Source of the DNA: Chthoniobacteraceae bacterium | GTDB taxonomy: Bacteria > Verrucomicrobiota > Verrucomicrobiia > Chthoniobacterales > Chthoniobacteraceae | Direction of reading: 5' to 3' | Length of the DNA: 60,674 nucleotides | Assembly: GCA_028293625.1 (NCBI GenBank) | Contig: JAQGOL010000038.1 | Coordinates: 1 to 60,674, forward strand | Shown: in pieces, positions 1-60,674 of the stretch | Layout of the letters: each line of letters starts with the position of its first letter | Position numbering within the stretch: the stretch's first letter is position 1 | The notes under the pieces: model-generated | Database searches by the model: none | What the model was told of the DNA's origin: nothing | Seen by the model: only the letters and a program-made list of their open reading frames with translations | Position numbers and translations under genes: made by a program

Positions 1-75
1 CCGAACACGGAAGTGAAACGCTGCAGCCCCGATGATAGTGCTTCTATAGGTTGTGCGAAAGTAGGACGTCGCCAG
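1..75 (+). rRNA. 5S ribosomal RNA, 3' part
   Basis: The window opens inside a 5S rRNA gene. The stretch from CCGAACACGGAAGTGAAAC through the closing GCCAG matches the conserved loop C to helix I part of bacterial 5S rRNA. The 5' part is off the left edge. A strong terminator follows within ten bases, so this is the distal end of an rRNA operon whose 16S and 23S genes should lie to the left. Confidence 0.95.
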
Positions 76-81
76 TTTTAC

Positions 82-122
82 GCCCCGCATCATGTGAAAA
101 CATGGTGCGGGGCCTTTTTTTT
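82..122 (+). terminator. Rho-independent terminator of the rRNA operon
   Basis: A 13-bp stem (82-94 with 101-113, one G-U pair) closes a 6-base loop TGAAAA and is followed by eight T residues (115-122). It sits immediately after the 5S gene and is a textbook intrinsic terminator. Confidence 0.95.
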
Positions 123-194
123 GTACCTACGGTCCGCATCAGGCTTTCCTGAAAGCCGGCTGAAACCCCAGTTCGCCTCAGAAACCGAGGAAAG

Positions 195-422
195 TTACTC
201 TTTTTTTTGCCAAATTGCCCCAACCAGCAAGCCAATGCCCATGCCTGCGGCGGCTCCGAATGGTCCGAAAAAGATGGCGGTACCGAGAATTCTCATCACT
301 TTTCCCATAAGCGGGATCTGAGTTCCGTCGTGATAAGGAGCCAATGCGGCAAAAAGCATATAAATTTCGCCCAAAACGAATCCGGCGATGGTGAAAGGTT
401 TGGTCAGATTGCGTGGACGCAT
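195..422 (-). CDS. Small two-helix membrane protein, unknown function
   Basis: Encodes 75 residues with an ATG start. Two hydrophobic segments (about residues 9-28 and 43-68, the second rich in Gly and Ala) predict a small inner-membrane protein with a Lys/Glu tail. I do not recognise a family. It lies between the rRNA terminator and the cysteine-cluster gene, 34 bp downstream of that gene's stop on the same strand, so the two may be co-transcribed. Function cannot be inferred from the sequence. Confidence 0.6.
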   Translation of the reverse strand: MRPRNLTKPFTIAGFVLGEIYMLFAALAPYHDGTQIPLMGKVMRILGTAIFFGPFGAAAGMGIGLLVGAIWQKKE

Positions 423-456
423 TGAATCGGTGGGCTGCTGAAATTAATAAAATCGG

Positions 457-900
457 TTATTTGAAGAGCATATCGGTGATCGCGCCGGGCAGTTTTCTTG
501 CCTGATCGCCTCCGAGCTTGTAGTTAACATCTTCAAGTCGATGGATGAGGTCGACCACTTCCCGCCGGGTATAAGGACCTCCGGCACCCTGGCAAAAATG
601 AGTGCGGCAACCAAAAGGCCGGCTCTCATAAATCATGCAACGGCTGGTTGCAGGATCGAGCAAGGGACAGGCGCCATCCGCTCTTTTGGGCAATTTATTC
701 CGCCCGCTTGCATGCAAAGCTCTGGCTGCTACAAGTGCCTCACCGGCAGTAAGATACGGAATCGCGCCGGTGAGTTTGAACTGGCAGCACTCGGTTTTGA
801 GCGTGCAGGAGCGTTCGATTGGTCTGGATTCCAGTTCATCGTAGACTGCTCGGACAGCGGCAATCGCGTCGTTTGGTTTAATTGTGGGGCGGCGGACCAT
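457..900 (-). CDS. YkgJ-type cysteine cluster protein
   Basis: Encodes 147 residues. Seven cysteines are present (32, 38, 39, 78, 88, 98, 103), including a CxxxxxCC group near the N-terminus and the FGCRTHFC group at 97-103. This spacing and the segment YESRPFGCRTHFC fit the YkgJ/UPF0153 family, proposed to bind a metal or iron-sulfur cluster; the biochemical role is not established for the family. The length is typical. The ATG at 898-900 is the only reasonable start. It is followed by the small membrane protein gene and preceded by a flavoprotein gene on the same strand. Confidence 0.8.
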   Translation of the reverse strand: MVRRPTIKPNDAIAAVRAVYDELESRPIERSCTLKTECCQFKLTGAIPYLTAGEALVAARALHASGRNKLPKRADGACPLLDPATSRCMIYESRPFGCRTHFCQGAGGPYTRREVVDLIHRLEDVNYKLGGDQARKLPGAITDMLFK

Positions 901-921
901 TGGAGACTATAAGGGTGATGC

Positions 922-954
922 GAAGAATTGACCAGACCGGCGACTGAATTCTTC
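922..954 (-). other. Weak hairpin between two minus-strand genes
   Basis: GAAGAATT (922-929) is complementary to AATTCTTC (947-954) with a 17-base loop. There is no T-run, so it is not a canonical terminator. It lies between the flavoprotein stop and the cysteine-cluster gene and could be an RNA processing or attenuation element, or chance. Confidence 0.25.
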
Positions 955-967
955 TGTGGATCGTGAC

Positions 968-2212
968 TTAAACAACTTGTCCGGCCGCATGACCGGAAGC
1001 CCATGCCCATTGGAAATTATAACCGCCCAGCCAGCCGGTCACGTCGACCACTTCGCCGATAAAATAGAGCCCGGGCGTCTTGCGCGCTTCCATCGTTTTG
1101 GAGGAAAGTCCGTTTGTATCGACTCCGCCCAAGGTGACTTCCGCTTTGGCGTAACCTTCCGTGCCTGAAAAATTCATCGGCCAGCGGTTGAGGCAACGGG
1201 CGACTTCCGCCGCCTCCAGTGCTTTGAAATGAGAAATTGGTTTCGATGGCGCGTGACGCGCACACCAGGCTTCCGCAAATCGCCGGGGCCAGTGCCGACT
1301 AAGTAATGTAGGCAGGTCGGCTTTTTGCGCGCGTGCATCTGCAAGCCATTTTGCGGCATCAATTCCGGGTAAAAGATCAAATTCCAGGATCTCGCCCTCC
1401 CCCCAATAAGAGGAGATCTGCAAAATGGCGGGTCCGCTGAGACCGCGATGGGTAAAAAGCAGGTTTTCATGAAACTCGCGTCCCCGATTGCGTGCGACGA
1501 CAGGAATAGAGAGTCCGCTCAGTTCATGGAGCGGCATGTCGGCGGCGGCAAAAGTAAGCGGCACCAGACCTGGCCGTGTTTCCGTCAAACGCAGATCGAA
1601 TTTTTTCGCAATCCGATATCCAAGATCCGTGGCGCCAAGTTTCGGAAATGAAAGTCCGCCGGTGGCAACCACGACGGAGTGGGCGGTAAACACACCTTGA
1701 TTTGTTGTAATTTTATATGCTTCGGTTTTCGAAACGTCCGTTATTCGGCAGTTGAGGCGTATCTGGACTTTGTTTTCCGCGCACTCCTCAAGCAGCATCT
1801 CGATAATCAGGCGCGCGCTTTCATCACAAAATTGCTGGCCCAGTTTTTTTTCGTGGTAAGCAATGCCGTGCTTTTCAATGAGCGCGATAAAATCGGCGGG
1901 AGTGTAGCGCGCAAGCGCCGATTTGCAGAAGTCGGGTTGCCGCGAAATGTAATTGGCCGGACCGGCCGCAAGATTGGTAAAATTACAACGGCCGCCCCCC
2001 GAAATCGCGATTTTTTTGCCGACACGATCCTGATGATCAAGGAGTGCGACGCGCCGGCCGCGTTTACCCGCTTCAATGGCACACATGAGCCCGGCGCCGC
2101 CTGCGCCGATGATGACGACATCAAAAGTGAGTGGCTCGGTTTTGTCTGAGATAGGGAAAGTCTGCAAGATAGCCGCAGCTTGGATGCGTTCGGTCTCTGG
2201 CTCAATCCGCAA
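968..2212 (-). CDS. NAD(P)/FAD-dependent oxidoreductase, HI0933/YhiN (BaiN-like) family
   Basis: Encodes up to 414 residues. A Rossmann FAD-binding motif GAGGAG occupies residues 36-41, followed by the family hallmark SGGGRCNFTN (71-80) and the C-terminal GGYNFQWAWASG block that closes the FAD site in HI0933-type flavoproteins. The family comprises flavoproteins of uncertain substrate; some members act on bile-acid intermediates, which need not apply here. The open frame contains only TTG starts upstream of the FAD motif (2212 and 2164); the longer is given, overlapping the upstream DUF309 gene by 11 bp, which indicates translational coupling. Confidence 0.88.
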   Translation of the reverse strand: MRIEPETERIQAAAILQTFPISDKTEPLTFDVVIIGAGGAGLMCAIEAGKRGRRVALLDHQDRVGKKIAISGGGRCNFTNLAAGPANYISRQPDFCKSALARYTPADFIALIEKHGIAYHEKKLGQQFCDESARLIIEMLLEECAENKVQIRLNCRITDVSKTEAYKITTNQGVFTAHSVVVATGGLSFPKLGATDLGYRIAKKFDLRLTETRPGLVPLTFAAADMPLHELSGLSIPVVARNRGREFHENLLFTHRGLSGPAILQISSYWGEGEILEFDLLPGIDAAKWLADARAQKADLPTLLSRHWPRRFAEAWCARHAPSKPISHFKALEAAEVARCLNRWPMNFSGTEGYAKAEVTLGGVDTNGLSSKTMEARKTPGLYFIGEVVDVTGWLGGYNFQWAWASGHAAGQVV

Positions 2213-2663
2213 CTCTCAGTGCGATCTGCGGGGGATGACTGGGAGACCACGGATTGACGGTAAAATCCGAGGCGACAATTTCGGTAGCGAGCCCTGAGCA
2301 AAGTTCGGAGAGCCGATCGACATCGAGTTGCAGATGAAGTGGCCGGTACGGTTCCAGATTGCTCATTCCCATTTCAAAGAGGCGCACGGCGGGGTGAAGC
2401 CGCCGCCCGTCCTTGGGATGGTCAGGTCGCAGAAACTGCTTTTGAAGATGCACAAAAGCGCCGGCAATTTGAATGAGGCCCTTGAAGAAGGCCCAATTTG
2501 AATCGCGTTGTTTTAACCAGAGATGTTCGAGAACGTCGTGCGCTTCATAATAGTGTTGATCATTGAAGCATTTAAAAAAACCAAGGTAACACGGATCGAG
2601 CGCCGTATCGGATTCGATACCGAGCTGCCCGACAAAGGAGTTGATGCGATCTGACTTGTTCAT
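2202..2663 (-). CDS. DUF309 domain protein
   Basis: Encodes 153 residues from the ATG at 2661-2663; an upstream TTG (2696) would add 11 residues without family similarity. The segment FNDQHYYEAHDVLEHLW and the following FKGLIQIAGAFVHLQ are the characteristic helical His-containing motifs of DUF309 (YpuF-like) proteins, whose function is unknown. The 3' end overlaps the start of the HI0933-type flavoprotein gene, so the two are probably one transcript. A divergent region of about 220 bp separates it from the CNNM gene on the other strand. Confidence 0.8.
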   Translation of the reverse strand: MNKSDRINSFVGQLGIESDTALDPCYLGFFKCFNDQHYYEAHDVLEHLWLKQRDSNWAFFKGLIQIAGAFVHLQKQFLRPDHPKDGRRLHPAVRLFEMGMSNLEPYRPLHLQLDVDRLSELCSGLATEIVASDFTVNPWSPSHPPQIALRVAD

Positions 2664-2882
2664 CGGAGCGGGTTTTTGGGAAGAGCGGTGAAACAAAGTG
2701 ACGCACTTGACCCGGTTCGATTTTTTTCATCGCACGGGCCGTCGAGGCAAACTATCTTTCGCCGCCTTCAGCCTGACAAGATGCGAGTGAGAACGAGTGA
2801 CATAAGCCACGAAATAAGTGTGAAGCTCTGCGCGCCGGCCGCGCTGCTTCACATTGAGTTTTCGCGTCTTTCCCCTGTGTAG

Positions 2883-4130
2883 ATGCTTGCCCTTGTCGCG
2901 GTCGTTTTATTGATCCTGCTTGTCAGTTCCGCGCTTTTCTCCGCGATTGAAACGGCATTTTTCTCTCTGCAGCCGTTCCATATTGAGCGCTTGAAGGCGA
3001 GCAAGGCCAAGTCGGCCGAAGCGCTGGCCAGATTGATGGAGAATCCCCGCCGGCTTTTGAGCGCGATCCTGCTGAGCGACGTGCTGGTGAATCTGCCGCT
3101 GATCATCCTCGCTCTCTATCTGGTGCGGGAAATCGTTTCGCCTTTTGTGCCCTTCTGGGTGGCTGCGCTCCTGGTTTTTACCCTGATCGTGTTTGTGTGC
3201 GATCTGGCACCGAAGCTCGTCGCTCTTGGACAGCCCGAACGTGTGACGAAACTCGGACTTCGGGTGATGGAGACCGTGATGCCGTTGGTTGATCCCTTTT
3301 GCCGCTTGCTGCAGCGAGCCAGCGAACGAATGGCCGATGCGATCACGCCTGAACGGCTTCAGCCCCATCAGGCGCTAAGCAACGAGGAACTTGAAACGTT
3401 GGTTGAACTCACTGCTGAGGAAGGCGCGTTACACGAGACCGAGAGCGAGATGATTCAGGAGATCATCAAACTGGGAGATAAAACGGCCAAAGATTGCATG
3501 ACTCCCCGTGTCGATGCGTTTGCGGTGCCGGACGATTTCACCAATGAAGAGTTGATCGAAAAACTGCGGCATCGGCGCCATCGCCGCGTGCCGGTTTATG
3601 GCGAGACGCCCGATGACATTCTTGGCGTGCTCGATGCGCGCGACTTCCTGCTCGATCCCACTGCCCATTACACCGAGCGTTTGATTCCGCCTTCGTTTGT
3701 CTCCGAGACGATGAAAGCAATCGATTTGCTGCGCAGCTTTCTTTCCCATCCGCAGGGGCTTGCCATCGTTGTCGACGAACACGGCGGCACCGAAGGGATT
3801 GTGACATTGGCGGATCTGGTGGAGGAAATCATCAGCGATGCCGTTCCCAAGGCGCAATACGCTCTTTATATCGAGGTCCTTGGCGAAGGACGCTTGCTTG
3901 CCAATGGGAGCGCGCGGATCGACGACATCAATGAAGAGCTCAGTGTGCAGCTTGAAGAGGAGGGGATCGACACGATCGGCGGGCTGATTTTTAATCGCCT
4001 CGGGACGCTGCCAAAACCCGGCACCTACCTTTCCATTGACGGGTTGACCCTCACGGTTCGGCGTACTTCCAGAAAGCGGATTGAAGAAGTGCTCATTGAG
4101 CAAAACCACATTGTGGGAGAGAAGGAATGA
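2883..4130 (+). CDS. CNNM/HlyC-CorC family membrane protein with CBS pair
   Basis: Encodes 415 residues. The N-terminal DUF21/CNNM domain has hydrophobic segments at about 1-25, 56-80 and 88-112, beginning with the SALFSAIETAFFSL signature. A CBS pair follows (about 195-310, opening DCMTPRVDAFAVP), then a CorC_HlyC domain (about 330-405, with GRLLANGSARIDDINEEL). Such proteins are linked to Mg2+/Co2+ efflux; the hemolysin name is historical. The ATG directly follows a TAG. The next gene encodes a second CNNM protein in the same direction, so the pair probably forms one operon and possibly a heteromeric complex. Confidence 0.88.
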   Translation: MLALVAVVLLILLVSSALFSAIETAFFSLQPFHIERLKASKAKSAEALARLMENPRRLLSAILLSDVLVNLPLIILALYLVREIVSPFVPFWVAALLVFTLIVFVCDLAPKLVALGQPERVTKLGLRVMETVMPLVDPFCRLLQRASERMADAITPERLQPHQALSNEELETLVELTAEEGALHETESEMIQEIIKLGDKTAKDCMTPRVDAFAVPDDFTNEELIEKLRHRRHRRVPVYGETPDDILGVLDARDFLLDPTAHYTERLIPPSFVSETMKAIDLLRSFLSHPQGLAIVVDEHGGTEGIVTLADLVEEIISDAVPKAQYALYIEVLGEGRLLANGSARIDDINEELSVQLEEEGIDTIGGLIFNRLGTLPKPGTYLSIDGLTLTVRRTSRKRIEEVLIEQNHIVGEKE

Positions 4131-4152
4131 ACTCAAGCGCGCTGCGTTTCGT

Positions 4153-5106
4153 ATGATCTGGCTTGCCGTTGCCCTATGTCTGCTGGGGTCGTTTATTTTT
4201 TCGGGGATTGAAGCCGGCATCCTCTCGGTCAATCGCGTTCGACTGAAGCATCAGGTCAAACTTCGGGATGCCGCGGCCATCAAGCTTGAGAAACTGTTGC
4301 TTGAGCCCGAGCGGCTGCTGGTTGGGGTGCTTGTCACGACCAACCTGATGAACATCTTCGCCATCACGCTCGTGACCGAGAAGCTGGCGGGCTGGTTGGG
4401 AACGCGTGGATACTGGGTGGCGCTGATCGTGGTGCTTCCCGTTTATCTTCTTTTGATTGAGCTCCTTTCCAAATCGCTCTTTCGCCGGTTCCCATATCGC
4501 GCATTGGCGGCATTAATTACTCCGCTCCAAATCGTGGACGTGCTTTTGGCCCCCTTGCATTTTGTCGGACGCGGAGTGGTGCAGGCGATGTCACGCCGCC
4601 AGCCGGCCCGGCAACGCAAACTTTTCGTGGCGCGTGAAGAGTTCAAATACCTCACAATTGAGGGCGAGCGTACGGGTACCTTAAGCAAAACCGAACGGGA
4701 GATGATCCATAATGTGGTCGACTTCCGCACGATCAAAGCGCGCGAGGTGATGGTGCCCATTTCCAAAGTGCATTCCATTGCGGCTGATTCCTCCGTTGCC
4801 GCCCTGCTTGAGGAAGCCCGGCGCACCAATATTGATCGGTGGCCTGTGACGGCTTCAAACGGCAAAATTGTCGGCATCGTCAATGTGTTTGATCTTCTCC
4901 TGGACGGTCCAAGGCGTGGACGCGTTGAAACGTTTCAGCGCCGAATCGTCACGGTTGGCCCGGAGGAGCTCGCTTTCAGCGTGTTACGCAAACTGCGGGC
5001 AGCCCGGGGCACATTGGCGGCCGTGATCGATCCCGAAGGAAATGCGGTGGGAGTGGTGACGTGGGAAGATCTTATCAGGCGCCTTGTAAGCACCACCGCC
5101 GTCTAG
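4153..5106 (+). CDS. Second CNNM/CBS membrane protein, lacking the CorC_HlyC domain
   Basis: Encodes 317 residues from ATG 4153, 22 bp after the stop of the first CNNM gene. The reading frame is open back to a TTG at 4081, but that would overlap the upstream gene by 50 bp. The N-terminal membrane domain begins WLAVALCLLGSFIFSGIEAG and contains about four hydrophobic segments; a CBS pair follows (REVMVPISKVHSI to VVTWEDLIRRL). The protein ends right after the second CBS motif, so the CorC_HlyC domain found in its neighbour is missing. The two likely work as a pair in divalent cation homeostasis; this is inference. Confidence 0.85.
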   Translation: MIWLAVALCLLGSFIFSGIEAGILSVNRVRLKHQVKLRDAAAIKLEKLLLEPERLLVGVLVTTNLMNIFAITLVTEKLAGWLGTRGYWVALIVVLPVYLLLIELLSKSLFRRFPYRALAALITPLQIVDVLLAPLHFVGRGVVQAMSRRQPARQRKLFVAREEFKYLTIEGERTGTLSKTEREMIHNVVDFRTIKAREVMVPISKVHSIAADSSVAALLEEARRTNIDRWPVTASNGKIVGIVNVFDLLLDGPRRGRVETFQRRIVTVGPEELAFSVLRKLRAARGTLAAVIDPEGNAVGVVTWEDLIRRLVSTTAV

Positions 5107-5208
5107 GCTCCGGCAGAAGCCGGGAGGCTTGCTTTTTTTGTGCTCCGCTCTTTGGTTTTGCCTTTCTCCTCGATCTCCGACGCGCGCCAATTACTCTTCC
5201 GCGTTTTT

Positions 5209-6378
5209 ATGTCCACCGAATCTGTACCGGCTCCCGCCGCACCCGTTTACTCGAACAAAAATCCGTTCCATGCCCGTCATCTCGTAAACCTCATGCTTAC
5301 GGGAAGCGGTTCCGAAAAAGATACCCGGCATCACGAGATCTCTCTTGAAGGCTCAGGCATCAAATATTCGGCCGGTGACGCGCTCGGTTTGCAGCCGACC
5401 AATTGCCCTGACCTGGTGCAGGAACTCATCGTGGCCCTCCATGCAACCGGCGAAGAATTGGTGCCGGGACGCGACGGAACCCTCAAGCCGCTGCGAACCG
5501 CGCTCTTTGGCGACTACGCGATTACTTTTACCGAGAAGAAGTTTGTCGAGGCAGCCGCCGAGAAGGGGATTCAAAAGCTGAAAGATCTCCTTCAACCGGA
5601 ACGCTCCGAAGACTTGAAAAAATACCTGAGCGCCCAAAACGAATGCCGCGATTACGTCGACATTCTGCGCGAGTTTCCGGAGTTGCATTTCGCGCCTGAA
5701 GAGTTCGTGAAATATCTGCGCAAGATGCCGCCCCGGCTTTACTCGATCGCTTCGAGTCTGCTTGCGCATCCCGATTCCGTGCATCTCACGGTAGCGGCAG
5801 TCCGCTTCACCGCCCATGGCCGCATCCGCAAGGGCGTTGCCTCGACATTCATGGCTGAGCGCTGGACGGGCGACACCACCGCCGGCATTTTCCTTCAGTC
5901 CCAGCAAAAGCATTTTTTCCTGCCAAGCGACGGCAATACGCCCATCATCATGGTTGGACCCGGGACAGGCGTGGCGCCGTTTCGTGCCTTCATCGAAGAG
6001 CGGCAGGCGCTCGGTCATAAAGGTGCCAACTGGCTGATCTTCGGCGAACAACGGCGTGCCCAGGATTTCTTTTACGAAGAACAATTCACCAAGCTCGCAA
6101 ACGACGGATTCCTGCGGCTCGATACGGCGTTCTCCCGCGATCAAGCCGAGAAAATTTACGTGCAGCATCGTCTGGAGCAGAACGCCAGCGACATTTGGAA
6201 GTGGCTTGAAGAAGGCGCCGAGTTTTTTGTTTGCGGCGATAAAACCCGCATGGCGGCCGATGTCGACAATGCGCTCCATCGCATCGTCGAGACTCAAGGC
6301 GGAAAAACTCCCGATGAGGCGAAGGAATACGTCGCCGCCATGAAAAAGGCCAAACGTTACAAGCGCGACGTCTATTGA
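5209..6378 (+). CDS. Sulfite-reductase-type flavoprotein reductase (FAD/NADPH module only)
   Basis: Encodes 389 residues from ATG 5209. It matches the FAD-binding and NADP-binding half of CysJ/cytochrome P450 reductase proteins: the FAD motif PRLYSIASS at about 174-182, GPGTGVAPFRAF at about 249-260 for pyridine nucleotide, and FFVCGDKTRMAADV near the C-terminus with a terminal aromatic residue (Tyr) stacking on FAD. The FMN-binding flavodoxin domain of CysJ is absent: the N-terminus has only about 30 residues before the FAD module. It therefore resembles the stand-alone sulfite reductase subunit alpha-like proteins common in Verrucomicrobiota. The partner electron acceptor is not encoded nearby. 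Confidence 0.88.
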   Translation: MSTESVPAPAAPVYSNKNPFHARHLVNLMLTGSGSEKDTRHHEISLEGSGIKYSAGDALGLQPTNCPDLVQELIVALHATGEELVPGRDGTLKPLRTALFGDYAITFTEKKFVEAAAEKGIQKLKDLLQPERSEDLKKYLSAQNECRDYVDILREFPELHFAPEEFVKYLRKMPPRLYSIASSLLAHPDSVHLTVAAVRFTAHGRIRKGVASTFMAERWTGDTTAGIFLQSQQKHFFLPSDGNTPIIMVGPGTGVAPFRAFIEERQALGHKGANWLIFGEQRRAQDFFYEEQFTKLANDGFLRLDTAFSRDQAEKIYVQHRLEQNASDIWKWLEEGAEFFVCGDKTRMAADVDNALHRIVETQGGKTPDEAKEYVAAMKKAKRYKRDVY

Positions 6379-6395
6379 TACGGACGCCGGAGCTT

Positions 6396-6725
6396 TTATT
6401 TACCGCCCGTGACCGTGTAGCCGAGGCTTCGCAGATCTTCCGCCAGGTCGCGCTCCATCTGCGCGGCCGCTTCAAACGGCATCGGGTTCAGGTGGGTAAA
6501 AAGTTCCGGCATCAGACGGACCCCGTATTTTCGGACAACCCAAGCGGACTTGTAGCCGTTCAGGTGGTTCTGAAAGCGATGTTCGACAGGCAAGCCGGTC
6601 ATGCCGACATAGATGCACGGTTTTGCCGGATCACGTCCCGGGTTGGCGCGCAGAACCGAAGGATGGGTTGCCGTTTTTTTATCCAGCAGCACTACATAAA
6701 CGCTGTGATGAAACGTGCCGCTCAT
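6396..6725 (-). CDS. GIY-YIG-like nuclease domain protein
   Basis: Encodes 109 residues. SVYVVLLD and PCIYVGMTG represent the two strands of a GIY-YIG fold, followed by the conserved Arg in VEHRFQNH and a Glu in AAQMERDLAEDLRSLG, which would be the metal ligand. The domain covers nearly the whole protein, as in small stand-alone GIY-YIG proteins, and the degenerate first motif makes catalytic activity uncertain. It starts 24 bp after the stop of panB on the same strand and may be the last gene of the dapA-dapB-folK-panB transcript. Confidence 0.7.
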   Translation of the reverse strand: MSGTFHHSVYVVLLDKKTATHPSVLRANPGRDPAKPCIYVGMTGLPVEHRFQNHLNGYKSAWVVRKYGVRLMPELFTHLNPMPFEAAAQMERDLAEDLRSLGYTVTGGK

Positions 6726-6749
6726 GCCACGAGCCGCCCCTGCATCGGT

Positions 6750-7514
6750 CTAGCGGACGCCGGTTTTTGTCGCCAAAATAAACGCAGCCGCCGCGGCTCG
6801 AATATCGTCTGCAATCCGAGCCCGCTGGGTCACGAATTTGGGAGTGAACCAAGGGAATAATCCGACGAGATCGTGACTGACCAGAACCTGTCCGTCGCAC
6901 CCGGTGCCCGCTCCGATGCCGATGGTTGGAATTTTGATCGATTCGGTGATTCGGCGGGCGACATCGGCGACAACGAGCTCCAGTAAAACACCGAATGCGC
7001 CGGCTTTTTCCACTGCGATGGCATCGGCCAGCAAGCGCGCGGCTTCAAGTTCGGTTTTGCCTTTGACCTTATAGCCGCCTTCGATCTGAACGCTTTGAGG
7101 CATCATCCCAATGTGCGCCATCACCTCGATCCGCGCCGCAACGAGCGCTTCAATTTGCGGGACATGCGAAGTGCCGCCTTCAAGCTTCACGGCATGCGCG
7201 CCGGCATCAATCAAGCGTTTGGCGGACTCGACCGCCTGGGCCGGGGTTTCGTATGTGGCGATCGGCAGGTCCGCGAGGATCGGCACCCGGGTCACGCCGC
7301 GGGCCACTGCTTTGGTGTGATGCACCATCTCATCGAGCGTTACATGGGTCGTGTCCGGGTAGCCGAGCACCACCATTCCAAGGGAGTCGCCCACCAGCAG
7401 CAGGTCAATGCCACTCTCCTCCAACAGACGGGCGGTTGGATAATCGTACGCGGTCAGCACAGCGATTTTTTCGCCACGCTGTTTCATGGCTTGAAGTGAG
7501 GCGAGCGGATTCAT
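6750..7514 (-). CDS. panB: 3-methyl-2-oxobutanoate hydroxymethyltransferase
   Basis: Encodes 254 residues, close to the usual 260-280. It makes ketopantoate from 2-oxoisovalerate and methylene-tetrahydrofolate, the first committed step to pantothenate and CoA. Visible motifs: LTAYDYPTA at 20-28, Mg2+ ligands Asp43 in VGDSLG and Asp82 in LADLP, substrate-binding KLEGG (110-114) and IGIGAG near the C-terminus. Its ATG overlaps the folK stop by ATGA, giving translational coupling. Linkage to folK is sensible since PanB consumes a folate cofactor. Confidence 0.96.
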   Translation of the reverse strand: MNPLASLQAMKQRGEKIAVLTAYDYPTARLLEESGIDLLLVGDSLGMVVLGYPDTTHVTLDEMVHHTKAVARGVTRVPILADLPIATYETPAQAVESAKRLIDAGAHAVKLEGGTSHVPQIEALVAARIEVMAHIGMMPQSVQIEGGYKVKGKTELEAARLLADAIAVEKAGAFGVLLELVVADVARRITESIKIPTIGIGAGTGCDGQVLVSHDLVGLFPWFTPKFVTQRARIADDIRAAAAAFILATKTGVR

Positions 7515-8017
7515 GCGTCCCAGGAGTCCGAAAAGAATGCCACGGAAGCCGGTTCATTCAAAGCGCGAAGGAGCCCGGCCACATTGCGTTGTTGGCCAGG
7601 GAGAATAAGATCCGGGCGTATATCATTGAGCGGGGTGAGGACGAATCCGCGCAGGTGCAGCCTCGGATGCGGGATAACGATCTCATCATTGCTGAGCACC
7701 AGGTTGCCCACGTAAAGAATGTCCAGGTCGAGCGTGCGCGGCGCATTGCGGGGCCGTTTGGATGGCCTGCCCATGCGCGCTTCAATCTCTTGCAGCGCGT
7801 CCATCAAGGCAATCGGCTGGCCCTCGTAATTTACCTCGATCACCGCGTTGAGAAACGGGCCCGCATCCGGCTCGGATCCGACCGGCTCGGTCTCGTAAAT
7901 CCGGGAGGAACCCAAGGGGCCGGTGACGCCCGGAAGCGCCATCACCCAATCGCGGCCGGCGCGCAGATTGGCGAGCCTCTCCCCCAGATTGGAACCGAGT
8001 GCGATGCCGGAGCGCAT
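7511..8017 (-). CDS. folK: 2-amino-4-hydroxy-6-hydroxymethyldihydropteridine diphosphokinase
   Basis: Encodes 168 residues. HPPK transfers pyrophosphate from ATP to hydroxymethyldihydropterin in folate synthesis. The N-terminal ALGSNLGER motif, the RTLDLDILYVG motif with the paired Mg2+-binding aspartates, and HPRLHLRGFVLTPL are the classic HPPK signatures. Length matches the single-domain enzyme; no FolB or FolP fusion is present. The gene starts 14 bp after the dapB stop and overlaps panB by 4 bp. Confidence 0.95.
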   Translation of the reverse strand: MRSGIALGSNLGERLANLRAGRDWVMALPGVTGPLGSSRIYETEPVGSEPDAGPFLNAVIEVNYEGQPIALMDALQEIEARMGRPSKRPRNAPRTLDLDILYVGNLVLSNDEIVIPHPRLHLRGFVLTPLNDIRPDLILPGQQRNVAGLLRALNEPASVAFFSDSWDA

Positions 8018-8031
8018 AATGAGCTACTCGT

Positions 8032-8778
8032 TCACCCGCGAAGCCCGAGCACGTCCTGCATGTCATATAGGCCCGCGGCGCGCCCGGTTGCCCAGACGGC
8101 GGCCCGCAAGGCGCCATGGGCAAAGGTTTCGCGGCTCGACGCTTTGTGGGTAAGTTCGACACGCTCGCCCTGAGCCGCGTAAATGACGGTATGATCGCCG
8201 ACGACATCTCCGCCGCGGATGGCATGGACGCCGATCTCGTTGCTGGTGCGTTCGCCTACAATCCCGTGTCTGCCGTGTCGTGCGTCGTTATTATAACTAA
8301 GCTGACGGGCTTCGGCCAGGATCTCGGCGAGCCGCTTGGCGGTGCCGCTGGGCGCATCTTTTTTCATACGATGATGCATCTCGACCACTTCCAAATCGAA
8401 GCCGGGCCCAAGGATCTCCGCCGCTTTTTGAGTCAGCCAGAAAAGCGTATTAACGCCCACGCTGTAGTTGGGCGCGTAAACGATGGGAATGCTGCCCGCG
8501 GCGTGACGGATCGCCGCGACCTGCAGATCGCTATGGCCCGTCGTGCCGATGACGAGGGTTTTTCCATGCTGCACGCAACGCGCCAGTACCAGCTCAAGCA
8601 CAGCGTGATGGCTGAAGTCGATAATCGCTTCACACTCCGGCACCGCACTGGCGAAATCATCGCCCGCATCGATTTGCGCGACCACTTTAAACTGGCCCGG
8701 ATCAGCGGCGGCGCAGGCGATCAACGTTTGCCCCATGCGCCCTTTTGCCCCGTTAATAAGTAGGTTGATCGGATTCAT
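8032..8778 (-). CDS. dapB: 4-hydroxy-tetrahydrodipicolinate reductase
   Basis: Encodes 248 residues. DapB reduces the DapA product in the diaminopimelate/lysine pathway. The Rossmann motif GAKGRMGQ is at 10-17, GTTGH at 78-82, and the catalytic segment VEMHHRMKKDAPSGTA carries His135/His136 and Lys139, equivalent to the conserved catalytic His and Lys. The ATG lies directly after the dapA stop codon with no intergenic base, so the two are translationally coupled. Confidence 0.96.
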   Translation of the reverse strand: MNPINLLINGAKGRMGQTLIACAAADPGQFKVVAQIDAGDDFASAVPECEAIIDFSHHAVLELVLARCVQHGKTLVIGTTGHSDLQVAAIRHAAGSIPIVYAPNYSVGVNTLFWLTQKAAEILGPGFDLEVVEMHHRMKKDAPSGTAKRLAEILAEARQLSYNNDARHGRHGIVGERTSNEIGVHAIRGGDVVGDHTVIYAAQGERVELTHKASSRETFAHGALRAAVWATGRAAGLYDMQDVLGLRG

Positions 8779-9657
8779 TTACGGGATGAGGTGGAGGTGG
8801 CGCAGGGTGCCCTCGAGTTTTGCGGCACTGGCTTCCGTCAGCTCACACAATGGCAGGCGCACATCCGGTTTCATCCGGCCTGCGAGTGCCAACGCGTGCT
8901 TGGTTGGGACGGGATTGGCTTCAACGAACAGATCTTTGAAAAGTGGGTAAAGCTCGAAGTGGAGCCGGCGGGCTTCCTTGAAATCGCCGTTGAGCGCGGC
9001 CTTCACCAGGTCGCCAACGGGCCCGGGAATCACGTTGGAGGCAACGCTGATGACGCCCACCGCGCCCACCGACATGAACGGCAGGGTCATTGAATCGTCC
9101 CCCGAGAGGATCTCAAATTCAGCCGGCAACGCCATTCGCAATGCGCTGACACGTTCAACCGTTCCGCCTGCCTCCTTGATGGCAACCACGTTTTTGCATT
9201 CCGCGGCAAGCCGCGCACAGGTATCCACACCGATTTCGATCCCGCACCGGCCCGGAATACTGTAAAGGATCACCGGCAGGGAGGTGGCGTCGGCGATCGC
9301 TTTGAAATGGCGAAAGAGCCCCTCGGGTGACGGCTTGTTATAATAAGGCGCGACACTCAGGACGGCATCGGCGCCGAGTTTTTCCGCCGCTTTCGTCAAT
9401 TCGACCGCTTCGGTTGTCGCATTCGAACCGGTGCCGGCGATGACCTGGCAGCGGCCGCGGGCAAATTTAACCGCGAGCTCGATGACCTTGAGATGTTCGT
9501 CGTGGTCGAGCGTGGGCGATTCTCCCGTGGTGCCCACCGGCACGATTCCGGTGATCTGGCCGGCGATTTGCGATTCAATAAGGCGCTCGAAAGCGGTCTC
9601 GTCGATGCGGTTGTTGTCGAACGGCGTAACGAGCGCCGTGTAGGTTCCTTGGAACAT
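8779..9657 (-). CDS. dapA: 4-hydroxy-tetrahydrodipicolinate synthase
   Basis: Encodes 292 residues, the standard length. DapA condenses pyruvate with aspartate semialdehyde, committing carbon to diaminopimelate and lysine. The Schiff-base Lys161 lies in AIKEAGG, the GTTGES pocket is at 42-47, and the YSIPGRCG segment (132-139) carries the conserved Tyr and Arg. It is the first gene of the dapA-dapB-folK-panB cluster and is divergent from an MFS gene; the shared 160-bp upstream region should contain its promoter. Confidence 0.96.
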   Translation of the reverse strand: MFQGTYTALVTPFDNNRIDETAFERLIESQIAGQITGIVPVGTTGESPTLDHDEHLKVIELAVKFARGRCQVIAGTGSNATTEAVELTKAAEKLGADAVLSVAPYYNKPSPEGLFRHFKAIADATSLPVILYSIPGRCGIEIGVDTCARLAAECKNVVAIKEAGGTVERVSALRMALPAEFEILSGDDSMTLPFMSVGAVGVISVASNVIPGPVGDLVKAALNGDFKEARRLHFELYPLFKDLFVEANPVPTKHALALAGRMKPDVRLPLCELTEASAAKLEGTLRHLHLIP

Positions 9658-9735
9658 AAAGGGGGCGTTTTTAAGTCACGAAGCGCGCCTTGGATAGAAA
9701 AGTTTTTCTTGGGTAAGGACCTTGGCTTGGAAACA

Positions 9736-9759
9736 GGCTGGAAAATCCGATTTTCAGCC
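9736..9759. promoter_or_regulatory. Inverted repeat in the dapA/MFS divergent promoter region
   Basis: GGCTGGAAAAT (9736-9746) pairs with ATTTTCAGCC (9750-9759), a 10-bp imperfect palindrome with one bulged base and a CCG centre. It sits midway between two divergent genes, a typical place for an operator. There is no T-run in either direction that would make it a terminator. Binding protein unknown. Confidence 0.35.
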
Positions 9760-9818
9760 AATTAATCGCCCGACTGATGGACGCTCCCTGCGCGGGCATG
9801 CGATTGAAGAGGGTTATC

Positions 9819-11102
9819 ATGAGTGAAACCACCCCGCTGCCCGAGGATTTTACAGGAAAACCAGGCGAGGTTCCTGTGACACCCACGGGATGGCAGCGAA
9901 TGTTCTCAGCGTTTCATCACCGCAATTACCGGCTATTCTTTGTTGGCCAATTGATCTCGCTGGTTGGGACCTGGATGAACAATACGGCCGAGGGGTGGCT
10001 GGTTTATCAATTGACCGGCTCAAAGGCGCTTCTCGGAGTCGTAGCGGCCGCTTCCTCGGGGCCGATGCTCTTTTTTTCGACCTATGGTGGATGGATCGCC
10101 GACCGCTATCCGAAACGCTCAGTGCTCGTGGTCACACAGCTGGTGTCGATGCTTCTCTCTTTGGTCCTGGCGTTTCTTGTCTGGAGCGGGAATGTGCAGC
10201 CATGGCAGATTATCACGCTCGCGGTTTTGGGCGGAGTTGTCATGGCGTTCGACATGCCGGCGCGCCAATCGTTTGTGATTGAGATCACCAGCCGTGCCGA
10301 TCTCACCAATGCCATCTCATTAAACAGTTCAATGGTGAATGGCGCACGCATCCTTGGACCGTCACTGGCCGGCCTTTTCATGGCTCAATACGGAATCGCG
10401 ATGTGTTTTCTATTTGATGGGTTGAGCTTCATTGCCGTTATCGCCGGATTGCTTCTAATGCGGCTCTCAGCGCATGTGCGGCCAACCCACTCCGGCTCCA
10501 AACTTGATCATGCCCTCGGCGGATTCCGTTACGTTTGGAATAATCCACGGGTACTGACGATCCTCACCCTTTTTGCCGTGGTCGGGATCTTTGGCTGGTC
10601 GTATTCGGTTCTGATGCCGGCGTTTGCGCGAGATGTGCTTGGCTTGGGCGAAAGAGCGTATGGAGCGTTGCTGGCTGCCAGCGGCGTTGGCGCACTTTGC
10701 GGCGCATTGAGCGTGGCGGCGGTCGGCCACAAGTTTAAACCACGTCAGATGGCTCTTGGCGGGGTCTGGATCTTTGCCGCCATGCTGACGCTCTTTTCAA
10801 TGAACCGGACTTTTTCCCTGGCGCTACCACTCCTTGCGGGTGCCGGTTTTGGTATGATGCTCTTTTTTTCCACCTCAAATTCCGCGCTCCAGACCAGTGT
10901 TCCTGATGAAATGCGAGGCCGCGTAATGGGCGTCTGGGCGCTGGTGTTTGGCGGAATGATGCCCTTTGGAAGTTTGGAAGCCGGTTTGCTTGCCCATTAT
11001 GTCGGGGTTCCGGCAACGATGGCGGTCGGTGCCCTTGTCTGCGCCATTGCGGCCGCTGTAACGCTTTGCGTTGTGCGGCGCCGCGACCGGATTGCCCGGT
11101 AA
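9819..11102 (+). CDS. MFS transporter (MFS_3 / EntS-like exporter)
   Basis: Encodes 427 residues from ATG 9819, which is preceded by a purine-rich GAAGAGGG five bases upstream; earlier in-frame starts at 9777 and 9798 lack such a site. About twelve hydrophobic segments are visible. FHHRNYRLFFVGQLISLVGTWM is the N-terminal signature of the MFS_3 group, and DRYPKR follows the second or third helix as the loop motif. Family members export siderophores or drugs. The substrate cannot be told from sequence, and no biosynthetic genes lie beside it. Confidence 0.9.
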   Translation: MSETTPLPEDFTGKPGEVPVTPTGWQRMFSAFHHRNYRLFFVGQLISLVGTWMNNTAEGWLVYQLTGSKALLGVVAAASSGPMLFFSTYGGWIADRYPKRSVLVVTQLVSMLLSLVLAFLVWSGNVQPWQIITLAVLGGVVMAFDMPARQSFVIEITSRADLTNAISLNSSMVNGARILGPSLAGLFMAQYGIAMCFLFDGLSFIAVIAGLLLMRLSAHVRPTHSGSKLDHALGGFRYVWNNPRVLTILTLFAVVGIFGWSYSVLMPAFARDVLGLGERAYGALLAASGVGALCGALSVAAVGHKFKPRQMALGGVWIFAAMLTLFSMNRTFSLALPLLAGAGFGMMLFFSTSNSALQTSVPDEMRGRVMGVWALVFGGMMPFGSLEAGLLAHYVGVPATMAVGALVCAIAAAVTLCVVRRRDRIAR

Positions 11103-11133
11103 GAACGAAAATGGGATTTCGTAAAAAGGAAAC

Positions 11134-12909
11134 TCAAGCGGTCTCGGCTGTCACTTCGTCAAGAAGCTGACGAAGCCAGTCGTGCAGTGTCGATTGGCGG
11201 CTCGGTTTCGAGCGGCACGATGCAATGCGCGCTTTACTCAGCGTCTCGTCCGCAGTCCGGGAGCCGAAATTAAGCAGCAACGCGAGTTTTGTCGCTTCAT
11301 TCAAAGGATCCGCGCGAATTTTTTGCGCCAATGCAAGTCCGTCCATTTCCGGCATGTCCTGATCAATGATGACAAGCGAGTATGCATCGTTTTCCTTAAC
11401 CGCCTTCGCCATCGAAAGCAGGGCGTCAGCTGGCGTGCAGACCGATTCGGCGCGGATCTGGACGGCCGCTATCTGCCGGCGGAGGAAGTCGGCGCCTGTC
11501 GGATTGTCATCGACCACGAGCACCCGTTTACGACATTCCGGCAGTGGCACAGGCTTTGCACATGGCGGTTGTTTTTTCAGACGCACTATGAACCAGAACG
11601 TCGAGCCTTTTCCTTCGACACTCTCAAGGCCAATGAACCCGCCCATTTGTTCGACAAGTTGTCGTGAGATTGTCAGTCCGAGTCCTGTTCCCCCGTATTT
11701 GCGGGTGGTGGAAACGTCGGCCTGATTGAACGGCTCAAACAGTTGTGCCTGAATTTCGGATGCAATGCCGATGCCTGTGTCGGCCACGTCAAACCGCAGG
11801 CTGGCGTCGTTGTCGGTTTCCTCCTCAAGGGAAATGCGCACGGTTACTTCGCCGATGGAAGTGAATTTGATGGCGTTGCCAACGAGATTAATAAGCACCT
11901 GGCGCAGCCGGCCCGGATCGCCTTGCAGGCGCAATGGAACGTTAGGTTCAATGAAACTGATCAGTTCAATCCGGTGGGTCTGCGCCCGTTCAGCCAATAG
12001 CTCAAGCGTCTCTTCCAACGGCTCAAACAGGTTAAAATCGAGCAGCTCGAACCTGAGTTTGCCGGCCTCAATTTTTGAGAAATCAAGGATGTCGTTGATG
12101 ATGGTGAGCAGCGATTTCGCACTTTGGAGGATCGTCTCCGCGAAATCGCGCTGCACGGGATCCAGGTTCATGTCACAAAGCAAATCGGTCATGCCGATGA
12201 TCCCGTTCATCGGGGTACGCAGTTCATGACTGACGTTGGCCAGGAAGCTCGCTTTGATCTCCGCGGATTCAAGCGCCTGGTCGCGCGCTTGGGCCGCAAG
12301 CTTGTTCGCCGCTTCCAATGCCCGCGTGCGCGCGTTCACCGTCTGCTCAAGCAATTCCATATTGGAACGCGAGCCTTGAAGCAGCGCCCATTTTTCAGTC
12401 AGGGCATGGGCAAACTGAAGCACCTCAATGCTGTCAAAAGGCTTTTTTAAAATCAGCAGCCGTTCCGGGGAACCGATCGTCTGCATCATCTGGTCCCAGG
12501 AATAATCCGAGTACGCCGTGCAAATCACAATCTGGAGGTCAGGATCAATTTCCCAAAGCTTGAGTGTTGTCTCGATGCCGTCCCAGCCTGGCGGCATCCT
12601 CACATCCATGAATACCATGGCGTAACGGCGGTTGGCTTGATTGGCCGCCTTTACCCGTTCAAGCGCTTCACGTCCTTGAAAGGCGAATTCGAGTTCGAAG
12701 TGCGCCCTCTGCGGCGAATTGGCCGATTCGCCAAAAAAATCCGCGGCCTCCGCCTCAAACGCCGACTTGGAAACGTTGCTGCCCAGGATCTTGCGGAAGT
12801 CATCGTGAATCGCTTCGTTGTCGTCGACCACCAGAATCCGGTGGTTCAATTCGGACTCCGGTTTAAACCGGCGATCTATCGGAAGAGAGGCGGCAATTTG
12901 AGCGATCAT
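11134..12909 (-). CDS. Hybrid histidine kinase, REC-HisKA-HATPase-REC
   Basis: Encodes 591 residues with no membrane segment. An N-terminal receiver domain (about 23-160; phospho-acceptor Asp in [11 protein letters not shown]) is followed by a coiled region, HisKA with [15 protein letters not shown] (His near 228), HATPase_c with DTGIGI and GGTGLGL, and a C-terminal receiver (ILVVDDN-like start, [11 protein letters not shown]). Both receivers keep the aspartate; the second is short of a clear conserved Lys (it ends in SCRSKPSR, where SKPS fits the usual KP position). The ATG overlaps the stop of the membrane kinase by 4 bp, so the two act together, probably as a phosphorelay from a membrane sensor. 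Confidence 0.93.
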
Positions 12910-15323
12910 GATAAGGCCAGAGGAGTTTCCCGTGTTCCCAGCGGGAGTTTGAGAGTGAAAGTGGCGCCGGTGCCGGGTCCATCGCTTTGCGCGATAAGGC
13001 TGCCGCCCATTTCTTTTGCCGCAAGCACTCCGCTGTGAAGGCCGAAACCGTGACCGTCAATTTTGGTGGTAAAACCGTGGGCAAAAATGCGCGTCATATT
13101 CTCGGGCGCAATCCCGATGCCGTTATCGACGACGCTCAGAGACAGATGTTCGTCGTCAGCGGAGATCCGAAGTGTGAGCTGCTTGTCCACGCGTTCACTG
13201 TCGGTTAGTGCGTGTTTGGCATTTCTGACCAGATTTACCAAAATTTGAAGCACCTTGTGTTTTTCCACCAAAATGTCCGGCACCTTCTGAAAATCCCGGA
13301 TAATCTCAATTCGGTGCCGGATAAGGGCGGCACCGTTCATTCGCAAAGCATCCTCCACGAGTTCCTCAATCGGCAACGTTTCCCGGACGCCGCCGACATT
13401 CGCGTAGTTCTGCTGCATGGCGACGATTTCTTTGATGTGCTCGATGTTTTGTCCCAAAAGCCGCAGCTCTTCCAGCGCCAGTGTCTGCTCTTCCACGAGC
13501 CTTTCGCCTAGCCGTTCGAGGAAAGCGGGCAGTTTTTGTCCCATCGGCGTTCCAGTCAGAAAATTGGAAAGATCGCCCGAGTGTTGCTTTAATAGATCCG
13601 CGGTCTTGATCACGTTGCTGATACTCGATTTGCGGACGTTCTCGGCAATAACTGAGCATGAGACATTCACGCTATTCAAAACATTGCCAACATTGTGAAG
13701 AACGCTCGTTGCAACCTCCGTCATGCCGGCCCGCCGCGACACGTCCAGCAACTGCTTGTTAATGCGTTCAATCTCAATCTCGGCCTGTTTGCGCTCGGTC
13801 ACGTCCTGCGCCGTGCCAAACACCTTGATCAAATTTCCCTCGGAATTGCTGACAAAGTCACCCCGCTGATGAAGGATCCTCTGGGTGCCGTCGTGGCGTC
13901 GAATGCGTTGCTCAAAGCTAAACGGTTTCCCGTTGAGAAGCGCCTGCTTGAATGCCGCGTCTGATCGTTCGCGGTCGCTAGGCTCAGCCAGCTGGAGAGC
14001 CGTCTCGTAACTCGCTTCAAAGCTATGCCGGTCCATGCCATGGATCCGGTAGTTTTCATCGGACCATGTCAGTTGATTAGAGATGAGGTCCCATTCCCAA
14101 CTGCCAATCCGCGCGATTTTTTGCGCCGCCGCAAGCTGTGACTCACTTCGCCTTAGTTCAGCTTCGGTGCGATTATGCTCGGCGATCTCATTTTGAAGGT
14201 TCTCGTTGACCGTCAGGAGGTCATTCGCCTGCTGACGCAACGGGCCGCTGATACTGCGCGTGATAAATGACACAAACCCGATGGCAGCCAGCAATGCGAA
14301 GCCGGTGACAATCAGGCTCCTCAAGCGCCTTCCTTCGTAGGCCTCGATTCGCTTATCAAGGAGGATGTCGAACTCTTCATCGACAATCCTCCAGAGTTCA
14401 AAGCTTGATTGCCTCGCTTTGTTTCCCGCCGCGAGAAATGTTTCCACCGATATGCCGCTGTTTTCCGAGTTGGCGACCTGCTCGGTCAGCGCGATGAACT
14501 GTTCGGCCGCTTCGGTATACTCTTTGAGCGCCGATGGCACGCGTTCCTGAAGCGTGGCGCTGGTTTGATAGAAATTTGGGTCCTCGTTGAGGGCCGTCTG
14601 TACGCTGCCCCGGACACGGTCCAAATCGGCCTCCTGGAGAAAAGTGGCGCAGATGGCAAGCCGTTGACGTTCCTCCACAGAGATGGTGGTTTGCCGGAGA
14701 AAAGTCCCGCCATAGCTCATTGCCGTGGCCAGGCGATCCTGCGTCTGCGGCAATGCGAGCAGGGTCGCATCCATCAAATAATAACTGTCGAGATCGGGAT
14801 CGAGGATGAGATTGGAGAGATCCCCGGCATGGCTGATCATCGTCCGGATGTCGGCAATTAAGTGCAGGTGCTCTCTTGTTTGTGCCGCCGAATCAAGAAC
14901 AGAAAGGCGTGCGACCAAATCCTGCCATTCCTTGCGAACAATCGGCGCACGAAAGTGTTCTCGCTTCCGTTTGGCGAGCCCTTCGTGAGTAAATTGCAAG
15001 TCCGCTCCAATTCGCTCATCGACGCCCTGCAGGTCATCAAATGCAGCGTCGATTTCCGCTTCCTTCCTGGAGAGTTCCTCGGTGCCGGGCAATTTTCCTT
15101 CGCTCGCTGATTGTGCGAGAAACTGATGTTGGGGAAGCAGCTCAAGTAGTTTCTCCAGGGGCCGCTGGTATTTATTCCCTTTTTTCTCAAGCTGCGCAAA
15201 ATGGATATTCGCGTTGATGCCTGTGATGAACAGATAAAGCATCAGGGAATCGGGCATGACAAAGAAGATGCTGATCAACATCAACTTCTGAGCCACTTTC
15301 AGATTCCTAAACCAGCGTTTCAT
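12906..15323 (-). CDS. Membrane PAS sensor histidine kinase
   Basis: Encodes 805 residues from ATG 15323 (a GTG three codons upstream is also possible). A first membrane segment at about 11-33 and a second at about 340-360 enclose a 300-residue periplasmic sensor region. A coiled coil and a PAS_3 domain (about 405-515, with [21 protein letters not shown] cut short here as GSWEWDL) follow. The phospho-acceptor is probably the His near 543 in [12 protein letters not shown], an atypical H-box, followed by HATPase_c with DNGIGI and GHGFGLH. No receiver domain is fused; the overlapping downstream gene supplies two. The signal sensed is unknown. Confidence 0.9.
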
Positions 15324-15719
15324 CGGACGCACTGTTCCGGTGTCAAATCGTGCGAGCCGGAAAGGCTTCTAAAACAGGCAGCAATTTGCAAAAGGATCAT
15401 GGATGTTTTTCAGGTCGCCTGACAATCGCCATGGAGCCGTCATAGCTCGATGAAGATTGGGCAAATGGGTCTATCTTGGGGGCACCCTCAGCCGGTCGCA
15501 TGCCACAAGCGCAGACTAAACACGAATTTTATCCGGTTTCTTTAGACGCCATCTCTTTCCCACCAGAAGCTAAGAACGTAATTCACCGGATTACACCAGA
15601 GTGCTGCCGAAGCGACTGTGGTTGTAGCAGTTCCCAGATGCGTCTTATTTGACCATGCCGGCCAAGTCGCCACATCAATGCCGGTTAATTCGACGCAAAA
15701 ATGCCGGATCACCCGGTAC
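15324..15719. other. Intergenic region upstream of the sensor kinase operon
   Basis: About 400 bp between the start of the kinase operon and the terminator of the next minus-strand gene. Only short, low-quality frames occur (for example around 15542-15745). It should carry the kinase promoter, but I see no convincing sigma-70 boxes, RNA gene or repeat. Confidence 0.5.
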
Positions 15720-15758
15720 AAAAAAAAAGGGCGCCTGGAAGACAACTTCCAAGCACCC
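15720..15758 (-). terminator. Rho-independent terminator, minus strand
   Basis: On the minus strand a 13-bp stem (15746-15758 with 15729-15741, containing two G-U pairs) closes the tetraloop TTGT and runs into nine T residues (15720-15728). It lies 35 bp past the stop of the 173-residue hypothetical gene and ends that transcript. Confidence 0.92.
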
Positions 15759-15792
15759 CTCGGTTTCTCCTTTGACTTAAAAAGCGATCTAA

Positions 15793-16314
15793 TTAACGGC
15801 CCTGGGCGTTCTTACGCTGGTTACTAACCAACTTCGCCGCTGCAATTGCCAGGGCGCCCATCACCACCGGACTTCCCATTGCTTTTACAAACCAAGGCTT
15901 TTCCTCCACGGTTTTGCGAAGCGCTTCGGGTTGTTCGCGCCGGGCATAATCAAGAACCCGTGCTGCATCACTTTCATTCATCGTGCTGGGGTCGGTGGAA
16001 CCCAATCCAAGGCGTTGCGCAATCGCGCCAACTCCGCCGGCCTGACCTCCCAATGCACCCATCAATGTGCCAAGAAGTCCCTGGCGTTCCTGCGGGGCTG
16101 CTTGAGCGACGGCATTTTGCGCAGCTGAATGAAATTGATCATCCGGGAGCTTGCCCAGATACTCGGTAGCCCCTTCGTGATAGGCTTGGTTATTAAACTC
16201 ACGATCGTTTTCGTGTGTGGAGGTAAAGCGATCATGGTATTGAGCCGCTTCATGATCATCAATTGTCTGGTTCGAACCAAAGCGGTTCATGAAATCATCA
16301 ACAGTTCCGGGCAT
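15793..16314 (-). CDS. Hypothetical protein with C-terminal hydrophobic segment
   Basis: Encodes 173 residues. The N-terminal half is charged and rich in His, Asp and Gln with two helical blocks (DDFMNRF, HEAAQYHDRF). The middle is Gly-rich (LLGTLMGALGGQAGGVGAI), and the C-terminus has one hydrophobic segment (about 146-163, VVMGALAIAAAKLV). It loosely resembles small stress-associated DUF937-like proteins, but I cannot assign it. It is followed by a strong terminator and preceded by a lipoprotein gene 38 bp upstream on the same strand. Confidence 0.65.
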   Translation of the reverse strand: MPGTVDDFMNRFGSNQTIDDHEAAQYHDRFTSTHENDREFNNQAYHEGATEYLGKLPDDQFHSAAQNAVAQAAPQERQGLLGTLMGALGGQAGGVGAIAQRLGLGSTDPSTMNESDAARVLDYARREQPEALRKTVEEKPWFVKAMGSPVVMGALAIAAAKLVSNQRKNAQGR

Positions 16315-16352
16315 AGTATTTGTTAGTTGGAGGTTGCTGGTTAGTACGCGGT

Positions 16353-16796
16353 TTATTGCGCGGGATTGTAGGTCATATCGCGAGTCCGGGAATCAAGCCG
16401 GGCGGTTCCGATTTTGCGAGGTGGAGTAGACGGCGCATAAGCAATCACCGTCAGATCCTGGCCTGGAAATTCGCGGGACATTTGTGTCAGCATCGTCTTC
16501 ATCAATGCCGGGATTTTGTCCATGTCGACACTGCGATCGAGAACGAGACCAAGTTCATTTTCCTCATTCAGTAGCGCGCGATCAATGGTGCGTTGTTGCG
16601 GATCAGCCGCGCGGATCTTATTAAGAAACGCCATCTGCTTTTCTTTCAATTCACGCGGTTGCTGGGAAGGAATTGCAACAGGAGCGCTGCCTCGCGTATC
16701 CGGTTGGGAAACTACCGGAGCTCGATCACAGGCTACAAGGATCAGGCTCAGTAACATGCAGCCGGCGGTTTGGGCGGAAAGTAACAATTTCGTCAT
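16353..16796 (-). CDS. Putative lipoprotein, unknown function
   Basis: Encodes 147 residues. The N-terminus is a lipoprotein signal peptide ending in the lipobox LILVAC, with the acylated Cys at 23. A Pro/Gln-rich linker and a predicted helical/soluble domain follow (ADPQQRTIDRALLNEENELG, DMDKIPALMKTMLTQM). No known family is recognised. It probably shares a transcript with the 173-residue gene downstream. Confidence 0.7.
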   Translation of the reverse strand: MTKLLLSAQTAGCMLLSLILVACDRAPVVSQPDTRGSAPVAIPSQQPRELKEKQMAFLNKIRAADPQQRTIDRALLNEENELGLVLDRSVDMDKIPALMKTMLTQMSREFPGQDLTVIAYAPSTPPRKIGTARLDSRTRDMTYNPAQ

Positions 16797-16941
16797 TTGG
16801 AGTAGGAGCCCGGGACAGCTTTAGATTGCCGCCCTGGCCTCTTTAGAATCGAGAGCCACCATGGCGGCGGGCGGGTAGGTTGGCAGCTTCGGAGGTTAAA
16901 CTTCAAATAATAGCTCGGTGTAGCGGTGGCTTACACGGGAA

Positions 16942-17667
16942 CTAAACTGGACGGCCGCCCGATTCGAATATTTCTTTTAGGGAGCTAAGATCCTCACGAA
17001 GCTGTTTTTCAGGAGATTCCCCAAGCAGCCTGGACATGATGGCACCGATCGCACCCGCCGGCGGATCGAACTCAAGATTTACTTTAACCGATGTCCCGCC
17101 TCCGGGCGCGTCTTCAAAGCGGACCGATCCGGCGTTGCGGACCTGTGCGCCCGGCAGAGATTCCCAGGCAATGAGCTCGTTCTCATGCTCGTTAATAATT
17201 TCCGCAGTCCACGCAACGGTTCGTCCGGCCGGCCCATCGACTGTCCAGCGCGAACGTTTCGCATCGAGCACTTCCACAAATTTCACATGCTTCATGAAGC
17301 GTGGGAGATTCTCCAGGTTCCGCCAAAAGGCGAAGAGCTCGGGGCGCGGGCGCTGGATCACGATTTTTTCCTCCACCTTGGTTCCACGATTGCCGGGGAC
17401 ACCACGCTCGGTTTGAAGCTGCTCGGAGTTGATGCCGAGCGCCCGATAGGCGGGGCAATGGCCTGTGGTGCCGCGATGAAGCAGAGCCACAGCGGCTGCT
17501 CCCAAAAGAAAGGCGCCGCCACTCCGTTGGCGGGAGGCAAGGGCCAGCAACCCGACGCCGGATAGAACCGAGACGAGTCGTTCGGGAAATGAAACATTCA
17601 GGGAGAGCCGGCGGCGGATTTCGTCGAGCTGTGGGGTTTCCGCAAAAGGTTGATGAGTCAATGGCAT
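16942..17667 (-). CDS. SRPBCC family protein with N-terminal DUF2892-like membrane domain
   Basis: Encodes 241 residues from ATG 17667. The open frame runs back to 18036, but that part overlaps the ABC binding-protein gene in another frame and has Arg-rich artefact composition, so the internal ATG is chosen (17700 is an alternative). Residues 18-75 form a DUF2892-type segment with two hydrophobic stretches and the CPAYRALGI motif. Residues 95-235 form a START-like polyketide cyclase/dehydrase domain (FAFWRNLENLPRFMKHV, SVRFEDAPGGGTSVKV). Proteins of this architecture are common in soil bacteria; the ligand is unknown. Confidence 0.85.
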   Translation of the reverse strand: MPLTHQPFAETPQLDEIRRRLSLNVSFPERLVSVLSGVGLLALASRQRSGGAFLLGAAAVALLHRGTTGHCPAYRALGINSEQLQTERGVPGNRGTKVEEKIVIQRPRPELFAFWRNLENLPRFMKHVKFVEVLDAKRSRWTVDGPAGRTVAWTAEIINEHENELIAWESLPGAQVRNAGSVRFEDAPGGGTSVKVNLEFDPPAGAIGAIMSRLLGESPEKQLREDLSSLKEIFESGGRPV

Positions 17668-17818
17668 CGTTTTAGATCGGTTATGGGTATAACCGGGCAT
17701 TGTCGTCGGCCGGGGTGGCACGCATTCATTGCCGGGTTTTCCCGTTGAGTCTCTTCCCCTCAAAAATCGGCGCCCCTCCGGTGATCGGCCGCGCCTTGGC
17801 GTGGCAAAGTCGGATTTG

Positions 17819-19414
17819 CTATCGGCCGGCGCGCGCCAAGGCGGTAACAGCCCGGTATTGGGCGCGAAACCGGTCCGCGAGCTCCCGGGCCAGGCGGACT
17901 TCGGCGATCTTATTGGGACCAAGCGCTTCCCGGATCGGCCCCGATGCCGCCTTATAATCGACCGCCTCGACATTCGAAAACGCGGCTGTCGCTTCCGGAG
18001 GAAACCGCGCGTCGATAAGGGCACGCCATGCCTCAACGAGTTCGTCGTGGGAATCGATGCACATCACCCGCACGCTAAAAGCGATGGAGCGGAAAAGGGT
18101 CCCCGTCCATTTTCCGTTATAAACAAATGTGCGTGCGGATTCGTAAGGGTTGATATCCGGATCGCTACGGAATTTTTTGAAATCGTTCGCGTAAAGCGCG
18201 GGCAAAATCGGCAGCCGGCGCAAGGCATAGTGGAGGGGACCGCCCGGTGTGCCCGGTTTCCAGTTCCAAAGCCTCTGGCCTTCCTCCGAAAAGACAAACC
18301 CGATAAATTCGCGGGCCACGTCGGCGTTTGGAGCACCGCGAAAAAGCCCGATTGGATCGACTCCTATGCTGGTCCCCGCGGCCGCGTTGGCATATTGCAC
18401 GGGCGAACTGCCATCGGGGCGCCGCATCGCTTCGCTTTGGAAACGGCCATAAAAGTCGATGGTCATTCCGGCCGCCGCGTCACCGGCCGCGACATCGAGG
18501 GGAATTTTCGTGGCCAGATCCGTAAAATAACGGGCGTTGGCAGCGATCCTCATGATGAGCCGCATGGCGCGCGCCCACCCTTCGGCAACGGCGTCACCGG
18601 GAACGCCGGAAACACGGCGCGCTTCAATCTCCTCCTGGATCTGTTGTTGGATGAGCATCTCGATAGCCTTATTGACCGACCCGCTTTGAGACGGGTTGGC
18701 CAGAGCGATGCTGCCAAAATAACGCGGATCGGCCAGGTCGCTCCAGCGCTCGGGCGGCTTGCCGATGCCACGGCGTTGGAGCGCATCGGTATTGGAGCAG
18801 ATGCCGAAGGAGGAAATCACCGTGCCGATCCAGCGGCCTTGCGGGTCCCAAAATGGTTCGCCGCTGACCGTTTGCGGGATGCTGTTCTGGTTAAAAAGCT
18901 CCGGATGCGCCGCGATAAATCCGTTGTCGACGAGGTAGCCCGCTCCGGCCTGGGATTGAAAGTCCAGGGCGCCGCCGCCAAAAAAAAGATCGAGACCGCA
19001 ACTTACATTCGAAGCCAGAAACGCGCGCCGGGCCTCTTGTTCGACTGAATCGCCCGATTCAGTGGAAATCCTCGGATTTGCAAACGCACGTTCCACCGCG
19101 CTGCTCCAGTTTTTATTCAGCTTCCTGGTCCAATAGTATTCAAACGCGGCGGAATATTCGCTGCTTACATAGCGGGCAATTTCACTCGTCCCGCCCGGTG
19201 TTCGGTAGTCGACGCGGACTTTTTGTCCGGTCCTGGCCGCATAATAGGTTTCAAATGCCTGGCGAAACTCATAACGGATCGACTCGTTATGTGGGGTGAC
19301 AATCACAAGCGTGCGCGCGCCGGGTTGCGAGCCGGTTGTCTGTTTGGGGCGCAGGGCGACCGGCACAAGGACGGTCACGATAAGCGCCAGGATGAGGAAA
19401 AGGTTTTTGGCCAC
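17819..19414 (-). CDS. ABC transporter substrate-binding protein, iron/Fbp-like
   Basis: Encodes 531 residues with a GTG start two bases after the ABC ATPase stop. A signal-anchor (about 4-21) precedes a type 2 periplasmic binding fold: LVIVTPHNESIRYEFRQAFE, PGGTSEIARYV and the DPRYFGSIALANPSQSGS block fit Fe3+/phosphonate/thiamine-type binding proteins. The protein is about 150 residues longer than a usual FbpA, with a C-terminal helical extension (410-531). Family membership suggests ferric iron or a small cation/sugar-phosphate; the real ligand is open. No permease gene lies nearby. Confidence 0.85.
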   Translation of the reverse strand: MAKNLFLILALIVTVLVPVALRPKQTTGSQPGARTLVIVTPHNESIRYEFRQAFETYYAARTGQKVRVDYRTPGGTSEIARYVSSEYSAAFEYYWTRKLNKNWSSAVERAFANPRISTESGDSVEQEARRAFLASNVSCGLDLFFGGGALDFQSQAGAGYLVDNGFIAAHPELFNQNSIPQTVSGEPFWDPQGRWIGTVISSFGICSNTDALQRRGIGKPPERWSDLADPRYFGSIALANPSQSGSVNKAIEMLIQQQIQEEIEARRVSGVPGDAVAEGWARAMRLIMRIAANARYFTDLATKIPLDVAAGDAAAGMTIDFYGRFQSEAMRRPDGSSPVQYANAAAGTSIGVDPIGLFRGAPNADVAREFIGFVFSEEGQRLWNWKPGTPGGPLHYALRRLPILPALYANDFKKFRSDPDINPYESARTFVYNGKWTGTLFRSIAFSVRVMCIDSHDELVEAWRALIDARFPPEATAAFSNVEAVDYKAASGPIREALGPNKIAEVRLARELADRFRAQYRAVTALARAGR

Positions 19415-19416
19415 GG

Positions 19417-20493
19417 CTACAAATCGGGTAGCACCACCACGTCCTGCGGATCGACCGACGCATAGACTTCACGCTCCTCGCTGAGATCGACAAAACGCGG
19501 GTTGAGTTCGTAAATTTTCAGCTCCCGCAAACCGCTGGTCGCAAGGAACTCGTATTGGGCCATCTCTCCCAAATAGACCCGGTCCCGGATTCGGCCGGCG
19601 ACGCAGTTTAAAGGAGTGGGCTCGGCCGCGAGGTTCCAGCTTTCAGGCCGGATGGAGACCAGGCAGCTGTCGCCGGGTTGATGGAGTGAATTCAAACCGG
19701 CCAAAGCCTGAAAGCTGCCAAGCGCCGTTTCAACCGCGACTCCCTCACTCCAAAGCGCGGTCACCTTTCCTTCAAGGAAATTGGTTTCGCCCATGAAATC
19801 GGCGACAAACCGCGAGTTCGGCTGCCGATAAACTTCCCGCGGCGAGCCGATCTGACGGATTTCTCCCGCATCAAGGATCGCCATCCGATCGGCCACCGAG
19901 AGCGCCTCTTTCTGATCGTGGGTGACGTAGATGGCGGTCAGGCCCGATTCTTTGCAAACGCGGCGGATTTCACCGCGCATTTCCAGGCGCAGCTTCGCGT
20001 CGAGGTTGGAGAGCGGTTCATCGAGCAAAAGGCAGCGTGGCCGGATCACAAGCGCCCGGGCCAGCGCGACGCGTTGTTGCTGGCCGCCGGAGAGCTGGGC
20101 AATCCTGCGTTCGCCAAGGCCGCCCATCTTAACAGAATCGAGCGCCTCGCCGACACGCCGGGTGATTTCGTGTTTTTCCACCCGCTGTTCCTCAAGGCCG
20201 AATGCCACGTTTTTGGCGACGGTCATATGCGGCCAGAGCGCATAACTCTGGAACATCATGCCGGTCTTGCGCAGATGGGGCGGCAACCGGGTCACGTCTT
20301 CGTTACCAAACAAAATCCGGCCCTGCTCGGGAATGTAAAAACCGGCAATGGATCGCAGCAGCGTGGTCTTGCCGCAGCCGCTTGGCCCAAGGAGGAAAAA
20401 GATCTCCCCGGCTTTGACTTCCAGGCTGATCCGATCAAGGGCAAGGGTTTCTCCGAAGGATTTGGTAAGGGTCTCAACCGTGAGTGAAATCAT
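19417..20493 (-). CDS. ABC transporter ATP-binding protein, FbpC/PotA type
   Basis: Encodes 358 residues. Walker A GPSGCGKTT is at 36-44, the Q-loop MFQSYALWPHMTV at 79-91, signature LSGGQQQR at 133-140, Walker B LLLDEP at 154-159 and the switch His in VTHDQ. A C-terminal TOBE-like domain (about 235-355) marks the importer group for iron, thiamine, polyamines or sugars. It is co-transcribed with the binding-protein gene two bases downstream. A membrane permease is needed for transport but none is encoded here. Confidence 0.92.
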   Translation of the reverse strand: MISLTVETLTKSFGETLALDRISLEVKAGEIFFLLGPSGCGKTTLLRSIAGFYIPEQGRILFGNEDVTRLPPHLRKTGMMFQSYALWPHMTVAKNVAFGLEEQRVEKHEITRRVGEALDSVKMGGLGERRIAQLSGGQQQRVALARALVIRPRCLLLDEPLSNLDAKLRLEMRGEIRRVCKESGLTAIYVTHDQKEALSVADRMAILDAGEIRQIGSPREVYRQPNSRFVADFMGETNFLEGKVTALWSEGVAVETALGSFQALAGLNSLHQPGDSCLVSIRPESWNLAAEPTPLNCVAGRIRDRVYLGEMAQYEFLATSGLRELKIYELNPRFVDLSEEREVYASVDPQDVVVLPDL

Positions 20494-20564
20494 GGAGGAT
20501 CAGGGGACGTGTAAATGGATAATTTCTCGCAGGCGCACTCGCATGAGATGGGCTAAATTATGCA

Positions 20565-21788
20565 ATGATTCGTCGAGATTATCTCATCGTCGGAGCAGGG
20601 GTGGGCGGCGCCAGTGTGTGTGAAGGAATCCGTCAATACGACAAAAAGGGTTCGGTCATGATGGTTGGCAATGAAGGCGTGCTGGCGTATTCGCGGCCCA
20701 TGGCTCTAAAGCAGTGTCTGGGCCGGGGCTCACCAAAGCTCGAGGAGGCAGCTTATCTGCCGGAGGCGTGGTTTGAAAATGAGAGAATCGATGTGCGGCT
20801 GGCCACGCAGGTGACACAGCTTGATATCGAGCGCCGCATCGCCGTTTTAAGCACGGGCCAGGCCGTGGAATTTCGAAAGGCGTGCCTTGCCATGGGGAGC
20901 CGTGCCCGGCGCCTGCCCGTGGCCGGAGCCAGTCTGGGGAATATTTTTTACCTGCGCACCGCGCGCGACGTGCTTGCGCTGCGGGAGGTTGCCGAACAGG
21001 AAGTGGCGATCGTCGTGGTCGGCGGCGGATGTATTGCCGCGGAAAGTGCCGCGTTGCTCTCCGAGTTTCCCAAAGCGCGCGTCACGCTGCTTCATCGAGG
21101 CAAACATCTTTGGGGACGCCGGCTCGATGAGCAGACCGCGGCATGGCTCACTGATTATTTCACGGCGCGAGGCGTCAAGATGTTGATGGGCGAAACCCTC
21201 AACGGGTTTGAAGGCGGGATGGTGCTCAAAAATGTTCAGACCAAGAGCGGATTGCGGGTCCCGGCCGGCGGAGTCGTTACCGCACTCGGCGTCGATCTTA
21301 ACCTCGGTCTTGTGGCCGGAACCCCTTTGGGTTATCCGCACGGCACCCCGGTGAATGATTTCCTTGAGACCGATGAGAAAGGAATCTTTGCGGTCGGCGA
21401 CGTGGCCGCTTATCCGGACCGTCATTTCGGGGTGCCTCGGCGCCTCGATTATTTCGATGGAATTGTCGCTCAGGGCCAGCTCGCGGGTGCCAATCTGACG
21501 GCGAAAAAGAGGCAGCGTTTTGAATGGCTCCCGCATCGGAAGCTATCCTTCTTTGATCTGAAATTTGATTTCCTGGGCGATTTCTCAAAGCCGCCAAACC
21601 GAGTGGAGATCGAAGGGGATCGAGCCGGGAAAGAATTCGTGGTCCGTTATTATCAGTTGGATATCCTGATGGGCATTCTCTTCTGCAATCAGCCCGCGGA
21701 AGTGGTGCAAAGCGCGAGGGAGGAACTGGTCAACCGTCCCAGGGAGCTCAAAAAGCAGGCGGCGTGGACCCTGGCCCAAACCCGGTAA
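20565..21788 (+). CDS. FAD-dependent pyridine nucleotide-disulfide-type oxidoreductase
   Basis: Encodes 407 residues. The FAD motif GAGVGG (10-15), the ATG-like AMGSRARRLPVAG block, a second Rossmann motif VVGGGCIAAE for NAD(P)H, and GIFAVGDVAAYPD for FAD place it with ferredoxin reductase/AIF-type flavoproteins. A C-terminal domain of about 90 residues contains FFDLKFDFLGD. The substrate (ferredoxin, rubredoxin or a quinone) is unknown. It is divergent from the ABC operon across 71 bp and converges with the epimerase gene. Confidence 0.88.
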   Translation: MIRRDYLIVGAGVGGASVCEGIRQYDKKGSVMMVGNEGVLAYSRPMALKQCLGRGSPKLEEAAYLPEAWFENERIDVRLATQVTQLDIERRIAVLSTGQAVEFRKACLAMGSRARRLPVAGASLGNIFYLRTARDVLALREVAEQEVAIVVVGGGCIAAESAALLSEFPKARVTLLHRGKHLWGRRLDEQTAAWLTDYFTARGVKMLMGETLNGFEGGMVLKNVQTKSGLRVPAGGVVTALGVDLNLGLVAGTPLGYPHGTPVNDFLETDEKGIFAVGDVAAYPDRHFGVPRRLDYFDGIVAQGQLAGANLTAKKRQRFEWLPHRKLSFFDLKFDFLGDFSKPPNRVEIEGDRAGKEFVVRYYQLDILMGILFCNQPAEVVQSAREELVNRPRELKKQAAWTLAQTR

Positions 21789-21795
21789 AGCCGCG

Positions 21796-22674
21796 TTATC
21801 CGAGCAGGTGTTTCAACGCGGAACCGAGCTCGGGAAATTGGAAGCCGAATTGGTGGTCGCTGGCAACGGCGGGAAGGACGCGTTTGCTGTCGAGTAGTTC
21901 GCTTCGGAATTCTCCGAGCGGAAGCAATGCGAATGCCGGGACATGAAGAAAGGCAGGCCGATGCACAGTGCGCGCCAGGGTTTCGGTAAATTCCGCATTG
22001 CGCACAGGCCACGGAGCAGAAGCGTTGAGCGGACCCGCGATGTCCATGTTTTCAATGGCAAAAAGAATGAGCCGGATCTCGTCTTCAATGTGGATCCACG
22101 ACATCCATTGATCTCCGGAGCCGAGCTTGCCCCCCAGCCCGGCTCGAAAAATCGGCGCCATCATTTTCAAGGCGCCGCTCTGTTTGCCGAGCACGATGGA
22201 GGTGCGAAGCAGAACGACTCGTGTGGAAATAGCTTTAATAGCCTCGGCCTCCCATTCATGGCAGACGCGGCTTAGAAACCCGCCATCTGATGACGCGGAA
22301 AGCTCGGTTAATTCGCGCTCGCCGCTCTCTCCGTAATAACCAATCGCCGAGCCGGAGACAAAAACCTCCGGGGGCGTTGCCGAAGCATTGATTGCCTCGA
22401 CGATCCTCCGGGTTCCCTGGACGCGGCTCTCACGAATGCGCCGCTTTTTGGAAGGTGTCCAGAGACCAAAAACGGGTTCACCGGCCAGATGCACCAGTGC
22501 TTCGCATTTGGAAATGTCGGGCACTTTGGACTCTGAAAAAACGCGCATCTCGCAGCCGGGAATCGGGGCCTCCGGGTTGCGTGAAAAGGCGATGACTTCA
22601 TGGCCGCGGCGAAGCGCGACATCGATGAGGCGGTGGCCGATAAAACCCGTCGCGCCTGTAATGCCGATATTCAT
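21796..22674 (-). CDS. TIGR01777 family NAD(P)-dependent epimerase
   Basis: Encodes 292 residues from ATG 22674; the longer frame to 22731 overlaps the amidase gene. GATGFIG at 7-13 is the SDR cofactor motif. VHLAGEPVFGLW, the SGSAIGYYGESGE catalytic region and the C-terminal DUF1731 end (SDHQFGFQFPELGSALKHLLG) are hallmarks of TIGR01777 (YfcH/SULA-like) proteins. The reaction is undefined in this family. It starts five bases after the amidase stop, so the two are one transcript. Confidence 0.92.
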   Translation of the reverse strand: MNIGITGATGFIGHRLIDVALRRGHEVIAFSRNPEAPIPGCEMRVFSESKVPDISKCEALVHLAGEPVFGLWTPSKKRRIRESRVQGTRRIVEAINASATPPEVFVSGSAIGYYGESGERELTELSASSDGGFLSRVCHEWEAEAIKAISTRVVLLRTSIVLGKQSGALKMMAPIFRAGLGGKLGSGDQWMSWIHIEDEIRLILFAIENMDIAGPLNASAPWPVRNAEFTETLARTVHRPAFLHVPAFALLPLGEFRSELLDSKRVLPAVASDHQFGFQFPELGSALKHLLG

Positions 22675-22679
22675 AAAAG

Positions 22680-23648
22680 TTAATCGAATTTCCCGTGCAT
22701 CCACTGATACGGGAAATTGGTGCCCGGACAATCGGTGGGCCAGCGTGGCGGATTGATCTCGCGATGCGCCTTTACGATGGCAAATTTGTGATCGATCTGG
22801 CCGACCCGAAGTCGCAGATAACGGATGAGCTCTTCCAGGGCTTCAAGCTGGCGTTTTGTTGGGGCATCGCGATTGAGATCTCCAACAAGGCAGATGCCGA
22901 GGGCGATATTGTTGAGGTAATCGCTATGGACGTGTCCACCGTTGATCTGCCGCATCCAACGGTTGCCAATCTCAATCTCGCCATCGCCGGAGGAGGTCCC
23001 GTTTCCAATCACAAACTGGTAGGCGAGGCCATTTGGCATTTTACGGACGCGCAGATGGTAATATTCAAACGCCTTGGCATTTCCCTGGCGGGTGCCGCTG
23101 TTATGGACCACGACATATCGCCAGCGATGTTTTAAAACAGGTGCCCGATCGATCTCCCGCTGCACCGCTTTGCTAAGATAATGCCAGCGCGTGAACCATC
23201 CTTTGAAAGGAACTGGCTGCATTCCTTGTGATTGTTCAAGGCCCGATCGCTCAATATTGATCTGCGCGGATGGGGGCGGACTCGGGACGGGCGTTGAAGG
23301 TTCAACAACGACAGGCGGAGGAGCCGGCTTGACGGGTTTGGGAGTGCTCGGCTTGGGTTCGGGCTTGGGTACCGGCGTGGCTTCGGGCTTGGGGCGCGGC
23401 TCCGGTTCCGGCGCGGGTTTGGGAGTGCTCGGCTCCGGGGTGGCAGTCGGATGCGACGGTTTTGGTTTGGGCTTGGGCGCGGGGGTGGCGTCGTTTTTTG
23501 GAGTTATCGGGATGGTGCGCATTTCCTCGCGCGCCTTGAGGAAGCGCTGACGCTTTTCTTCATCATTGAGGGGCGTGGATTGCTGGGCAAAAAGAGATGC
23601 TGTTTTCGCCAGCAACAGGGCGAAAATCAGCCTACGAATGGAAGACAC
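22680..23648 (-). CDS. Secreted N-acetylmuramoyl-L-alanine amidase (PGRP/Amidase_2 family)
   Basis: Encodes 322 residues. A signal peptide (1-21) is followed by a Pro/Lys/Thr/Glu-rich spacer (about 50-126) made of PKP/PEP units that probably spans or binds the wall. The amidase domain occupies about 150-315, with zinc ligands at His182 (VVHNSGT), His239 or His241 (GGHVHS) and Cys307 (TDCPG), and AHREINPPRWPTDCPG as the closing motif. It cleaves the amide between MurNAc and the stem peptide. Acts in the periplasm; likely recycling or remodelling rather than phage lysis. Confidence 0.9.
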   Translation of the reverse strand: MSSIRRLIFALLLAKTASLFAQQSTPLNDEEKRQRFLKAREEMRTIPITPKNDATPAPKPKPKPSHPTATPEPSTPKPAPEPEPRPKPEATPVPKPEPKPSTPKPVKPAPPPVVVEPSTPVPSPPPSAQINIERSGLEQSQGMQPVPFKGWFTRWHYLSKAVQREIDRAPVLKHRWRYVVVHNSGTRQGNAKAFEYYHLRVRKMPNGLAYQFVIGNGTSSGDGEIEIGNRWMRQINGGHVHSDYLNNIALGICLVGDLNRDAPTKRQLEALEELIRYLRLRVGQIDHKFAIVKAHREINPPRWPTDCPGTNFPYQWMHGKFD

Positions 23649-23806
23649 GTGCCGATGTTATCAAACGACTTTCGCTCTTCAAGTGGCGCGCTGTGAGAAT
23701 CGTAACACGACCGATTTTTTTTACAAAACGCTCGCGGGGCCGGCCGATAGGGCGGGTTTGGACAAGCACTCTTGGAAAGTGCGCGAGCCCTGCGTAATGT
23801 GCCGCC

Positions 23807-24232
23807 ATGAAATCCCTCTTGATGCGCTGGTTTTGCACCACCATTGCGGTTGCGCTCGCCGCGCACCTTGTCGGGATGCAATACGACACATTCGGAGCCC
23901 TGATCGCGACCTCGCTGCTCCTGGGCATAGCCAATGCCTTGGTTCGTCCGCTGCTTCTTTTGCTCAGCCTCCCCTTTATCCTGGTGACGCTCGGCTTTTT
24001 TATTCTCGTGGTTAACGGGTTTCTTCTCTGGATGGTGGGCGGCATCGTCCCGGGATTTCATGTGGACGGCTTCTGGCAGGCGTTTTTCGGGGCGCTGATC
24101 GTCAGTTTCGTGAGCTGGATTCTGAGCGCCTTTTTCAAAACAGGCGATGGCCAGTTCCAAGTCATTACCACGCGCCGCACCGAGCTTGAGCGCCCCGAGA
24201 TGAAGCCGGTGCGCGGCCGTGTGGTGGAGTAA
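23807..24232 (+). CDS. Phage holin family 4 / DUF360-type membrane protein
   Basis: Encodes 141 residues with four hydrophobic segments (about 7-24, 30-53, 55-80, 88-106). The LRPLLLLLSLPFILVTLG core (here VRPLLLLLSLPFILVTLG) and the DGFWQAFFGALIVS helix are diagnostic of the PF04020 membrane family, called mycobacterial 4-TMS phage holin in databases although it is widespread in non-phage loci. The C-terminus is a charged cytosolic tail. Divergent from the amidase gene across 158 bp. Confidence 0.88.
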   Translation: MKSLLMRWFCTTIAVALAAHLVGMQYDTFGALIATSLLLGIANALVRPLLLLLSLPFILVTLGFFILVVNGFLLWMVGGIVPGFHVDGFWQAFFGALIVSFVSWILSAFFKTGDGQFQVITTRRTELERPEMKPVRGRVVE

Positions 24233-24300
24233 TCAAAGCCGGGTTTCTTTCGAAGAGACTTGCGGTGAGCGCTTCCCATCGCATTCTTTGCACCCTTCCA

Positions 24301-25074
24301 ATGACCTACTGCCTCAGCCTTCTTTGCCAGGAAGGCATCGTTTTTATCTCCGATTCCCGCACCAATGCCGGGGTCGATCATGTCAATGTCCGGCCAAAAA
24401 TGCGCGTCTATACCGTCGAGGGTGACCGCCTTATCTGCCTGATGACTTCGGGAAATTTGTCGCTTACCCAGTCGGTTGTGGCTCTGATCGAAGAGGATCT
24501 GATGCTTGCCAAAAACGAGCCAACCCGGCCCAACCTGATGAATCAGCCGACGCTTTATGAGACGACGCGTTATGTCGGAGCCAAAGTGAGGCAGGTCGAT
24601 CGACTCGACCGGGCGGCGCTCGCTGCCGATGGGTTCGGATTTAACATCAACCTGCTCATTGGCGGCCAGATCGCGGGGCAGCCCCCCGAGATCCATTACG
24701 TTTATCCCCAAGGCAACTCGCTCAAGGCCAACCGTGAGTCGCCTTTTCTTCAAATTGGCGAATCCAAATACGGCAAGCCGCTCCTTGACCGCGGTTTCAC
24801 CTTCGAGACCCGGCTTTCTGAAGCCGTGAAATTCGGCATCCTTTCCATGGAGGCGACCATGAAAAGCAACATCGCCGTGGGACCGCCCCTTGATGTGCTG
24901 GCTTATCGCGCCGACTCGCTTTGCATTGAAAAACGTTACCGGATCGAACACGACGACCCATATTTGCGCGAAATTCAGCAGGCGTGGGGCAACGGACTCG
25001 TCAAACTGGTGGAAGCAATGCCAAGCCTGCCGTTTCCAGGGACACCGCAACCGGGCGCTTTTGAGATTACATGA
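24301..25074 (+). CDS. Anbu proteasome-type peptidase
   Basis: Encodes 257 residues from ATG 24301; an earlier frame start at 24265 would bury the nucleophile. After removal of Met the protein begins with Thr1 (MTYCLSL), followed by Asp17 in SDSRTNAGVD and Lys32 in RPKMRVY, the catalytic trio of N-terminal nucleophile beta-subunits. The SRTNAGVD motif is diagnostic of Anbu, the ancestral bacterial proteasome-like subunit. The usual Anbu companions (ATP-grasp, alpha-E and transglutaminase-like genes) are absent; instead its TGA overlaps the ATG of trpF. Substrate unknown. Confidence 0.9.
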   Translation: MTYCLSLLCQEGIVFISDSRTNAGVDHVNVRPKMRVYTVEGDRLICLMTSGNLSLTQSVVALIEEDLMLAKNEPTRPNLMNQPTLYETTRYVGAKVRQVDRLDRAALAADGFGFNINLLIGGQIAGQPPEIHYVYPQGNSLKANRESPFLQIGESKYGKPLLDRGFTFETRLSEAVKFGILSMEATMKSNIAVGPPLDVLAYRADSLCIEKRYRIEHDDPYLREIQQAWGNGLVKLVEAMPSLPFPGTPQPGAFEIT

Positions 25075-25721
25075 ACCGTCGTTCCGCCGGAAAAGTGCGG
25101 GTGAAGATTTGCGGGCTGACCAATCCGCACGATGCGGAGGCTGCCATCGCATTGGGGGCTGACGCGCTGGGATTTAATCTCTTTGCCGGCTCGAAGCGGT
25201 TTATTTCCCTTGAATCAAATGCTTCGTGGATTCGCGATTTGCCGCCCTTTGTTACCAAAGTGGCCGTGCTCGTGAATCTGCCGCTCGATGAAGCCCTGCA
25301 ACTTGCCCGGCATCCGGCCATCGACATGCTGCAATTCCACGGAGACGAGGATCCGGCTTATTGCGCGGAGTTTGCGCGGCTGGGGCGTCCATTCATTAAA
25401 GCGATCCGGCTGGGTGAATCGACGACGATTGAAGACGCGGCGGATTTCTCCACCCCATTTCTGCTTGTTGACGCGAATGTGCCGGGTGCATTTGGCGGGA
25501 CAGGCCATGTAATCGACCTCGTCCTTGCGGCGAAATTCTCAAAACGCCATCCGCAACTTTCTCTGATTCTTGCCGGTGGATTGACTTCAGCCAATGTGGC
25601 TGAGGCCGTGGAAGCTGTCACTCCATACGCCGTCGATGTCGCCAGCGGAGTCGAACTTGATCCGCGCCGGAAGTGTCCGGAAAAAATGCGCGCCTTTTTG
25701 GAGGCCGCAATGCCTCGATAG
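25071..25721 (+). CDS. trpF: Phosphoribosylanthranilate isomerase
   Basis: Encodes 216 residues, the usual size. TrpF converts phosphoribosylanthranilate to CdRP in tryptophan synthesis. The catalytic Cys14 is in KICGLTN, the general-acid Asp in LVDANVPGAFGGTG, with LAGGLTSANV and DVASGVE forming the phosphate-binding end of the barrel. No other trp gene is present. The start overlaps the Anbu stop (ATGA). Confidence 0.95.
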   Translation: MNRRSAGKVRVKICGLTNPHDAEAAIALGADALGFNLFAGSKRFISLESNASWIRDLPPFVTKVAVLVNLPLDEALQLARHPAIDMLQFHGDEDPAYCAEFARLGRPFIKAIRLGESTTIEDAADFSTPFLLVDANVPGAFGGTGHVIDLVLAAKFSKRHPQLSLILAGGLTSANVAEAVEAVTPYAVDVASGVELDPRRKCPEKMRAFLEAAMPR

Positions 25722-25727
25722 AAGGCG

Positions 25728-26558
25728 TCAGTCCCGGATGATGATCCGAGGCCGGGGCGGAGGCGGCGCCGGCTGCGCCACCACTGGTGCGGGAGGCTCT
25801 TTTCTCGGTGGCTTAGGCGGCTGGGGGCGCTCCGGGAAAAGTCTTCGGATCGTGCTCGGGCTTGAATTGACGATTTCAAGCGATTCAAGCGGGTCGGCCT
25901 GGCGCGGAGTAAGAGTGAACTGGCGCACAAACCGGGTCTGATCATAGCCAGGCATCGGCCCGTTGAAATTCATGAGCTTGCCGTCGTTTGCCAGCGCCAG
26001 GTCAAACGGTGCAATGGTAAGCGACCCATTCCGGTTACGACGCGCAAAGGAGCCGGCCGGGACTTTGTCTCCGGAGGGGAGGATCGTTACCTCGCCTTCC
26101 AGGATCGCAATCATATTGTCGGAGACCTTCCCCACTGTGCCCGTGATTGCCGCTGTAAGACTCTGGGTTTTGATCGTGCCGCCTCCGGCACCTTTTGGGA
26201 TAAAAAAGATGAACGTTCCTTTATCAAGGGAAAGCGTCCGGCTGCTGGCGTCGAAGGAAAAGACGGTATTTTGTCCGACCCGCACGACCGAGCCGTCTTC
26301 ATACTGGAGTTCAGCGCGGGAGTCCGACTCGGTCAGCAGAAAGTTGTTGGCGCGGATGATGTCAGAGATCTCGGCGCGGCGTTTATTGGCTCCTTTTCCT
26401 TTCAACTCGCCGAAACTGACCGCGTTTTGCACCCGCGTGACGGTTGCCTGGGTAAACGGAGTGGCGGCAATCAGGGGAGCCGTGGAAGGCCAGAAAGCGG
26501 CAAGCGCAAGCATCAACGAGCTGCACGCTGTGTAAGCGAGTCGTCTGGGGTGGTTCAC
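25728..26558 (-). CDS. FecR-domain secreted protein
   Basis: Encodes 276 residues from GTG 26558, which gives a clean signal peptide (about 1-31, ending LIAA); the longest frame starts at a TTG (26594). The FecR fold is seen in the beta-rich part: SRAELQYEDGSVVRVGQNTV, LDKGTFIFFIPKGAGGG, and ITGTVGKV for the TPTAVVGVRGT-like strand. The C-terminus is Pro/Arg-rich (PPKPPRKEPPAPVVAQ). As a free secreted FecR protein it is not a sigma-factor regulator of the classic type; a scaffold or wall role is possible. It lies just downstream of the giant surface gene and of hexamer element A. Confidence 0.85.
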   Translation of the reverse strand: MNHPRRLAYTACSSLMLALAAFWPSTAPLIAATPFTQATVTRVQNAVSFGELKGKGANKRRAEISDIIRANNFLLTESDSRAELQYEDGSVVRVGQNTVFSFDASSRTLSLDKGTFIFFIPKGAGGGTIKTQSLTAAITGTVGKVSDNMIAILEGEVTILPSGDKVPAGSFARRNRNGSLTIAPFDLALANDGKLMNFNGPMPGYDQTRFVRQFTLTPRQADPLESLEIVNSSPSTIRRLFPERPQPPKPPRKEPPAPVVAQPAPPPPRPRIIIRD

Positions 26559-26602
26559 AGGCGGGAGAGTTGAAGTTGGAATGAATCGCGTCAACTCTCT
26601 AT

Positions 26603-26676
26603 TCTCTTAATCGTAATCGAAACGCTGTGTCCAAAACCGCCTGGCCGGAATGAGATTATGATTAAGATTACGATTT
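26603..26676. repeat. Hexamer inverted-arm element A
   Basis: CTTAATCGTAATC on the left and ATTAAGATTACGATT on the right. Ten bases (26609-26618) are perfectly complementary to 26666-26675 around a 47-base centre containing CTGTGTCC. The right arm overlaps the stop codon of the giant gene, so the element forms the start of its 3' UTR. Same family as elements B, C and D. Confidence 0.7.
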
Positions 26677-29600
26677 AGGAGACGGAGGGGGCGCGGGTGG
26701 TGGCGGCGGCGAAAAGCGAGACATCCGGGAAATTTGGGAACGCGGAAAAGCCGGGAAGTTCATTGCTGGTTTTGCCGTCGAAGATTTTAACCTGGCTGCC
26801 ACCCTTGGTTCCTGAGGTGGCTATAATATCGGCGATACCATCGAAATTGACGTCGGTGGCAGCGACTCGGACCCCGTTTCGGTACGAATTTCCGAAGGCC
26901 ACGATGCGACTGATCGAATGATGATCAATGCCGCTAAATGATTCCACGATCGCCGCGCTGTGGATGTCGCGTCCCGCGATGATGTCCGCTTTTCCATCGC
27001 CGTCGATATCAGCCGCAGCGACAAAGATGCCGGAGCGGTAAGATTTGGGGGCGGCTTTGAAATCCTGAAGAATCGTGGTCGTGGCGCCGCTGTAGACCTG
27101 GACGCGCGAGCCGGAATCGCCTTGGGAGACCACCACATCGTCGATGCCGTTGCCATCGACATCACCAATTGCCACGCGGACGCCGCCTTTAAAGCCTTTG
27201 CCGAATGGGGTGTAACTATTGACCAGCGAACCTGTCTGCCCGTCATAAATCTGCACGATCCCGCCGCCCCGGCCCGAGCCGACAATGATGTCGTCGCGGC
27301 CGTCGCCGGTTACGTCACCGGAACTGACAAACGCCCCGTGCGCCGCGCGTCCGACAAAAGCGTTGATCTCTCCAAAGACCTCCGAGAACTGGACACCGGT
27401 GACTCCATCAAACACCCGTATCCGTCCCGAACCGAGACGTGTTGAAGTGATGATGTCATCGAAGCCGTCCCCGTTGATGTCGCCCGCCGCGATCCGGACA
27501 CCCCCGCGATAGCTCTCCTCATAGGCACTAAACGCCAGGGTTTGAGCGCCGGTGGAGATGTCAAAAACACGGACAATCGGGGTGGCTCCACGCGGTGTTC
27601 CAACGCCAGGGGCGACGATGTAGACGCCCTGATAAATCGGGGTCGTTTTAACCGCGCTATTGTTCAGGCTGTTGAGATCGGCGCCATTGGCATGGTCATC
27701 ATCGACCGAAACGCTTGGGGTCAACCCGAGGTAACCAACCGGCAGATTCGAAGCCAGCCTGACTGAAAAAGTCGCGCTGCCAGCCGTGGCGCCAGCTGAA
27801 AGGTTCCCGATCGCCAATTGGTAAAGTCCCGAGCCCGGCGTGGTCTCGGTCCAGCCTGAACTGCTTTCGAGCGGAACAAATGTGCTGTTGGCGGGCAGCT
27901 GCTCAAGCAGGAAAACTCCGGCCGCATCCTGATTGCCGCGGTTCCCGTACGTGAGGGTGTAATGGGTGATGCCGCCGCGCTTGGCTACCGCCGGATCGTC
28001 TGCGATCGAAACTTGCAGGTCGGGCGCGGCATCGAGCGTATTGGAGTCGGCAGCCGTGTTGTTGCCAGGAGTCAGGTCGGCTCCATTGGACGCATCATCG
28101 GCGATCGCCACCGTTGCCTCGATTTGGTCAAGTCCCGCGGCGGCCGGGGATTTGACGTTGACGGCAAACTTCACCGTGCCGCCGATTGTGCCGGCAGCCA
28201 GGTTGCCGATGGCGAAAGTAAAGACGCCCGGAGTGGCCTCGATCCAGCCGCTGTCGCTGGCGTTCGCATTAAAAGAAGTGCCGGCGGGGAGCGTTTCAGT
28301 CAGAACGACGCCCGTCGCGTCCTGGTGGCCGTCGTTGTGATACGCCAGGTTATAGGTAAGAAGGGAGCCCGGTGTGGTCGCCGTCACGCCGTCCGCATGG
28401 GTGAGGACCAGATCCGGGGCGGCGTTAAGCAGGTCGGAATCAGTTCCCGTGTTGTTGGCCGGATTCAAATCCGTTCCGTTGCTGTTGTCATCGGCGATGA
28501 GAGCCGTGCCCGAGATTGTATCAAGGCCGGCAGGCGCGGTTGAAACCACGTTGACGGCAAAAGTCGCCGTGCCGCCCGTCCCACCGGCCGCCAGCGCGCC
28601 GACATTCAATTTGAAGATACCGGGCGCGGTTTCCACCCAGCCCTGGCTGCTGGCTGTCGCGTTGAAAGTGGTGCCGGCCGGGAGCGTCTCAGTCAGCGTG
28701 ACCCCGGTGGCATCCCTAGTTCCGTCGTTATGATAGTTCAGCGTGTAACTGAGCAGCGATCCTGGCGTCGTCTCGGTAGCTCCGTCGCTTTTTGAAAGAA
28801 CCAGATCAGGAGTTGCGTTAAGTGTGTCTGAATCGGTGGCGGAATTATTGGCAGGCGTGAGATCGGCGCCGCCAGCACCGGCAATGCTCGCCGTGGCGGT
28901 AATCTGTGTAAGTCCCGAAGCCGCCGGGGAATTGACTGCCGTGGCGAAGATGGCCGTGCCCGTCGCGCCGGACGCGAGTGTGCCGATGAAAAGTTTGTAG
29001 ATTCCCGGAGTGGTTTCGGTCCAGCCCGCCGTGCTTGCTGCGGCGTTAAAAGTCGTGCCGTCCGGAAGGATCTCGGTCAATTGCACACCTGAAGCGGGAA
29101 GGGGACCATCGTTCTTATAACCGAGGGTATAACTTAAAATCGAACCGGGCATCGTGACCGTGACTCCGTCGTCTTGGGTCAAGGAGAGGTCCGGTTGACT
29201 CGGTGTGATGATTGAGATCGTGAGTCCGGTCGCGCTTGGCGTCTGCGCAACGTTGGCGGGGGCCGTTGGGAATATGCCGGGATTACTGGTTGAAGCGATC
29301 ACCCGGAATTGATCACCCGTGCCCGGGATGAATCCGCCGGTGTAAGCAACGCTAAGGGCGCCTGCGAGCGTGGTGGTGCCTGCAACATTGAGCTGATCGT
29401 GTTCGGTTCCCGCAGCCGTGCCGCCAAGCTCAACCGCCAACGTGCCCGCGCTGGTCTGCGCGTAATTGCCGGTGACAGTTAAAATGCCCGCGCCGTTATT
29501 GCCGGGCGCAACGGTAGCCGCGTTGCTGATATTGCCAACGACGGTTCCTGTTCCGCCAAGAATACCGCCCTGCAGTAGGATGGTGCCGGCCGTCGCGATA

Positions 29601-32600
29601 TTGCCGCCATTGAGCCGGGTGATGCCGGCCGTCTGAGTGAGGCTCGAGTTAAAAACCAATGTGCCGGTGCGAACTTCAATCGTGCCGGCATTGTCGACCT
29701 TGGTGGCGCCCTCAAACACTGTGCCCCCGCTTCCGGCGCTCTTAAGCAGCGTGCCGGTAGCCAGATTGTGGAATAGCGGGGCGGAACCGCCGCCGTAGAG
29801 GAATGTATGATCGTTTTGGGAATCAAATGTCCCTGCGTTGTTGATGATCGCCAGATTCTGCAATGTGATGCTCCCTGGAGTTGCCCAGACAACTCCGGCC
29901 CCGTTGCTGATGTTCAAAATGCCGCTCGTGCCGGCGTTGTTGCCGCGAAGCAGTTTTGTGCCGTTGCCGCTTATCAGCATGCTGCTGCCCGACCCAATGG
30001 TTGGGACGCCGGTGATTGTCCCGCTGCTCCAATTAAAATTGCCAGTGCCAGCAAACGTGCCGGTGCCGGTGAGGGTTCCTCCAGCCAGCTCAAGCATCGA
30101 GCCTGCTCCGATTGTGGTGGTGCCGGCAATGGCAAGCGTTCCAAGGACGCGGCTGAGTCCGGGCCCGGTGAACGCGCTCCCGTTTGCTGTATCAAGAAGT
30201 TGAAAATCAATCGCGGCGCCACCTATCGCGACATTGACCGAGCCGCTGTTGATAAAGCGAATATTGCTCCCGAAGCTGGTTGTGCCAATGCCGGACTTGG
30301 TGAAGGTGCCGCCGGAGAGGTTGTTGAAGAGAGGTTCGCTTCCGCTGAGGTAGGAGAAGCTCTGGGAATTTTGCGCATTAAAAAGACCGGCGTTGTTGAT
30401 GATCGCCTGATTTTGCGTCAGCAGGTTGCCCGTTCCGTTCCACACAATCGCGCCGCCCGGCGAGACCGCCAGGATGCCGCTGGTTCCGGCGTTATTGCCG
30501 CGGAGAAGTTTGTCCGCGGCGCCGGTGATCAGCATCATGCTTCCTGCGGCAACGTTCACGTTTCCGGCAACCGTGCCGCTGCTCCAGTTGAAATTGCCCT
30601 GGCCGGCAAATGTGCCGGAGCCGGTGAGGGTGCCTCCCGCCAGTTCGAGCGTTGCGCCGGCGCCGAGAGGAGTGTTGCCAGCAAGAGCCAATGTCCCAAT
30701 GGCGCGGCTGATGCCGAGGCCGGTAAATGTGCCGGCATCGGCGGCATCCAGGAGTTGGAAATCAATCGTGGCACCAGCGGTCGCAATATTGACCTCGCCT
30801 TCATTGACGAACCGGACGGTGTTTCCAAACGTGGTCGTCCCGGCGCCGGCCTTGATAAATGTCCCCCCGGCGTGGTTATTAAAATGCCCTTCACCCCCGC
30901 TGATGTAGGTGACGTTTTGGGAGTTCTGCGCGATAAACCGCCCATTGTTGTCGATGGCCGCGCGGTTTTGCAGCTGGATGTCGCCCGTGCCGCTCCATAA
31001 CACCGTGCTGCTGGAAGGGATACCGATAAGGCCGGAGGTGCCCGCATTGTTGCCGTTTAAAAGCTTGGGCGCGCTCCCGGTAATGAAGAGTGTGCTTCCC
31101 GCGCCGACAATCAGCGTGCCGGTGATAGTTCCACCGCTCCAGTTTAAGTGGCCATCGCCGCCGACGCTGCCGCCACCGCTTAATGTGGCCGACCCGGTCA
31201 ACTCGAGCGTGGCATTGGTGCCGAGCGTCGTCGCTCCTGGTTCGAGCACAAGACTCCCACTGGCCACTCGGCTCAGGCCCGGTCCGGTCAGCTTGTTGCC
31301 ATCAGCAAGCCTGAGCGTCTGAAAATCGATCGTCGCCCCCGCGGCGGCATTGATTGTTCCCTCATTGTGGAAGGTGACCGAAGACTCGACTGTCGTCAGT
31401 CCGGGAGTGGTCTTTGTAAAGACTCCCGTGGCATGGTTTTCAAACAGCGGTGTCGAGCCGCTGATTGAAAGAATGCTCTGATTATTTGCCACTTCGAATG
31501 TGCCGCGATTGTCGATCATCGCGAGGTTTTGCAGCTGCAGATCCGAGGCATCCTGCCAATGCACGGTTGCACCCACTGAAATTGTCAGTATGCCGCTGGT
31601 CCCGGCGTTGTTCCCGCCAAGCAGTTTCCCGCCGCTGCTGGTTAAAAAAAGCGTGCTTCCGGTCGCCACCGCCACGTTTCCAAGAATCGTGCCGCTGCTC
31701 CAGTTGAATTGACCGCTCCCGGCAAAGGTTCCCGTGCCATTTAATGTGCCGCCCGCCAGTTCCAGGACCGGCCCGCCCGTGAGGGTATTCGTACCGGAAA
31801 GGTTCAGCGTTCCGATAGCGCGGCTGATGCCGGGTCCGTTAAAAGCACCGCCCGCATTGGCATCGAGAAGGGCGAAGTTGACCAATGCGCCAGCCGTGGA
31901 AACGGCGACCATGCCCGAATTAACAAACCGCACTGAGCTTCCGATAATGGTTGTCCCGCTCCCCGACTTTACAAACACGCCGGCATTGTTGAAGCGGCCT
32001 TCGCCGCCGCTGACGTAAGCCAGACTTTGCGAGTTCTGGACGGAAAAATGGCCGCTGTTATTGATCGCGGCGAGATTCTGCAATTGAACGTTGCCCGTGC
32101 CGTTCCATTGCACCGCCGCGGTTGGCAGGATGTTGAGATTACCCGAGGTGCCGGCATTGTCGCCGCGCAGCAGTTTGTCCGCCGCGCCGGTAATGAGCAT
32201 CGTGCTTCCGGCGGCAATATCGAGCTGGGCGGCAATCGTGCCACCGCTCCAGTTGAAGTTCCCCGCGCCCCCGATTTTCCCCGTGCCGGAAAGCGTGCCG
32301 CCGCCGGTCAATTCAAATACTGATCCGGCGCCGATGGAAACGTTCGCGCCGGCGCCAAATTTGACCGTGCCGGTGGAGACGCGGCTTAATCCGGACCCAG
32401 CGAAGAGCGCACCATCGGTGAGGGTAAGATTCGCGAAATCCACCGTCGCGCTGCTGACCGTGGAGACGGTTCCGGCATTGGTGAAGCTGATCGAGCCGTC
32501 CACCGTGGTTGTGCCGGCCACGGTTTTTATAAAAAGCCCGCCGGAGAGGTTGTTGAACAACGGCGTTGACCCGCTGATGAAGGCAAGCGGCTCGTTGTTT

Positions 32601-35600
32601 GCCACGTTGAACGTGCCGCTGTTGTTGACGATCCCGAGATTTTGAAATTGAAAATCGCCGCTGTCTTTCCAAAGCACGGACGCTCCTGAATTGATCGTGA
32701 GGATGCCTGCTGTGCCTGCGTTGTTGCCATTGAGGCGTTTATCCGCCGTCCCGCTGATGAGCATCATGCTTCCGCCGGCAATCGAGACCTGCCCTCTGAT
32801 TTCTCCGCCGGTCCAGTTGAAGACTCCCGCGCCGTCGAAGGTGCCGGAGCCGATAAGCTGGCCGGTTTGCAATTCAAGCGTCGCATTCGCTCCAAGATGG
32901 ATATTGCCCGCGATCGAAACGTTTCCAATCGCGCGCGTGATTCCCGGGCCGGTGAACTTCGCGTCGTTGGTGATCGCGAAATTGCCAAGCTCAACGACTG
33001 CTCCCGCCGCCGTGTTGAGGGTGCCGTTATTGACGAAACTGACGGCGGCCGGGATACTCGTCGTCCCGCTATTTGTCTTTGTAAACGTGCCCAGATTCGT
33101 GAAGACCGGTGTGCCGCCGCTTATGTAGCTGAAGCTTTGGTTATTCCGCGCTTCAAAGGTGCCTGCGTTGTTAATAGTCGCGAGGTTCTGGAATTGCAGA
33201 TCGCCTGTACCCGACCAGACCGCGCTTGCGCCCGATGCGATGGTCAAAATCCCGCTGGTCGCGGCATTATTTCCCCTCAGCAGTTTGTTCGCGCCGCCGC
33301 TGATGTTGAGAAGCGCCCCGGAATTGATGGAGGTATTAAGCTCAATGATGCCCGAGGTCCACGTCATCGTGCCGCCGACATCCAGGCGCGCATTTCCAAA
33401 CAGCGTGTTGCCGCTGAAGTTCAGGTCATGAATCGCGGCGTTTTGTCCCGAGACATTCACGGCATTTGACGCCGTGCTGATGGTGGCATTGTCGGCCGCG
33501 CCGGGAACCCCGTTCGGAGTCCAGTTGGAGGCATTAAACCAATCGGTTGAGATCGAGCCGTTCCAGACGTAGTCAAGGGAACTGCGCACAATGGAAAGTG
33601 CCGAGGCCTGATAGTTCTGCGCAAAGCCTGTGTCCCCGCTCAGCGTTGGGAACGTGCCGCTATGCGAGCCGTAAGAGAGCACATTATACGCGCTGCCGGT
33701 AAGTGGAAGAAACCCATTGATGAGCGCCACGTTAAGAGTGCCATCGAGCGTGGCAGTGCCGGCGACATTGAGTTGATCAGACAACGCGCCCCCGCCGCCA
33801 AGTTCCACGGCAAGAGTGCCGGCCGAACCTTGCGTGTAGTTGCCTGTGATGGTGAGCAGCCCGGCGGCCGCGTTTCCGCCAGGCTTCACGGTTGCCGCCG
33901 AATTGGAAACACTCCCGGTGATCGTGCCGGAGCCGATGAGTTCGCCTCCCGTGAAGAGAAGGGGCGAAACCGCGGAGATCCCGCCACCGGTTAGTGCCGT
34001 GGCGCCGGCCGTTTGGGTAAAGACGCCGTTCATTGCCAGCACGCCGGTTTTTGCGTTGATGCTGCCCGAGTTATTAAATGAGCCGCCAAAAACCGTCGTC
34101 CCTGAACCGCCGCTTTTGCTAAGCGTCCCGCTGTTATTGAAGGTTGTGACTGTGCCGCCGCGATCGTACGCGATCCCGCCATCGCCCTGGAGATTGATGC
34201 TGCCGAAGTTGTTAAAGATCGCGCCGTTGCCGCTGCTGATGTCGCTGGGCGAGTTCCAGATCACGCTGCCGGAGTTATCGATCCGGCGCTCCAATGTTTT
34301 GCTGCCACCGCTGATTGTCATCGTGCCGCCGGCCGCCACCTTTGTAATGCCACTTCCTTTTTGTGCGCCACCGGTCCATGCAAAGCTGCTGGTAACCGTA
34401 AGCATGCCGGTTCCGCCCAATGTGCCGGTGCTTTGGTTGAGCACGCCGGTGCCGGCGTCGGAGCCATCAAAATTGACGGTGCTATTGGCGAGAATATTCG
34501 TCGTCCCGACGTTGTAAGCGCCCGCGATGGACGCCGTGCCAAGATCGAAGTTCACGGTGCCCGAACCGCTGATCTGTGAGGTGGCGCTCAGGTTGTGGGT
34601 CCGTCCGTCTCCTCCGAAATTCAGGATCCCGGCGATATTAAAAAGCGAGGTGCCGAGACCGCCGCCGCCAAGGCTGAGCGTGCCGGTATTGGCATTCACT
34701 GTGCCACTGTTGTTGAAGGCCGCGGCCGTGAATGCAAAAATACCGGACCCGGCGCTGCGAGTCAGGATCCCGCTGTTATTAAAAACGGTCTGGGTGCCGC
34801 CCAGGTCATAGGTCAACCCGCCATCGCTCAGCAGATTGAGGGTGCCGATGTTGTTGAAAATCCCGCCGTTCCCGCTGTCGGTTACCGTGGTGGTATTCCA
34901 GGTAGCGGTGCCGGCGTTATCGATGCGGCGTTCCAGTTGTTTATTGGCCCCGGTAATGGCGAATGTCGCTCCGGCATCCACCGCCGTGATGCCGCTCCCA
35001 TTCTGGATGCCGCCGCTCCAATCAAAGTTGCCCGTGATAGTCAGTTTGCCGCTGCCACCCAGTGTGCCCGCGCTTTGCGTCAGCGTCTCGGTTGTGGCGG
35101 CCGCCGAATCGAAGTTAACGATGCTATTGGCGAAAATCGTGGTGCTGGCCGAGTTAAAGCCGCCCGCCAGATTGATGGTGCCGAACCGGAATGTCACCGC
35201 GCCGGCGCTGTTGATCTGCGAAGCCGCCCCGAGGCTTTGGCTCAGGCCGCTTCCGCCAAAACTCAGCGTGCCCGTATTGGCGACATTAAACGTGCCGGTG
35301 CTGAGGCCGGTTCCCGGGAAACTAAGGGTGCCAGCATTGGCGTTTACAATGCCGCCATTGTTGAATTCCACATTGAAAAACGCCGTCGTGCCGGAGCCGT
35401 TGCTCTTGGTGAAGGTGCCGGCGTTGTTGAAAATGGTTTGGGTTCCCCCAAGGTCATACGTCAGGCCGCCGTCACTTTGAAAATCGAGGGTACCGAAGTT
35501 GTTAAAGATCCCGCCATTACCGCTATCGATGGGAGTAATTGAATTCCATGTCGCGTTGCCGGAGTTATCCAGCCGGCGCTCAAGATGTTTGTTTCCGCCG

Positions 35601-38600
35601 GTAATCGATAATCCCGCGCCGGCTGCCACCGAGGTGATACCGCTTCCCGTCTGATTGCCGCCGCTCCAGGTAAAACCGCCGGTGATGGAGAGCGTCCCCG
35701 CACCGGTGAATGTGCCCGCACTTTGAAGGAAACTGGCGACGCTCGTATTGGAAGGGAGCGTGATCGTTAATGCACTGTTTAAGCTGGCTGAATCGGTCGC
35801 GCCGGGAACCCCATCGGGATTCCAATTGGCCGCCGTAAACCAGCTTGTATCCGTGCCGCCGCCCGCGTCCCAAACGTAGCTGCCCACTCCGCGCACGATC
35901 GAGAGCTTGGTCGCCTGGACGTTTTGCGAGAACCCGGCGGAAGCTCCGGTTAAAGACGAGAATGAACCGGTGTGCCCCGTGTAAGTGATCACATCGAACG
36001 AGTTGCCGATGGCCGGTACAAATCCGTTGATGAATGCAATGTCGAGCGTGCCGTCCAGGGTCGCATTGCCGCCCACGTTGAGCCGGTCATATTGCGTCGT
36101 TCCTCCAAGGTCGACCGCGAGTTTGCCGCCAGCTGTCTGGATATAATTGCCGCTGATATTGATCGTGCCGGGGTTTCCGGGGGCGATGCCGAGCAACGAG
36201 GGGATGGCTGCGGCGGGTCCGTTCGGTTGAATTGTCCCCCCTGTATTGGAAAGATTCCCGGTCACCGTGCCGGCGCCGGTCAATGTGCCGCCCTGAAAAG
36301 TCAGAGACGAACTTCCGCTGGCAAGGACGCCGCCCCTTAACTGAGTGGTGCCGGCCGTTTGCGTGAATTGTTGCCCAATCAAGGTGCCGGTCTGCAGCGA
36401 GACGGTGCCGCTATTGTTGAAGACCCCGGCCGCGGTAATGAACGAACCGCCACTCTTAATGAAAGTGCCGTCGTTGCTGAAGGCTCCGCCTGCGCTGGTG
36501 AGGATACTTCCATCTTTCTGGGCAAGAAACGTTCCCTCGTTTTTAAAGAGCGCCCCACTGTCGATGGAAATGCTGTTGGATCCCGTCCATGCCACCGTTT
36601 GCCCCGCCGGGTTGCGAAACACGCGGCCGTTTGTGAGGAACTCAGTGCCGCTGGTGGCTGCAAGGGTGGTGCCCGCGTTGGCATTGGTTGTGCCAGCGCC
36701 GGACATGGTGGTGTTATCGACCCACGTAAACGCGCTGTTGATGTCGAGCGTGGCGTTGCTGATAAATGCGCCGGCTGTGAAGGTAAACGACGGCACGCTG
36801 ACCGCGTTGTTCTCGAAATTCATCGATCCACCCGAGATCACGAGCGGATTGCTGGCCAGACTCGGGAGTGAAGCTTTGAAATCGGTGGTGCCCCCGGTGT
36901 GGCTCAACGTTTTGCCCGGTCCAATGAGACTTGTGACGGTCGCGCCGGCCAGGAAAGTCACGCTCTGCGCGGGTCCGAATGCGCTCGTGCCAGTAATATT
37001 ATAAGTCCCGCCAACAGATTGCACGCCGCTCGTAAATGAGACGTCGCCCGCACCGAAGATGCTGCCGGTGAATGTGCGGTTTGAGTCAAAGACCAGCTTG
37101 GTACCCGCCTGCACATTAAAAGTGCCCGATGTCGCCACGCTTTCCGGGCTGGTGATGCTCAGGAGCCCCGATTGCACGGCCAAACTCCCCGTGTTGTTGA
37201 ACCGGACCAAGGATGAATCAATAAAAGTCCCTGTGCCGGTGCTGTTCTTAATAAAACTGCCCGCGTTGTTGAATGTCGCGCTCGCCGTTCCAGTCCAGCC
37301 GATATGTTCGTCCACCGTGTCGAGGAATGAGCCGTCATTTTGGAATACGGCGCCGCTTCCAAGCGTGATGCGGCCGCCGCTCCAGGTCGCGGAACCGGCA
37401 TTCGATAAAGTGCGTCCTGAGAGGGTATGCGTTGCCGTTGTATCTATGGAAAGCGTGGCACTGCTTAACACAGTTGTTGATCCCGGACCGGTTTCCGTCC
37501 CGCCCGACCAATGGAAATTGCTGGTAATCGTCAGGCCGCCCGCGCCGGTAAGCGTGCCGTTGAGCTGATAAAAGACGCCCACCGTGGCGCTGCTGCCGAG
37601 GCTGAGCGTCGTCGAGTTGTTCAGGGTGGCCGAATCGCTCGCGCCCGGCACTCCAAATGGGAACCAGTTGGAGGGATCAAACCAATCGCTGCTCGTGGAA
37701 CCTTGCCAGGTAAAGTCGGTCACCAACTGGGCGAACTTTGAAAACTCCGAGCTGTTTCCGGCCGAGTCGGTCGCCGTGGCCGAAACGACGGCGCCCTGTG
37801 TCAGCGGGTTTGTCGTTGAATAATTAAAATTGAGGTTCCCGGAAGTGTCAGCCGTGACGGTTTGCGAGCCGACATAACTTTTGCCTTCTCCGTAACCGGA
37901 GGCATCGCCCGCCGGGGAGGAGAACAGATCAATCGTATAGGTTGCACCTGGCTGGCCATTAAGGGTGCCGGCGATGTTGGAAGAACTCGTGCGGAGCGCG
38001 GAGTTAATCACCGGGAAATTCTGGAGATTATTGGCGCCGGCATCCCCATCGCCGCTGTCATTCAGCGTGACTCCATTATTGCCAAGATCGATTCCGATGC
38101 CGGCATTCCCATAGATTGAGTTGGCCCGAATCGTATTGGCCCTCGCCTGGGTTCCAATCACCGAGATGCCTGTGCCGCCGTTAAATGCGATCGTGTTGCC
38201 ATCGCCCGAAACGGTGCCAATGACGTTCCCTGAAGAGTTCTGAATCACCACGCCTGAAAGGGTGTTGCCGAGCACTGCCGTCCCGGCCTGATCGGTGCCG
38301 ATTGCATTTTTAAGCAACTGATGCGCGTCGACATTGCCGGGGACCGTGTTGCTTAACACAATCCCATTGCCGTTGTTGCCCGAGATCACGTTCTCCCTGA
38401 TGAGACTTCCCGAGGTGGAGTTCTGGCTGAGGGCAATGCGCACTCCTTCCGTGTCATTGCCCAGATCCGCCGTGCCGGTTTTGTCCGTGCCAATGAAATT
38501 ATTGACAATGGATGTGTTGCTTGTGGCCGTGCCGGTGAGCTCCAGTCCAACCGCATTGCCTGAGAGGAGATTGCGATCGGCCGGCGCGCTTGTTCCAATC

Positions 38601-39226
38601 ACGTTACCGTTCCCGGCGTCTTTTAAAGCAATGCCCGCCTGCGCGTTGCCTTTGTCAATCAGGCCGGTTTGATCGACCCCGATCCAGTTGCCGCTGATCG
38701 TGTTATTTCCCAGGCCGCCATCCATAAGGATCCCGTTGCCGACGATCCCTGAGGTGCCCTGGAATCCCTGAATCACCAACCCCTTGAGCGTGTCATTCCC
38801 AAGGAGATGCAATCCGTTGGCCGGCCCGGCGAGTGATCCGTCGAGCACGATGTTCAACCGGGCGTTATTGCCAAAACCGAGCGTGTTGGCCGAGGAACCG
38901 CTCTGCGAATAACCGTCGATAAAAACATTTGCCGACACATCGGGCAGCGGAGTCGTGGGCTGGATGGTTTTCACCAGGCCAGCTCCCGGAATGGCGAACG
39001 TGATGGTATCCAGCAAAGTGGTCCCATTGGATGCCGCATCCAGGAGGACCTGCCGCAATGACCCCGGCCCGCTGTCCGCGGTCGTGGTAACGATCAAGCC
39101 CGTTGCGGGTGCGATCCGTTGTTCAAGTACTTCAACAAACGAGCGGCCCTGGCGTTTGGAAGCGGGTGTCGGTAGCAGCTTTTTAAAACGTTCGCTAATC
39201 GTTCGGGGGCGGCGTTCGGTATGCAT
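26675..39226 (-). CDS. Giant repeat surface protein (beta-helix, 185-aa repeats, DUF11, FG-GAP)
   Basis: Encodes 4,183 residues from ATG 39226 (a longer frame to 39334 has no plausible leader). An LEQRIAP motif at 34-40, recalling LEPR-XLL type N-termini, precedes a right-handed beta-helix (about 45-500) with NNTISGNWIGVDQTG-type turns. Three modules opening with W...NW.P.GVPGA.DSA start near 504, 1119 and 1887. Seven imperfect 185-residue repeats carry GNNAGTSGIL and SGGT motifs (about 1975-3115). Four DUF11 repeats (about 3340-3850) and five FG-GAP/VCBS repeats with calcium motifs such as DINGDGFDD end the protein. No PEP-CTERM or membrane anchor is seen. Likely exported adhesin or matrix protein; the export route is not shown. 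Confidence 0.9.
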   Translation of the reverse strand: MHTERRPRTISERFKKLLPTPASKRQGRSFVEVLEQRIAPATGLIVTTTADSGPGSLRQVLLDAASNGTTLLDTITFAIPGAGLVKTIQPTTPLPDVSANVFIDGYSQSGSSANTLGFGNNARLNIVLDGSLAGPANGLHLLGNDTLKGLVIQGFQGTSGIVGNGILMDGGLGNNTISGNWIGVDQTGLIDKGNAQAGIALKDAGNGNVIGTSAPADRNLLSGNAVGLELTGTATSNTSIVNNFIGTDKTGTADLGNDTEGVRIALSQNSTSGSLIRENVISGNNGNGIVLSNTVPGNVDAHQLLKNAIGTDQAGTAVLGNTLSGVVIQNSSGNVIGTVSGDGNTIAFNGGTGISVIGTQARANTIRANSIYGNAGIGIDLGNNGVTLNDSGDGDAGANNLQNFPVINSALRTSSSNIAGTLNGQPGATYTIDLFSSPAGDASGYGEGKSYVGSQTVTADTSGNLNFNYSTTNPLTQGAVVSATATDSAGNSSEFSKFAQLVTDFTWQGSTSSDWFDPSNWFPFGVPGASDSATLNNSTTLSLGSSATVGVFYQLNGTLTGAGGLTITSNFHWSGGTETGPGSTTVLSSATLSIDTTATHTLSGRTLSNAGSATWSGGRITLGSGAVFQNDGSFLDTVDEHIGWTGTASATFNNAGSFIKNSTGTGTFIDSSLVRFNNTGSLAVQSGLLSITSPESVATSGTFNVQAGTKLVFDSNRTFTGSIFGAGDVSFTSGVQSVGGTYNITGTSAFGPAQSVTFLAGATVTSLIGPGKTLSHTGGTTDFKASLPSLASNPLVISGGSMNFENNAVSVPSFTFTAGAFISNATLDINSAFTWVDNTTMSGAGTTNANAGTTLAATSGTEFLTNGRVFRNPAGQTVAWTGSNSISIDSGALFKNEGTFLAQKDGSILTSAGGAFSNDGTFIKSGGSFITAAGVFNNSGTVSLQTGTLIGQQFTQTAGTTQLRGGVLASGSSSLTFQGGTLTGAGTVTGNLSNTGGTIQPNGPAAAIPSLLGIAPGNPGTINISGNYIQTAGGKLAVDLGGTTQYDRLNVGGNATLDGTLDIAFINGFVPAIGNSFDVITYTGHTGSFSSLTGASAGFSQNVQATKLSIVRGVGSYVWDAGGGTDTSWFTAANWNPDGVPGATDSASLNSALTITLPSNTSVASFLQSAGTFTGAGTLSITGGFTWSGGNQTGSGITSVAAGAGLSITGGNKHLERRLDNSGNATWNSITPIDSGNGGIFNNFGTLDFQSDGGLTYDLGGTQTIFNNAGTFTKSNGSGTTAFFNVEFNNGGIVNANAGTLSFPGTGLSTGTFNVANTGTLSFGGSGLSQSLGAASQINSAGAVTFRFGTINLAGGFNSASTTIFANSIVNFDSAAATTETLTQSAGTLGGSGKLTITGNFDWSGGIQNGSGITAVDAGATFAITGANKQLERRIDNAGTATWNTTTVTDSGNGGIFNNIGTLNLLSDGGLTYDLGGTQTVFNNSGILTRSAGSGIFAFTAAAFNNSGTVNANTGTLSLGGGGLGTSLFNIAGILNFGGDGRTHNLSATSQISGSGTVNFDLGTASIAGAYNVGTTNILANSTVNFDGSDAGTGVLNQSTGTLGGTGMLTVTSSFAWTGGAQKGSGITKVAAGGTMTISGGSKTLERRIDNSGSVIWNSPSDISSGNGAIFNNFGSINLQGDGGIAYDRGGTVTTFNNSGTLSKSGGSGTTVFGGSFNNSGSINAKTGVLAMNGVFTQTAGATALTGGGISAVSPLLFTGGELIGSGTITGSVSNSAATVKPGGNAAAGLLTITGNYTQGSAGTLAVELGGGGALSDQLNVAGTATLDGTLNVALINGFLPLTGSAYNVLSYGSHSGTFPTLSGDTGFAQNYQASALSIVRSSLDYVWNGSISTDWFNASNWTPNGVPGAADNATISTASNAVNVSGQNAAIHDLNFSGNTLFGNARLDVGGTMTWTSGIIELNTSINSGALLNISGGANKLLRGNNAATSGILTIASGASAVWSGTGDLQFQNLATINNAGTFEARNNQSFSYISGGTPVFTNLGTFTKTNSGTTSIPAAVSFVNNGTLNTAAGAVVELGNFAITNDAKFTGPGITRAIGNVSIAGNIHLGANATLELQTGQLIGSGTFDGAGVFNWTGGEIRGQVSIAGGSMMLISGTADKRLNGNNAGTAGILTINSGASVLWKDSGDFQFQNLGIVNNSGTFNVANNEPLAFISGSTPLFNNLSGGLFIKTVAGTTTVDGSISFTNAGTVSTVSSATVDFANLTLTDGALFAGSGLSRVSTGTVKFGAGANVSIGAGSVFELTGGGTLSGTGKIGGAGNFNWSGGTIAAQLDIAAGSTMLITGAADKLLRGDNAGTSGNLNILPTAAVQWNGTGNVQLQNLAAINNSGHFSVQNSQSLAYVSGGEGRFNNAGVFVKSGSGTTIIGSSVRFVNSGMVAVSTAGALVNFALLDANAGGAFNGPGISRAIGTLNLSGTNTLTGGPVLELAGGTLNGTGTFAGSGQFNWSSGTILGNVAVATGSTLFLTSSGGKLLGGNNAGTSGILTISVGATVHWQDASDLQLQNLAMIDNRGTFEVANNQSILSISGSTPLFENHATGVFTKTTPGLTTVESSVTFHNEGTINAAAGATIDFQTLRLADGNKLTGPGLSRVASGSLVLEPGATTLGTNATLELTGSATLSGGGSVGGDGHLNWSGGTITGTLIVGAGSTLFITGSAPKLLNGNNAGTSGLIGIPSSSTVLWSGTGDIQLQNRAAIDNNGRFIAQNSQNVTYISGGEGHFNNHAGGTFIKAGAGTTTFGNTVRFVNEGEVNIATAGATIDFQLLDAADAGTFTGLGISRAIGTLALAGNTPLGAGATLELAGGTLTGSGTFAGQGNFNWSSGTVAGNVNVAAGSMMLITGAADKLLRGNNAGTSGILAVSPGGAIVWNGTGNLLTQNQAIINNAGLFNAQNSQSFSYLSGSEPLFNNLSGGTFTKSGIGTTSFGSNIRFINSGSVNVAIGGAAIDFQLLDTANGSAFTGPGLSRVLGTLAIAGTTTIGAGSMLELAGGTLTGTGTFAGTGNFNWSSGTITGVPTIGSGSSMLISGNGTKLLRGNNAGTSGILNISNGAGVVWATPGSITLQNLAIINNAGTFDSQNDHTFLYGGGSAPLFHNLATGTLLKSAGSGGTVFEGATKVDNAGTIEVRTGTLVFNSSLTQTAGITRLNGGNIATAGTILLQGGILGGTGTVVGNISNAATVAPGNNGAGILTVTGNYAQTSAGTLAVELGGTAAGTEHDQLNVAGTTTLAGALSVAYTGGFIPGTGDQFRVIASTSNPGIFPTAPANVAQTPSATGLTISIITPSQPDLSLTQDDGVTVTMPGSILSYTLGYKNDGPLPASGVQLTEILPDGTTFNAAASTAGWTETTPGIYKLFIGTLASGATGTAIFATAVNSPAASGLTQITATASIAGAGGADLTPANNSATDSDTLNATPDLVLSKSDGATETTPGSLLSYTLNYHNDGTRDATGVTLTETLPAGTTFNATASSQGWVETAPGIFKLNVGALAAGGTGGTATFAVNVVSTAPAGLDTISGTALIADDNSNGTDLNPANNTGTDSDLLNAAPDLVLTHADGVTATTPGSLLTYNLAYHNDGHQDATGVVLTETLPAGTSFNANASDSGWIEATPGVFTFAIGNLAAGTIGGTVKFAVNVKSPAAAGLDQIEATVAIADDASNGADLTPGNNTAADSNTLDAAPDLQVSIADDPAVAKRGGITHYTLTYGNRGNQDAAGVFLLEQLPANSTFVPLESSSGWTETTPGSGLYQLAIGNLSAGATAGSATFSVRLASNLPVGYLGLTPSVSVDDDHANGADLNSLNNSAVKTTPIYQGVYIVAPGVGTPRGATPIVRVFDISTGAQTLAFSAYEESYRGGVRIAAGDINGDGFDDIITSTRLGSGRIRVFDGVTGVQFSEVFGEINAFVGRAAHGAFVSSGDVTGDGRDDIIVGSGRGGGIVQIYDGQTGSLVNSYTPFGKGFKGGVRVAIGDVDGNGIDDVVVSQGDSGSRVQVYSGATTTILQDFKAAPKSYRSGIFVAAADIDGDGKADIIAGRDIHSAAIVESFSGIDHHSISRIVAFGNSYRNGVRVAATDVNFDGIADIIATSGTKGGSQVKIFDGKTSNELPGFSAFPNFPDVSLFAAATTRAPSVS
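29870..33300 (-). repeat. Seven tandem coding repeats of about 555 bp
   Basis: Within the giant gene, the core phrase encoding W(S/T)SGT and the following motif recurs at 30021, 30576, 31131, 31692, 32241 and about 32804, i.e. at 555, 555, 561, 549 and 564 bp. The encoded GNNAGTSGIL motif occurs seven times. Identity is moderate, so the array has diverged since duplication. Confidence 0.85.
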
Positions 39227-39493
39227 GAGGTGGTGGTTTACGAGCAGCGATGCGATCCGGATGAAAGGGATCGTCAAATTTACGGGCACTATTGTGTCCA
39301 CAAAAATGTCCCGAAGTGTGCGCGCGAAGCGCATCCGGAATCAATCCTCGTCTTGCCTGTTTACCACGATCCGTTGGCAATCAGATGTCATCGCCAACCA
39401 ATCCGCCACCACGGCATTGATTTGATCCGCCCATTCTGCGCCTTGGAATCCAAAAAGGGAATCGCTCCATTTACCCAAGCTTTTGTCCAATCA

Positions 39494-39508
39494 CCAGGTT
39501 TAACCTGG
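39494..39508. promoter_or_regulatory. Perfect palindrome, possible operator
   Basis: CCAGGTTTAACCTGG has 7-bp perfect arms around a single T. It lies about 270 bp upstream of the giant gene. The half site CCAGGTTAA recurs near 39711. A regulator-binding site is possible; there is no direct evidence. Confidence 0.35.
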
Positions 39509-39633
39509 CAGGGGCGATGGGACGGAAGACAAGAACTTCCATTAACTGTTCTTCTATAAGAGAGCCGGCGAACTCAATGCTGCGATATTTCCATTCTGGA
39601 AGGGTGTGCCATTAGAAACGCCTCCCCCGTCCC

Positions 39634-39681
39634 TCTTAATCTTAATCCTCCGAATGTAGGGGGATTCCGATTGCGATTAAG
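39634..39681. repeat. Hexamer inverted-arm element B
   Basis: Two CTTAAT units followed by CCTCC on the left, GGGGGATTCCGATTGCGATTAAG (split here as GGGGGATTCC and GATTGCGATTAAG) on the right. Outer CTTAATC/GATTAAG and inner AATCC/GGATT pair, with the GC-rich core between them. Shorter and more degenerate than C and D. Confidence 0.6.
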
Positions 39682-39786
39682 CGCACCGTATAGCTAAAAG
39701 CTGGCAACCCTCCAGGTTAAAACCACCAATCAGGCCAACCCGCATCTTTCAAGGTATCTTCTCATACCTCCAGTTCGCCTGGAAGT

Positions 39787-40818
39787 TTACTTCCCAAACG
39801 CCGCCTTCAAATCTGTTGCCGCGAACTCCTGGGCTTCCTTGGCTTTATCCACCACGGCGGACATTCCAAAGAACTCGTGGGTCACGCCATTATAAATCTT
39901 ATGATTTACCTTCACGCCCGCGTCGGTGAAAGCTTTCGCAAGCTTGTCGCCATCGGATTTGAGCGGATCAATCTGCGCGTTGATAATTGTCGCGGGAGGC
40001 AACCCTTTCAGCGCGTTGCCGGCCAATGCAGGGGAGAGGTAAGGATTTTTTTTATCCTCCGGATTGGCCACGGTATGTTTGCCAAACCACTCCATCATTG
40101 GCTTGTTCAACGGTTTCGCCTCGGCGTTTTCTTTATAGGAAGGCGTATCCATGTCCGTTACGTCGGCAACCGGATAGACAAGAATCTGCGCCAGGGGCAT
40201 CTCGACGCCGCGTTCCTTGGCCATCAGACAGACCGCGGCGGCCATGTTGCCGCCCGCGCTCTCACCAACAATCGCGATCTGTTTCGAGTCGTAATTACGC
40301 TTCCAACCGTTCTTTAGCACCGCTTGGTAAACTGCAAAAACATCCTCGTGCGCAGCTGGGAATTTATGTTCCGGCGCATGACGGTATTCGGTCGAGATGA
40401 CGATCGCATTGACCAGATTGCACAACGCCCGCGGCGTAGCGTCGTAAGTATCGAGATCGGCAATCACCCAGCCGCCTCCATGGATGTAAAGGATCACAGG
40501 GAAGGGACCTTTTCCTTTGGGTGAATAGACACGCACCTTTACCTTGTGGTCGCCGATCGCGATTGAAGTATCGTCCACTTCACCAACTGGTTCCGGCCCT
40601 TTTTTATCCTGCTTTTTCATCAGCTTCATCACTGCGTCCGCGGGGGTGGGCTGCTGGCGGGCCTTATCAGGCGAGAGAGTTTCGATCGGTTTACCCCCAA
40701 GCGCGGCGAGTTCATCGAGCACGGCTTTCATCTGCGGATCCGGCGGTGCGCCTTGTTGTGCCATGGCAGGCAGGGCTAGTGCAAAGATGGCAGCGGTTAA
40801 TATATATTTTGGATTCAT
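39787..40818 (-). CDS. Secreted alpha/beta hydrolase, hormone-sensitive lipase family
   Basis: Encodes 343 residues from ATG 40818; the longer frame to 40983 is non-coding. A signal peptide (1-20, ending AMA) sends it to the periplasm. The oxyanion motif HGGG is at 113-116, the nucleophile Ser187 in GESAG, the acid in NAQIDPLKSDG and the catalytic His in VTHEFFGM. Best described as a carboxylesterase or lipase of the HSL/family IV group. It stands alone with hexamer elements on both sides. Confidence 0.92.
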   Translation of the reverse strand: MNPKYILTAAIFALALPAMAQQGAPPDPQMKAVLDELAALGGKPIETLSPDKARQQPTPADAVMKLMKKQDKKGPEPVGEVDDTSIAIGDHKVKVRVYSPKGKGPFPVILYIHGGGWVIADLDTYDATPRALCNLVNAIVISTEYRHAPEHKFPAAHEDVFAVYQAVLKNGWKRNYDSKQIAIVGESAGGNMAAAVCLMAKERGVEMPLAQILVYPVADVTDMDTPSYKENAEAKPLNKPMMEWFGKHTVANPEDKKNPYLSPALAGNALKGLPPATIINAQIDPLKSDGDKLAKAFTDAGVKVNHKIYNGVTHEFFGMSAVVDKAKEAQEFAATDLKAAFGK

Positions 40819-41320
40819 AAGTAGTGGGTGAAGCGCTGCCTGATCGGCATGCTTACTTGCTCGGTTGGGCAGGGGATGACTATTGTTGCCGCCCGGAAAT
40901 TGGGTCGCGCCGTGAGTTGGCGGGAATTGCCTCCAGCATCCCGACCCACCGTGTGCCGGCCAGAAACACCGGGCAATGAGCACGCGGCAGGAGTCTGGTT
41001 CTTGGGGGATGCTTCATGGACGCCCATGATTCGAGCCTCCGGTTACTTCCGGATGTGCGCCGCCTGCTTCTACCTCGGGTTCATGCCCCTCAGACGCTCA
41101 CTACTGTCGGTGTTCCTAATTCAATGTACGGCGTCCGGCAATACCCTCTTCCCCCTCTTAATCTTAATCTTAATCTTAATCTTAATCCCTCTGTGCCCGG
41201 AGGGATTAAGATTAAGAGTGAGAGTGAGAGTAAGAACCGTTGCTTCTATCTATCGAAGTAGATCCAATCGGCGCCATACCCTTAAGTAAGCCGAAGGATC
41301 AGACTCCCTGTATAGATAGA
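40819..41320. other. Intergenic region with hexamer element C
   Basis: About 500 bp between the esterase start and the copper-enzyme stop, both minus strand. The frames across it translate simple repeats (LILILI, RVRVRV) and are not genes. The esterase promoter should lie here. Apart from element C I see no RNA gene or operator. Confidence 0.6.
41155..41217. repeat. Hexamer inverted-arm element C
   Basis: Five perfect CTTAAT copies (41157-41186) then CCCTC, a core TGTGCCCG (41192-41199), and the complementary GAGGG plus ATTAAG units. Arms 41174-41191 and 41200-41217 pair perfectly over 18 bp. The right side continues into GAGTGAGAGTGAGAG. It lies about 100 bp past the stop of the copper monooxygenase gene on the minus strand, where it could also act as a 3' hairpin. 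Confidence 0.85.
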
Positions 41321-42649
41321 TTACTTCCGTTCCACGGCCCGGATGACGCCCAGCTTGCCGCCTTGTTCATTCACGCGAAGCTTGGCGAAATCTTCCTCGC
41401 GCATCGGCATCACCTGAAGGAAGGCGAGGGACATTTCATCCGTGGTTTGCTCTCCCCACGTGACCCGCTTCGGCGGCTGATTCGGATTGTGGATGTTGTC
41501 GGCCGAATTGTCGTGCACCGCTTCCATAACAACCCGCGTGCCGGCGGTCAGCTTCATCGGCACGGCATACTGATAATAGACCTGCCAGTTGAAATCCCAG
41601 TCATTGATCCACAACAGCGGGAACGGATCGCCTTGCGGCGGGTAGGCGGTGACCTTGAATTCGCGGCCGATCATGTGCATGTGTGGAAAGAGGCCCACGG
41701 TCTCCACGTCGATCGGCAGGGTAAGCTGGGCGCGCGTGTGGTAAGCGCTTTCGCCGGGCGGAATATTGATCTTCATGTCGATCAGCAAAAGATCGACCAT
41801 CGATCGCCGCGGCGGCTCATCGGTCAGGTAGATCCCAATGGTCGACTGTTCCGTCTCCGGCTTGCCGCTGGGATGCAGGTGAAGTTGCATCACAAAATCC
41901 GCTCCCTGCTTCCATGGCATCGATACGCCCTCGGGCAGCGGCAGCGGATCGCGGCCCGGCGTCCACGTGGCCATGCTGCCGGGAAAGAGCTGGCCGGGGG
42001 GAGTGCTCGTCCCGGCAAAACCGGGCGCGGGATCAGCGTCGTCCTGCTTGCGGGCACGTCCGGTTACGTCAATACAGAGCTCCGCGTGATGGACCACCCG
42101 CCGATTGGATGGCCGGAACTCCGCGGCCTTGATGTATTTTCCCTCCGGAATGGCGAGTGTGAAGACGAAATTGCGATAGATATCGCGGCCCTCCGCGGGA
42201 ATTTCATACGGCTCGGGCATCTTCACGACAATGTCGGGCGGACCAAGCTTCCACCCCTCCGTGAATTGAGGCGGGGCCGGCAGATCCCCGGCATCGCCCT
42301 CGGGCTTGCCTTGCGCCATCCAGCGGCCGATCAGGTCAATTTCCGCGGCCGACAACCGCCGTTCCCCGACAAAGCTGCCGTGCCCCTCAACACTCTTCCA
42401 TGGCGGCATGATATGCTCGGAAGTGACGCTTTGGATCATCTTCGCCCGCTTCTTCGCGTCGGCATATGTCAGCAGCGGGAACGGCGCAACCTGTCCGGGC
42501 CGATGGCATTCGACGCATTGCCGGAAGAGAACCGGCGCGATGTCCTTGTTGAACGTGACTGCAGCCGGCGTGCCGGGCTCGCCTTGGGCCGCACAGGAGA
42601 GCAAAAGCGCGAAGGCAGCCGCGAATCGGGCGAGGATGGGTCTTATCAT
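41321..42649 (-). CDS. Secreted cytochrome c / copper type II monooxygenase-like protein
   Basis: Encodes 442 residues from ATG 42649, with a signal peptide (about 1-22). A cytochrome c-type domain carries the heme motif CVECH (45-49) with Met81 in MPPW as likely axial ligand. The rest resembles the peptidylglycine/dopamine monooxygenase fold: HH at 187-188 for one copper, His257/His259 in HLHPSG and His323/His325 in FPHMHMIG for the second. Such fusions are frequent in Planctomycetes and Verrucomicrobiota and their substrate is unknown. Acts in the periplasm. Confidence 0.85.
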   Translation of the reverse strand: MIRPILARFAAAFALLLSCAAQGEPGTPAAVTFNKDIAPVLFRQCVECHRPGQVAPFPLLTYADAKKRAKMIQSVTSEHIMPPWKSVEGHGSFVGERRLSAAEIDLIGRWMAQGKPEGDAGDLPAPPQFTEGWKLGPPDIVVKMPEPYEIPAEGRDIYRNFVFTLAIPEGKYIKAAEFRPSNRRVVHHAELCIDVTGRARKQDDADPAPGFAGTSTPPGQLFPGSMATWTPGRDPLPLPEGVSMPWKQGADFVMQLHLHPSGKPETEQSTIGIYLTDEPPRRSMVDLLLIDMKINIPPGESAYHTRAQLTLPIDVETVGLFPHMHMIGREFKVTAYPPQGDPFPLLWINDWDFNWQVYYQYAVPMKLTAGTRVVMEAVHDNSADNIHNPNQPPKRVTWGEQTTDEMSLAFLQVMPMREEDFAKLRVNEQGGKLGVIRAVERK

Positions 42650-42826
42650 TCCATTATGGGACGTTGGGGATGTTGGGAAGGTTACATCCACGGCCTTGGT
42701 TTGCGCATGGGGGGACCGGGCGGCCGGCCAGGATGGCATCCAACGTGTCGCCGTGCGGCCAGGGAAAAATGCGGCAATTGGACAAAGGTAGGCCAGTAAA
42801 CTTGCCCTCTCTCTTCGCGGTTGGTT

Positions 42827-43570
42827 TTACTTCGCGGGCTCCGCATTCCAGACCTTGATCTCGTCGAAGAACCCATCCTTGCCGGCAACTCCAAGTTCGA
42901 TCTTGGACTTGGTGGCGTGGCCGATGCCGGGCGATTGAAAGAAGGCGGCGGCTTTGCCATCGAGGGTGACGCGCATGGTGTCGCCAGCGGTTTCCACCCC
43001 CATCGTATACCACTTGCCGGTCTCGAGCTTGACCGGATACGAGACGCTGTGCGAGGCGAGCAGCTTGCCGATTTCCTCCTTGTTTTTGACGGCGTCTTTT
43101 CTGAGCTCGATCAGGGCGTTGCTTTGGTTGCCATCGCGCTCGTCAACAATGGTAACCTTGTCGAGGCGGACCTGAGCCCGGCAGAGATGGCCGTAGTGGG
43201 AGCCGGTGAACTTGCGGTCATCGAACTCGACATCGATCAACGAGGCGCCTTCAAAACGAATCTTCACCTCAATGACGCTGTCCTTGGTCGGGATTTCGAG
43301 ACCATAAACGGCCGCATGCGGCATGACAGCAGGTTTGCCGTCGGCGGCTGGGATGTTCTGGTCGCGGGTCTGGGTCCCTTTAAGCGTGCCGTTTTCCAGC
43401 GCGAAGGTCGGGACAACTTTATGCCAGAGAGGGGAGGGCACGGCGCCTTGGAAATCGTCGGAGAAAAGAAGTTCCTTCTTTTTGGCGATTGGTTCCGCAG
43501 GGAGCAGAGGCAGATCCGCGGCAAACGCAGTGGAGGTAATCAGGCAGGAGAGGATGAGGAGGGGACGCAT
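42827..43570 (-). CDS. Secreted DUF1080/LamG-like protein
   Basis: Encodes 247 residues. Signal peptide 1-18 (ending TAFA). The mature part is a beta-sandwich with LLFSDDFQGAVPSPLW near the N-terminus, IEVKIRFEGASLIDVEFDDR in the centre and a C-terminal GFFDEIKVWNAEPAK, typical of concanavalin-like DUF1080 (3-keto-disaccharide hydrolase) or family 16-like domains in this phylum. Carbohydrate binding or hydrolysis is likely, specificity unknown. It lies 177 bp upstream of the copper enzyme gene on the same strand. Confidence 0.75.
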   Translation of the reverse strand: MRPLLILSCLITSTAFAADLPLLPAEPIAKKKELLFSDDFQGAVPSPLWHKVVPTFALENGTLKGTQTRDQNIPAADGKPAVMPHAAVYGLEIPTKDSVIEVKIRFEGASLIDVEFDDRKFTGSHYGHLCRAQVRLDKVTIVDERDGNQSNALIELRKDAVKNKEEIGKLLASHSVSYPVKLETGKWYTMGVETAGDTMRVTLDGKAAAFFQSPGIGHATKSKIELGVAGKDGFFDEIKVWNAEPAK

Positions 43571-43667
43571 GGGGAGTTTGGGGTTTGGATGATGTCACAG
43601 ATTGGCTGGCAGAAATCGAGGATTGAAAGTGCTCGCGGCATTCGGTTCGCCGACGCATTAAGCGGCC

Positions 43668-44939
43668 TTACTGCTGATCAAAGGCGCGTCCGGCTGGAGG
43701 GGAGTCCGGTTCAGTCCAGGTAAATGTGGGTTGGTACGCGATGGCCAGATGCGGTGTCTCGATGCGTGTGCCGCCTTGTTTGCGCGATTGGAAGATGGCT
43801 GCAAGGATGCCGGTTGTCAGCAATGTGCGTTCAACCGGCCACTCCGGCACGCCGCTCTGAAACATCTTCTCTATCGCCTGAACCAGGAAGGTGAAATGTC
43901 CAAGGGGCCGCGCCTCCTGCGTCCAGAAGACGGTGGCCTCAGGTTCGGCCCGTTTCTCTTCGCTCCAAGCCACCACCCATTCGCTATTTGCGGCGCCCAT
44001 GTCATGCACCAGCACCGCTCGGAAGCCGTCGATATATTCGATAAAAAAGGCGGCCGGTTTCAGTGCGTCGCGGAGTTCGCCTTTGAACCGATTTTTTGCC
44101 TCCCGCGCATTTGCCGCCGCTGCAAACACCCCCATATCGAAGCGCCCTGCTGCGTTCCACACCTCGTCGCCCTCCACAAATTGGACCGCGGCGACTCCCG
44201 TTTCCCCGCCGCGCCGGCGTTCCGCCAGGCATTGAATCGCTTCAAGCCCGTGATAACCGTAGCCTTCCAACGGACCGAATGAGAGCCCAACCGCCTCGCG
44301 CGCCGGGGCGCCCAATCGCATTTCCAACGCGGGATGCCGCCACGTCCCCGGCACCGATGAGCCGGCCATCAGCGGGATCTTGAGCTCGTGCGCTGCATCG
44401 TAGATCCACTTTGCATCCTCCCAATTCCAAGCGAGATGCTTGTCCGCAAAGACCGGCACCGATTTGCCGGTTTGGCGAAAAACAGCCGCCGTCTCTTCAA
44501 AGAATCGCCGGCGCGGATAGATGATCTGGCCGGTGTCGGACTCCGGATACTTCCCGTGTTCACCGATCAACAGCACGCCGTCGACAGCCAGTTCTTTTCC
44601 TCCCAGGAGGAGTGTCTCGGCGATCGTGTCGCAGAGCTTGAACCCGTGTTCCTTTGCAAGCTGCCGGCTGAGATCGTTCCCGGGAAACTGATCGGCATAA
44701 AGGCTAACCAGTTGCAGGTTGGGGCGGGGACCCCGGCCATCGAGCGTGTAAGTCTGCAACAGCTTGCTGACAATGACGTCCGCGTGGGAGTTGTGCGTGT
44801 AATGCGTCACGATGGCGGCAACGCGTTTCGGCCTGCCGGCATTGGCAAAGAGCGGCTGGAGGCTTGCGGCGGCGGTGCCCGCGGCAATTTTTTGCAGAAA
44901 CTTGCGGCGGTTGATAGCCGGGACGCTGCCTTGCGGAAT
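43668..44939 (-). CDS. Tat-exported protein of unknown function
   Basis: The first ATG/GTG/TTG in frame is GTG 44810 (380 residues), but the frame is open upstream to 44963 and encodes a convincing twin-arginine leader: INRRKFLQKIAAG followed by a hydrophobic Ala-rich stretch ending FANA. The start is therefore placed at ATT 44939 (423 residues); CTG 44952-44954 is an alternative. The mature protein has a VAAIVTHYTHNSHAD beginning and a KSVPVFADKHLAW motif, as seen in a family of uncharacterised planctomycete/verrucomicrobial proteins. I do not know its function. No Shine-Dalgarno sequence decides the start. Confidence 0.72.
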   Translation of the reverse strand: MPQGSVPAINRRKFLQKIAAGTAAASLQPLFANAGRPKRVAAIVTHYTHNSHADVIVSKLLQTYTLDGRGPRPNLQLVSLYADQFPGNDLSRQLAKEHGFKLCDTIAETLLLGGKELAVDGVLLIGEHGKYPESDTGQIIYPRRRFFEETAAVFRQTGKSVPVFADKHLAWNWEDAKWIYDAAHELKIPLMAGSSVPGTWRHPALEMRLGAPAREAVGLSFGPLEGYGYHGLEAIQCLAERRRGGETGVAAVQFVEGDEVWNAAGRFDMGVFAAAANAREAKNRFKGELRDALKPAAFFIEYIDGFRAVLVHDMGAANSEWVVAWSEEKRAEPEATVFWTQEARPLGHFTFLVQAIEKMFQSGVPEWPVERTLLTTGILAAIFQSRKQGGTRIETPHLAIAYQPTFTWTEPDSPPAGRAFDQQ

Positions 44940-45375
44940 TGAATAGATGCTCAGGTGTAAAAGTCAGGAAAGGTTCAGCGCCGGTCGGGACAGCTTTAAG
45001 TAAACCCGCAGTGCCACATTCTCTTGTGCTGTGATTTCCCAAATCATTCTTCAGACCCGGCTCTCTCTCTTGCTGCCAGTTGATGATTAGGTGGCAGTCA
45101 TGCCGCTGAAGAACCGGTAGTATGGCCCGTCAAAACATTGGGAGCACCTTCTTACTCTTACTCTTACTCTTACTCTTACTCTTACTCTTACTCTTAATCG
45201 TAATCGTAATCGTAATCTCCCTGTGCCGGCGGATTAAGATTAAGATTAAGATTAAGAGTAAGATCAAGAGGGTGAGCTTTTCCTGAAGATACATTGAACC
45301 CCTGCCGGTGTACTGGATGGTTTTTCGCTCAACTGTAGCTTTTCAATCGCGCGGGGGCCGCCAGACTTTGAGGCT
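44940..45375. other. Divergent intergenic region with hexamer element D
   Basis: About 430 bp between the Tat-protein gene and the DMT transporter. It should hold promoters for both. The only striking feature is hexamer element D; frames here are repeat-derived. Confidence 0.6.
45149..45272. repeat. Hexamer inverted-arm element D
   Basis: Left arm: seven CTTACT copies (45151-45192), one CTTAAT, three CGTAAT. Core: CTCCCTGTGCCGGCGG. Right arm: four ATTAAG copies (45233-45256) then AGTAAG and a degenerate tail AGATCAAGAGGG. The arms are of unequal length but the changes in hexamer type are mirrored (CTTACT with AGTAAG, CTTAAT with ATTAAG). The core shares CTGTGCC with element C. It lies between divergent genes. 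Confidence 0.85.
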
Positions 45376-46314
45376 GTGTCTTCACGCCCTTCTTTTACTT
45401 CCAACGAACTCTCCGGCTTGGGCGGCGGGCTGCTGGCGGTGTTTCTCTTCAGCCTCACGATGCCTATGATGCGGCTGGCCGAAGCGGATTTCCAACCGGC
45501 GGTTGTCGGCGTCGGCCGGCTGGCCATCGGCGCACCGCTCGCCGCCCTGGTGCTTGTTTTCCTGGGCTGGCCACGCATGGGCAAAGGGCAGGTGGCACGG
45601 CTTTTTTTTGTAACGGCGTGCCTGGGATTTGGATTCGCCTTTCTGCTCGCCCTGGCGCTGCGCGAAGTGCCCAGCTACCATGCGGCGATCGTCACCGGGT
45701 CGATCCCGCTTTTCACCGCGCTCATGGCGGCCTGGCGCGGCGGCCGGCGGCAAACGCCCGGCTTCTGGTGCGCGGCGCTGGCTGGTAGTATGCTGGTGGC
45801 CGGTTATGGGATAGCCAAATCCGGTTGGATATTAACCTCGGCGGATCTGATGTTGCTGCTGGCGGCAGCGGCTTGCGGGATCGGTTATGCCGAGGGCGCC
45901 AAGCTCGGGGCGGAGATCGGCCAAAGCCGGCTCGCCTGCCTGATGCCCATTGCGGCGGCTCCCTTCGCAGTGGCGCTCTGCTGGAATAAGCTGCCGGCGG
46001 ACTGGAGCCACATCGCCGTGAGTTCGTGGGTGGGGCTTCTTTACAACGCCTGGGTCAGCGCATTTGGCGCTTTCTTCTTCTGGTATGCGGCGCTCCATCG
46101 CGGCGGGACGGCGCGCGTGGGCCAGCTCCAGCTCATGCAACCCTTCTTTACGCTCTCAGTCTCCGCGATCTTCCTGCACGAAGCTGTCAGCAGAAGCGAC
46201 TGGATCACCGCCAGCCTGGTAATCGGCTGTGTCTTTACCGCGCAACGAGCCGGTCATCCACCAAGACAGAGACTCACCCATGGACCGGCACCGGCGGAGG
46301 TGACGGGGACTTGA
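45376..46314 (+). CDS. DMT family (EamA) transporter
   Basis: Encodes 312 residues from GTG 45376. Ten hydrophobic segments in two EamA halves are visible, the second opening WILTSADLMLLLAAAACGIGYAEGAKL and ending with the SLVIGCVFTAQ helix. LREVPSYHAAIVTGSIPLFTALMAAW is the conserved core of the first half. Typical substrates are amino acids, nucleobases or metabolites exported from the cell; this one is unknown. It converges on the PEP-CTERM gene 104 bp away. Confidence 0.88.
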   Translation: MSSRPSFTSNELSGLGGGLLAVFLFSLTMPMMRLAEADFQPAVVGVGRLAIGAPLAALVLVFLGWPRMGKGQVARLFFVTACLGFGFAFLLALALREVPSYHAAIVTGSIPLFTALMAAWRGGRRQTPGFWCAALAGSMLVAGYGIAKSGWILTSADLMLLLAAAACGIGYAEGAKLGAEIGQSRLACLMPIAAAPFAVALCWNKLPADWSHIAVSSWVGLLYNAWVSAFGAFFFWYAALHRGGTARVGQLQLMQPFFTLSVSAIFLHEAVSRSDWITASLVIGCVFTAQRAGHPPRQRLTHGPAPAEVTGT

Positions 46315-46418
46315 AAGACAGCGGTTCTCCTTAATTTGCACTGAATGCGCTTTCGTCGGCGCATGAGCTGATAAGCACGCGTAGCGCGGCGCCTTCGCAG
46401 AGCAGACACGTGGAACGA

Positions 46419-49400
46419 TCAAAGCCGGAGCCATGCTTCGCGGCTTGGTCCGCGAAAACGGCGCAGGCCGAGGAGCAGCAGGCCAGCCGGGAGCAGCGCG
46501 ATGGTCCCCGGCTCGGGAATAATACTTACGCTAAGGTCCACGCCGCCTACCCCGTCGTAGCTGAAGGTGCCGGTGACTCCGGCAGTCGTGATGAGCCACG
46601 AGCCGATGCTCTCCAGCCCGGTCTCCGATCCGCTCAGGCCGCTTATCACGTCGTTGTAGGTCGTGTTTGAGGCACCGGAAATAATCGTGAAGTCGAAAGC
46701 CTGGTTGTTATCGAAGGCCCACGTGCCGCCGGTGCGTGTCAGGCTGGAATGGGTGCCATCGGCGCCAAGGGTTAGTCTGATGATGGCGCCGTCGATGAAC
46801 GAGATCGCGCCGCCGGAAGTAAGCGTGCCGGAGGCTACTGTGCCCATTCCTCCTTGCAAGATGGTTCCGCTGCCGACAGTCACGTCACGCACCGCTCCGG
46901 TCCCCCCAAGGGTGCTTCCGGCATTGCTCACCGTTGCCGCGCTGGAAGAGATGGAGCCGCTGACGAGCAATGTGCCGGCGGTCACCGTCGTTGGCCCGGT
47001 GTAAATGTTCGCACCGGAGAGAGTCACCGTTCCTGCGGTGGTCTTGTTCAACGCAATCCCAAAGCCCGCGAGGATCGCGCTCACCGAGCCGCTCTGCATC
47101 TCGAAAGTGCGGCCGGGGTTTGCGCCGAGCACGGAGGTGCCACTTCCCGTGATGCTGCCGCCACCCTGCAGGGTGACTGTGCCGACCGTGTCGCTGTGGT
47201 TGGAACCGAGGTTGAAGATGGCCGTCACCCCGTTCACCGTCAGATTGCTCGTATTGGCGATCGCCCCGGTGGCTCCTTCCGCCAAGGTACCCGCCATGAC
47301 CGTCGTCGGCCCGGTGTACATGTTCACACCGGAGAGGGTTACTGTTCCTTCCGTCGTTTTGTTTAACGCAATCCCAGCGCCCGCGAGAATCGCGCTCACC
47401 GAGCCGCTCTGCATCTCGAAGGTTTGGCCGGTGTTCGCCATCAGCATGGAGGCGCCACTTCCCGTGATGCGGCCGCCACCCTGCAGGGTGACTGTGCCGA
47501 CCGTGTCGCTGTGGTTGGAACCGAGATTGAAGATGGCCGTCGCCCCGTTCACCGTCAGATTGCTCGTATTGGCAATCGCGCCGGTGGCTCCTTCCGCCAA
47601 GGTACCCGCCATGACCGCCGTCTCTCCGGTGTAAGTGTTCGCACCGGAAAGGGTGAGGGTGCCACTCCCTGACTTCGATACGCCACCAGGACCGCCGCCG
47701 ATGACACCGGAGATCGTGGTGTTGCCCGTGCCGCTGACGTTTAGTTGATTCGCGCCATTGGTCACGTTGCTTGCAACACTCAGAAGGCCACTCGTGGAAT
47801 CATTGGTCCACATCTGGGATGCACCGAGTATGATGTTGGAATTGATCGTCAGAGTCCGGGCACCGCTGGAGAGGGTAATGCCTGTGGTCGGGCTGCTCGG
47901 AGCAATGGTCAGCGAAAAGCCGTCCGAGTTGAGGCCCACGGCATTCACGCTGTCCTGCTGCGTGAGACTGCGGATCGTCATGTCCGCGCCCAGCGTTGAG
48001 CTGGCCGGCGAAGTCATCACGGCGGAATTGGAGAAAATTACGCTGGCCCCAACACCGGGCACGATTCCTTGGGACGCTCCGCCCGAGGCAGCCACCCAGT
48101 TGCTCTGAGTGCTCCCATTGGAGGCGGCCCACACCGTCGTCGCTCCAGGGAGCCCTCCGGTCCAGTAGGCTGTCGTCAAAGGGGAGATCCCGCTGGTCAA
48201 TGAAACCGCGATATCGGTGGCGGTGACCGTGGGAGTTCCGACGGTATAATCCGTGTTGTTGATGACTTTGAGGGTGTAGGTCGCGCCATTGAGGCTGCTG
48301 CCCGTGCCGCCATGGATCAAGGTGTAAGTATTCACGCCTCCGGGCAGGATGGCCCCGGGCGCCGCCGACATATTGAGTCGGACAGCGCCCGTGGCAGTCG
48401 CTGCGCCGGTCACCGCAATCTTCGCGCTGGTTGCGCTGGCGCCGATCACCCAACCCATCGCCCCGCCACTGACACTTAAAGCCGCTCCGATGGTAAGGGG
48501 CTCGTCTGAGGTGGGTACATAGGTCAAGGCGCCGTTTGCGAGCACCGTCACATTACCGGTCCCCAGGGCACTGCCATGGCGCGCGCTCAAGGTTCCGCCA
48601 TTCACCGTGGTCCCGCCGCTGTAGGTGTTGGCGCCGGCGAGCACCAACATGTTCGTTCCCGCTTTGGCCAAGGCGTTGGCCGTCGTGCCATTGCTGATTA
48701 CCCCACTCAAAGTTAGAGCGCTGCCACTGCCGCTAATCGTGCGAGTCGTCCCAGGGAGCGTTCCCAGCGAAACCGCTCCCGTCCCCAGGTTTATTGGATT
48801 ACTACCGCTCAATGCAAAGTCTCCGTTGATTTCCACGGCGTTCGCGTTGGCGTTCGCGAAACTGGTGAGGCTGCTGAGCGCGCCACCGAAAATCGTTAGC
48901 GGCCCGGCACCGAGCGCGGTGTTGCTATCCAACTCCAGCGTCCCAGCGTTGAGCACGACCCCGCCGCTGAAGCTGTTCGTACCCGACAGCGCCAGCGTCG
49001 AGGCGCCGGACTTGACCAACGTCAAGGCACCGAGGTGATCCTGGATCGGTGCGCTCAGACTGATCGAGTTACTGCCGGCGATGACGTAAAGGTTAGTCGG
49101 CGAGGTCCCCGGCTGCCGGATGACACCCGAGGCGCTGCTAATTGTCAGCACACCAGAACCGCCATTGAGGATGCCGAAGGTCTCCAAATTGTTGGTCCCC
49201 AAGGCCAGGGTGTCGGTTCCCCCTGTGTAACGCAGACTGTTGGGTGAGCGGGTCCCCGTCAGCGTGGCCCTGCCGCTTAGCGTGTAGCTGTTGTCCGCCA
49301 CCGTCCACGTGTTCTCCTCGGAAGCGGCGATCCGCGCAGGCAGAATCCGGCCCGCGGCGTCATACAGCGCGTAATCCGTCGGGCCGCCCGTGCTGGGGCC

Positions 49401-52400
49401 GGTGGTGGCCCATGGCGCGATGATTTGCCCTGCCGCCGTCTGAACCGCATTTGGCACCTGAATGAGATTAGTCGTCGTGTCCAGGTCCGAGGGAGAAGTG
49501 AAAGAGACCGTGGCTGCGTTCGCCTGACTCAGCCCGCTGATGATCAGGGTTTGCCTGTTTCCGCCGTCGGCCATGCTGGAGACCAGGTTGACATTCGTCT
49601 GGCCATTCACCAGCGCCAGGGTGCCAACGGTCTCGGCATAAACGACGCCACTTCTCGCGAGATTGCTGTAGTTGAAGGCGCCGCCGTTGGAGGTAATAAG
49701 GGCGCTGTCCCCGAGACGATTGACGCCACCTTCCGAGGCGCCGTTCGAGAGCGTCAAACGGCCGTTATTGGAGAGGAAGATGGCCCTCGAACCGTTGATC
49801 GCCCCGGTCAGGCTCGCGCCAATCGTCACTGCGCCGCCATCAATCGTAGTTGCGCCGGTATAGGTATTCGCCCCGGTCAGAGTGAGGGTGCCGCCACCTC
49901 TCTTCGTGAGACCGCCGGCGCCACCACCGATCGCGCCGCTGATCGTGGTGTTCCCGGTCCCGTCGATAGTGAGCAGGTTCGTCCCATTGGATATCTGGCC
50001 GCCGACGAGGAATTTGACAAAGAAATCAGCGTCGGTGTTGTTCGTCCACGTCTGCGCCGCGCCGAGCACCATATCGGAGTTGATCGTGACTCCCCCGGTG
50101 CCGCTCATGATATTGATGCCGTTCGCGGGACTGGCGGGGGTAATCGTCAGGGTAAATCCGTCCACGCCGAGATTCACACTGCTCGACGAATCCTGCTGGG
50201 TGAGGCTGCGGATTGTCATATCCGCGCCCAGCATCGAGGCGCTGGGTGAACTCGTGACGGCGGAATTGGAGAAAATAAGGTCGGTCGTCACGCCGGGCAC
50301 AAGGCCCTGGTTCGCTCCGCCGGAGTTCGCCACCCAGTTGCTTTGACTACTCCCATTGGAGGCAGCCCAGGAGGACGGCGCCTCGCTCAGCCCGCCCTTC
50401 CAATAGGCGGTGGTCAGAGGAGTCAGCCCACCCGTCACCGAAACGGTGAGGTCCGTGGTCGTGGCCGTGGGCGTGCCGACGGTGAAGTCGGTATTGTTCA
50501 AAACCAGTCCCAGAGAATAGGTCGCGCCGTTGAGGCTGCTGCCCGGTCCGCCATGAACCAGCGTATAAGAATTCGTGCCCGCCTGCGGCGTCGCACCGGG
50601 CACGGCGAACAGATTGAGCTTTACGGGACCGGTCGCGGTCGCCGCGTCCTTCACCGCAATCCGCGCGCTGGTCACCGTGGAACCAATCGCGCCGCCCAAG
50701 GCAGTGAATGCCCCGCCGGTGATGCTCAATGAGCCGCCGAGGATCAGCGGCGTGTCGGCCCTGGCCGCATAATTCAAGGCGGCGTCCTTGTGCACCGTCA
50801 CGCGGCCGGTGCCAAGGCCGCTCCCATGTCGGACTGTCAAAACCGATCCCGAAAAGTAGTAGCCGTCGATGGTGGTCCCGCCGCTGAAACTGTTTGCCCC
50901 CGTGAGCATCAGCGTCCCAGCCCCCTTCTTAACCAGGGCACTGGCGGTCGTTCCATCGCTGATCACTCCCCCCATAGTCAACAGGTCATTCCGGGTGCCG
51001 AAGTCGATGACAGTAGTCCCACCGATGGTGCCCAGCGTTACCGGGCCCGTCCCCAAGTCGATGGGACCACTATTGAAAAAATCGATGCCGAAATCCCCGT
51101 AAATGTTTATCGCGTTGGCGTTGGCGTTGGCGAACCTCGTGTTGGTGCCGAGCAAGCCACCGAAAATTGTGAACGGCCCACTTCCCAGCGCCGTGTTGCC
51201 GTTCAACTCCAGCGTCCCGGCATTGAGGACAAGACCACCGCTAAACGTGTTCAGGCCCGAGAGCTCCAGCGACGAGCCACCGGATTTAACCAAGGTCAAT
51301 GCCCCGCCGTGGTCCTGAATCGGGGCATTGATCGTGCCCCCACTGACGTACAGATTGGCTGGTTGGCTGCCCGGTTGCCGCACGACGCCCGAGGAAGCGG
51401 TAATCGTCAGAAAAGCACCGCCATTGAGGATCCCGAAGGTTTCCAGGTTGTTCGATCCCAAGGCCAGCGTTCCGGCTCCGGTAAATCGAAGGGTGTTGAG
51501 CGTGCGCGTTGCCGTCAGCGCGGTCCCGGAAGCGAGAGTCACATTCGCCCCCGGCATCCAATTATCCTCTGTCGAACCGGCAATTCCAGCCGGTAGAATC
51601 CGGCCCGCCCCGTCATAAATCGCGTAATCCGTCTGCGTGTTACCCCGGGCAGTCGTGGCCCATGGTCCGATGATTTGCCCCGCCGCCGTCTGAGCCGCGC
51701 CCGTCACTTTGATGATATTGGTCGTCGTGTTGACTCCCACGTTGGCTGCGGTGAAGGTGACGGTGGCCGCGTTGGTTTGGCTCAGGCCGCTGAGGGTCAG
51801 TGTCTGCACGCTTCCACGTCCAACGTTCATATCCTCGACTAATTGAACCATTGTCTGACCATTGGCGGCAGTCACCGTTCCAATCGTCTCGGCATATACC
51901 GTTGGGCCGGGAAAGTCACTGTTGTCGTAGTTGAAGATTCCGCCGTTGGAGATGATCGGGATGCCATCGCCAAGCCGGTCGCGCTCCATGTAGTACGCAG
52001 AAGAGTTGTCCAAGGTCAGGACGGCATTGTTATTGAGGACAACGCCCGACGAGGCTCTGACCGAACCTTGTCCGCCGGAGTAATGGATGGACACGGACCC
52101 GCCATTGAGCGTTGTCACGCCGGTGTAGCTGTTTTCCCCCGCCAGCGTGAGCTCTCCGGCACCGCTCTTGCTCAGGCCACCGGCACCGCTGATTGCTCCG
52201 TTGATCCTGACCGTGTCGCCACCGACCGTCAGCAGGTGTCCACCATTATCCACATCGCCTTTGACGGTGAAGCCGAAACCCGAGTTGCTCCACATCTGCG
52301 CCGCACCCATCAAGATGTTGGGTTCAATCGTCAAGCTACCGCCATTGGCGATCGTGATGCCGGCGGTGGCGCTGGTCGGGGTGATTGTCAACGTATGACC

Positions 52401-55400
52401 GTCATCGTTGTCAAGGAACACACTTGCACCCTGCATGGTGATGCTTCGCAGGGACATATCCGCACCCAGCGTCGATGAACTGGAGTTGAAAGCAGTAAAG
52501 ATGACGTCAGTCGTGGCGCCGGGCGCCAGGGGCTGGCTTGCTCCGCCCTTTGTCGCCGCCCAATTGCTTTGGGTGCTCCCGTTGGAGGCAGCCCATACGC
52601 TTATCGCTCCAGGGAGTCCCCCCGTCCAATAGGCGGTGCTCAAAGGAGTTACCCCACCGGTCACCGAAACGGTGAGATCCGTGGCCGTGACCGTGGGGGT
52701 ACTGACGGTGAAGTTGGTGTTGTTCACGACGAGGCCCATGGAATAGATCGCACCGTTGAGGCTGCTTCCCGCACCCCCATGAACCAGCGTGTAAGTATTC
52801 GTACCCGCCAGCGGCGTGACACCGGGTACCGCGAAGACATTGAGTTTCACGGTTCCCGTGGCGGTCGCCGCGCCTGTCACCGCGATCTGTGCACTGGTAG
52901 CCACGGAACCGATCGCGCCTCCCAAAGCCGTAAATGCCCCGCCGGTAACAACCAAATTCCCGCCGATAACCAGCGGCACATCCGTCGTGGCTTCGTAATT
53001 CAGGATGCCGTTAGCGATCACCGTCACGCTGCCCAGACCCAAGGCGCTGCCGCTGCGTGCAATCAAGGTCCCGGGATCACCGAAGGTGCCGCCATTCATC
53101 GTGGTTCCGCCGGTATAAGTATTGGCCCCGGAGAGCACCAGTGTGCCACTGCCCGCTTTGGAGATCGCGTTGGCCGTGGTCCCATTGCTGATCACCCCGC
53201 CCAGTGTGAGACGCTTGGAATTGATGGTAATCGTCCGCGTCGTCCCAACCGCAGTGCCTAGCGAAATCGCGCCGGTTCCCAGGTTCATCAGCGTATAGCC
53301 GTTGCAGGTGAAATCTCCATTGAAGATCACCTCGTTGTGGTTGGCGTTCACGAAATTCGTATCCGTATCGAGCACGCCACCATAAATTGTCAGGGGGCCC
53401 GTGCCCATCGCGGTCTTGCTGTTCAGCGTCAGCGTCCCAGCATTAAGCACAATGCCTCCGGTAAAGCTGTTTGGACCCGATAGCGTTAGCGTGGAGGCCC
53501 CAGCCTTTACCAGGGTCAGGGCTCCGCCGTGATCCTGGATTGGGGCGCTGATGTCGATGGAGAAGCTGGTGCCGGTGGTGACATAGAGATTGGCGGCCGC
53601 AGTGCCCGGTTGGCGCACGACGCCCGAGGAGCTGTTGATCTTCAAGCCACCGCCGAGGATCCCGAAAGTCTCGAGGTTATTGGCCCCCATGGCCAGTATG
53701 CCGCTCAACCCCGTATAGCGAAGGCTGTTCAACGTGCGCGTTGCCGTCAACGTGCCCGAGTCACTCAGGGTGACATTGGTTGCCGGCACCCATGTCGGTT
53801 CCGGAGAGGCCGCGATCCCAGCGGGCAGGATCTTGCCGGCGGCGTCGTACGTGGCGTAATCCACCACACCAAATGTCCTCGTGTCGGAACTGGTGGTGGC
53901 CCATGGACCGATAATTTGCCCCGCTGGCGTTGGTGGGGCACCCGCTACCTGAATGACGTCGGTCGCCGCGTTTGGTCCCACCTGCGCCACCGCGAAATTA
54001 ACCGTGGCCGCGTTCGCCTGATTGAGCCCTCCGAACGTCAGCCTCTGGGTATTGCTGCCGCCCAACATGTTGTTTAGCAGGTTCACATTCGTCTGGCCAT
54101 TATTGATGGCCAGTGTTCCCGCGGCTTCGGTATAAGACAGTGAGGCGCCAGGGTCATTGCTGTAGATGAAGTTTCCTCCATTGGAAGCGATAGAGGCGTC
54201 GTCTCCGATGCGATTAAAACTCCCATCGGGAGACCCATTCAACAGCATTAATGTAGCGTTGTTGTTGAGGGTAATGCTTGTTGAGGCTCTGATTGAGCCC
54301 GTCCCAAAAATCATCACATCACCATCGTTGATCGTCGTCGCGCCAGTGTACGTATTCGCGCCCGAGAGCCTCAAATTGGTGGCGCTCATGGTCAGGCCTC
54401 CGGAGCCGCCGCCGATTGCTCCGGAAATCGTGATGAACCTGCCCGCAAGCGTCAGCAGGTTCGCGCCATTGTCTACCCTGCCGTTGACCGTCAAGTAGCC
54501 AGAAGAGGAGAAGTTTGCCCATGTCTGGGCTGCGCCAAGCACGACACTGGAATTGATCGTGAGATCCCCGGTACGGCTGACCATCGTTATACCCGCCGTC
54601 GGGCTGCCCGGGGTGATGGTCAGCGAAAAGCCGTCGGCGTTTAAACTCACGGGATTGGCGGTATCCTGCTGGGTCAGGCTGCGGATCGTCATATCCGCCC
54701 CCAGCCTCGAGCTGGCCGGCGAAGTCGTGACCGTGGTATTGGAGAAAATCACATCGGTTTCGGCGCCGGGAATCAGTGCCTGGTTCGCTCCTCCCGGGGT
54801 CGCCACCCAATTGCTCTGGGTGCTCCCATTGGAGGCGGCCCACGTGGACGGGGCTCCGCTCAGGCCGCCTTTCCAATAGGCGGTGGAAAGGGCGGTCGCG
54901 CTCAGGTCGGTAGCCGCGGCCGCGGGGCTGCCAACGCCGATGGCAGTGGCCCCGCCGTCGGGCACCGCGATCCGCGCACTCATCGCCGTGGAGCGGATCG
55001 CGCCGTCCAAATTCGTCCCCGCTCCGCCCGTCAGACTGAACGCGCCACCGATGACCAGCGGTGTGTCCGCGCCGGCCGGATAATTGAAGGCCGTGTTTGC
55101 TCCTATCGTCACGCTGCCGCTGACCAGCTCACTACCGCTAAGCAGCCTCAAGGGTCTGCCTGTCACCGTGGTTTTACCGTTATCAGTATCCCCTTGGAGT
55201 TGCAACGGGTCGCAGATGATCTCAACTGCATTGGTTGCCGTCAACGTGTTCAGAATCTCAATGCTGCCTCTGCCGCCGCCGCTGCTCACCTTGAGCGCAT
55301 TACCACCGGTGGCGGCGACGAAGTAGAGTCCTTCCGTAATCGTGAAGTTGATCCCGAAGATGTTGCTGTTGGCATCAATCCCAATCGGATTGCCCGCTAC

Positions 55401-55658
55401 ATTGCCCCAGGCATTGACCCCGAACGCATTAAAGATGGCTACCTCGGGGCTGGTCGTGCCGCTGGTATTGCCAGGGGCGGCGGAGTCGCCGACCCAATTG
55501 GCCAAGACAGACCACAAACCACTAGTCACCCAAGCGCCATCCCACGTCAGAGTAGCCGCGCGCGAGGGGAGCGCGGTGACTACCAGCGCTCCGATCGAGC
55601 CGGCGAGAATGATGCCCTTCGTGCAACGCATCTTTGGGAGTTTGCGGAAGATTTTCAT
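46419..55658 (-). CDS. Giant PEP-CTERM protein of autotransporter-associated beta-strand repeats
   Basis: Encodes 3,079 residues from ATG 55658; the longer frame to 55850 lacks a leader. Signal peptide about 1-34 (GALVVTALPSRA). The body has at least twelve TIGR02601-type motifs such as GTLTLSGANTYTGATTI, and four large units of 742-749 residues each with TAYWKGGLSGAPS and DMTIRSLTQQD. The C-terminus (about 3045-3079) is a PEP-CTERM sorting signal: PEPGTIALLPAGLLLLGLRRFRG. No transporter beta-barrel is present, so despite the repeat name it is not an autotransporter. It is expected to be exported and processed by an exosortase system, not encoded in this window, and may build an extracellular matrix. 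Confidence 0.93.
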   Translation of the reverse strand: MKIFRKLPKMRCTKGIILAGSIGALVVTALPSRAATLTWDGAWVTSGLWSVLANWVGDSAAPGNTSGTTSPEVAIFNAFGVNAWGNVAGNPIGIDANSNIFGINFTITEGLYFVAATGGNALKVSSGGGRGSIEILNTLTATNAVEIICDPLQLQGDTDNGKTTVTGRPLRLLSGSELVSGSVTIGANTAFNYPAGADTPLVIGGAFSLTGGAGTNLDGAIRSTAMSARIAVPDGGATAIGVGSPAAAATDLSATALSTAYWKGGLSGAPSTWAASNGSTQSNWVATPGGANQALIPGAETDVIFSNTTVTTSPASSRLGADMTIRSLTQQDTANPVSLNADGFSLTITPGSPTAGITMVSRTGDLTINSSVVLGAAQTWANFSSSGYLTVNGRVDNGANLLTLAGRFITISGAIGGGSGGLTMSATNLRLSGANTYTGATTINDGDVMIFGTGSIRASTSITLNNNATLMLLNGSPDGSFNRIGDDASIASNGGNFIYSNDPGASLSYTEAAGTLAINNGQTNVNLLNNMLGGSNTQRLTFGGLNQANAATVNFAVAQVGPNAATDVIQVAGAPPTPAGQIIGPWATTSSDTRTFGVVDYATYDAAGKILPAGIAASPEPTWVPATNVTLSDSGTLTATRTLNSLRYTGLSGILAMGANNLETFGILGGGLKINSSSGVVRQPGTAAANLYVTTGTSFSIDISAPIQDHGGALTLVKAGASTLTLSGPNSFTGGIVLNAGTLTLNSKTAMGTGPLTIYGGVLDTDTNFVNANHNEVIFNGDFTCNGYTLMNLGTGAISLGTAVGTTRTITINSKRLTLGGVISNGTTANAISKAGSGTLVLSGANTYTGGTTMNGGTFGDPGTLIARSGSALGLGSVTVIANGILNYEATTDVPLVIGGNLVVTGGAFTALGGAIGSVATSAQIAVTGAATATGTVKLNVFAVPGVTPLAGTNTYTLVHGGAGSSLNGAIYSMGLVVNNTNFTVSTPTVTATDLTVSVTGGVTPLSTAYWTGGLPGAISVWAASNGSTQSNWAATKGGASQPLAPGATTDVIFTAFNSSSSTLGADMSLRSITMQGASVFLDNDDGHTLTITPTSATAGITIANGGSLTIEPNILMGAAQMWSNSGFGFTVKGDVDNGGHLLTVGGDTVRINGAISGAGGLSKSGAGELTLAGENSYTGVTTLNGGSVSIHYSGGQGSVRASSGVVLNNNAVLTLDNSSAYYMERDRLGDGIPIISNGGIFNYDNSDFPGPTVYAETIGTVTAANGQTMVQLVEDMNVGRGSVQTLTLSGLSQTNAATVTFTAANVGVNTTTNIIKVTGAAQTAAGQIIGPWATTARGNTQTDYAIYDGAGRILPAGIAGSTEDNWMPGANVTLASGTALTATRTLNTLRFTGAGTLALGSNNLETFGILNGGAFLTITASSGVVRQPGSQPANLYVSGGTINAPIQDHGGALTLVKSGGSSLELSGLNTFSGGLVLNAGTLELNGNTALGSGPFTIFGGLLGTNTRFANANANAINIYGDFGIDFFNSGPIDLGTGPVTLGTIGGTTVIDFGTRNDLLTMGGVISDGTTASALVKKGAGTLMLTGANSFSGGTTIDGYYFSGSVLTVRHGSGLGTGRVTVHKDAALNYAARADTPLILGGSLSITGGAFTALGGAIGSTVTSARIAVKDAATATGPVKLNLFAVPGATPQAGTNSYTLVHGGPGSSLNGATYSLGLVLNNTDFTVGTPTATTTDLTVSVTGGLTPLTTAYWKGGLSEAPSSWAASNGSSQSNWVANSGGANQGLVPGVTTDLIFSNSAVTSSPSASMLGADMTIRSLTQQDSSSSVNLGVDGFTLTITPASPANGINIMSGTGGVTINSDMVLGAAQTWTNNTDADFFVKFLVGGQISNGTNLLTIDGTGNTTISGAIGGGAGGLTKRGGGTLTLTGANTYTGATTIDGGAVTIGASLTGAINGSRAIFLSNNGRLTLSNGASEGGVNRLGDSALITSNGGAFNYSNLARSGVVYAETVGTLALVNGQTNVNLVSSMADGGNRQTLIISGLSQANAATVSFTSPSDLDTTTNLIQVPNAVQTAAGQIIAPWATTGPSTGGPTDYALYDAAGRILPARIAASEENTWTVADNSYTLSGRATLTGTRSPNSLRYTGGTDTLALGTNNLETFGILNGGSGVLTISSASGVIRQPGTSPTNLYVIAGSNSISLSAPIQDHLGALTLVKSGASTLALSGTNSFSGGVVLNAGTLELDSNTALGAGPLTIFGGALSSLTSFANANANAVEINGDFALSGSNPINLGTGAVSLGTLPGTTRTISGSGSALTLSGVISNGTTANALAKAGTNMLVLAGANTYSGGTTVNGGTLSARHGSALGTGNVTVLANGALTYVPTSDEPLTIGAALSVSGGAMGWVIGASATSAKIAVTGAATATGAVRLNMSAAPGAILPGGVNTYTLIHGGTGSSLNGATYTLKVINNTDYTVGTPTVTATDIAVSLTSGISPLTTAYWTGGLPGATTVWAASNGSTQSNWVAASGGASQGIVPGVGASVIFSNSAVMTSPASSTLGADMTIRSLTQQDSVNAVGLNSDGFSLTIAPSSPTTGITLSSGARTLTINSNIILGASQMWTNDSTSGLLSVASNVTNGANQLNVSGTGNTTISGVIGGGPGGVSKSGSGTLTLSGANTYTGETAVMAGTLAEGATGAIANTSNLTVNGATAIFNLGSNHSDTVGTVTLQGGGRITGSGASMLMANTGQTFEMQSGSVSAILAGAGIALNKTTEGTVTLSGVNMYTGPTTVMAGTLAEGATGAIANTSNLTVNGVTAIFNLGSNHSDTVGTVTLQGGGSITGSGTSVLGANPGRTFEMQSGSVSAILAGFGIALNKTTAGTVTLSGANIYTGPTTVTAGTLLVSGSISSSAATVSNAGSTLGGTGAVRDVTVGSGTILQGGMGTVASGTLTSGGAISFIDGAIIRLTLGADGTHSSLTRTGGTWAFDNNQAFDFTIISGASNTTYNDVISGLSGSETGLESIGSWLITTAGVTGTFSYDGVGGVDLSVSIIPEPGTIALLPAGLLLLGLRRFRGPSREAWLRL
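46981..47612 (-). repeat. Near-identical 315-bp tandem duplication
   Basis: Two copies of a 105-codon unit with the landmark TCACCGAGCC at 47081 and 47396 (exactly 315 bp apart). They differ at only scattered positions, so the duplication is recent or homogenised. They encode two consecutive beta-strand repeats near the C-terminus of the PEP-CTERM protein. Confidence 0.9.
48162..54873 (-). repeat. Four large coding repeats of about 2.24 kb
   Basis: The landmark CCAATAGG/CCAGTAGG (coding for AYW(K/T)GG) recurs at 54873, 52626, 50400 and 48162: spacings 2247, 2226 and 2238 bp, all multiples of three. The units share long stretches but are clearly diverged. A partial unit precedes the first copy. 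Confidence 0.9.
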
Positions 55659-55899
55659 CACAAATTCTTCAGGAGGTCGCTCACAGCACCATTTCCGTTT
55701 TTTTGTTGGTAGCGTAACTTTTTCATTCAAGGCTTCATCAAGCCTCGCGCCGGGAAACGCCGATGACGACGCAAAAAGAGTCGATTGCTCCCGGCATCCT
55801 GCCGCCGAGTCAATCGGCCGGCGATCGCGATGCACTTGGTTCCGCACCATGCGCTCAATGCTTCTGCCTTAATCATTAACAAAAGACGTCCAAGGGCAG
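55659..55899. other. Leader and promoter region of the PEP-CTERM gene
   Basis: About 240 bp upstream of the giant gene and downstream of the decayed nuclease gene. AGGCTT and AAGCCT form a short inverted repeat near 55730-55745 on the minus strand. No clear promoter boxes or Shine-Dalgarno sequence are visible. Confidence 0.4.
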
Positions 55900-56674
55900 C
55901 TAATCTGTGGGCTTCGCTGCTGCGGTTGACTCGAGAGCCACCTGTTGCCCTTTCACCCGTCTCGCGATGATTTTATAAGATCCGCCGGGGATTCGGATAT
56001 AGTTGTTTTGCCGAGACCCGCGGTGGACCCGGCATCGTAAATCGGGCTATCAAAACAGACGACTCCGTCGTATCGCCTGGCGTAGTCGTTGGCTTCGATT
56101 CTTTCGAGTGCTTCCCAGATGCCGCGGTTAAGCTCAGGCTCCTGCGGAACGATGTTCGACGTGTAAAACGTCTCAATCTGCGCCTCCCGGCCATAGCTCA
56201 CGCTCACGGCCCAGTTGGGCGCCATGTGGCCACGATCGTAGCCGATCCGTGTGTATTCGTTCGTGGCAACCTGGTAAGCCACGGGCAACGCAGGATCTGG
56301 CATGAAGGTATCAGGTCTTTTGGCGCTGACGGGATTGGTCACTGACTTGATGGCGTATGCGCCCAGGCCGGGCTGAACGCTTTGGTCGAATATCTGACCG
56401 TGTGCCCGGTGTGCGTGATCTTGATCAGCTTTTCCCGCGCCGAGACAGGCAGACCTGGCCAGTACGTTTCGCGCGAATCGTTCGGAACCGTTTCGCCGCC
56501 CTTGGTCCGGGTTGAGCGTGTGCCTTTCGACGCCGACGGCGATTTCGCCTTTTCGTGAAAGACTGGGATCAGCTCACGGATTGCCGGCGGGAGCTTTTCG
56601 CGGATAGCGGACGCACCTGCCACGAGGCAAGCGACCAGGGCGACAATGCCAAGGGATCGAGGAAATGACTTTAT
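55900..56674 (-). pseudogene. DNA/RNA non-specific endonuclease (NUC1), frameshifted remnant
   Basis: Three frames together restore a secreted beta-beta-alpha metal nuclease. The leader reads KSFPRSLGIVALVACLVAG from an ATA codon at 56672-56674, where ATG is expected. Around 56345-56355 one base is missing: restoring a G turns AFSPAWAHT into AFSPAWAAYAIKSV and joins the two halves. The catalytic DRGHMAPN and the metal-ligand region NIVPQEPELN are intact. Around 56006-56010 a second base is missing in an A-run; restoring it gives GKNNYIRIPGGSYKIIARRV and runs to a TAG at 55900. The total length becomes divisible by three after both repairs. Sequencing error is the main alternative. Confidence 0.75.
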
Positions 56675-56819
56675 GTAATCGGGGTAGAAACTCCGAGTGT
56701 AGAAGTCGGCTGCGCTATCGCCTAGAAGCCGTTTTGATGGCCCTGCGGGGGCACCGGAGGACCGTCAATGCACTGTGTTCAGTCTTCTTCACCATGGCTT
56801 TCGACCGTTTAAGAGACTT

Positions 56820-56874
56820 GCTCAACAACCACTTTCATTCCGAATTGCGCCGGAACGAAACTTCAGGGTTAGGC
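56820..56874 (-). repeat. attC-like site, cassette 8 (short)
   Basis: GCTCAAC at 56820-56826 and GTTAGGC at 56868-56874. Inner arms ACTTTCATTCCG and CGGAACGAAACTT pair with an 8-base loop. At 55 bp it is close to the smallest attC sites known. The TAA stop of the zinc-ribbon ORF lies inside the GTTAGGC core (complement of 56869-56871). Confidence 0.7.
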
Positions 56875-57108
56875 CGATTTTTGTTCACAGTGTTTGCGGA
56901 TAAAAGTGGCGAGTTTGTCTGGCGGTGTCGAACTCCAAACCAGCCCGCAATCCAAACAAGCAAATCCCTCCTCTGCCAACTGAGGCCCTTGGCCGAGCGT
57001 GAGGAAGCGAAGTCCCCGCGGGCGAAAGACAGCAGACTGCTGGCTGTCCCAACTGACGATGCGCCCTTTCGTCACGTTCTGACTCTTGCACTTTAAGCAC
57101 TCAGGCAT
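56869..57108 (-). CDS. Cassette-borne small zinc-ribbon-like protein
   Basis: Encodes 79 residues from ATG 57108; the frame continues to 57228 only by crossing the intron-like fragment. CLKCKSQNV near the N-terminus and CLDCGLVW in the middle form a CxxC...CxxC zinc-ribbon pair. Tail DKLATFIRKHCEQKSA. Otherwise unknown. Its stop is provided by the attC core, typical of a compact cassette. Confidence 0.7.
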   Translation of the reverse strand: MPECLKCKSQNVTKGRIVSWDSQQSAVFRPRGLRFLTLGQGPQLAEEGFACLDCGLVWSSTPPDKLATFIRKHCEQKSA

Positions 57109-57119
57109 ACAAAGCGGCC

Positions 57120-57195
57120 ATAGAGGTAGAACTGCCGGTTGCCCGACAGCCCTTTTGCAGATCCCGGCGTGCCGATTTCCCGCACCGGGCTGCTC
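57120..57195 (-). ncRNA. Group II intron 3' end (domain V-VI) fragment, putative
   Basis: Minus strand from 57195: GAGCAGCCCGGTGCGGGAAA begins a domain V-like hairpin: catalytic AGC, CCCGG/CCGGG stem, a two-base CG bulge in GCACG, TGC/GCA stem and a GAAA-containing loop, with one stem mismatch. It is followed by CTGTCGG-GCAA-CCGGCAG, a perfect 7-bp hairpin fitting domain VI, and TTCTACCTCTAT, a plausible intron 3' end at 57120. No reverse transcriptase or 5' intron part remains. It sits at a cassette boundary where an attC site would be expected. Confidence 0.5.
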
Positions 57196-57264
57196 TGTAT
57201 GTCCGGTGGTGTGGAGCCGGGAGTTCAAACTTCTCGGCGACCCGATTCGGCGTTGCGGATATTG

Positions 57265-57669
57265 TCATAGGACCTCGGGCGTGGAAGCAGTGAAGCCGCC
57301 CGGTTGGAGAGCGACAAGGTGAAAGCTAAAGTCGTCCAGGGCTGCACGAACACGAAGTGATGCTTCACAGCCGATAACCTCGATGCCTGAGTACGGAGGC
57401 TGGGCAGAAGACTCGCCGTGATGCAGGTTAACGGTGTCGAGAATCGAGAGAAAGTTGTCCTCGGGCGTGTCGATGGAGCCCGGCTGAAAAGTCGTGATGC
57501 CAGCAAGATGGGTGCTGGTGCGGCGCTCCGCCCAAAGGCGCTGCGCGACGGGACTGTTGATCGGACTCTGAACGATCCACACTGGCTCGTCTGTGGGAAG
57601 GCTGATCAAACGATCACCGAAGGATGGATCGACTATGATTCGGACTCGATATGGAGAGCTCTCGTTCAT
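57265..57669 (-). CDS. Cassette-borne hypothetical protein
   Basis: Encodes 134 residues. Begins YRVRIIVDPSFGDRLISLP and contains EPVWIVQSPIN, AERRTSTHLAGITTF, LDTVNLHHGE and SGIEVIGC; this combination is seen in a family of short proteins from soil and clinical bacteria, often in cassettes, of unknown function. ATG start 2 codons into the previous cassette's attC side. Instead of a clear attC, a group II intron-like 3' fragment follows its TGA stop. Confidence 0.75.
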   Translation of the reverse strand: MNESSPYRVRIIVDPSFGDRLISLPTDEPVWIVQSPINSPVAQRLWAERRTSTHLAGITTFQPGSIDTPEDNFLSILDTVNLHHGESSAQPPYSGIEVIGCEASLRVRAALDDFSFHLVALQPGGFTASTPEVL

Positions 57670-57686
57670 AGTGAGCGGTTAGCTAC

Positions 57687-57790
57687 GCCTAACGTCCTTG
57701 AGGTAAGCGAACGGAATGAGCCGCTGAAGGCTTCGAGTAGAGAAGATGTTACGCCGGCTCATGAAGGTTCGCTTGACCGAATTGTTAAGC
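57687..57790 (-). repeat. attC-like site, cassette 6
   Basis: GCCTAAC at 57687-57693 and GTTAAGC at 57784-57790. Arms AGGTAAGCGAACGGAATGAG and CGGCTCATGAAGGTTCGCTT pair with a few extra-helical bases; a variable 30-base terminal loop lies between them. It follows directly the stop of the frameshifted cassette gene. Confidence 0.85.
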
Positions 57791-57794
57791 CTCA

Positions 57795-58204
57795 TTAGTC
57801 GTTATTTGGTTGGCGTTCAAAGGTAAGCTCTCTTGAAAAATCGTCGCTTGTGCCCAGCTTGCCATCGCGGCCGGTGCTTGTGATGGTGACTCTGAGCGCA
57901 CGTCCGCTTCCGATCTGCTGGATAAAGAGTGGGCGTTTATAACTGTCAATGAGCTGGCCAGAGCCATTTCGGGAAAATAAGCCTCGTGCATCCACTCGCG
58001 CTAAAAAAGCATCGAGGTCTGGTTGCTTGCCATCGCGATCCAACTCGCCGAAATAGTGGTCAATTTCCGCTCCGAGAATCGAGACCTGAGAAGCCATCCT
58101 GCTCGCTTAAGCTGCATGTAAAATGCGTAGCAAAAAAACGCAGCGCCGCAAAGCACGACGGCTACAACTGCGAAAAGCAATCTTCGTAGCCATTTCGGGA
58201 TCAT
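57795..58204 (-). pseudogene. Cassette gene for a membrane-anchored protein, one frameshift
   Basis: The N-terminal frame from ATG 58204 starts MIPKWLRRLLFAVVAVVLCG, a single membrane anchor followed by FYMQLKRA. The coding signal then moves to another frame, MASQVSILGAEIDHYFGELD and on to FTFERQPN-like end LTFERQPNND (stop 57795). One base missing near 58100-58110 explains the shift; with one base restored the length is 411 bp. The C-terminal part contains GRDGKLGTSDDFS, recalling type II secretion pseudopilin calcium loops. A separate start at ATG 58097 (100 residues) is the alternative reading. Confidence 0.6.
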
Positions 58205-58215
58205 GCGCGCAAGAG

Positions 58216-58346
58216 GCTTAACGACCGAAGCGCTGGCCCCGCTGGGGCGGCACTGCGCGTCGAGAGCAGGGTTGATGTTTGGATTAGAGAAAATCATGGC
58301 AGAAAGTAGAGAGCCCCAGCGGTTGTCCAGCCGAGCATTGTTAGGC
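58216..58346 (-). repeat. attC-like site, cassette 5
   Basis: GCTTAAC at 58216-58222 and GTTAGGC at 58340-58346. Arms GCTGGCCCCGCTGGGGC and GCCCCAGCGGTTGTCCAGC pair with a short bulge; a 65-base variable region lies between them. The TAA of the ankyrin ORF falls within the core. Confidence 0.85.
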
Positions 58347-58718
58347 CACACGCGCTTGAATTGCCGTGATGATCTCGGCGATTCCGCGGCGGGTAGCAGA
58401 CTCCAAGGGCGTTTCACCCCAGCCACTCATTGTCTCGATGCGAGCACCGCGATCCAAGAGAAGGCGCACCATGGCAACGTCGTCAAACATGATGGCGTAG
58501 TGGAGTGGCGTGAAGCTTTCCTCTCCGCTCTTGTCGATATCCGCACCTGCCTCAAGCATGTCACACACAATTTCAAAATCCCCGCGCCTCACTGCAACGT
58601 GCAGCGGCGTGTCACCACAGCCGTTTTCGGAACGCACCGTAATTGGTGGTGTAAGGTAACCAAAACTAGGGTGATCCTCCATTTCCAAAAGGTATTCTTG
58701 CAGTCGATCGGCATTCAT
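58341..58718 (-). CDS. Cassette-borne ankyrin repeat protein
   Basis: Encodes 125 residues with about three ankyrin repeats: GDTPLHVAVRRGDFEIVCDML, FTPLHYAIMFDDVAMVRLLL (continuing DRGA) and GETPLESATRRGIAEIITAI. The first 30 residues form a helical lead. Ankyrin proteins bind other proteins; the partner is unknown. The stop is encoded by the attC core GCCTAAC. Confidence 0.9.
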   Translation of the reverse strand: MNADRLQEYLLEMEDHPSFGYLTPPITVRSENGCGDTPLHVAVRRGDFEIVCDMLEAGADIDKSGEESFTPLHYAIMFDDVAMVRLLLDRGARIETMSGWGETPLESATRRGIAEIITAIQARVA

Positions 58719-58748
58719 AGTGGAAAACGCAGGGAAAGCGTCTTAGTG

Positions 58749-58847
58749 GCCTAACATCCAAGCTCTGCGAGCAGCCGGGCGGAGTAAAGCTTTCTAAACT
58801 CTGGAAACGCGTGCGCCCAGTTGGTTCGCAGGAGCGCGAGGTTGGGC
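58749..58847 (-). repeat. attC-like site, cassette 4
   Basis: GCCTAAC at 58749-58755 and GTTGGGC at 58841-58847. Arms AGCTCTGCGAGCAGCCGGGC and GCCCAGTTGGTTCGCAGGAG pair with mismatches. Loop of about 35 bases. Located 24 bp past the stop of the four-helix membrane protein gene. Confidence 0.85.
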
Positions 58848-58871
58848 GTTGCTGTTATCAGTATAGGAAAC

Positions 58872-59246
58872 CTAAAAACCGGAACTCGGGTTGAAATGTT
58901 CGTTCACTCGTGTGGAGAGAACCAAATAAAGTCCGATGCCTGCTGATAATAATGCTCCCCCAAGCAGCCAAAGTCGGATGACTGAAACGACGCTGAAGTA
59001 GGTCCCCAAGTCGCTCCAAGCTGCAAGTAAAGTGATTGCTCCAATGCCGCACCTAATGGCCATCCACCAACGAGCCCACCCGTGGCCCGAAAGGAGGAAA
59101 TACGCGAGGACTCCATTTATCACGAGCCCGATAATGTTACCGACCATTCCACGAGAGCCGACGAACATGCCCCAGAAAAGGAGGTTCAGCACGGAGAAGC
59201 CAACAATGAGGAATGCGATGCGGGTGACGAGGGATTTACTGTCCAT
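58872..59246 (-). CDS. Cassette-borne four-helix membrane protein
   Basis: Encodes 124 residues with four hydrophobic segments (about 8-28, 34-54, 62-78, 84-108). LLSGHGWARWWMAIRCGIG is a loop pattern common in small uncharacterised membrane proteins from cassette arrays. No further assignment. Confidence 0.78.
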   Translation of the reverse strand: MDSKSLVTRIAFLIVGFSVLNLLFWGMFVGSRGMVGNIIGLVINGVLAYFLLSGHGWARWWMAIRCGIGAITLLAAWSDLGTYFSVVSVIRLWLLGGALLSAGIGLYLVLSTRVNEHFNPSSGF

Positions 59247-59307
59247 TAGGGCGTAGTGGCTTTGAATGTGATGGTTTCATTAACTCCGGGAGACTGCGTA
59301 TAGCAAC

Positions 59308-59446
59308 GCCCAACGACTAAAGCTCTGCGACGCTGCCCGTGTGGCGCGGCGGCTGGCGGCCGAGTTCCGCGAGGCAAGCAGCGACCGTGACACGCAGGCA
59401 GCGTTCGTAGAAGTGCTTTGTTCGGCGGCGTTCGTTCATGTTAGGG
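59308..59446 (-). repeat. attC-like site, cassette 3
   Basis: GCCCAAC at 59308-59314 and GTTAGGG at 59440-59446 (last base deviates from GTTRRRY). Arms AGCTCTGCGACGCTGCCCGT and ACGCAGGCAGCGTTCGTAGA pair. The TAA of the 100-residue ORF lies in the core. At 139 bp it is at the long end of the attC range. Confidence 0.8.
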
Positions 59447-59743
59447 GAGTGTTTTGATCCGATAATACTCAAGCTCAAGAATAGGCCAAGCGTCCTGAAA
59501 TGCTTGGCCTATTCGGCGCGAAGCGGGATTGTGCAGAAAGCAAGGGCGCTCGGTCTCCCAGTAAAATATGAGGAGATCAGACTTATAGTGGCGAAGATGT
59601 CCGGGAATGTTATGGGCATGGTCTGCGAGCGCGTGGAAGAGATCCTGGTCGCTTGCGGCACTTCTGATTAGGAGCAGGGTTTCGCTGAGTATTTCGAGGA
59701 ATGCATCGCGAACTGTTCCTGATAGATTTGTATTGATGTTCAT
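59441..59743 (-). CDS. Cassette-borne hypothetical protein
   Basis: Encodes 100 residues, mostly helical, with ALADHAHNIPGHL and YHKSDLLIFYWETE-like segments (here YKSDLLIFYWETERP). The N-terminus MNINTNLSGTVRDAFLEILS is hydrophilic and there is no signal or membrane segment. I do not recognise it. Stop provided by the attC core. Confidence 0.7.
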   Translation of the reverse strand: MNINTNLSGTVRDAFLEILSETLLLIRSAASDQDLFHALADHAHNIPGHLRHYKSDLLIFYWETERPCFLHNPASRRIGQAFQDAWPILELEYYRIKTLP

Positions 59744-59764
59744 CTAAGAGCGCCACTCCGAGTC

Positions 59765-59889
59765 GCCGAACGAAACAAGGTCAGCGACTGCGGAGTGCGG
59801 CGCGAGCTATGCATGGTGGGTGGAAAGGCGGAGGCTGGAAGCATGGCTCGTGACGCACGGAGCAGTTCGCTGCACCGCTCTGGTTAGGC
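59765..59889 (-). repeat. attC-like site, cassette 2
   Basis: GCCGAAC at 59765-59771 (one deviation from RYYYAAC) and GTTAGGC at 59883-59889. Arms CAGCGACTGCGGAGTGCG and CGCACGGAGCAGTTCGCTG pair. The site starts 28 bp past the stop of the 165-residue membrane protein gene. Confidence 0.78.
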
Positions 59890-59917
59890 GACTTGTTGAG
59901 CGCAGAATGAGTGATCA

Positions 59918-60415
59918 TCAGAGGTGCTCCTCCTGCTTGATGTGCGCGGCACTAAACTTCTTGGCCCATCGCTGCGACCGGGCGAGTAAAAGGACACTAA
60001 CCAAAATCGGGAAAATGGCCTCGAACGCGGTGTAGAAGTTTATGTCGTGCTCGCGGCTGGTTCCCGCGCTGGCAAAAAGAAAGTAAAGCCAACTCAACGC
60101 AGAGCCGAGATGGTCGATGAAGTGAACCAACCCGACTCCGAAAAAAATCAGCGTGTAGCAGTCGAACATAGTCAGTGAGGTAAACGTCACATGGCCGTCA
60201 CACTCGCGGCTCATGCGTTTTGCAATTCGCGGAGCTAGCACCCAGAGGCTAACCGCAAGAGCTAACAGAATAAGCCCCAGCACCGTTCCGATAATGGCAC
60301 CGCTCACACTCGCAAAAATCGCGGCTAAACCGGGACCGACTTTGATAAGGCCGATCAGGAAAGAGTTGACCGCGGCCAGGCGCAGCAAAAGGATCGCAAG
60401 GTTAAATACCGTCAT
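59918..60415 (-). CDS. Cassette-borne four-helix membrane protein
   Basis: Encodes 165 residues with four hydrophobic segments (about 4-24, 31-60, 80-110, 125-150). A polar loop RIAKRMSRECDGHVTFTSLT lies between helix two and three. No known family is recognised. It is the first complete cassette in the array as read from the right. Confidence 0.75.
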   Translation of the reverse strand: MTVFNLAILLLRLAAVNSFLIGLIKVGPGLAAIFASVSGAIIGTVLGLILLALAVSLWVLAPRIAKRMSRECDGHVTFTSLTMFDCYTLIFFGVGLVHFIDHLGSALSWLYFLFASAGTSREHDINFYTAFEAIFPILVSVLLLARSQRWAKKFSAAHIKQEEHL

Positions 60416-60462
60416 AAGGGGTTCTTCATAATAGCGATGCCAAGCGTGGTGGCGTCTGAGTC

Positions 60463-60552
60463 GCCTAACGCATTAGCACAGCAGCAGCGTGGGCGCTATA
60501 AACCTTGCGGTCGAGGCTAGCTTCTCGCGCCCACGCTGTCGGCTGGTGCGAG
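60463..60552 (-). repeat. attC-like hairpin at the right edge
   Basis: GCCTAAC at 60463-60469, then CAGCGTGGGCGC (60485-60496) perfectly complementary to GCGCCCACGCTG (60527-60538), with GCAGCAG/CTGTCGGCTG continuing outward. The second core is not recognisable as GTTRRRY (GTGCGAG at the expected place). Either a degenerate attC of a cassette lying beyond the window, or a modified first site next to attI. Confidence 0.65.
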
Positions 60553-60674
60553 AGACTGTGTGAAAAGTATTTGGCGGGAGCCATCGTGGTTTTCTAGCAA
60601 TTTGCCCCTTGTTTTGGCAAGATCAGTGCATCCAATGAACTACATTGCCGGCGCCAGCCGTGACCAAAGCCTGC
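60553..60674. other. Right-edge tail, no gene seen
   Basis: The last 120 bases contain no clear ORF. They could be the 3' end of a further cassette or lead toward the integrase region. Confidence 0.4.

Follow-up and report, generated by a model that had tools for sequence, protein, structure and literature searches.

Tails of two different group II introns stand in place of an attC site between two integron cassettes of a Chthoniobacteraceae bacterium

Two outward-pointing tails of different group II introns stand in place of the attC site between two neighbouring gene cassettes of a Chthoniobacteraceae bacterium (Table 1). The window, i.e. the whole stretch of DNA that was analysed (60,674 nucleotides), is an entire contig (C36) of a genome of 6.83 Mb in 43 contigs that is 96.4% complete. 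A minus-strand cassette array, consisting of short ORFs with attC sites between them, fills its final 3.9 kb up to the contig end, and the integron integrase of the genome is encoded on another contig (C29:571-1509; TIGR02249, 434 bits at a cut-off of 265, which none of 14 control genomes exceeded). The ORF upstream of the boundary matched no Pfam or NCBIfam family, and the downstream one is zinc-ribbon-like, below the cut-off (Pfam E 0.0087). Another cassette ORF (58341-58718, minus strand) carries ankyrin repeats (Pfam Ank_2, E 4.8e-26). Elsewhere on the minus strand of the window, a 3143-aa ORF (46419-55850) has 12 passenger-associated-transport repeats and, by eye, a PEP-CTERM-like end, and two ORFs that share four bases (55953-56342, with a DNA/RNA non-specific endonuclease domain, and 56339-56623) are possibly one gene split between frames.

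Table 1. Features at the boundary between the two cassettes (positions in the window)
Feature	Position	Strand	Basis or detail
Sense intron tail, D5-D6 and 3' end CTCTAT at 57120; AGC/GGGATC-type group II intron	57120..57194	-	R3; RF00029
Domain V (D5) of sense tail	57160..57192	-	alignments to family consensus
Domain VI (D6) of sense tail	57123..57156	-	alignments, covariation, R3
Antisense intron tail, D5 3' strand and D6, IIC-type (CGC, GGTGGTGTGG..CCCGATT), 3' end at 57247	57203..57247	+	R2
GCCG, putative outer part of R''-like box (GCCG/AAC), flanking antisense tail	57248..57251	-	sequence
GGC, putative outer part of R' box (GTT..GGC), flanking sense tail	57117..57119	-	8/13 sense tails of this genome then GG
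Upstream cassette ORF	57265..57669	-	134 aa
Downstream cassette ORF	56869..57108	-	79 aa from ATG at 57108
Canonical attC of downstream cassette	56820..56874	-	GCCTAAC ... GTTGAGC
Canonical attC before upstream cassette	57687..57790	-	GCTTAAC ... GTTAGGC

The initial annotation had placed a group IIC intron remnant at 57120-57195, with a D5-like hairpin (AGC triad, two-base bulge, GAAA loop), a perfect 7-bp D6-like hairpin and a CTCTAT end. The D5 hairpin is indeed present, on the minus strand between the stop codon of the upstream ORF and the start codon of the downstream one, and shows the AGC triad, a U.G pair, a two-base AC bulge and a GAAA-type loop. The 7-bp hairpin of D6 and the CTCTAT end also stand; the hairpin is not perfect, one of its pairs being a T.G wobble, and G.U pairs extend the helix to 10 bp below a GCAA loop, with a TA bulge that holds the branch-point-like A at 57127. 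The window copy is decayed. Two D5 pairs are broken relative to the family consensus (C.C at the base, G.G in the upper stem), and the basal GAGG/CCTC helix of D6 is gone (AAAA), with the 10-bp helix and its loop retained. A further D5 pair, next to the triad, is G.A; since it is nonstandard in all 16 sequences of the alignment used for model R3 (see below), it is a trait of the lineage rather than a sign of decay. A terminator role for the D6 hairpin was set aside because no T-run follows it in the sequence.

The comparison with Rfam proposed in the initial annotation gave a match of RF00029 that covers the full model and the whole sense tail, at 19.8 bits under a gathering score of 40 (E 0.34 for 1.1 kb searched against 4227 Rfam families). 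At the gathering threshold the window gave no match to any Rfam family, D1-D4 models included. Therefore, we built our own covariance model (R3), for which 16 D5-D6 copies were taken from other genomes and none from this one. In a search of the whole window, R3 matched 57115-57194 on the minus strand with 65.0 bits (E 2.5e-12), far above chance; the runner-up matches had E-values of 0.0064 and 0.039, the former a marginal match (34419-34497, plus strand) inside a 4219-aa ORF (26675-39334, minus strand). Among the 16 R3 rows, 94.7% of the pair cells are standard pairs and ten pairs have changed on both sides (9 of 14 in D6, 1 of 13 in D5), giving a covariation score that tops 500 of 500 shuffles and every slid version of the alignment. 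The RNA fold of 57115-57205 reaches a z-score of -3.45 against 200 shuffles. In genome and viral contig collections, no match came up for exact pieces of 24 and 22 bases from the D6 region. The pair of hairpins is thus the decayed D5-D6 end of a group II intron. Its 5' domains and reverse transcriptase (RT) are lost, as had been suggested: D1-D4 and the RT of a complete mobile element are both missing from the tail, and RVT_1 found no match in the whole genome.

The initial annotation was right about the coordinates of this tail and missed that the feature is larger. A second tail adjoins it on the other strand, reading CCGGTGGTGTGGAGCC..GGCGACCCGATT and then CGGC, the complement of GCCG; its 5' exon is lost, and only the 3' strand of its D5 is left. 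Tails of this type also end introns with a full GAACCGCC..GGTGGT D5 in L195, L212 and L236. A model of the introns from these three loci (R2), which is not fully independent because its members were picked via a motif first seen in the window, matched the window over 57175-57252 (29.6 bits, E 7.5e-6), the part before 57203 being a forced fit across the sense D5. A second copy of the antisense tail, at C35:748-816, scored 37.5 bits (E 4e-8); these E-values are for 349 kb and correspond to 1.5e-4 and 7.8e-7 for the whole genome. R2 also matches introns of genomes G023, G006 and G018, which were not picked by that motif, and the G018 RT is IIC-like. The antisense tail is compatible with the known IIC-attC kind, on the bottom strand and putatively at the R'' side.

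Between the two ORFs no canonical attC is present, and the initial annotation was right to place the remnant at a boundary that lacks the preceding cassette's attC. Neither the AAC of R'' nor the GTT of R', both part of the boxes of a functional attC, was found adjoining the tails (57116-57251). With both absent, the integrase should be unable to cut there and recombination at this boundary should be lost; judging from the sequence, the two cassettes are probably fused and would move, if at all, as one unit. For the window tail itself, whose 5' exon is gone, entry through an attC is suggested only by the GGC and GCCG beside the tails, which speak for R' and R''. The copies closest to it in D5-D6, from G016 and G006, are followed by A, not GG.

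The assignment of the sense tail to group IIC was not supported. The CGC triad in D5 goes with group IIC, whereas AGC is found in the window copy and in all 16 rows of alignment A4. Moreover, the RT of an intact relative (L196) shows no preference for IIC, with 135.7 bits against LtrA, 128.8 against the IIC-type RT 7uim, 120 against 6me0 and 106.7 against GsI-IIC, whereas the RT of a CGC-triad intron from the same bacterial family (L159) scores 408.5 bits against GsI-IIC and 116 against LtrA. A tree of 29 RTs has a branch, with support 99/97, that separates the ten AGC/GGGATC rows from the three CGC rows. Two AAC-type rows, two unlabelled ones and one of GGTT type share the side of the AGC/GGGATC rows, which form no clade of their own, and several long branches make placements unsure. 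We therefore describe the sense tail as belonging to an AGC-triad, non-IIC lineage and leave its finer class unnamed.

Relatives of the sense tail were sought with model R1, which includes the window copy. Matches were obtained in 15 of 40 genomes of the family at E 0.001 and in 22 of 387 genomes of the phylum at E 1e-8, this genome being counted in both. Among the 25 R1 matches listed, seven have an RT-like ORF of 262-491 aa that ends 12-103 nt before D5, and six of these ORFs were long enough for, and matched in, the RT comparison; L183 has an ORF at D5, but its D5 is of GGTT type, and the remaining listed matches have no such ORF or reach a contig edge. Seven contigs were fetched to obtain full introns; six of them matched RF02005 (group-II-D1D4-6), five over the gathering score and the sixth (L193) at 47.5 against 49. 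G016 has 12 R1 matches but just two partial RVT_1 matches. The copy on contig C32 of the genome studied here retains 64 residues of the RT C-terminus, which are 51% identical to the intact RT of L195 over 63 residues and 45% identical to that of L196 over 62; the IIC-type RT of L159 shows no similarity to them. This remnant matched no Pfam or NCBIfam family and at E 1e-6 was found in this genome only among 213 genomes of the order. A tblastn search with the relatives' RT ORFs against solo copies revealed no matching upstream RT for the copies of this genome. Around one solo copy, 1179 of 1179 bases are identical between two genera (G016:C133 and G003:C97; L121, L125), a sign either of recent transfer or of a contaminated bin.

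Intact members of the lineage often sit in the top strand of attC sites, in cassette orientation, right after the GTT of R'. This insertion mode, unlike that of classic IIC-attC introns, had been missed. A 26-base pattern for the intron 5' end yielded 34 copies in 20 genomes, 33 of them titled Verrucomicrobiota and one labelled Acidobacteriia. The 5' flank ends in GTT or GTT plus one base in 31 of the 34; 22 flanks end in CGTT (one extra base allowed), nine in TGTT and three in neither. Intron-free homologues exist for 11 of the 34 flanks, these 11 coming from five genomes. Among their 30 matches at the loci examined, 21 carry CGTT exactly at the insertion point, and 8 of the 11 flanks have at least one such match; beyond this point the 21 enter an apparent next cassette (e.g. 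CGTT/CTGCGGAGAAGAATGA). In L205 and L214 the intron lies just before where GTT would be. An R''-like motif (RYYYAAC) is present in 8 of 34 flanks compared with 2 of 61 control windows. However, the TGTT flanks are not enriched for it (2 of 9 versus 1 of 16 controls) and three of the 34 flanks lack GTT, therefore attC is not the sole target, and the TGTT group may have others.

Complementarity of R'' and R' on the joined flanks is weak (7 of 7 in just one of 11), which would follow if the 3' half of R' came with the next cassette. The last 30 nt pair with upstream sequence more strongly than 95% of single-base shuffles in 20 of the 34 flanks, but not in the other 14. A TIGR02249 integrase above the cut-off was found in 10 of the 20 genomes versus none of the 14 controls, which are not a phylum background. 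Both intron ends are present for 11 of the 13 D5-D6 ends in these loci; five introns measure 2030-2219 nt, two others 3086 and 1313, and four 403-688, too short for an RT. These four (L223, L235, L203 and L225, with 403, 472, 485 and 688 nt) are ORF-less introns in attC-like sites.

The single remnant pictured at first is one of 13 sense-type tails in this genome, 12 recognised by a D6 scan and one (C32:10590) by its D5. Ten of the 13 share stretches with matches to attC left halves, C32:10590 lies about 1.1 kb from one, and two further tails on C32 have no demonstrated array setting; GG follows directly in eight. A whole-genome R3 search, in which a first-look filter passed 150 of 4428 candidates for scoring, listed only six matches at E up to 1, two of them at 0.5-0.7 and one of another intron type; therefore, the evidence for nine of the 12 other sense tails is their BLAST similarity to the window combined with the mismatch scan. 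The D6 mismatch scan gave 12 matches in nine stretches of the genome chosen by similarity and none in 13 other stretches (154 kb); when the chosen stretches went through 20 rounds of single-base shuffling, three matches arose. The match of another type (C24:233776-233874, minus strand; L038:19343-19441) is an AGC/GGTT-type group II tail that reaches 47.2 bits with RF00029 and lies about 560 bp from the contig end. At C35:742-801, an antisense tail of the window type is fused straight to the D6 loop of a shortened D6. Since the gene after this tail also follows the tail at C17:2674, some copies have spread by duplication of larger blocks.

We consider it likely that two introns of different lineages entered this boundary as 5'-truncated retro-insertions and that deletion of the attC middle joined the cassettes. 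An AGC-triad, non-IIC Verrucomicrobiota intron would have entered the top strand of the attC after the GTT of R', in gene orientation, and an IIC-type intron the bottom strand at R''. cDNA synthesis starting in the 3' exon would have stopped short and so produced 5'-truncated copies, one with D5-D6 and the other with D6 and the 3' strand of D5, and a subsequent deletion would have removed the attC middle, leaving the tails back to back with their 3' ends outward. We propose this order of events as the most likely one. Incomplete reverse transcription is the most likely cause of the truncation: the sequence shared by the copies stops sharply at the 3' end, with varied 5' extents, the pattern to be expected when synthesis begins in the 3' exon and is not completed.

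Deletion after full-length insertion would give identical anatomy. Full-length introns might have come first, with ordinary deletions via short repeats such as GCCGGRAT, common to attC and D5, sparing the 3' ends. Five sense tails, and a sixth by eye, join an attC left half to the 3' strand of D5 at this very joint, where an ordinary attC right half reads GCCGGAAT, and the direct fusion of the antisense tail to a D6 loop at C35:742-801 points the same way. However, such deletions leave unexplained why 13 of 13 sense tails keep the 3' end and no 5'-end-only copy turned up in the searches for D5-D6 ends, and we regard this course of events as unlikely. It is far less probable still that the composites of attC half and tail continue to work or spread as recombination sites, the tail being a domesticated attC arm. 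Composites stand between different genes in five places, the attC left half matching with 0-1 mismatches in four of the five, and the TTA..GGC at the tail end could pair with the GCCTAA of R''. Yet the G-TT cleavage triplet of R' is absent, both boxes are cut in the window, and 57100-57270, as DNA, folds no better than its shuffles (z 0.14); differing neighbours are also expected from repeated insertion or from recombination between repeats. Finally, chance hairpins or an unrelated repeat resembling D5-D6, as the sub-threshold Rfam score might suggest, are refuted by the R3 E-value as well as by the RT-bearing intact relatives and the covariation, and have practically no likelihood left.

Group IIC-attC introns, i.e. 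S.ma.I2 and relatives, are described as inserting into the bottom strand (TTGT/T at R''), against the orientation of the cassettes (PMC7923331). The antisense tail is compatible with them, and the sense lineage resembles them in entering attC beside the conserved GTT, but differs in its AGC triad, non-IIC RT and top-strand position at R'. A non-IIC (IIB) intron, UHB.I2, has been described just after an attC in cassette orientation (Sonbol and Siam 2021, PMC7923331). By that description it ends in UUGCG..GU and has poorly conserved exons, whereas the lineage studied here has GTGCG..AAT and sits repeatedly after GTT. Truncated group II introns linked to integrons are likewise in print (PMC7923331, PMC8876359, PMC4424553), among them UHB.F1 in a cassette array (PMC7923331). 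H.ha.F1 and H.ha.F2 are, like the tails described here, 5'-truncated copies (IIB) within a cluster of cassettes, and for them, too, incomplete reverse transcription has been proposed (PMC7923331). Fused cassettes in which the attC between two ORFs is partly or wholly lost have also been published (PMC4670013, PMC8876359); in the window, two intron tails replace the attC. A review gives homing as the target choice of all lineages except class C (PMC4424553), a rule that a non-IIC lineage repeatedly using attC would qualify.

In the literature searched, outside which most subscription papers lie, we came across neither repeated entry into attC at R' by a non-IIC lineage nor an attC replaced by paired opposite tails. 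The shuffling of integron arrays is attributed to the integrase; less is clear about how cassettes come to be fixed or fused. We hold the chances to be even that attC targeting arose a second time, in a non-IIC, AGC-triad lineage of Verrucomicrobiota, which together with IIC-attC introns erases attC sites from both sides and fixes multi-gene units. The lineage offers many natural pairs of empty and filled sites for tests of target choice. Here, the recombination sites themselves seem to be eliminated by mobile introns, whose 3' ends persist as recognisable scars.
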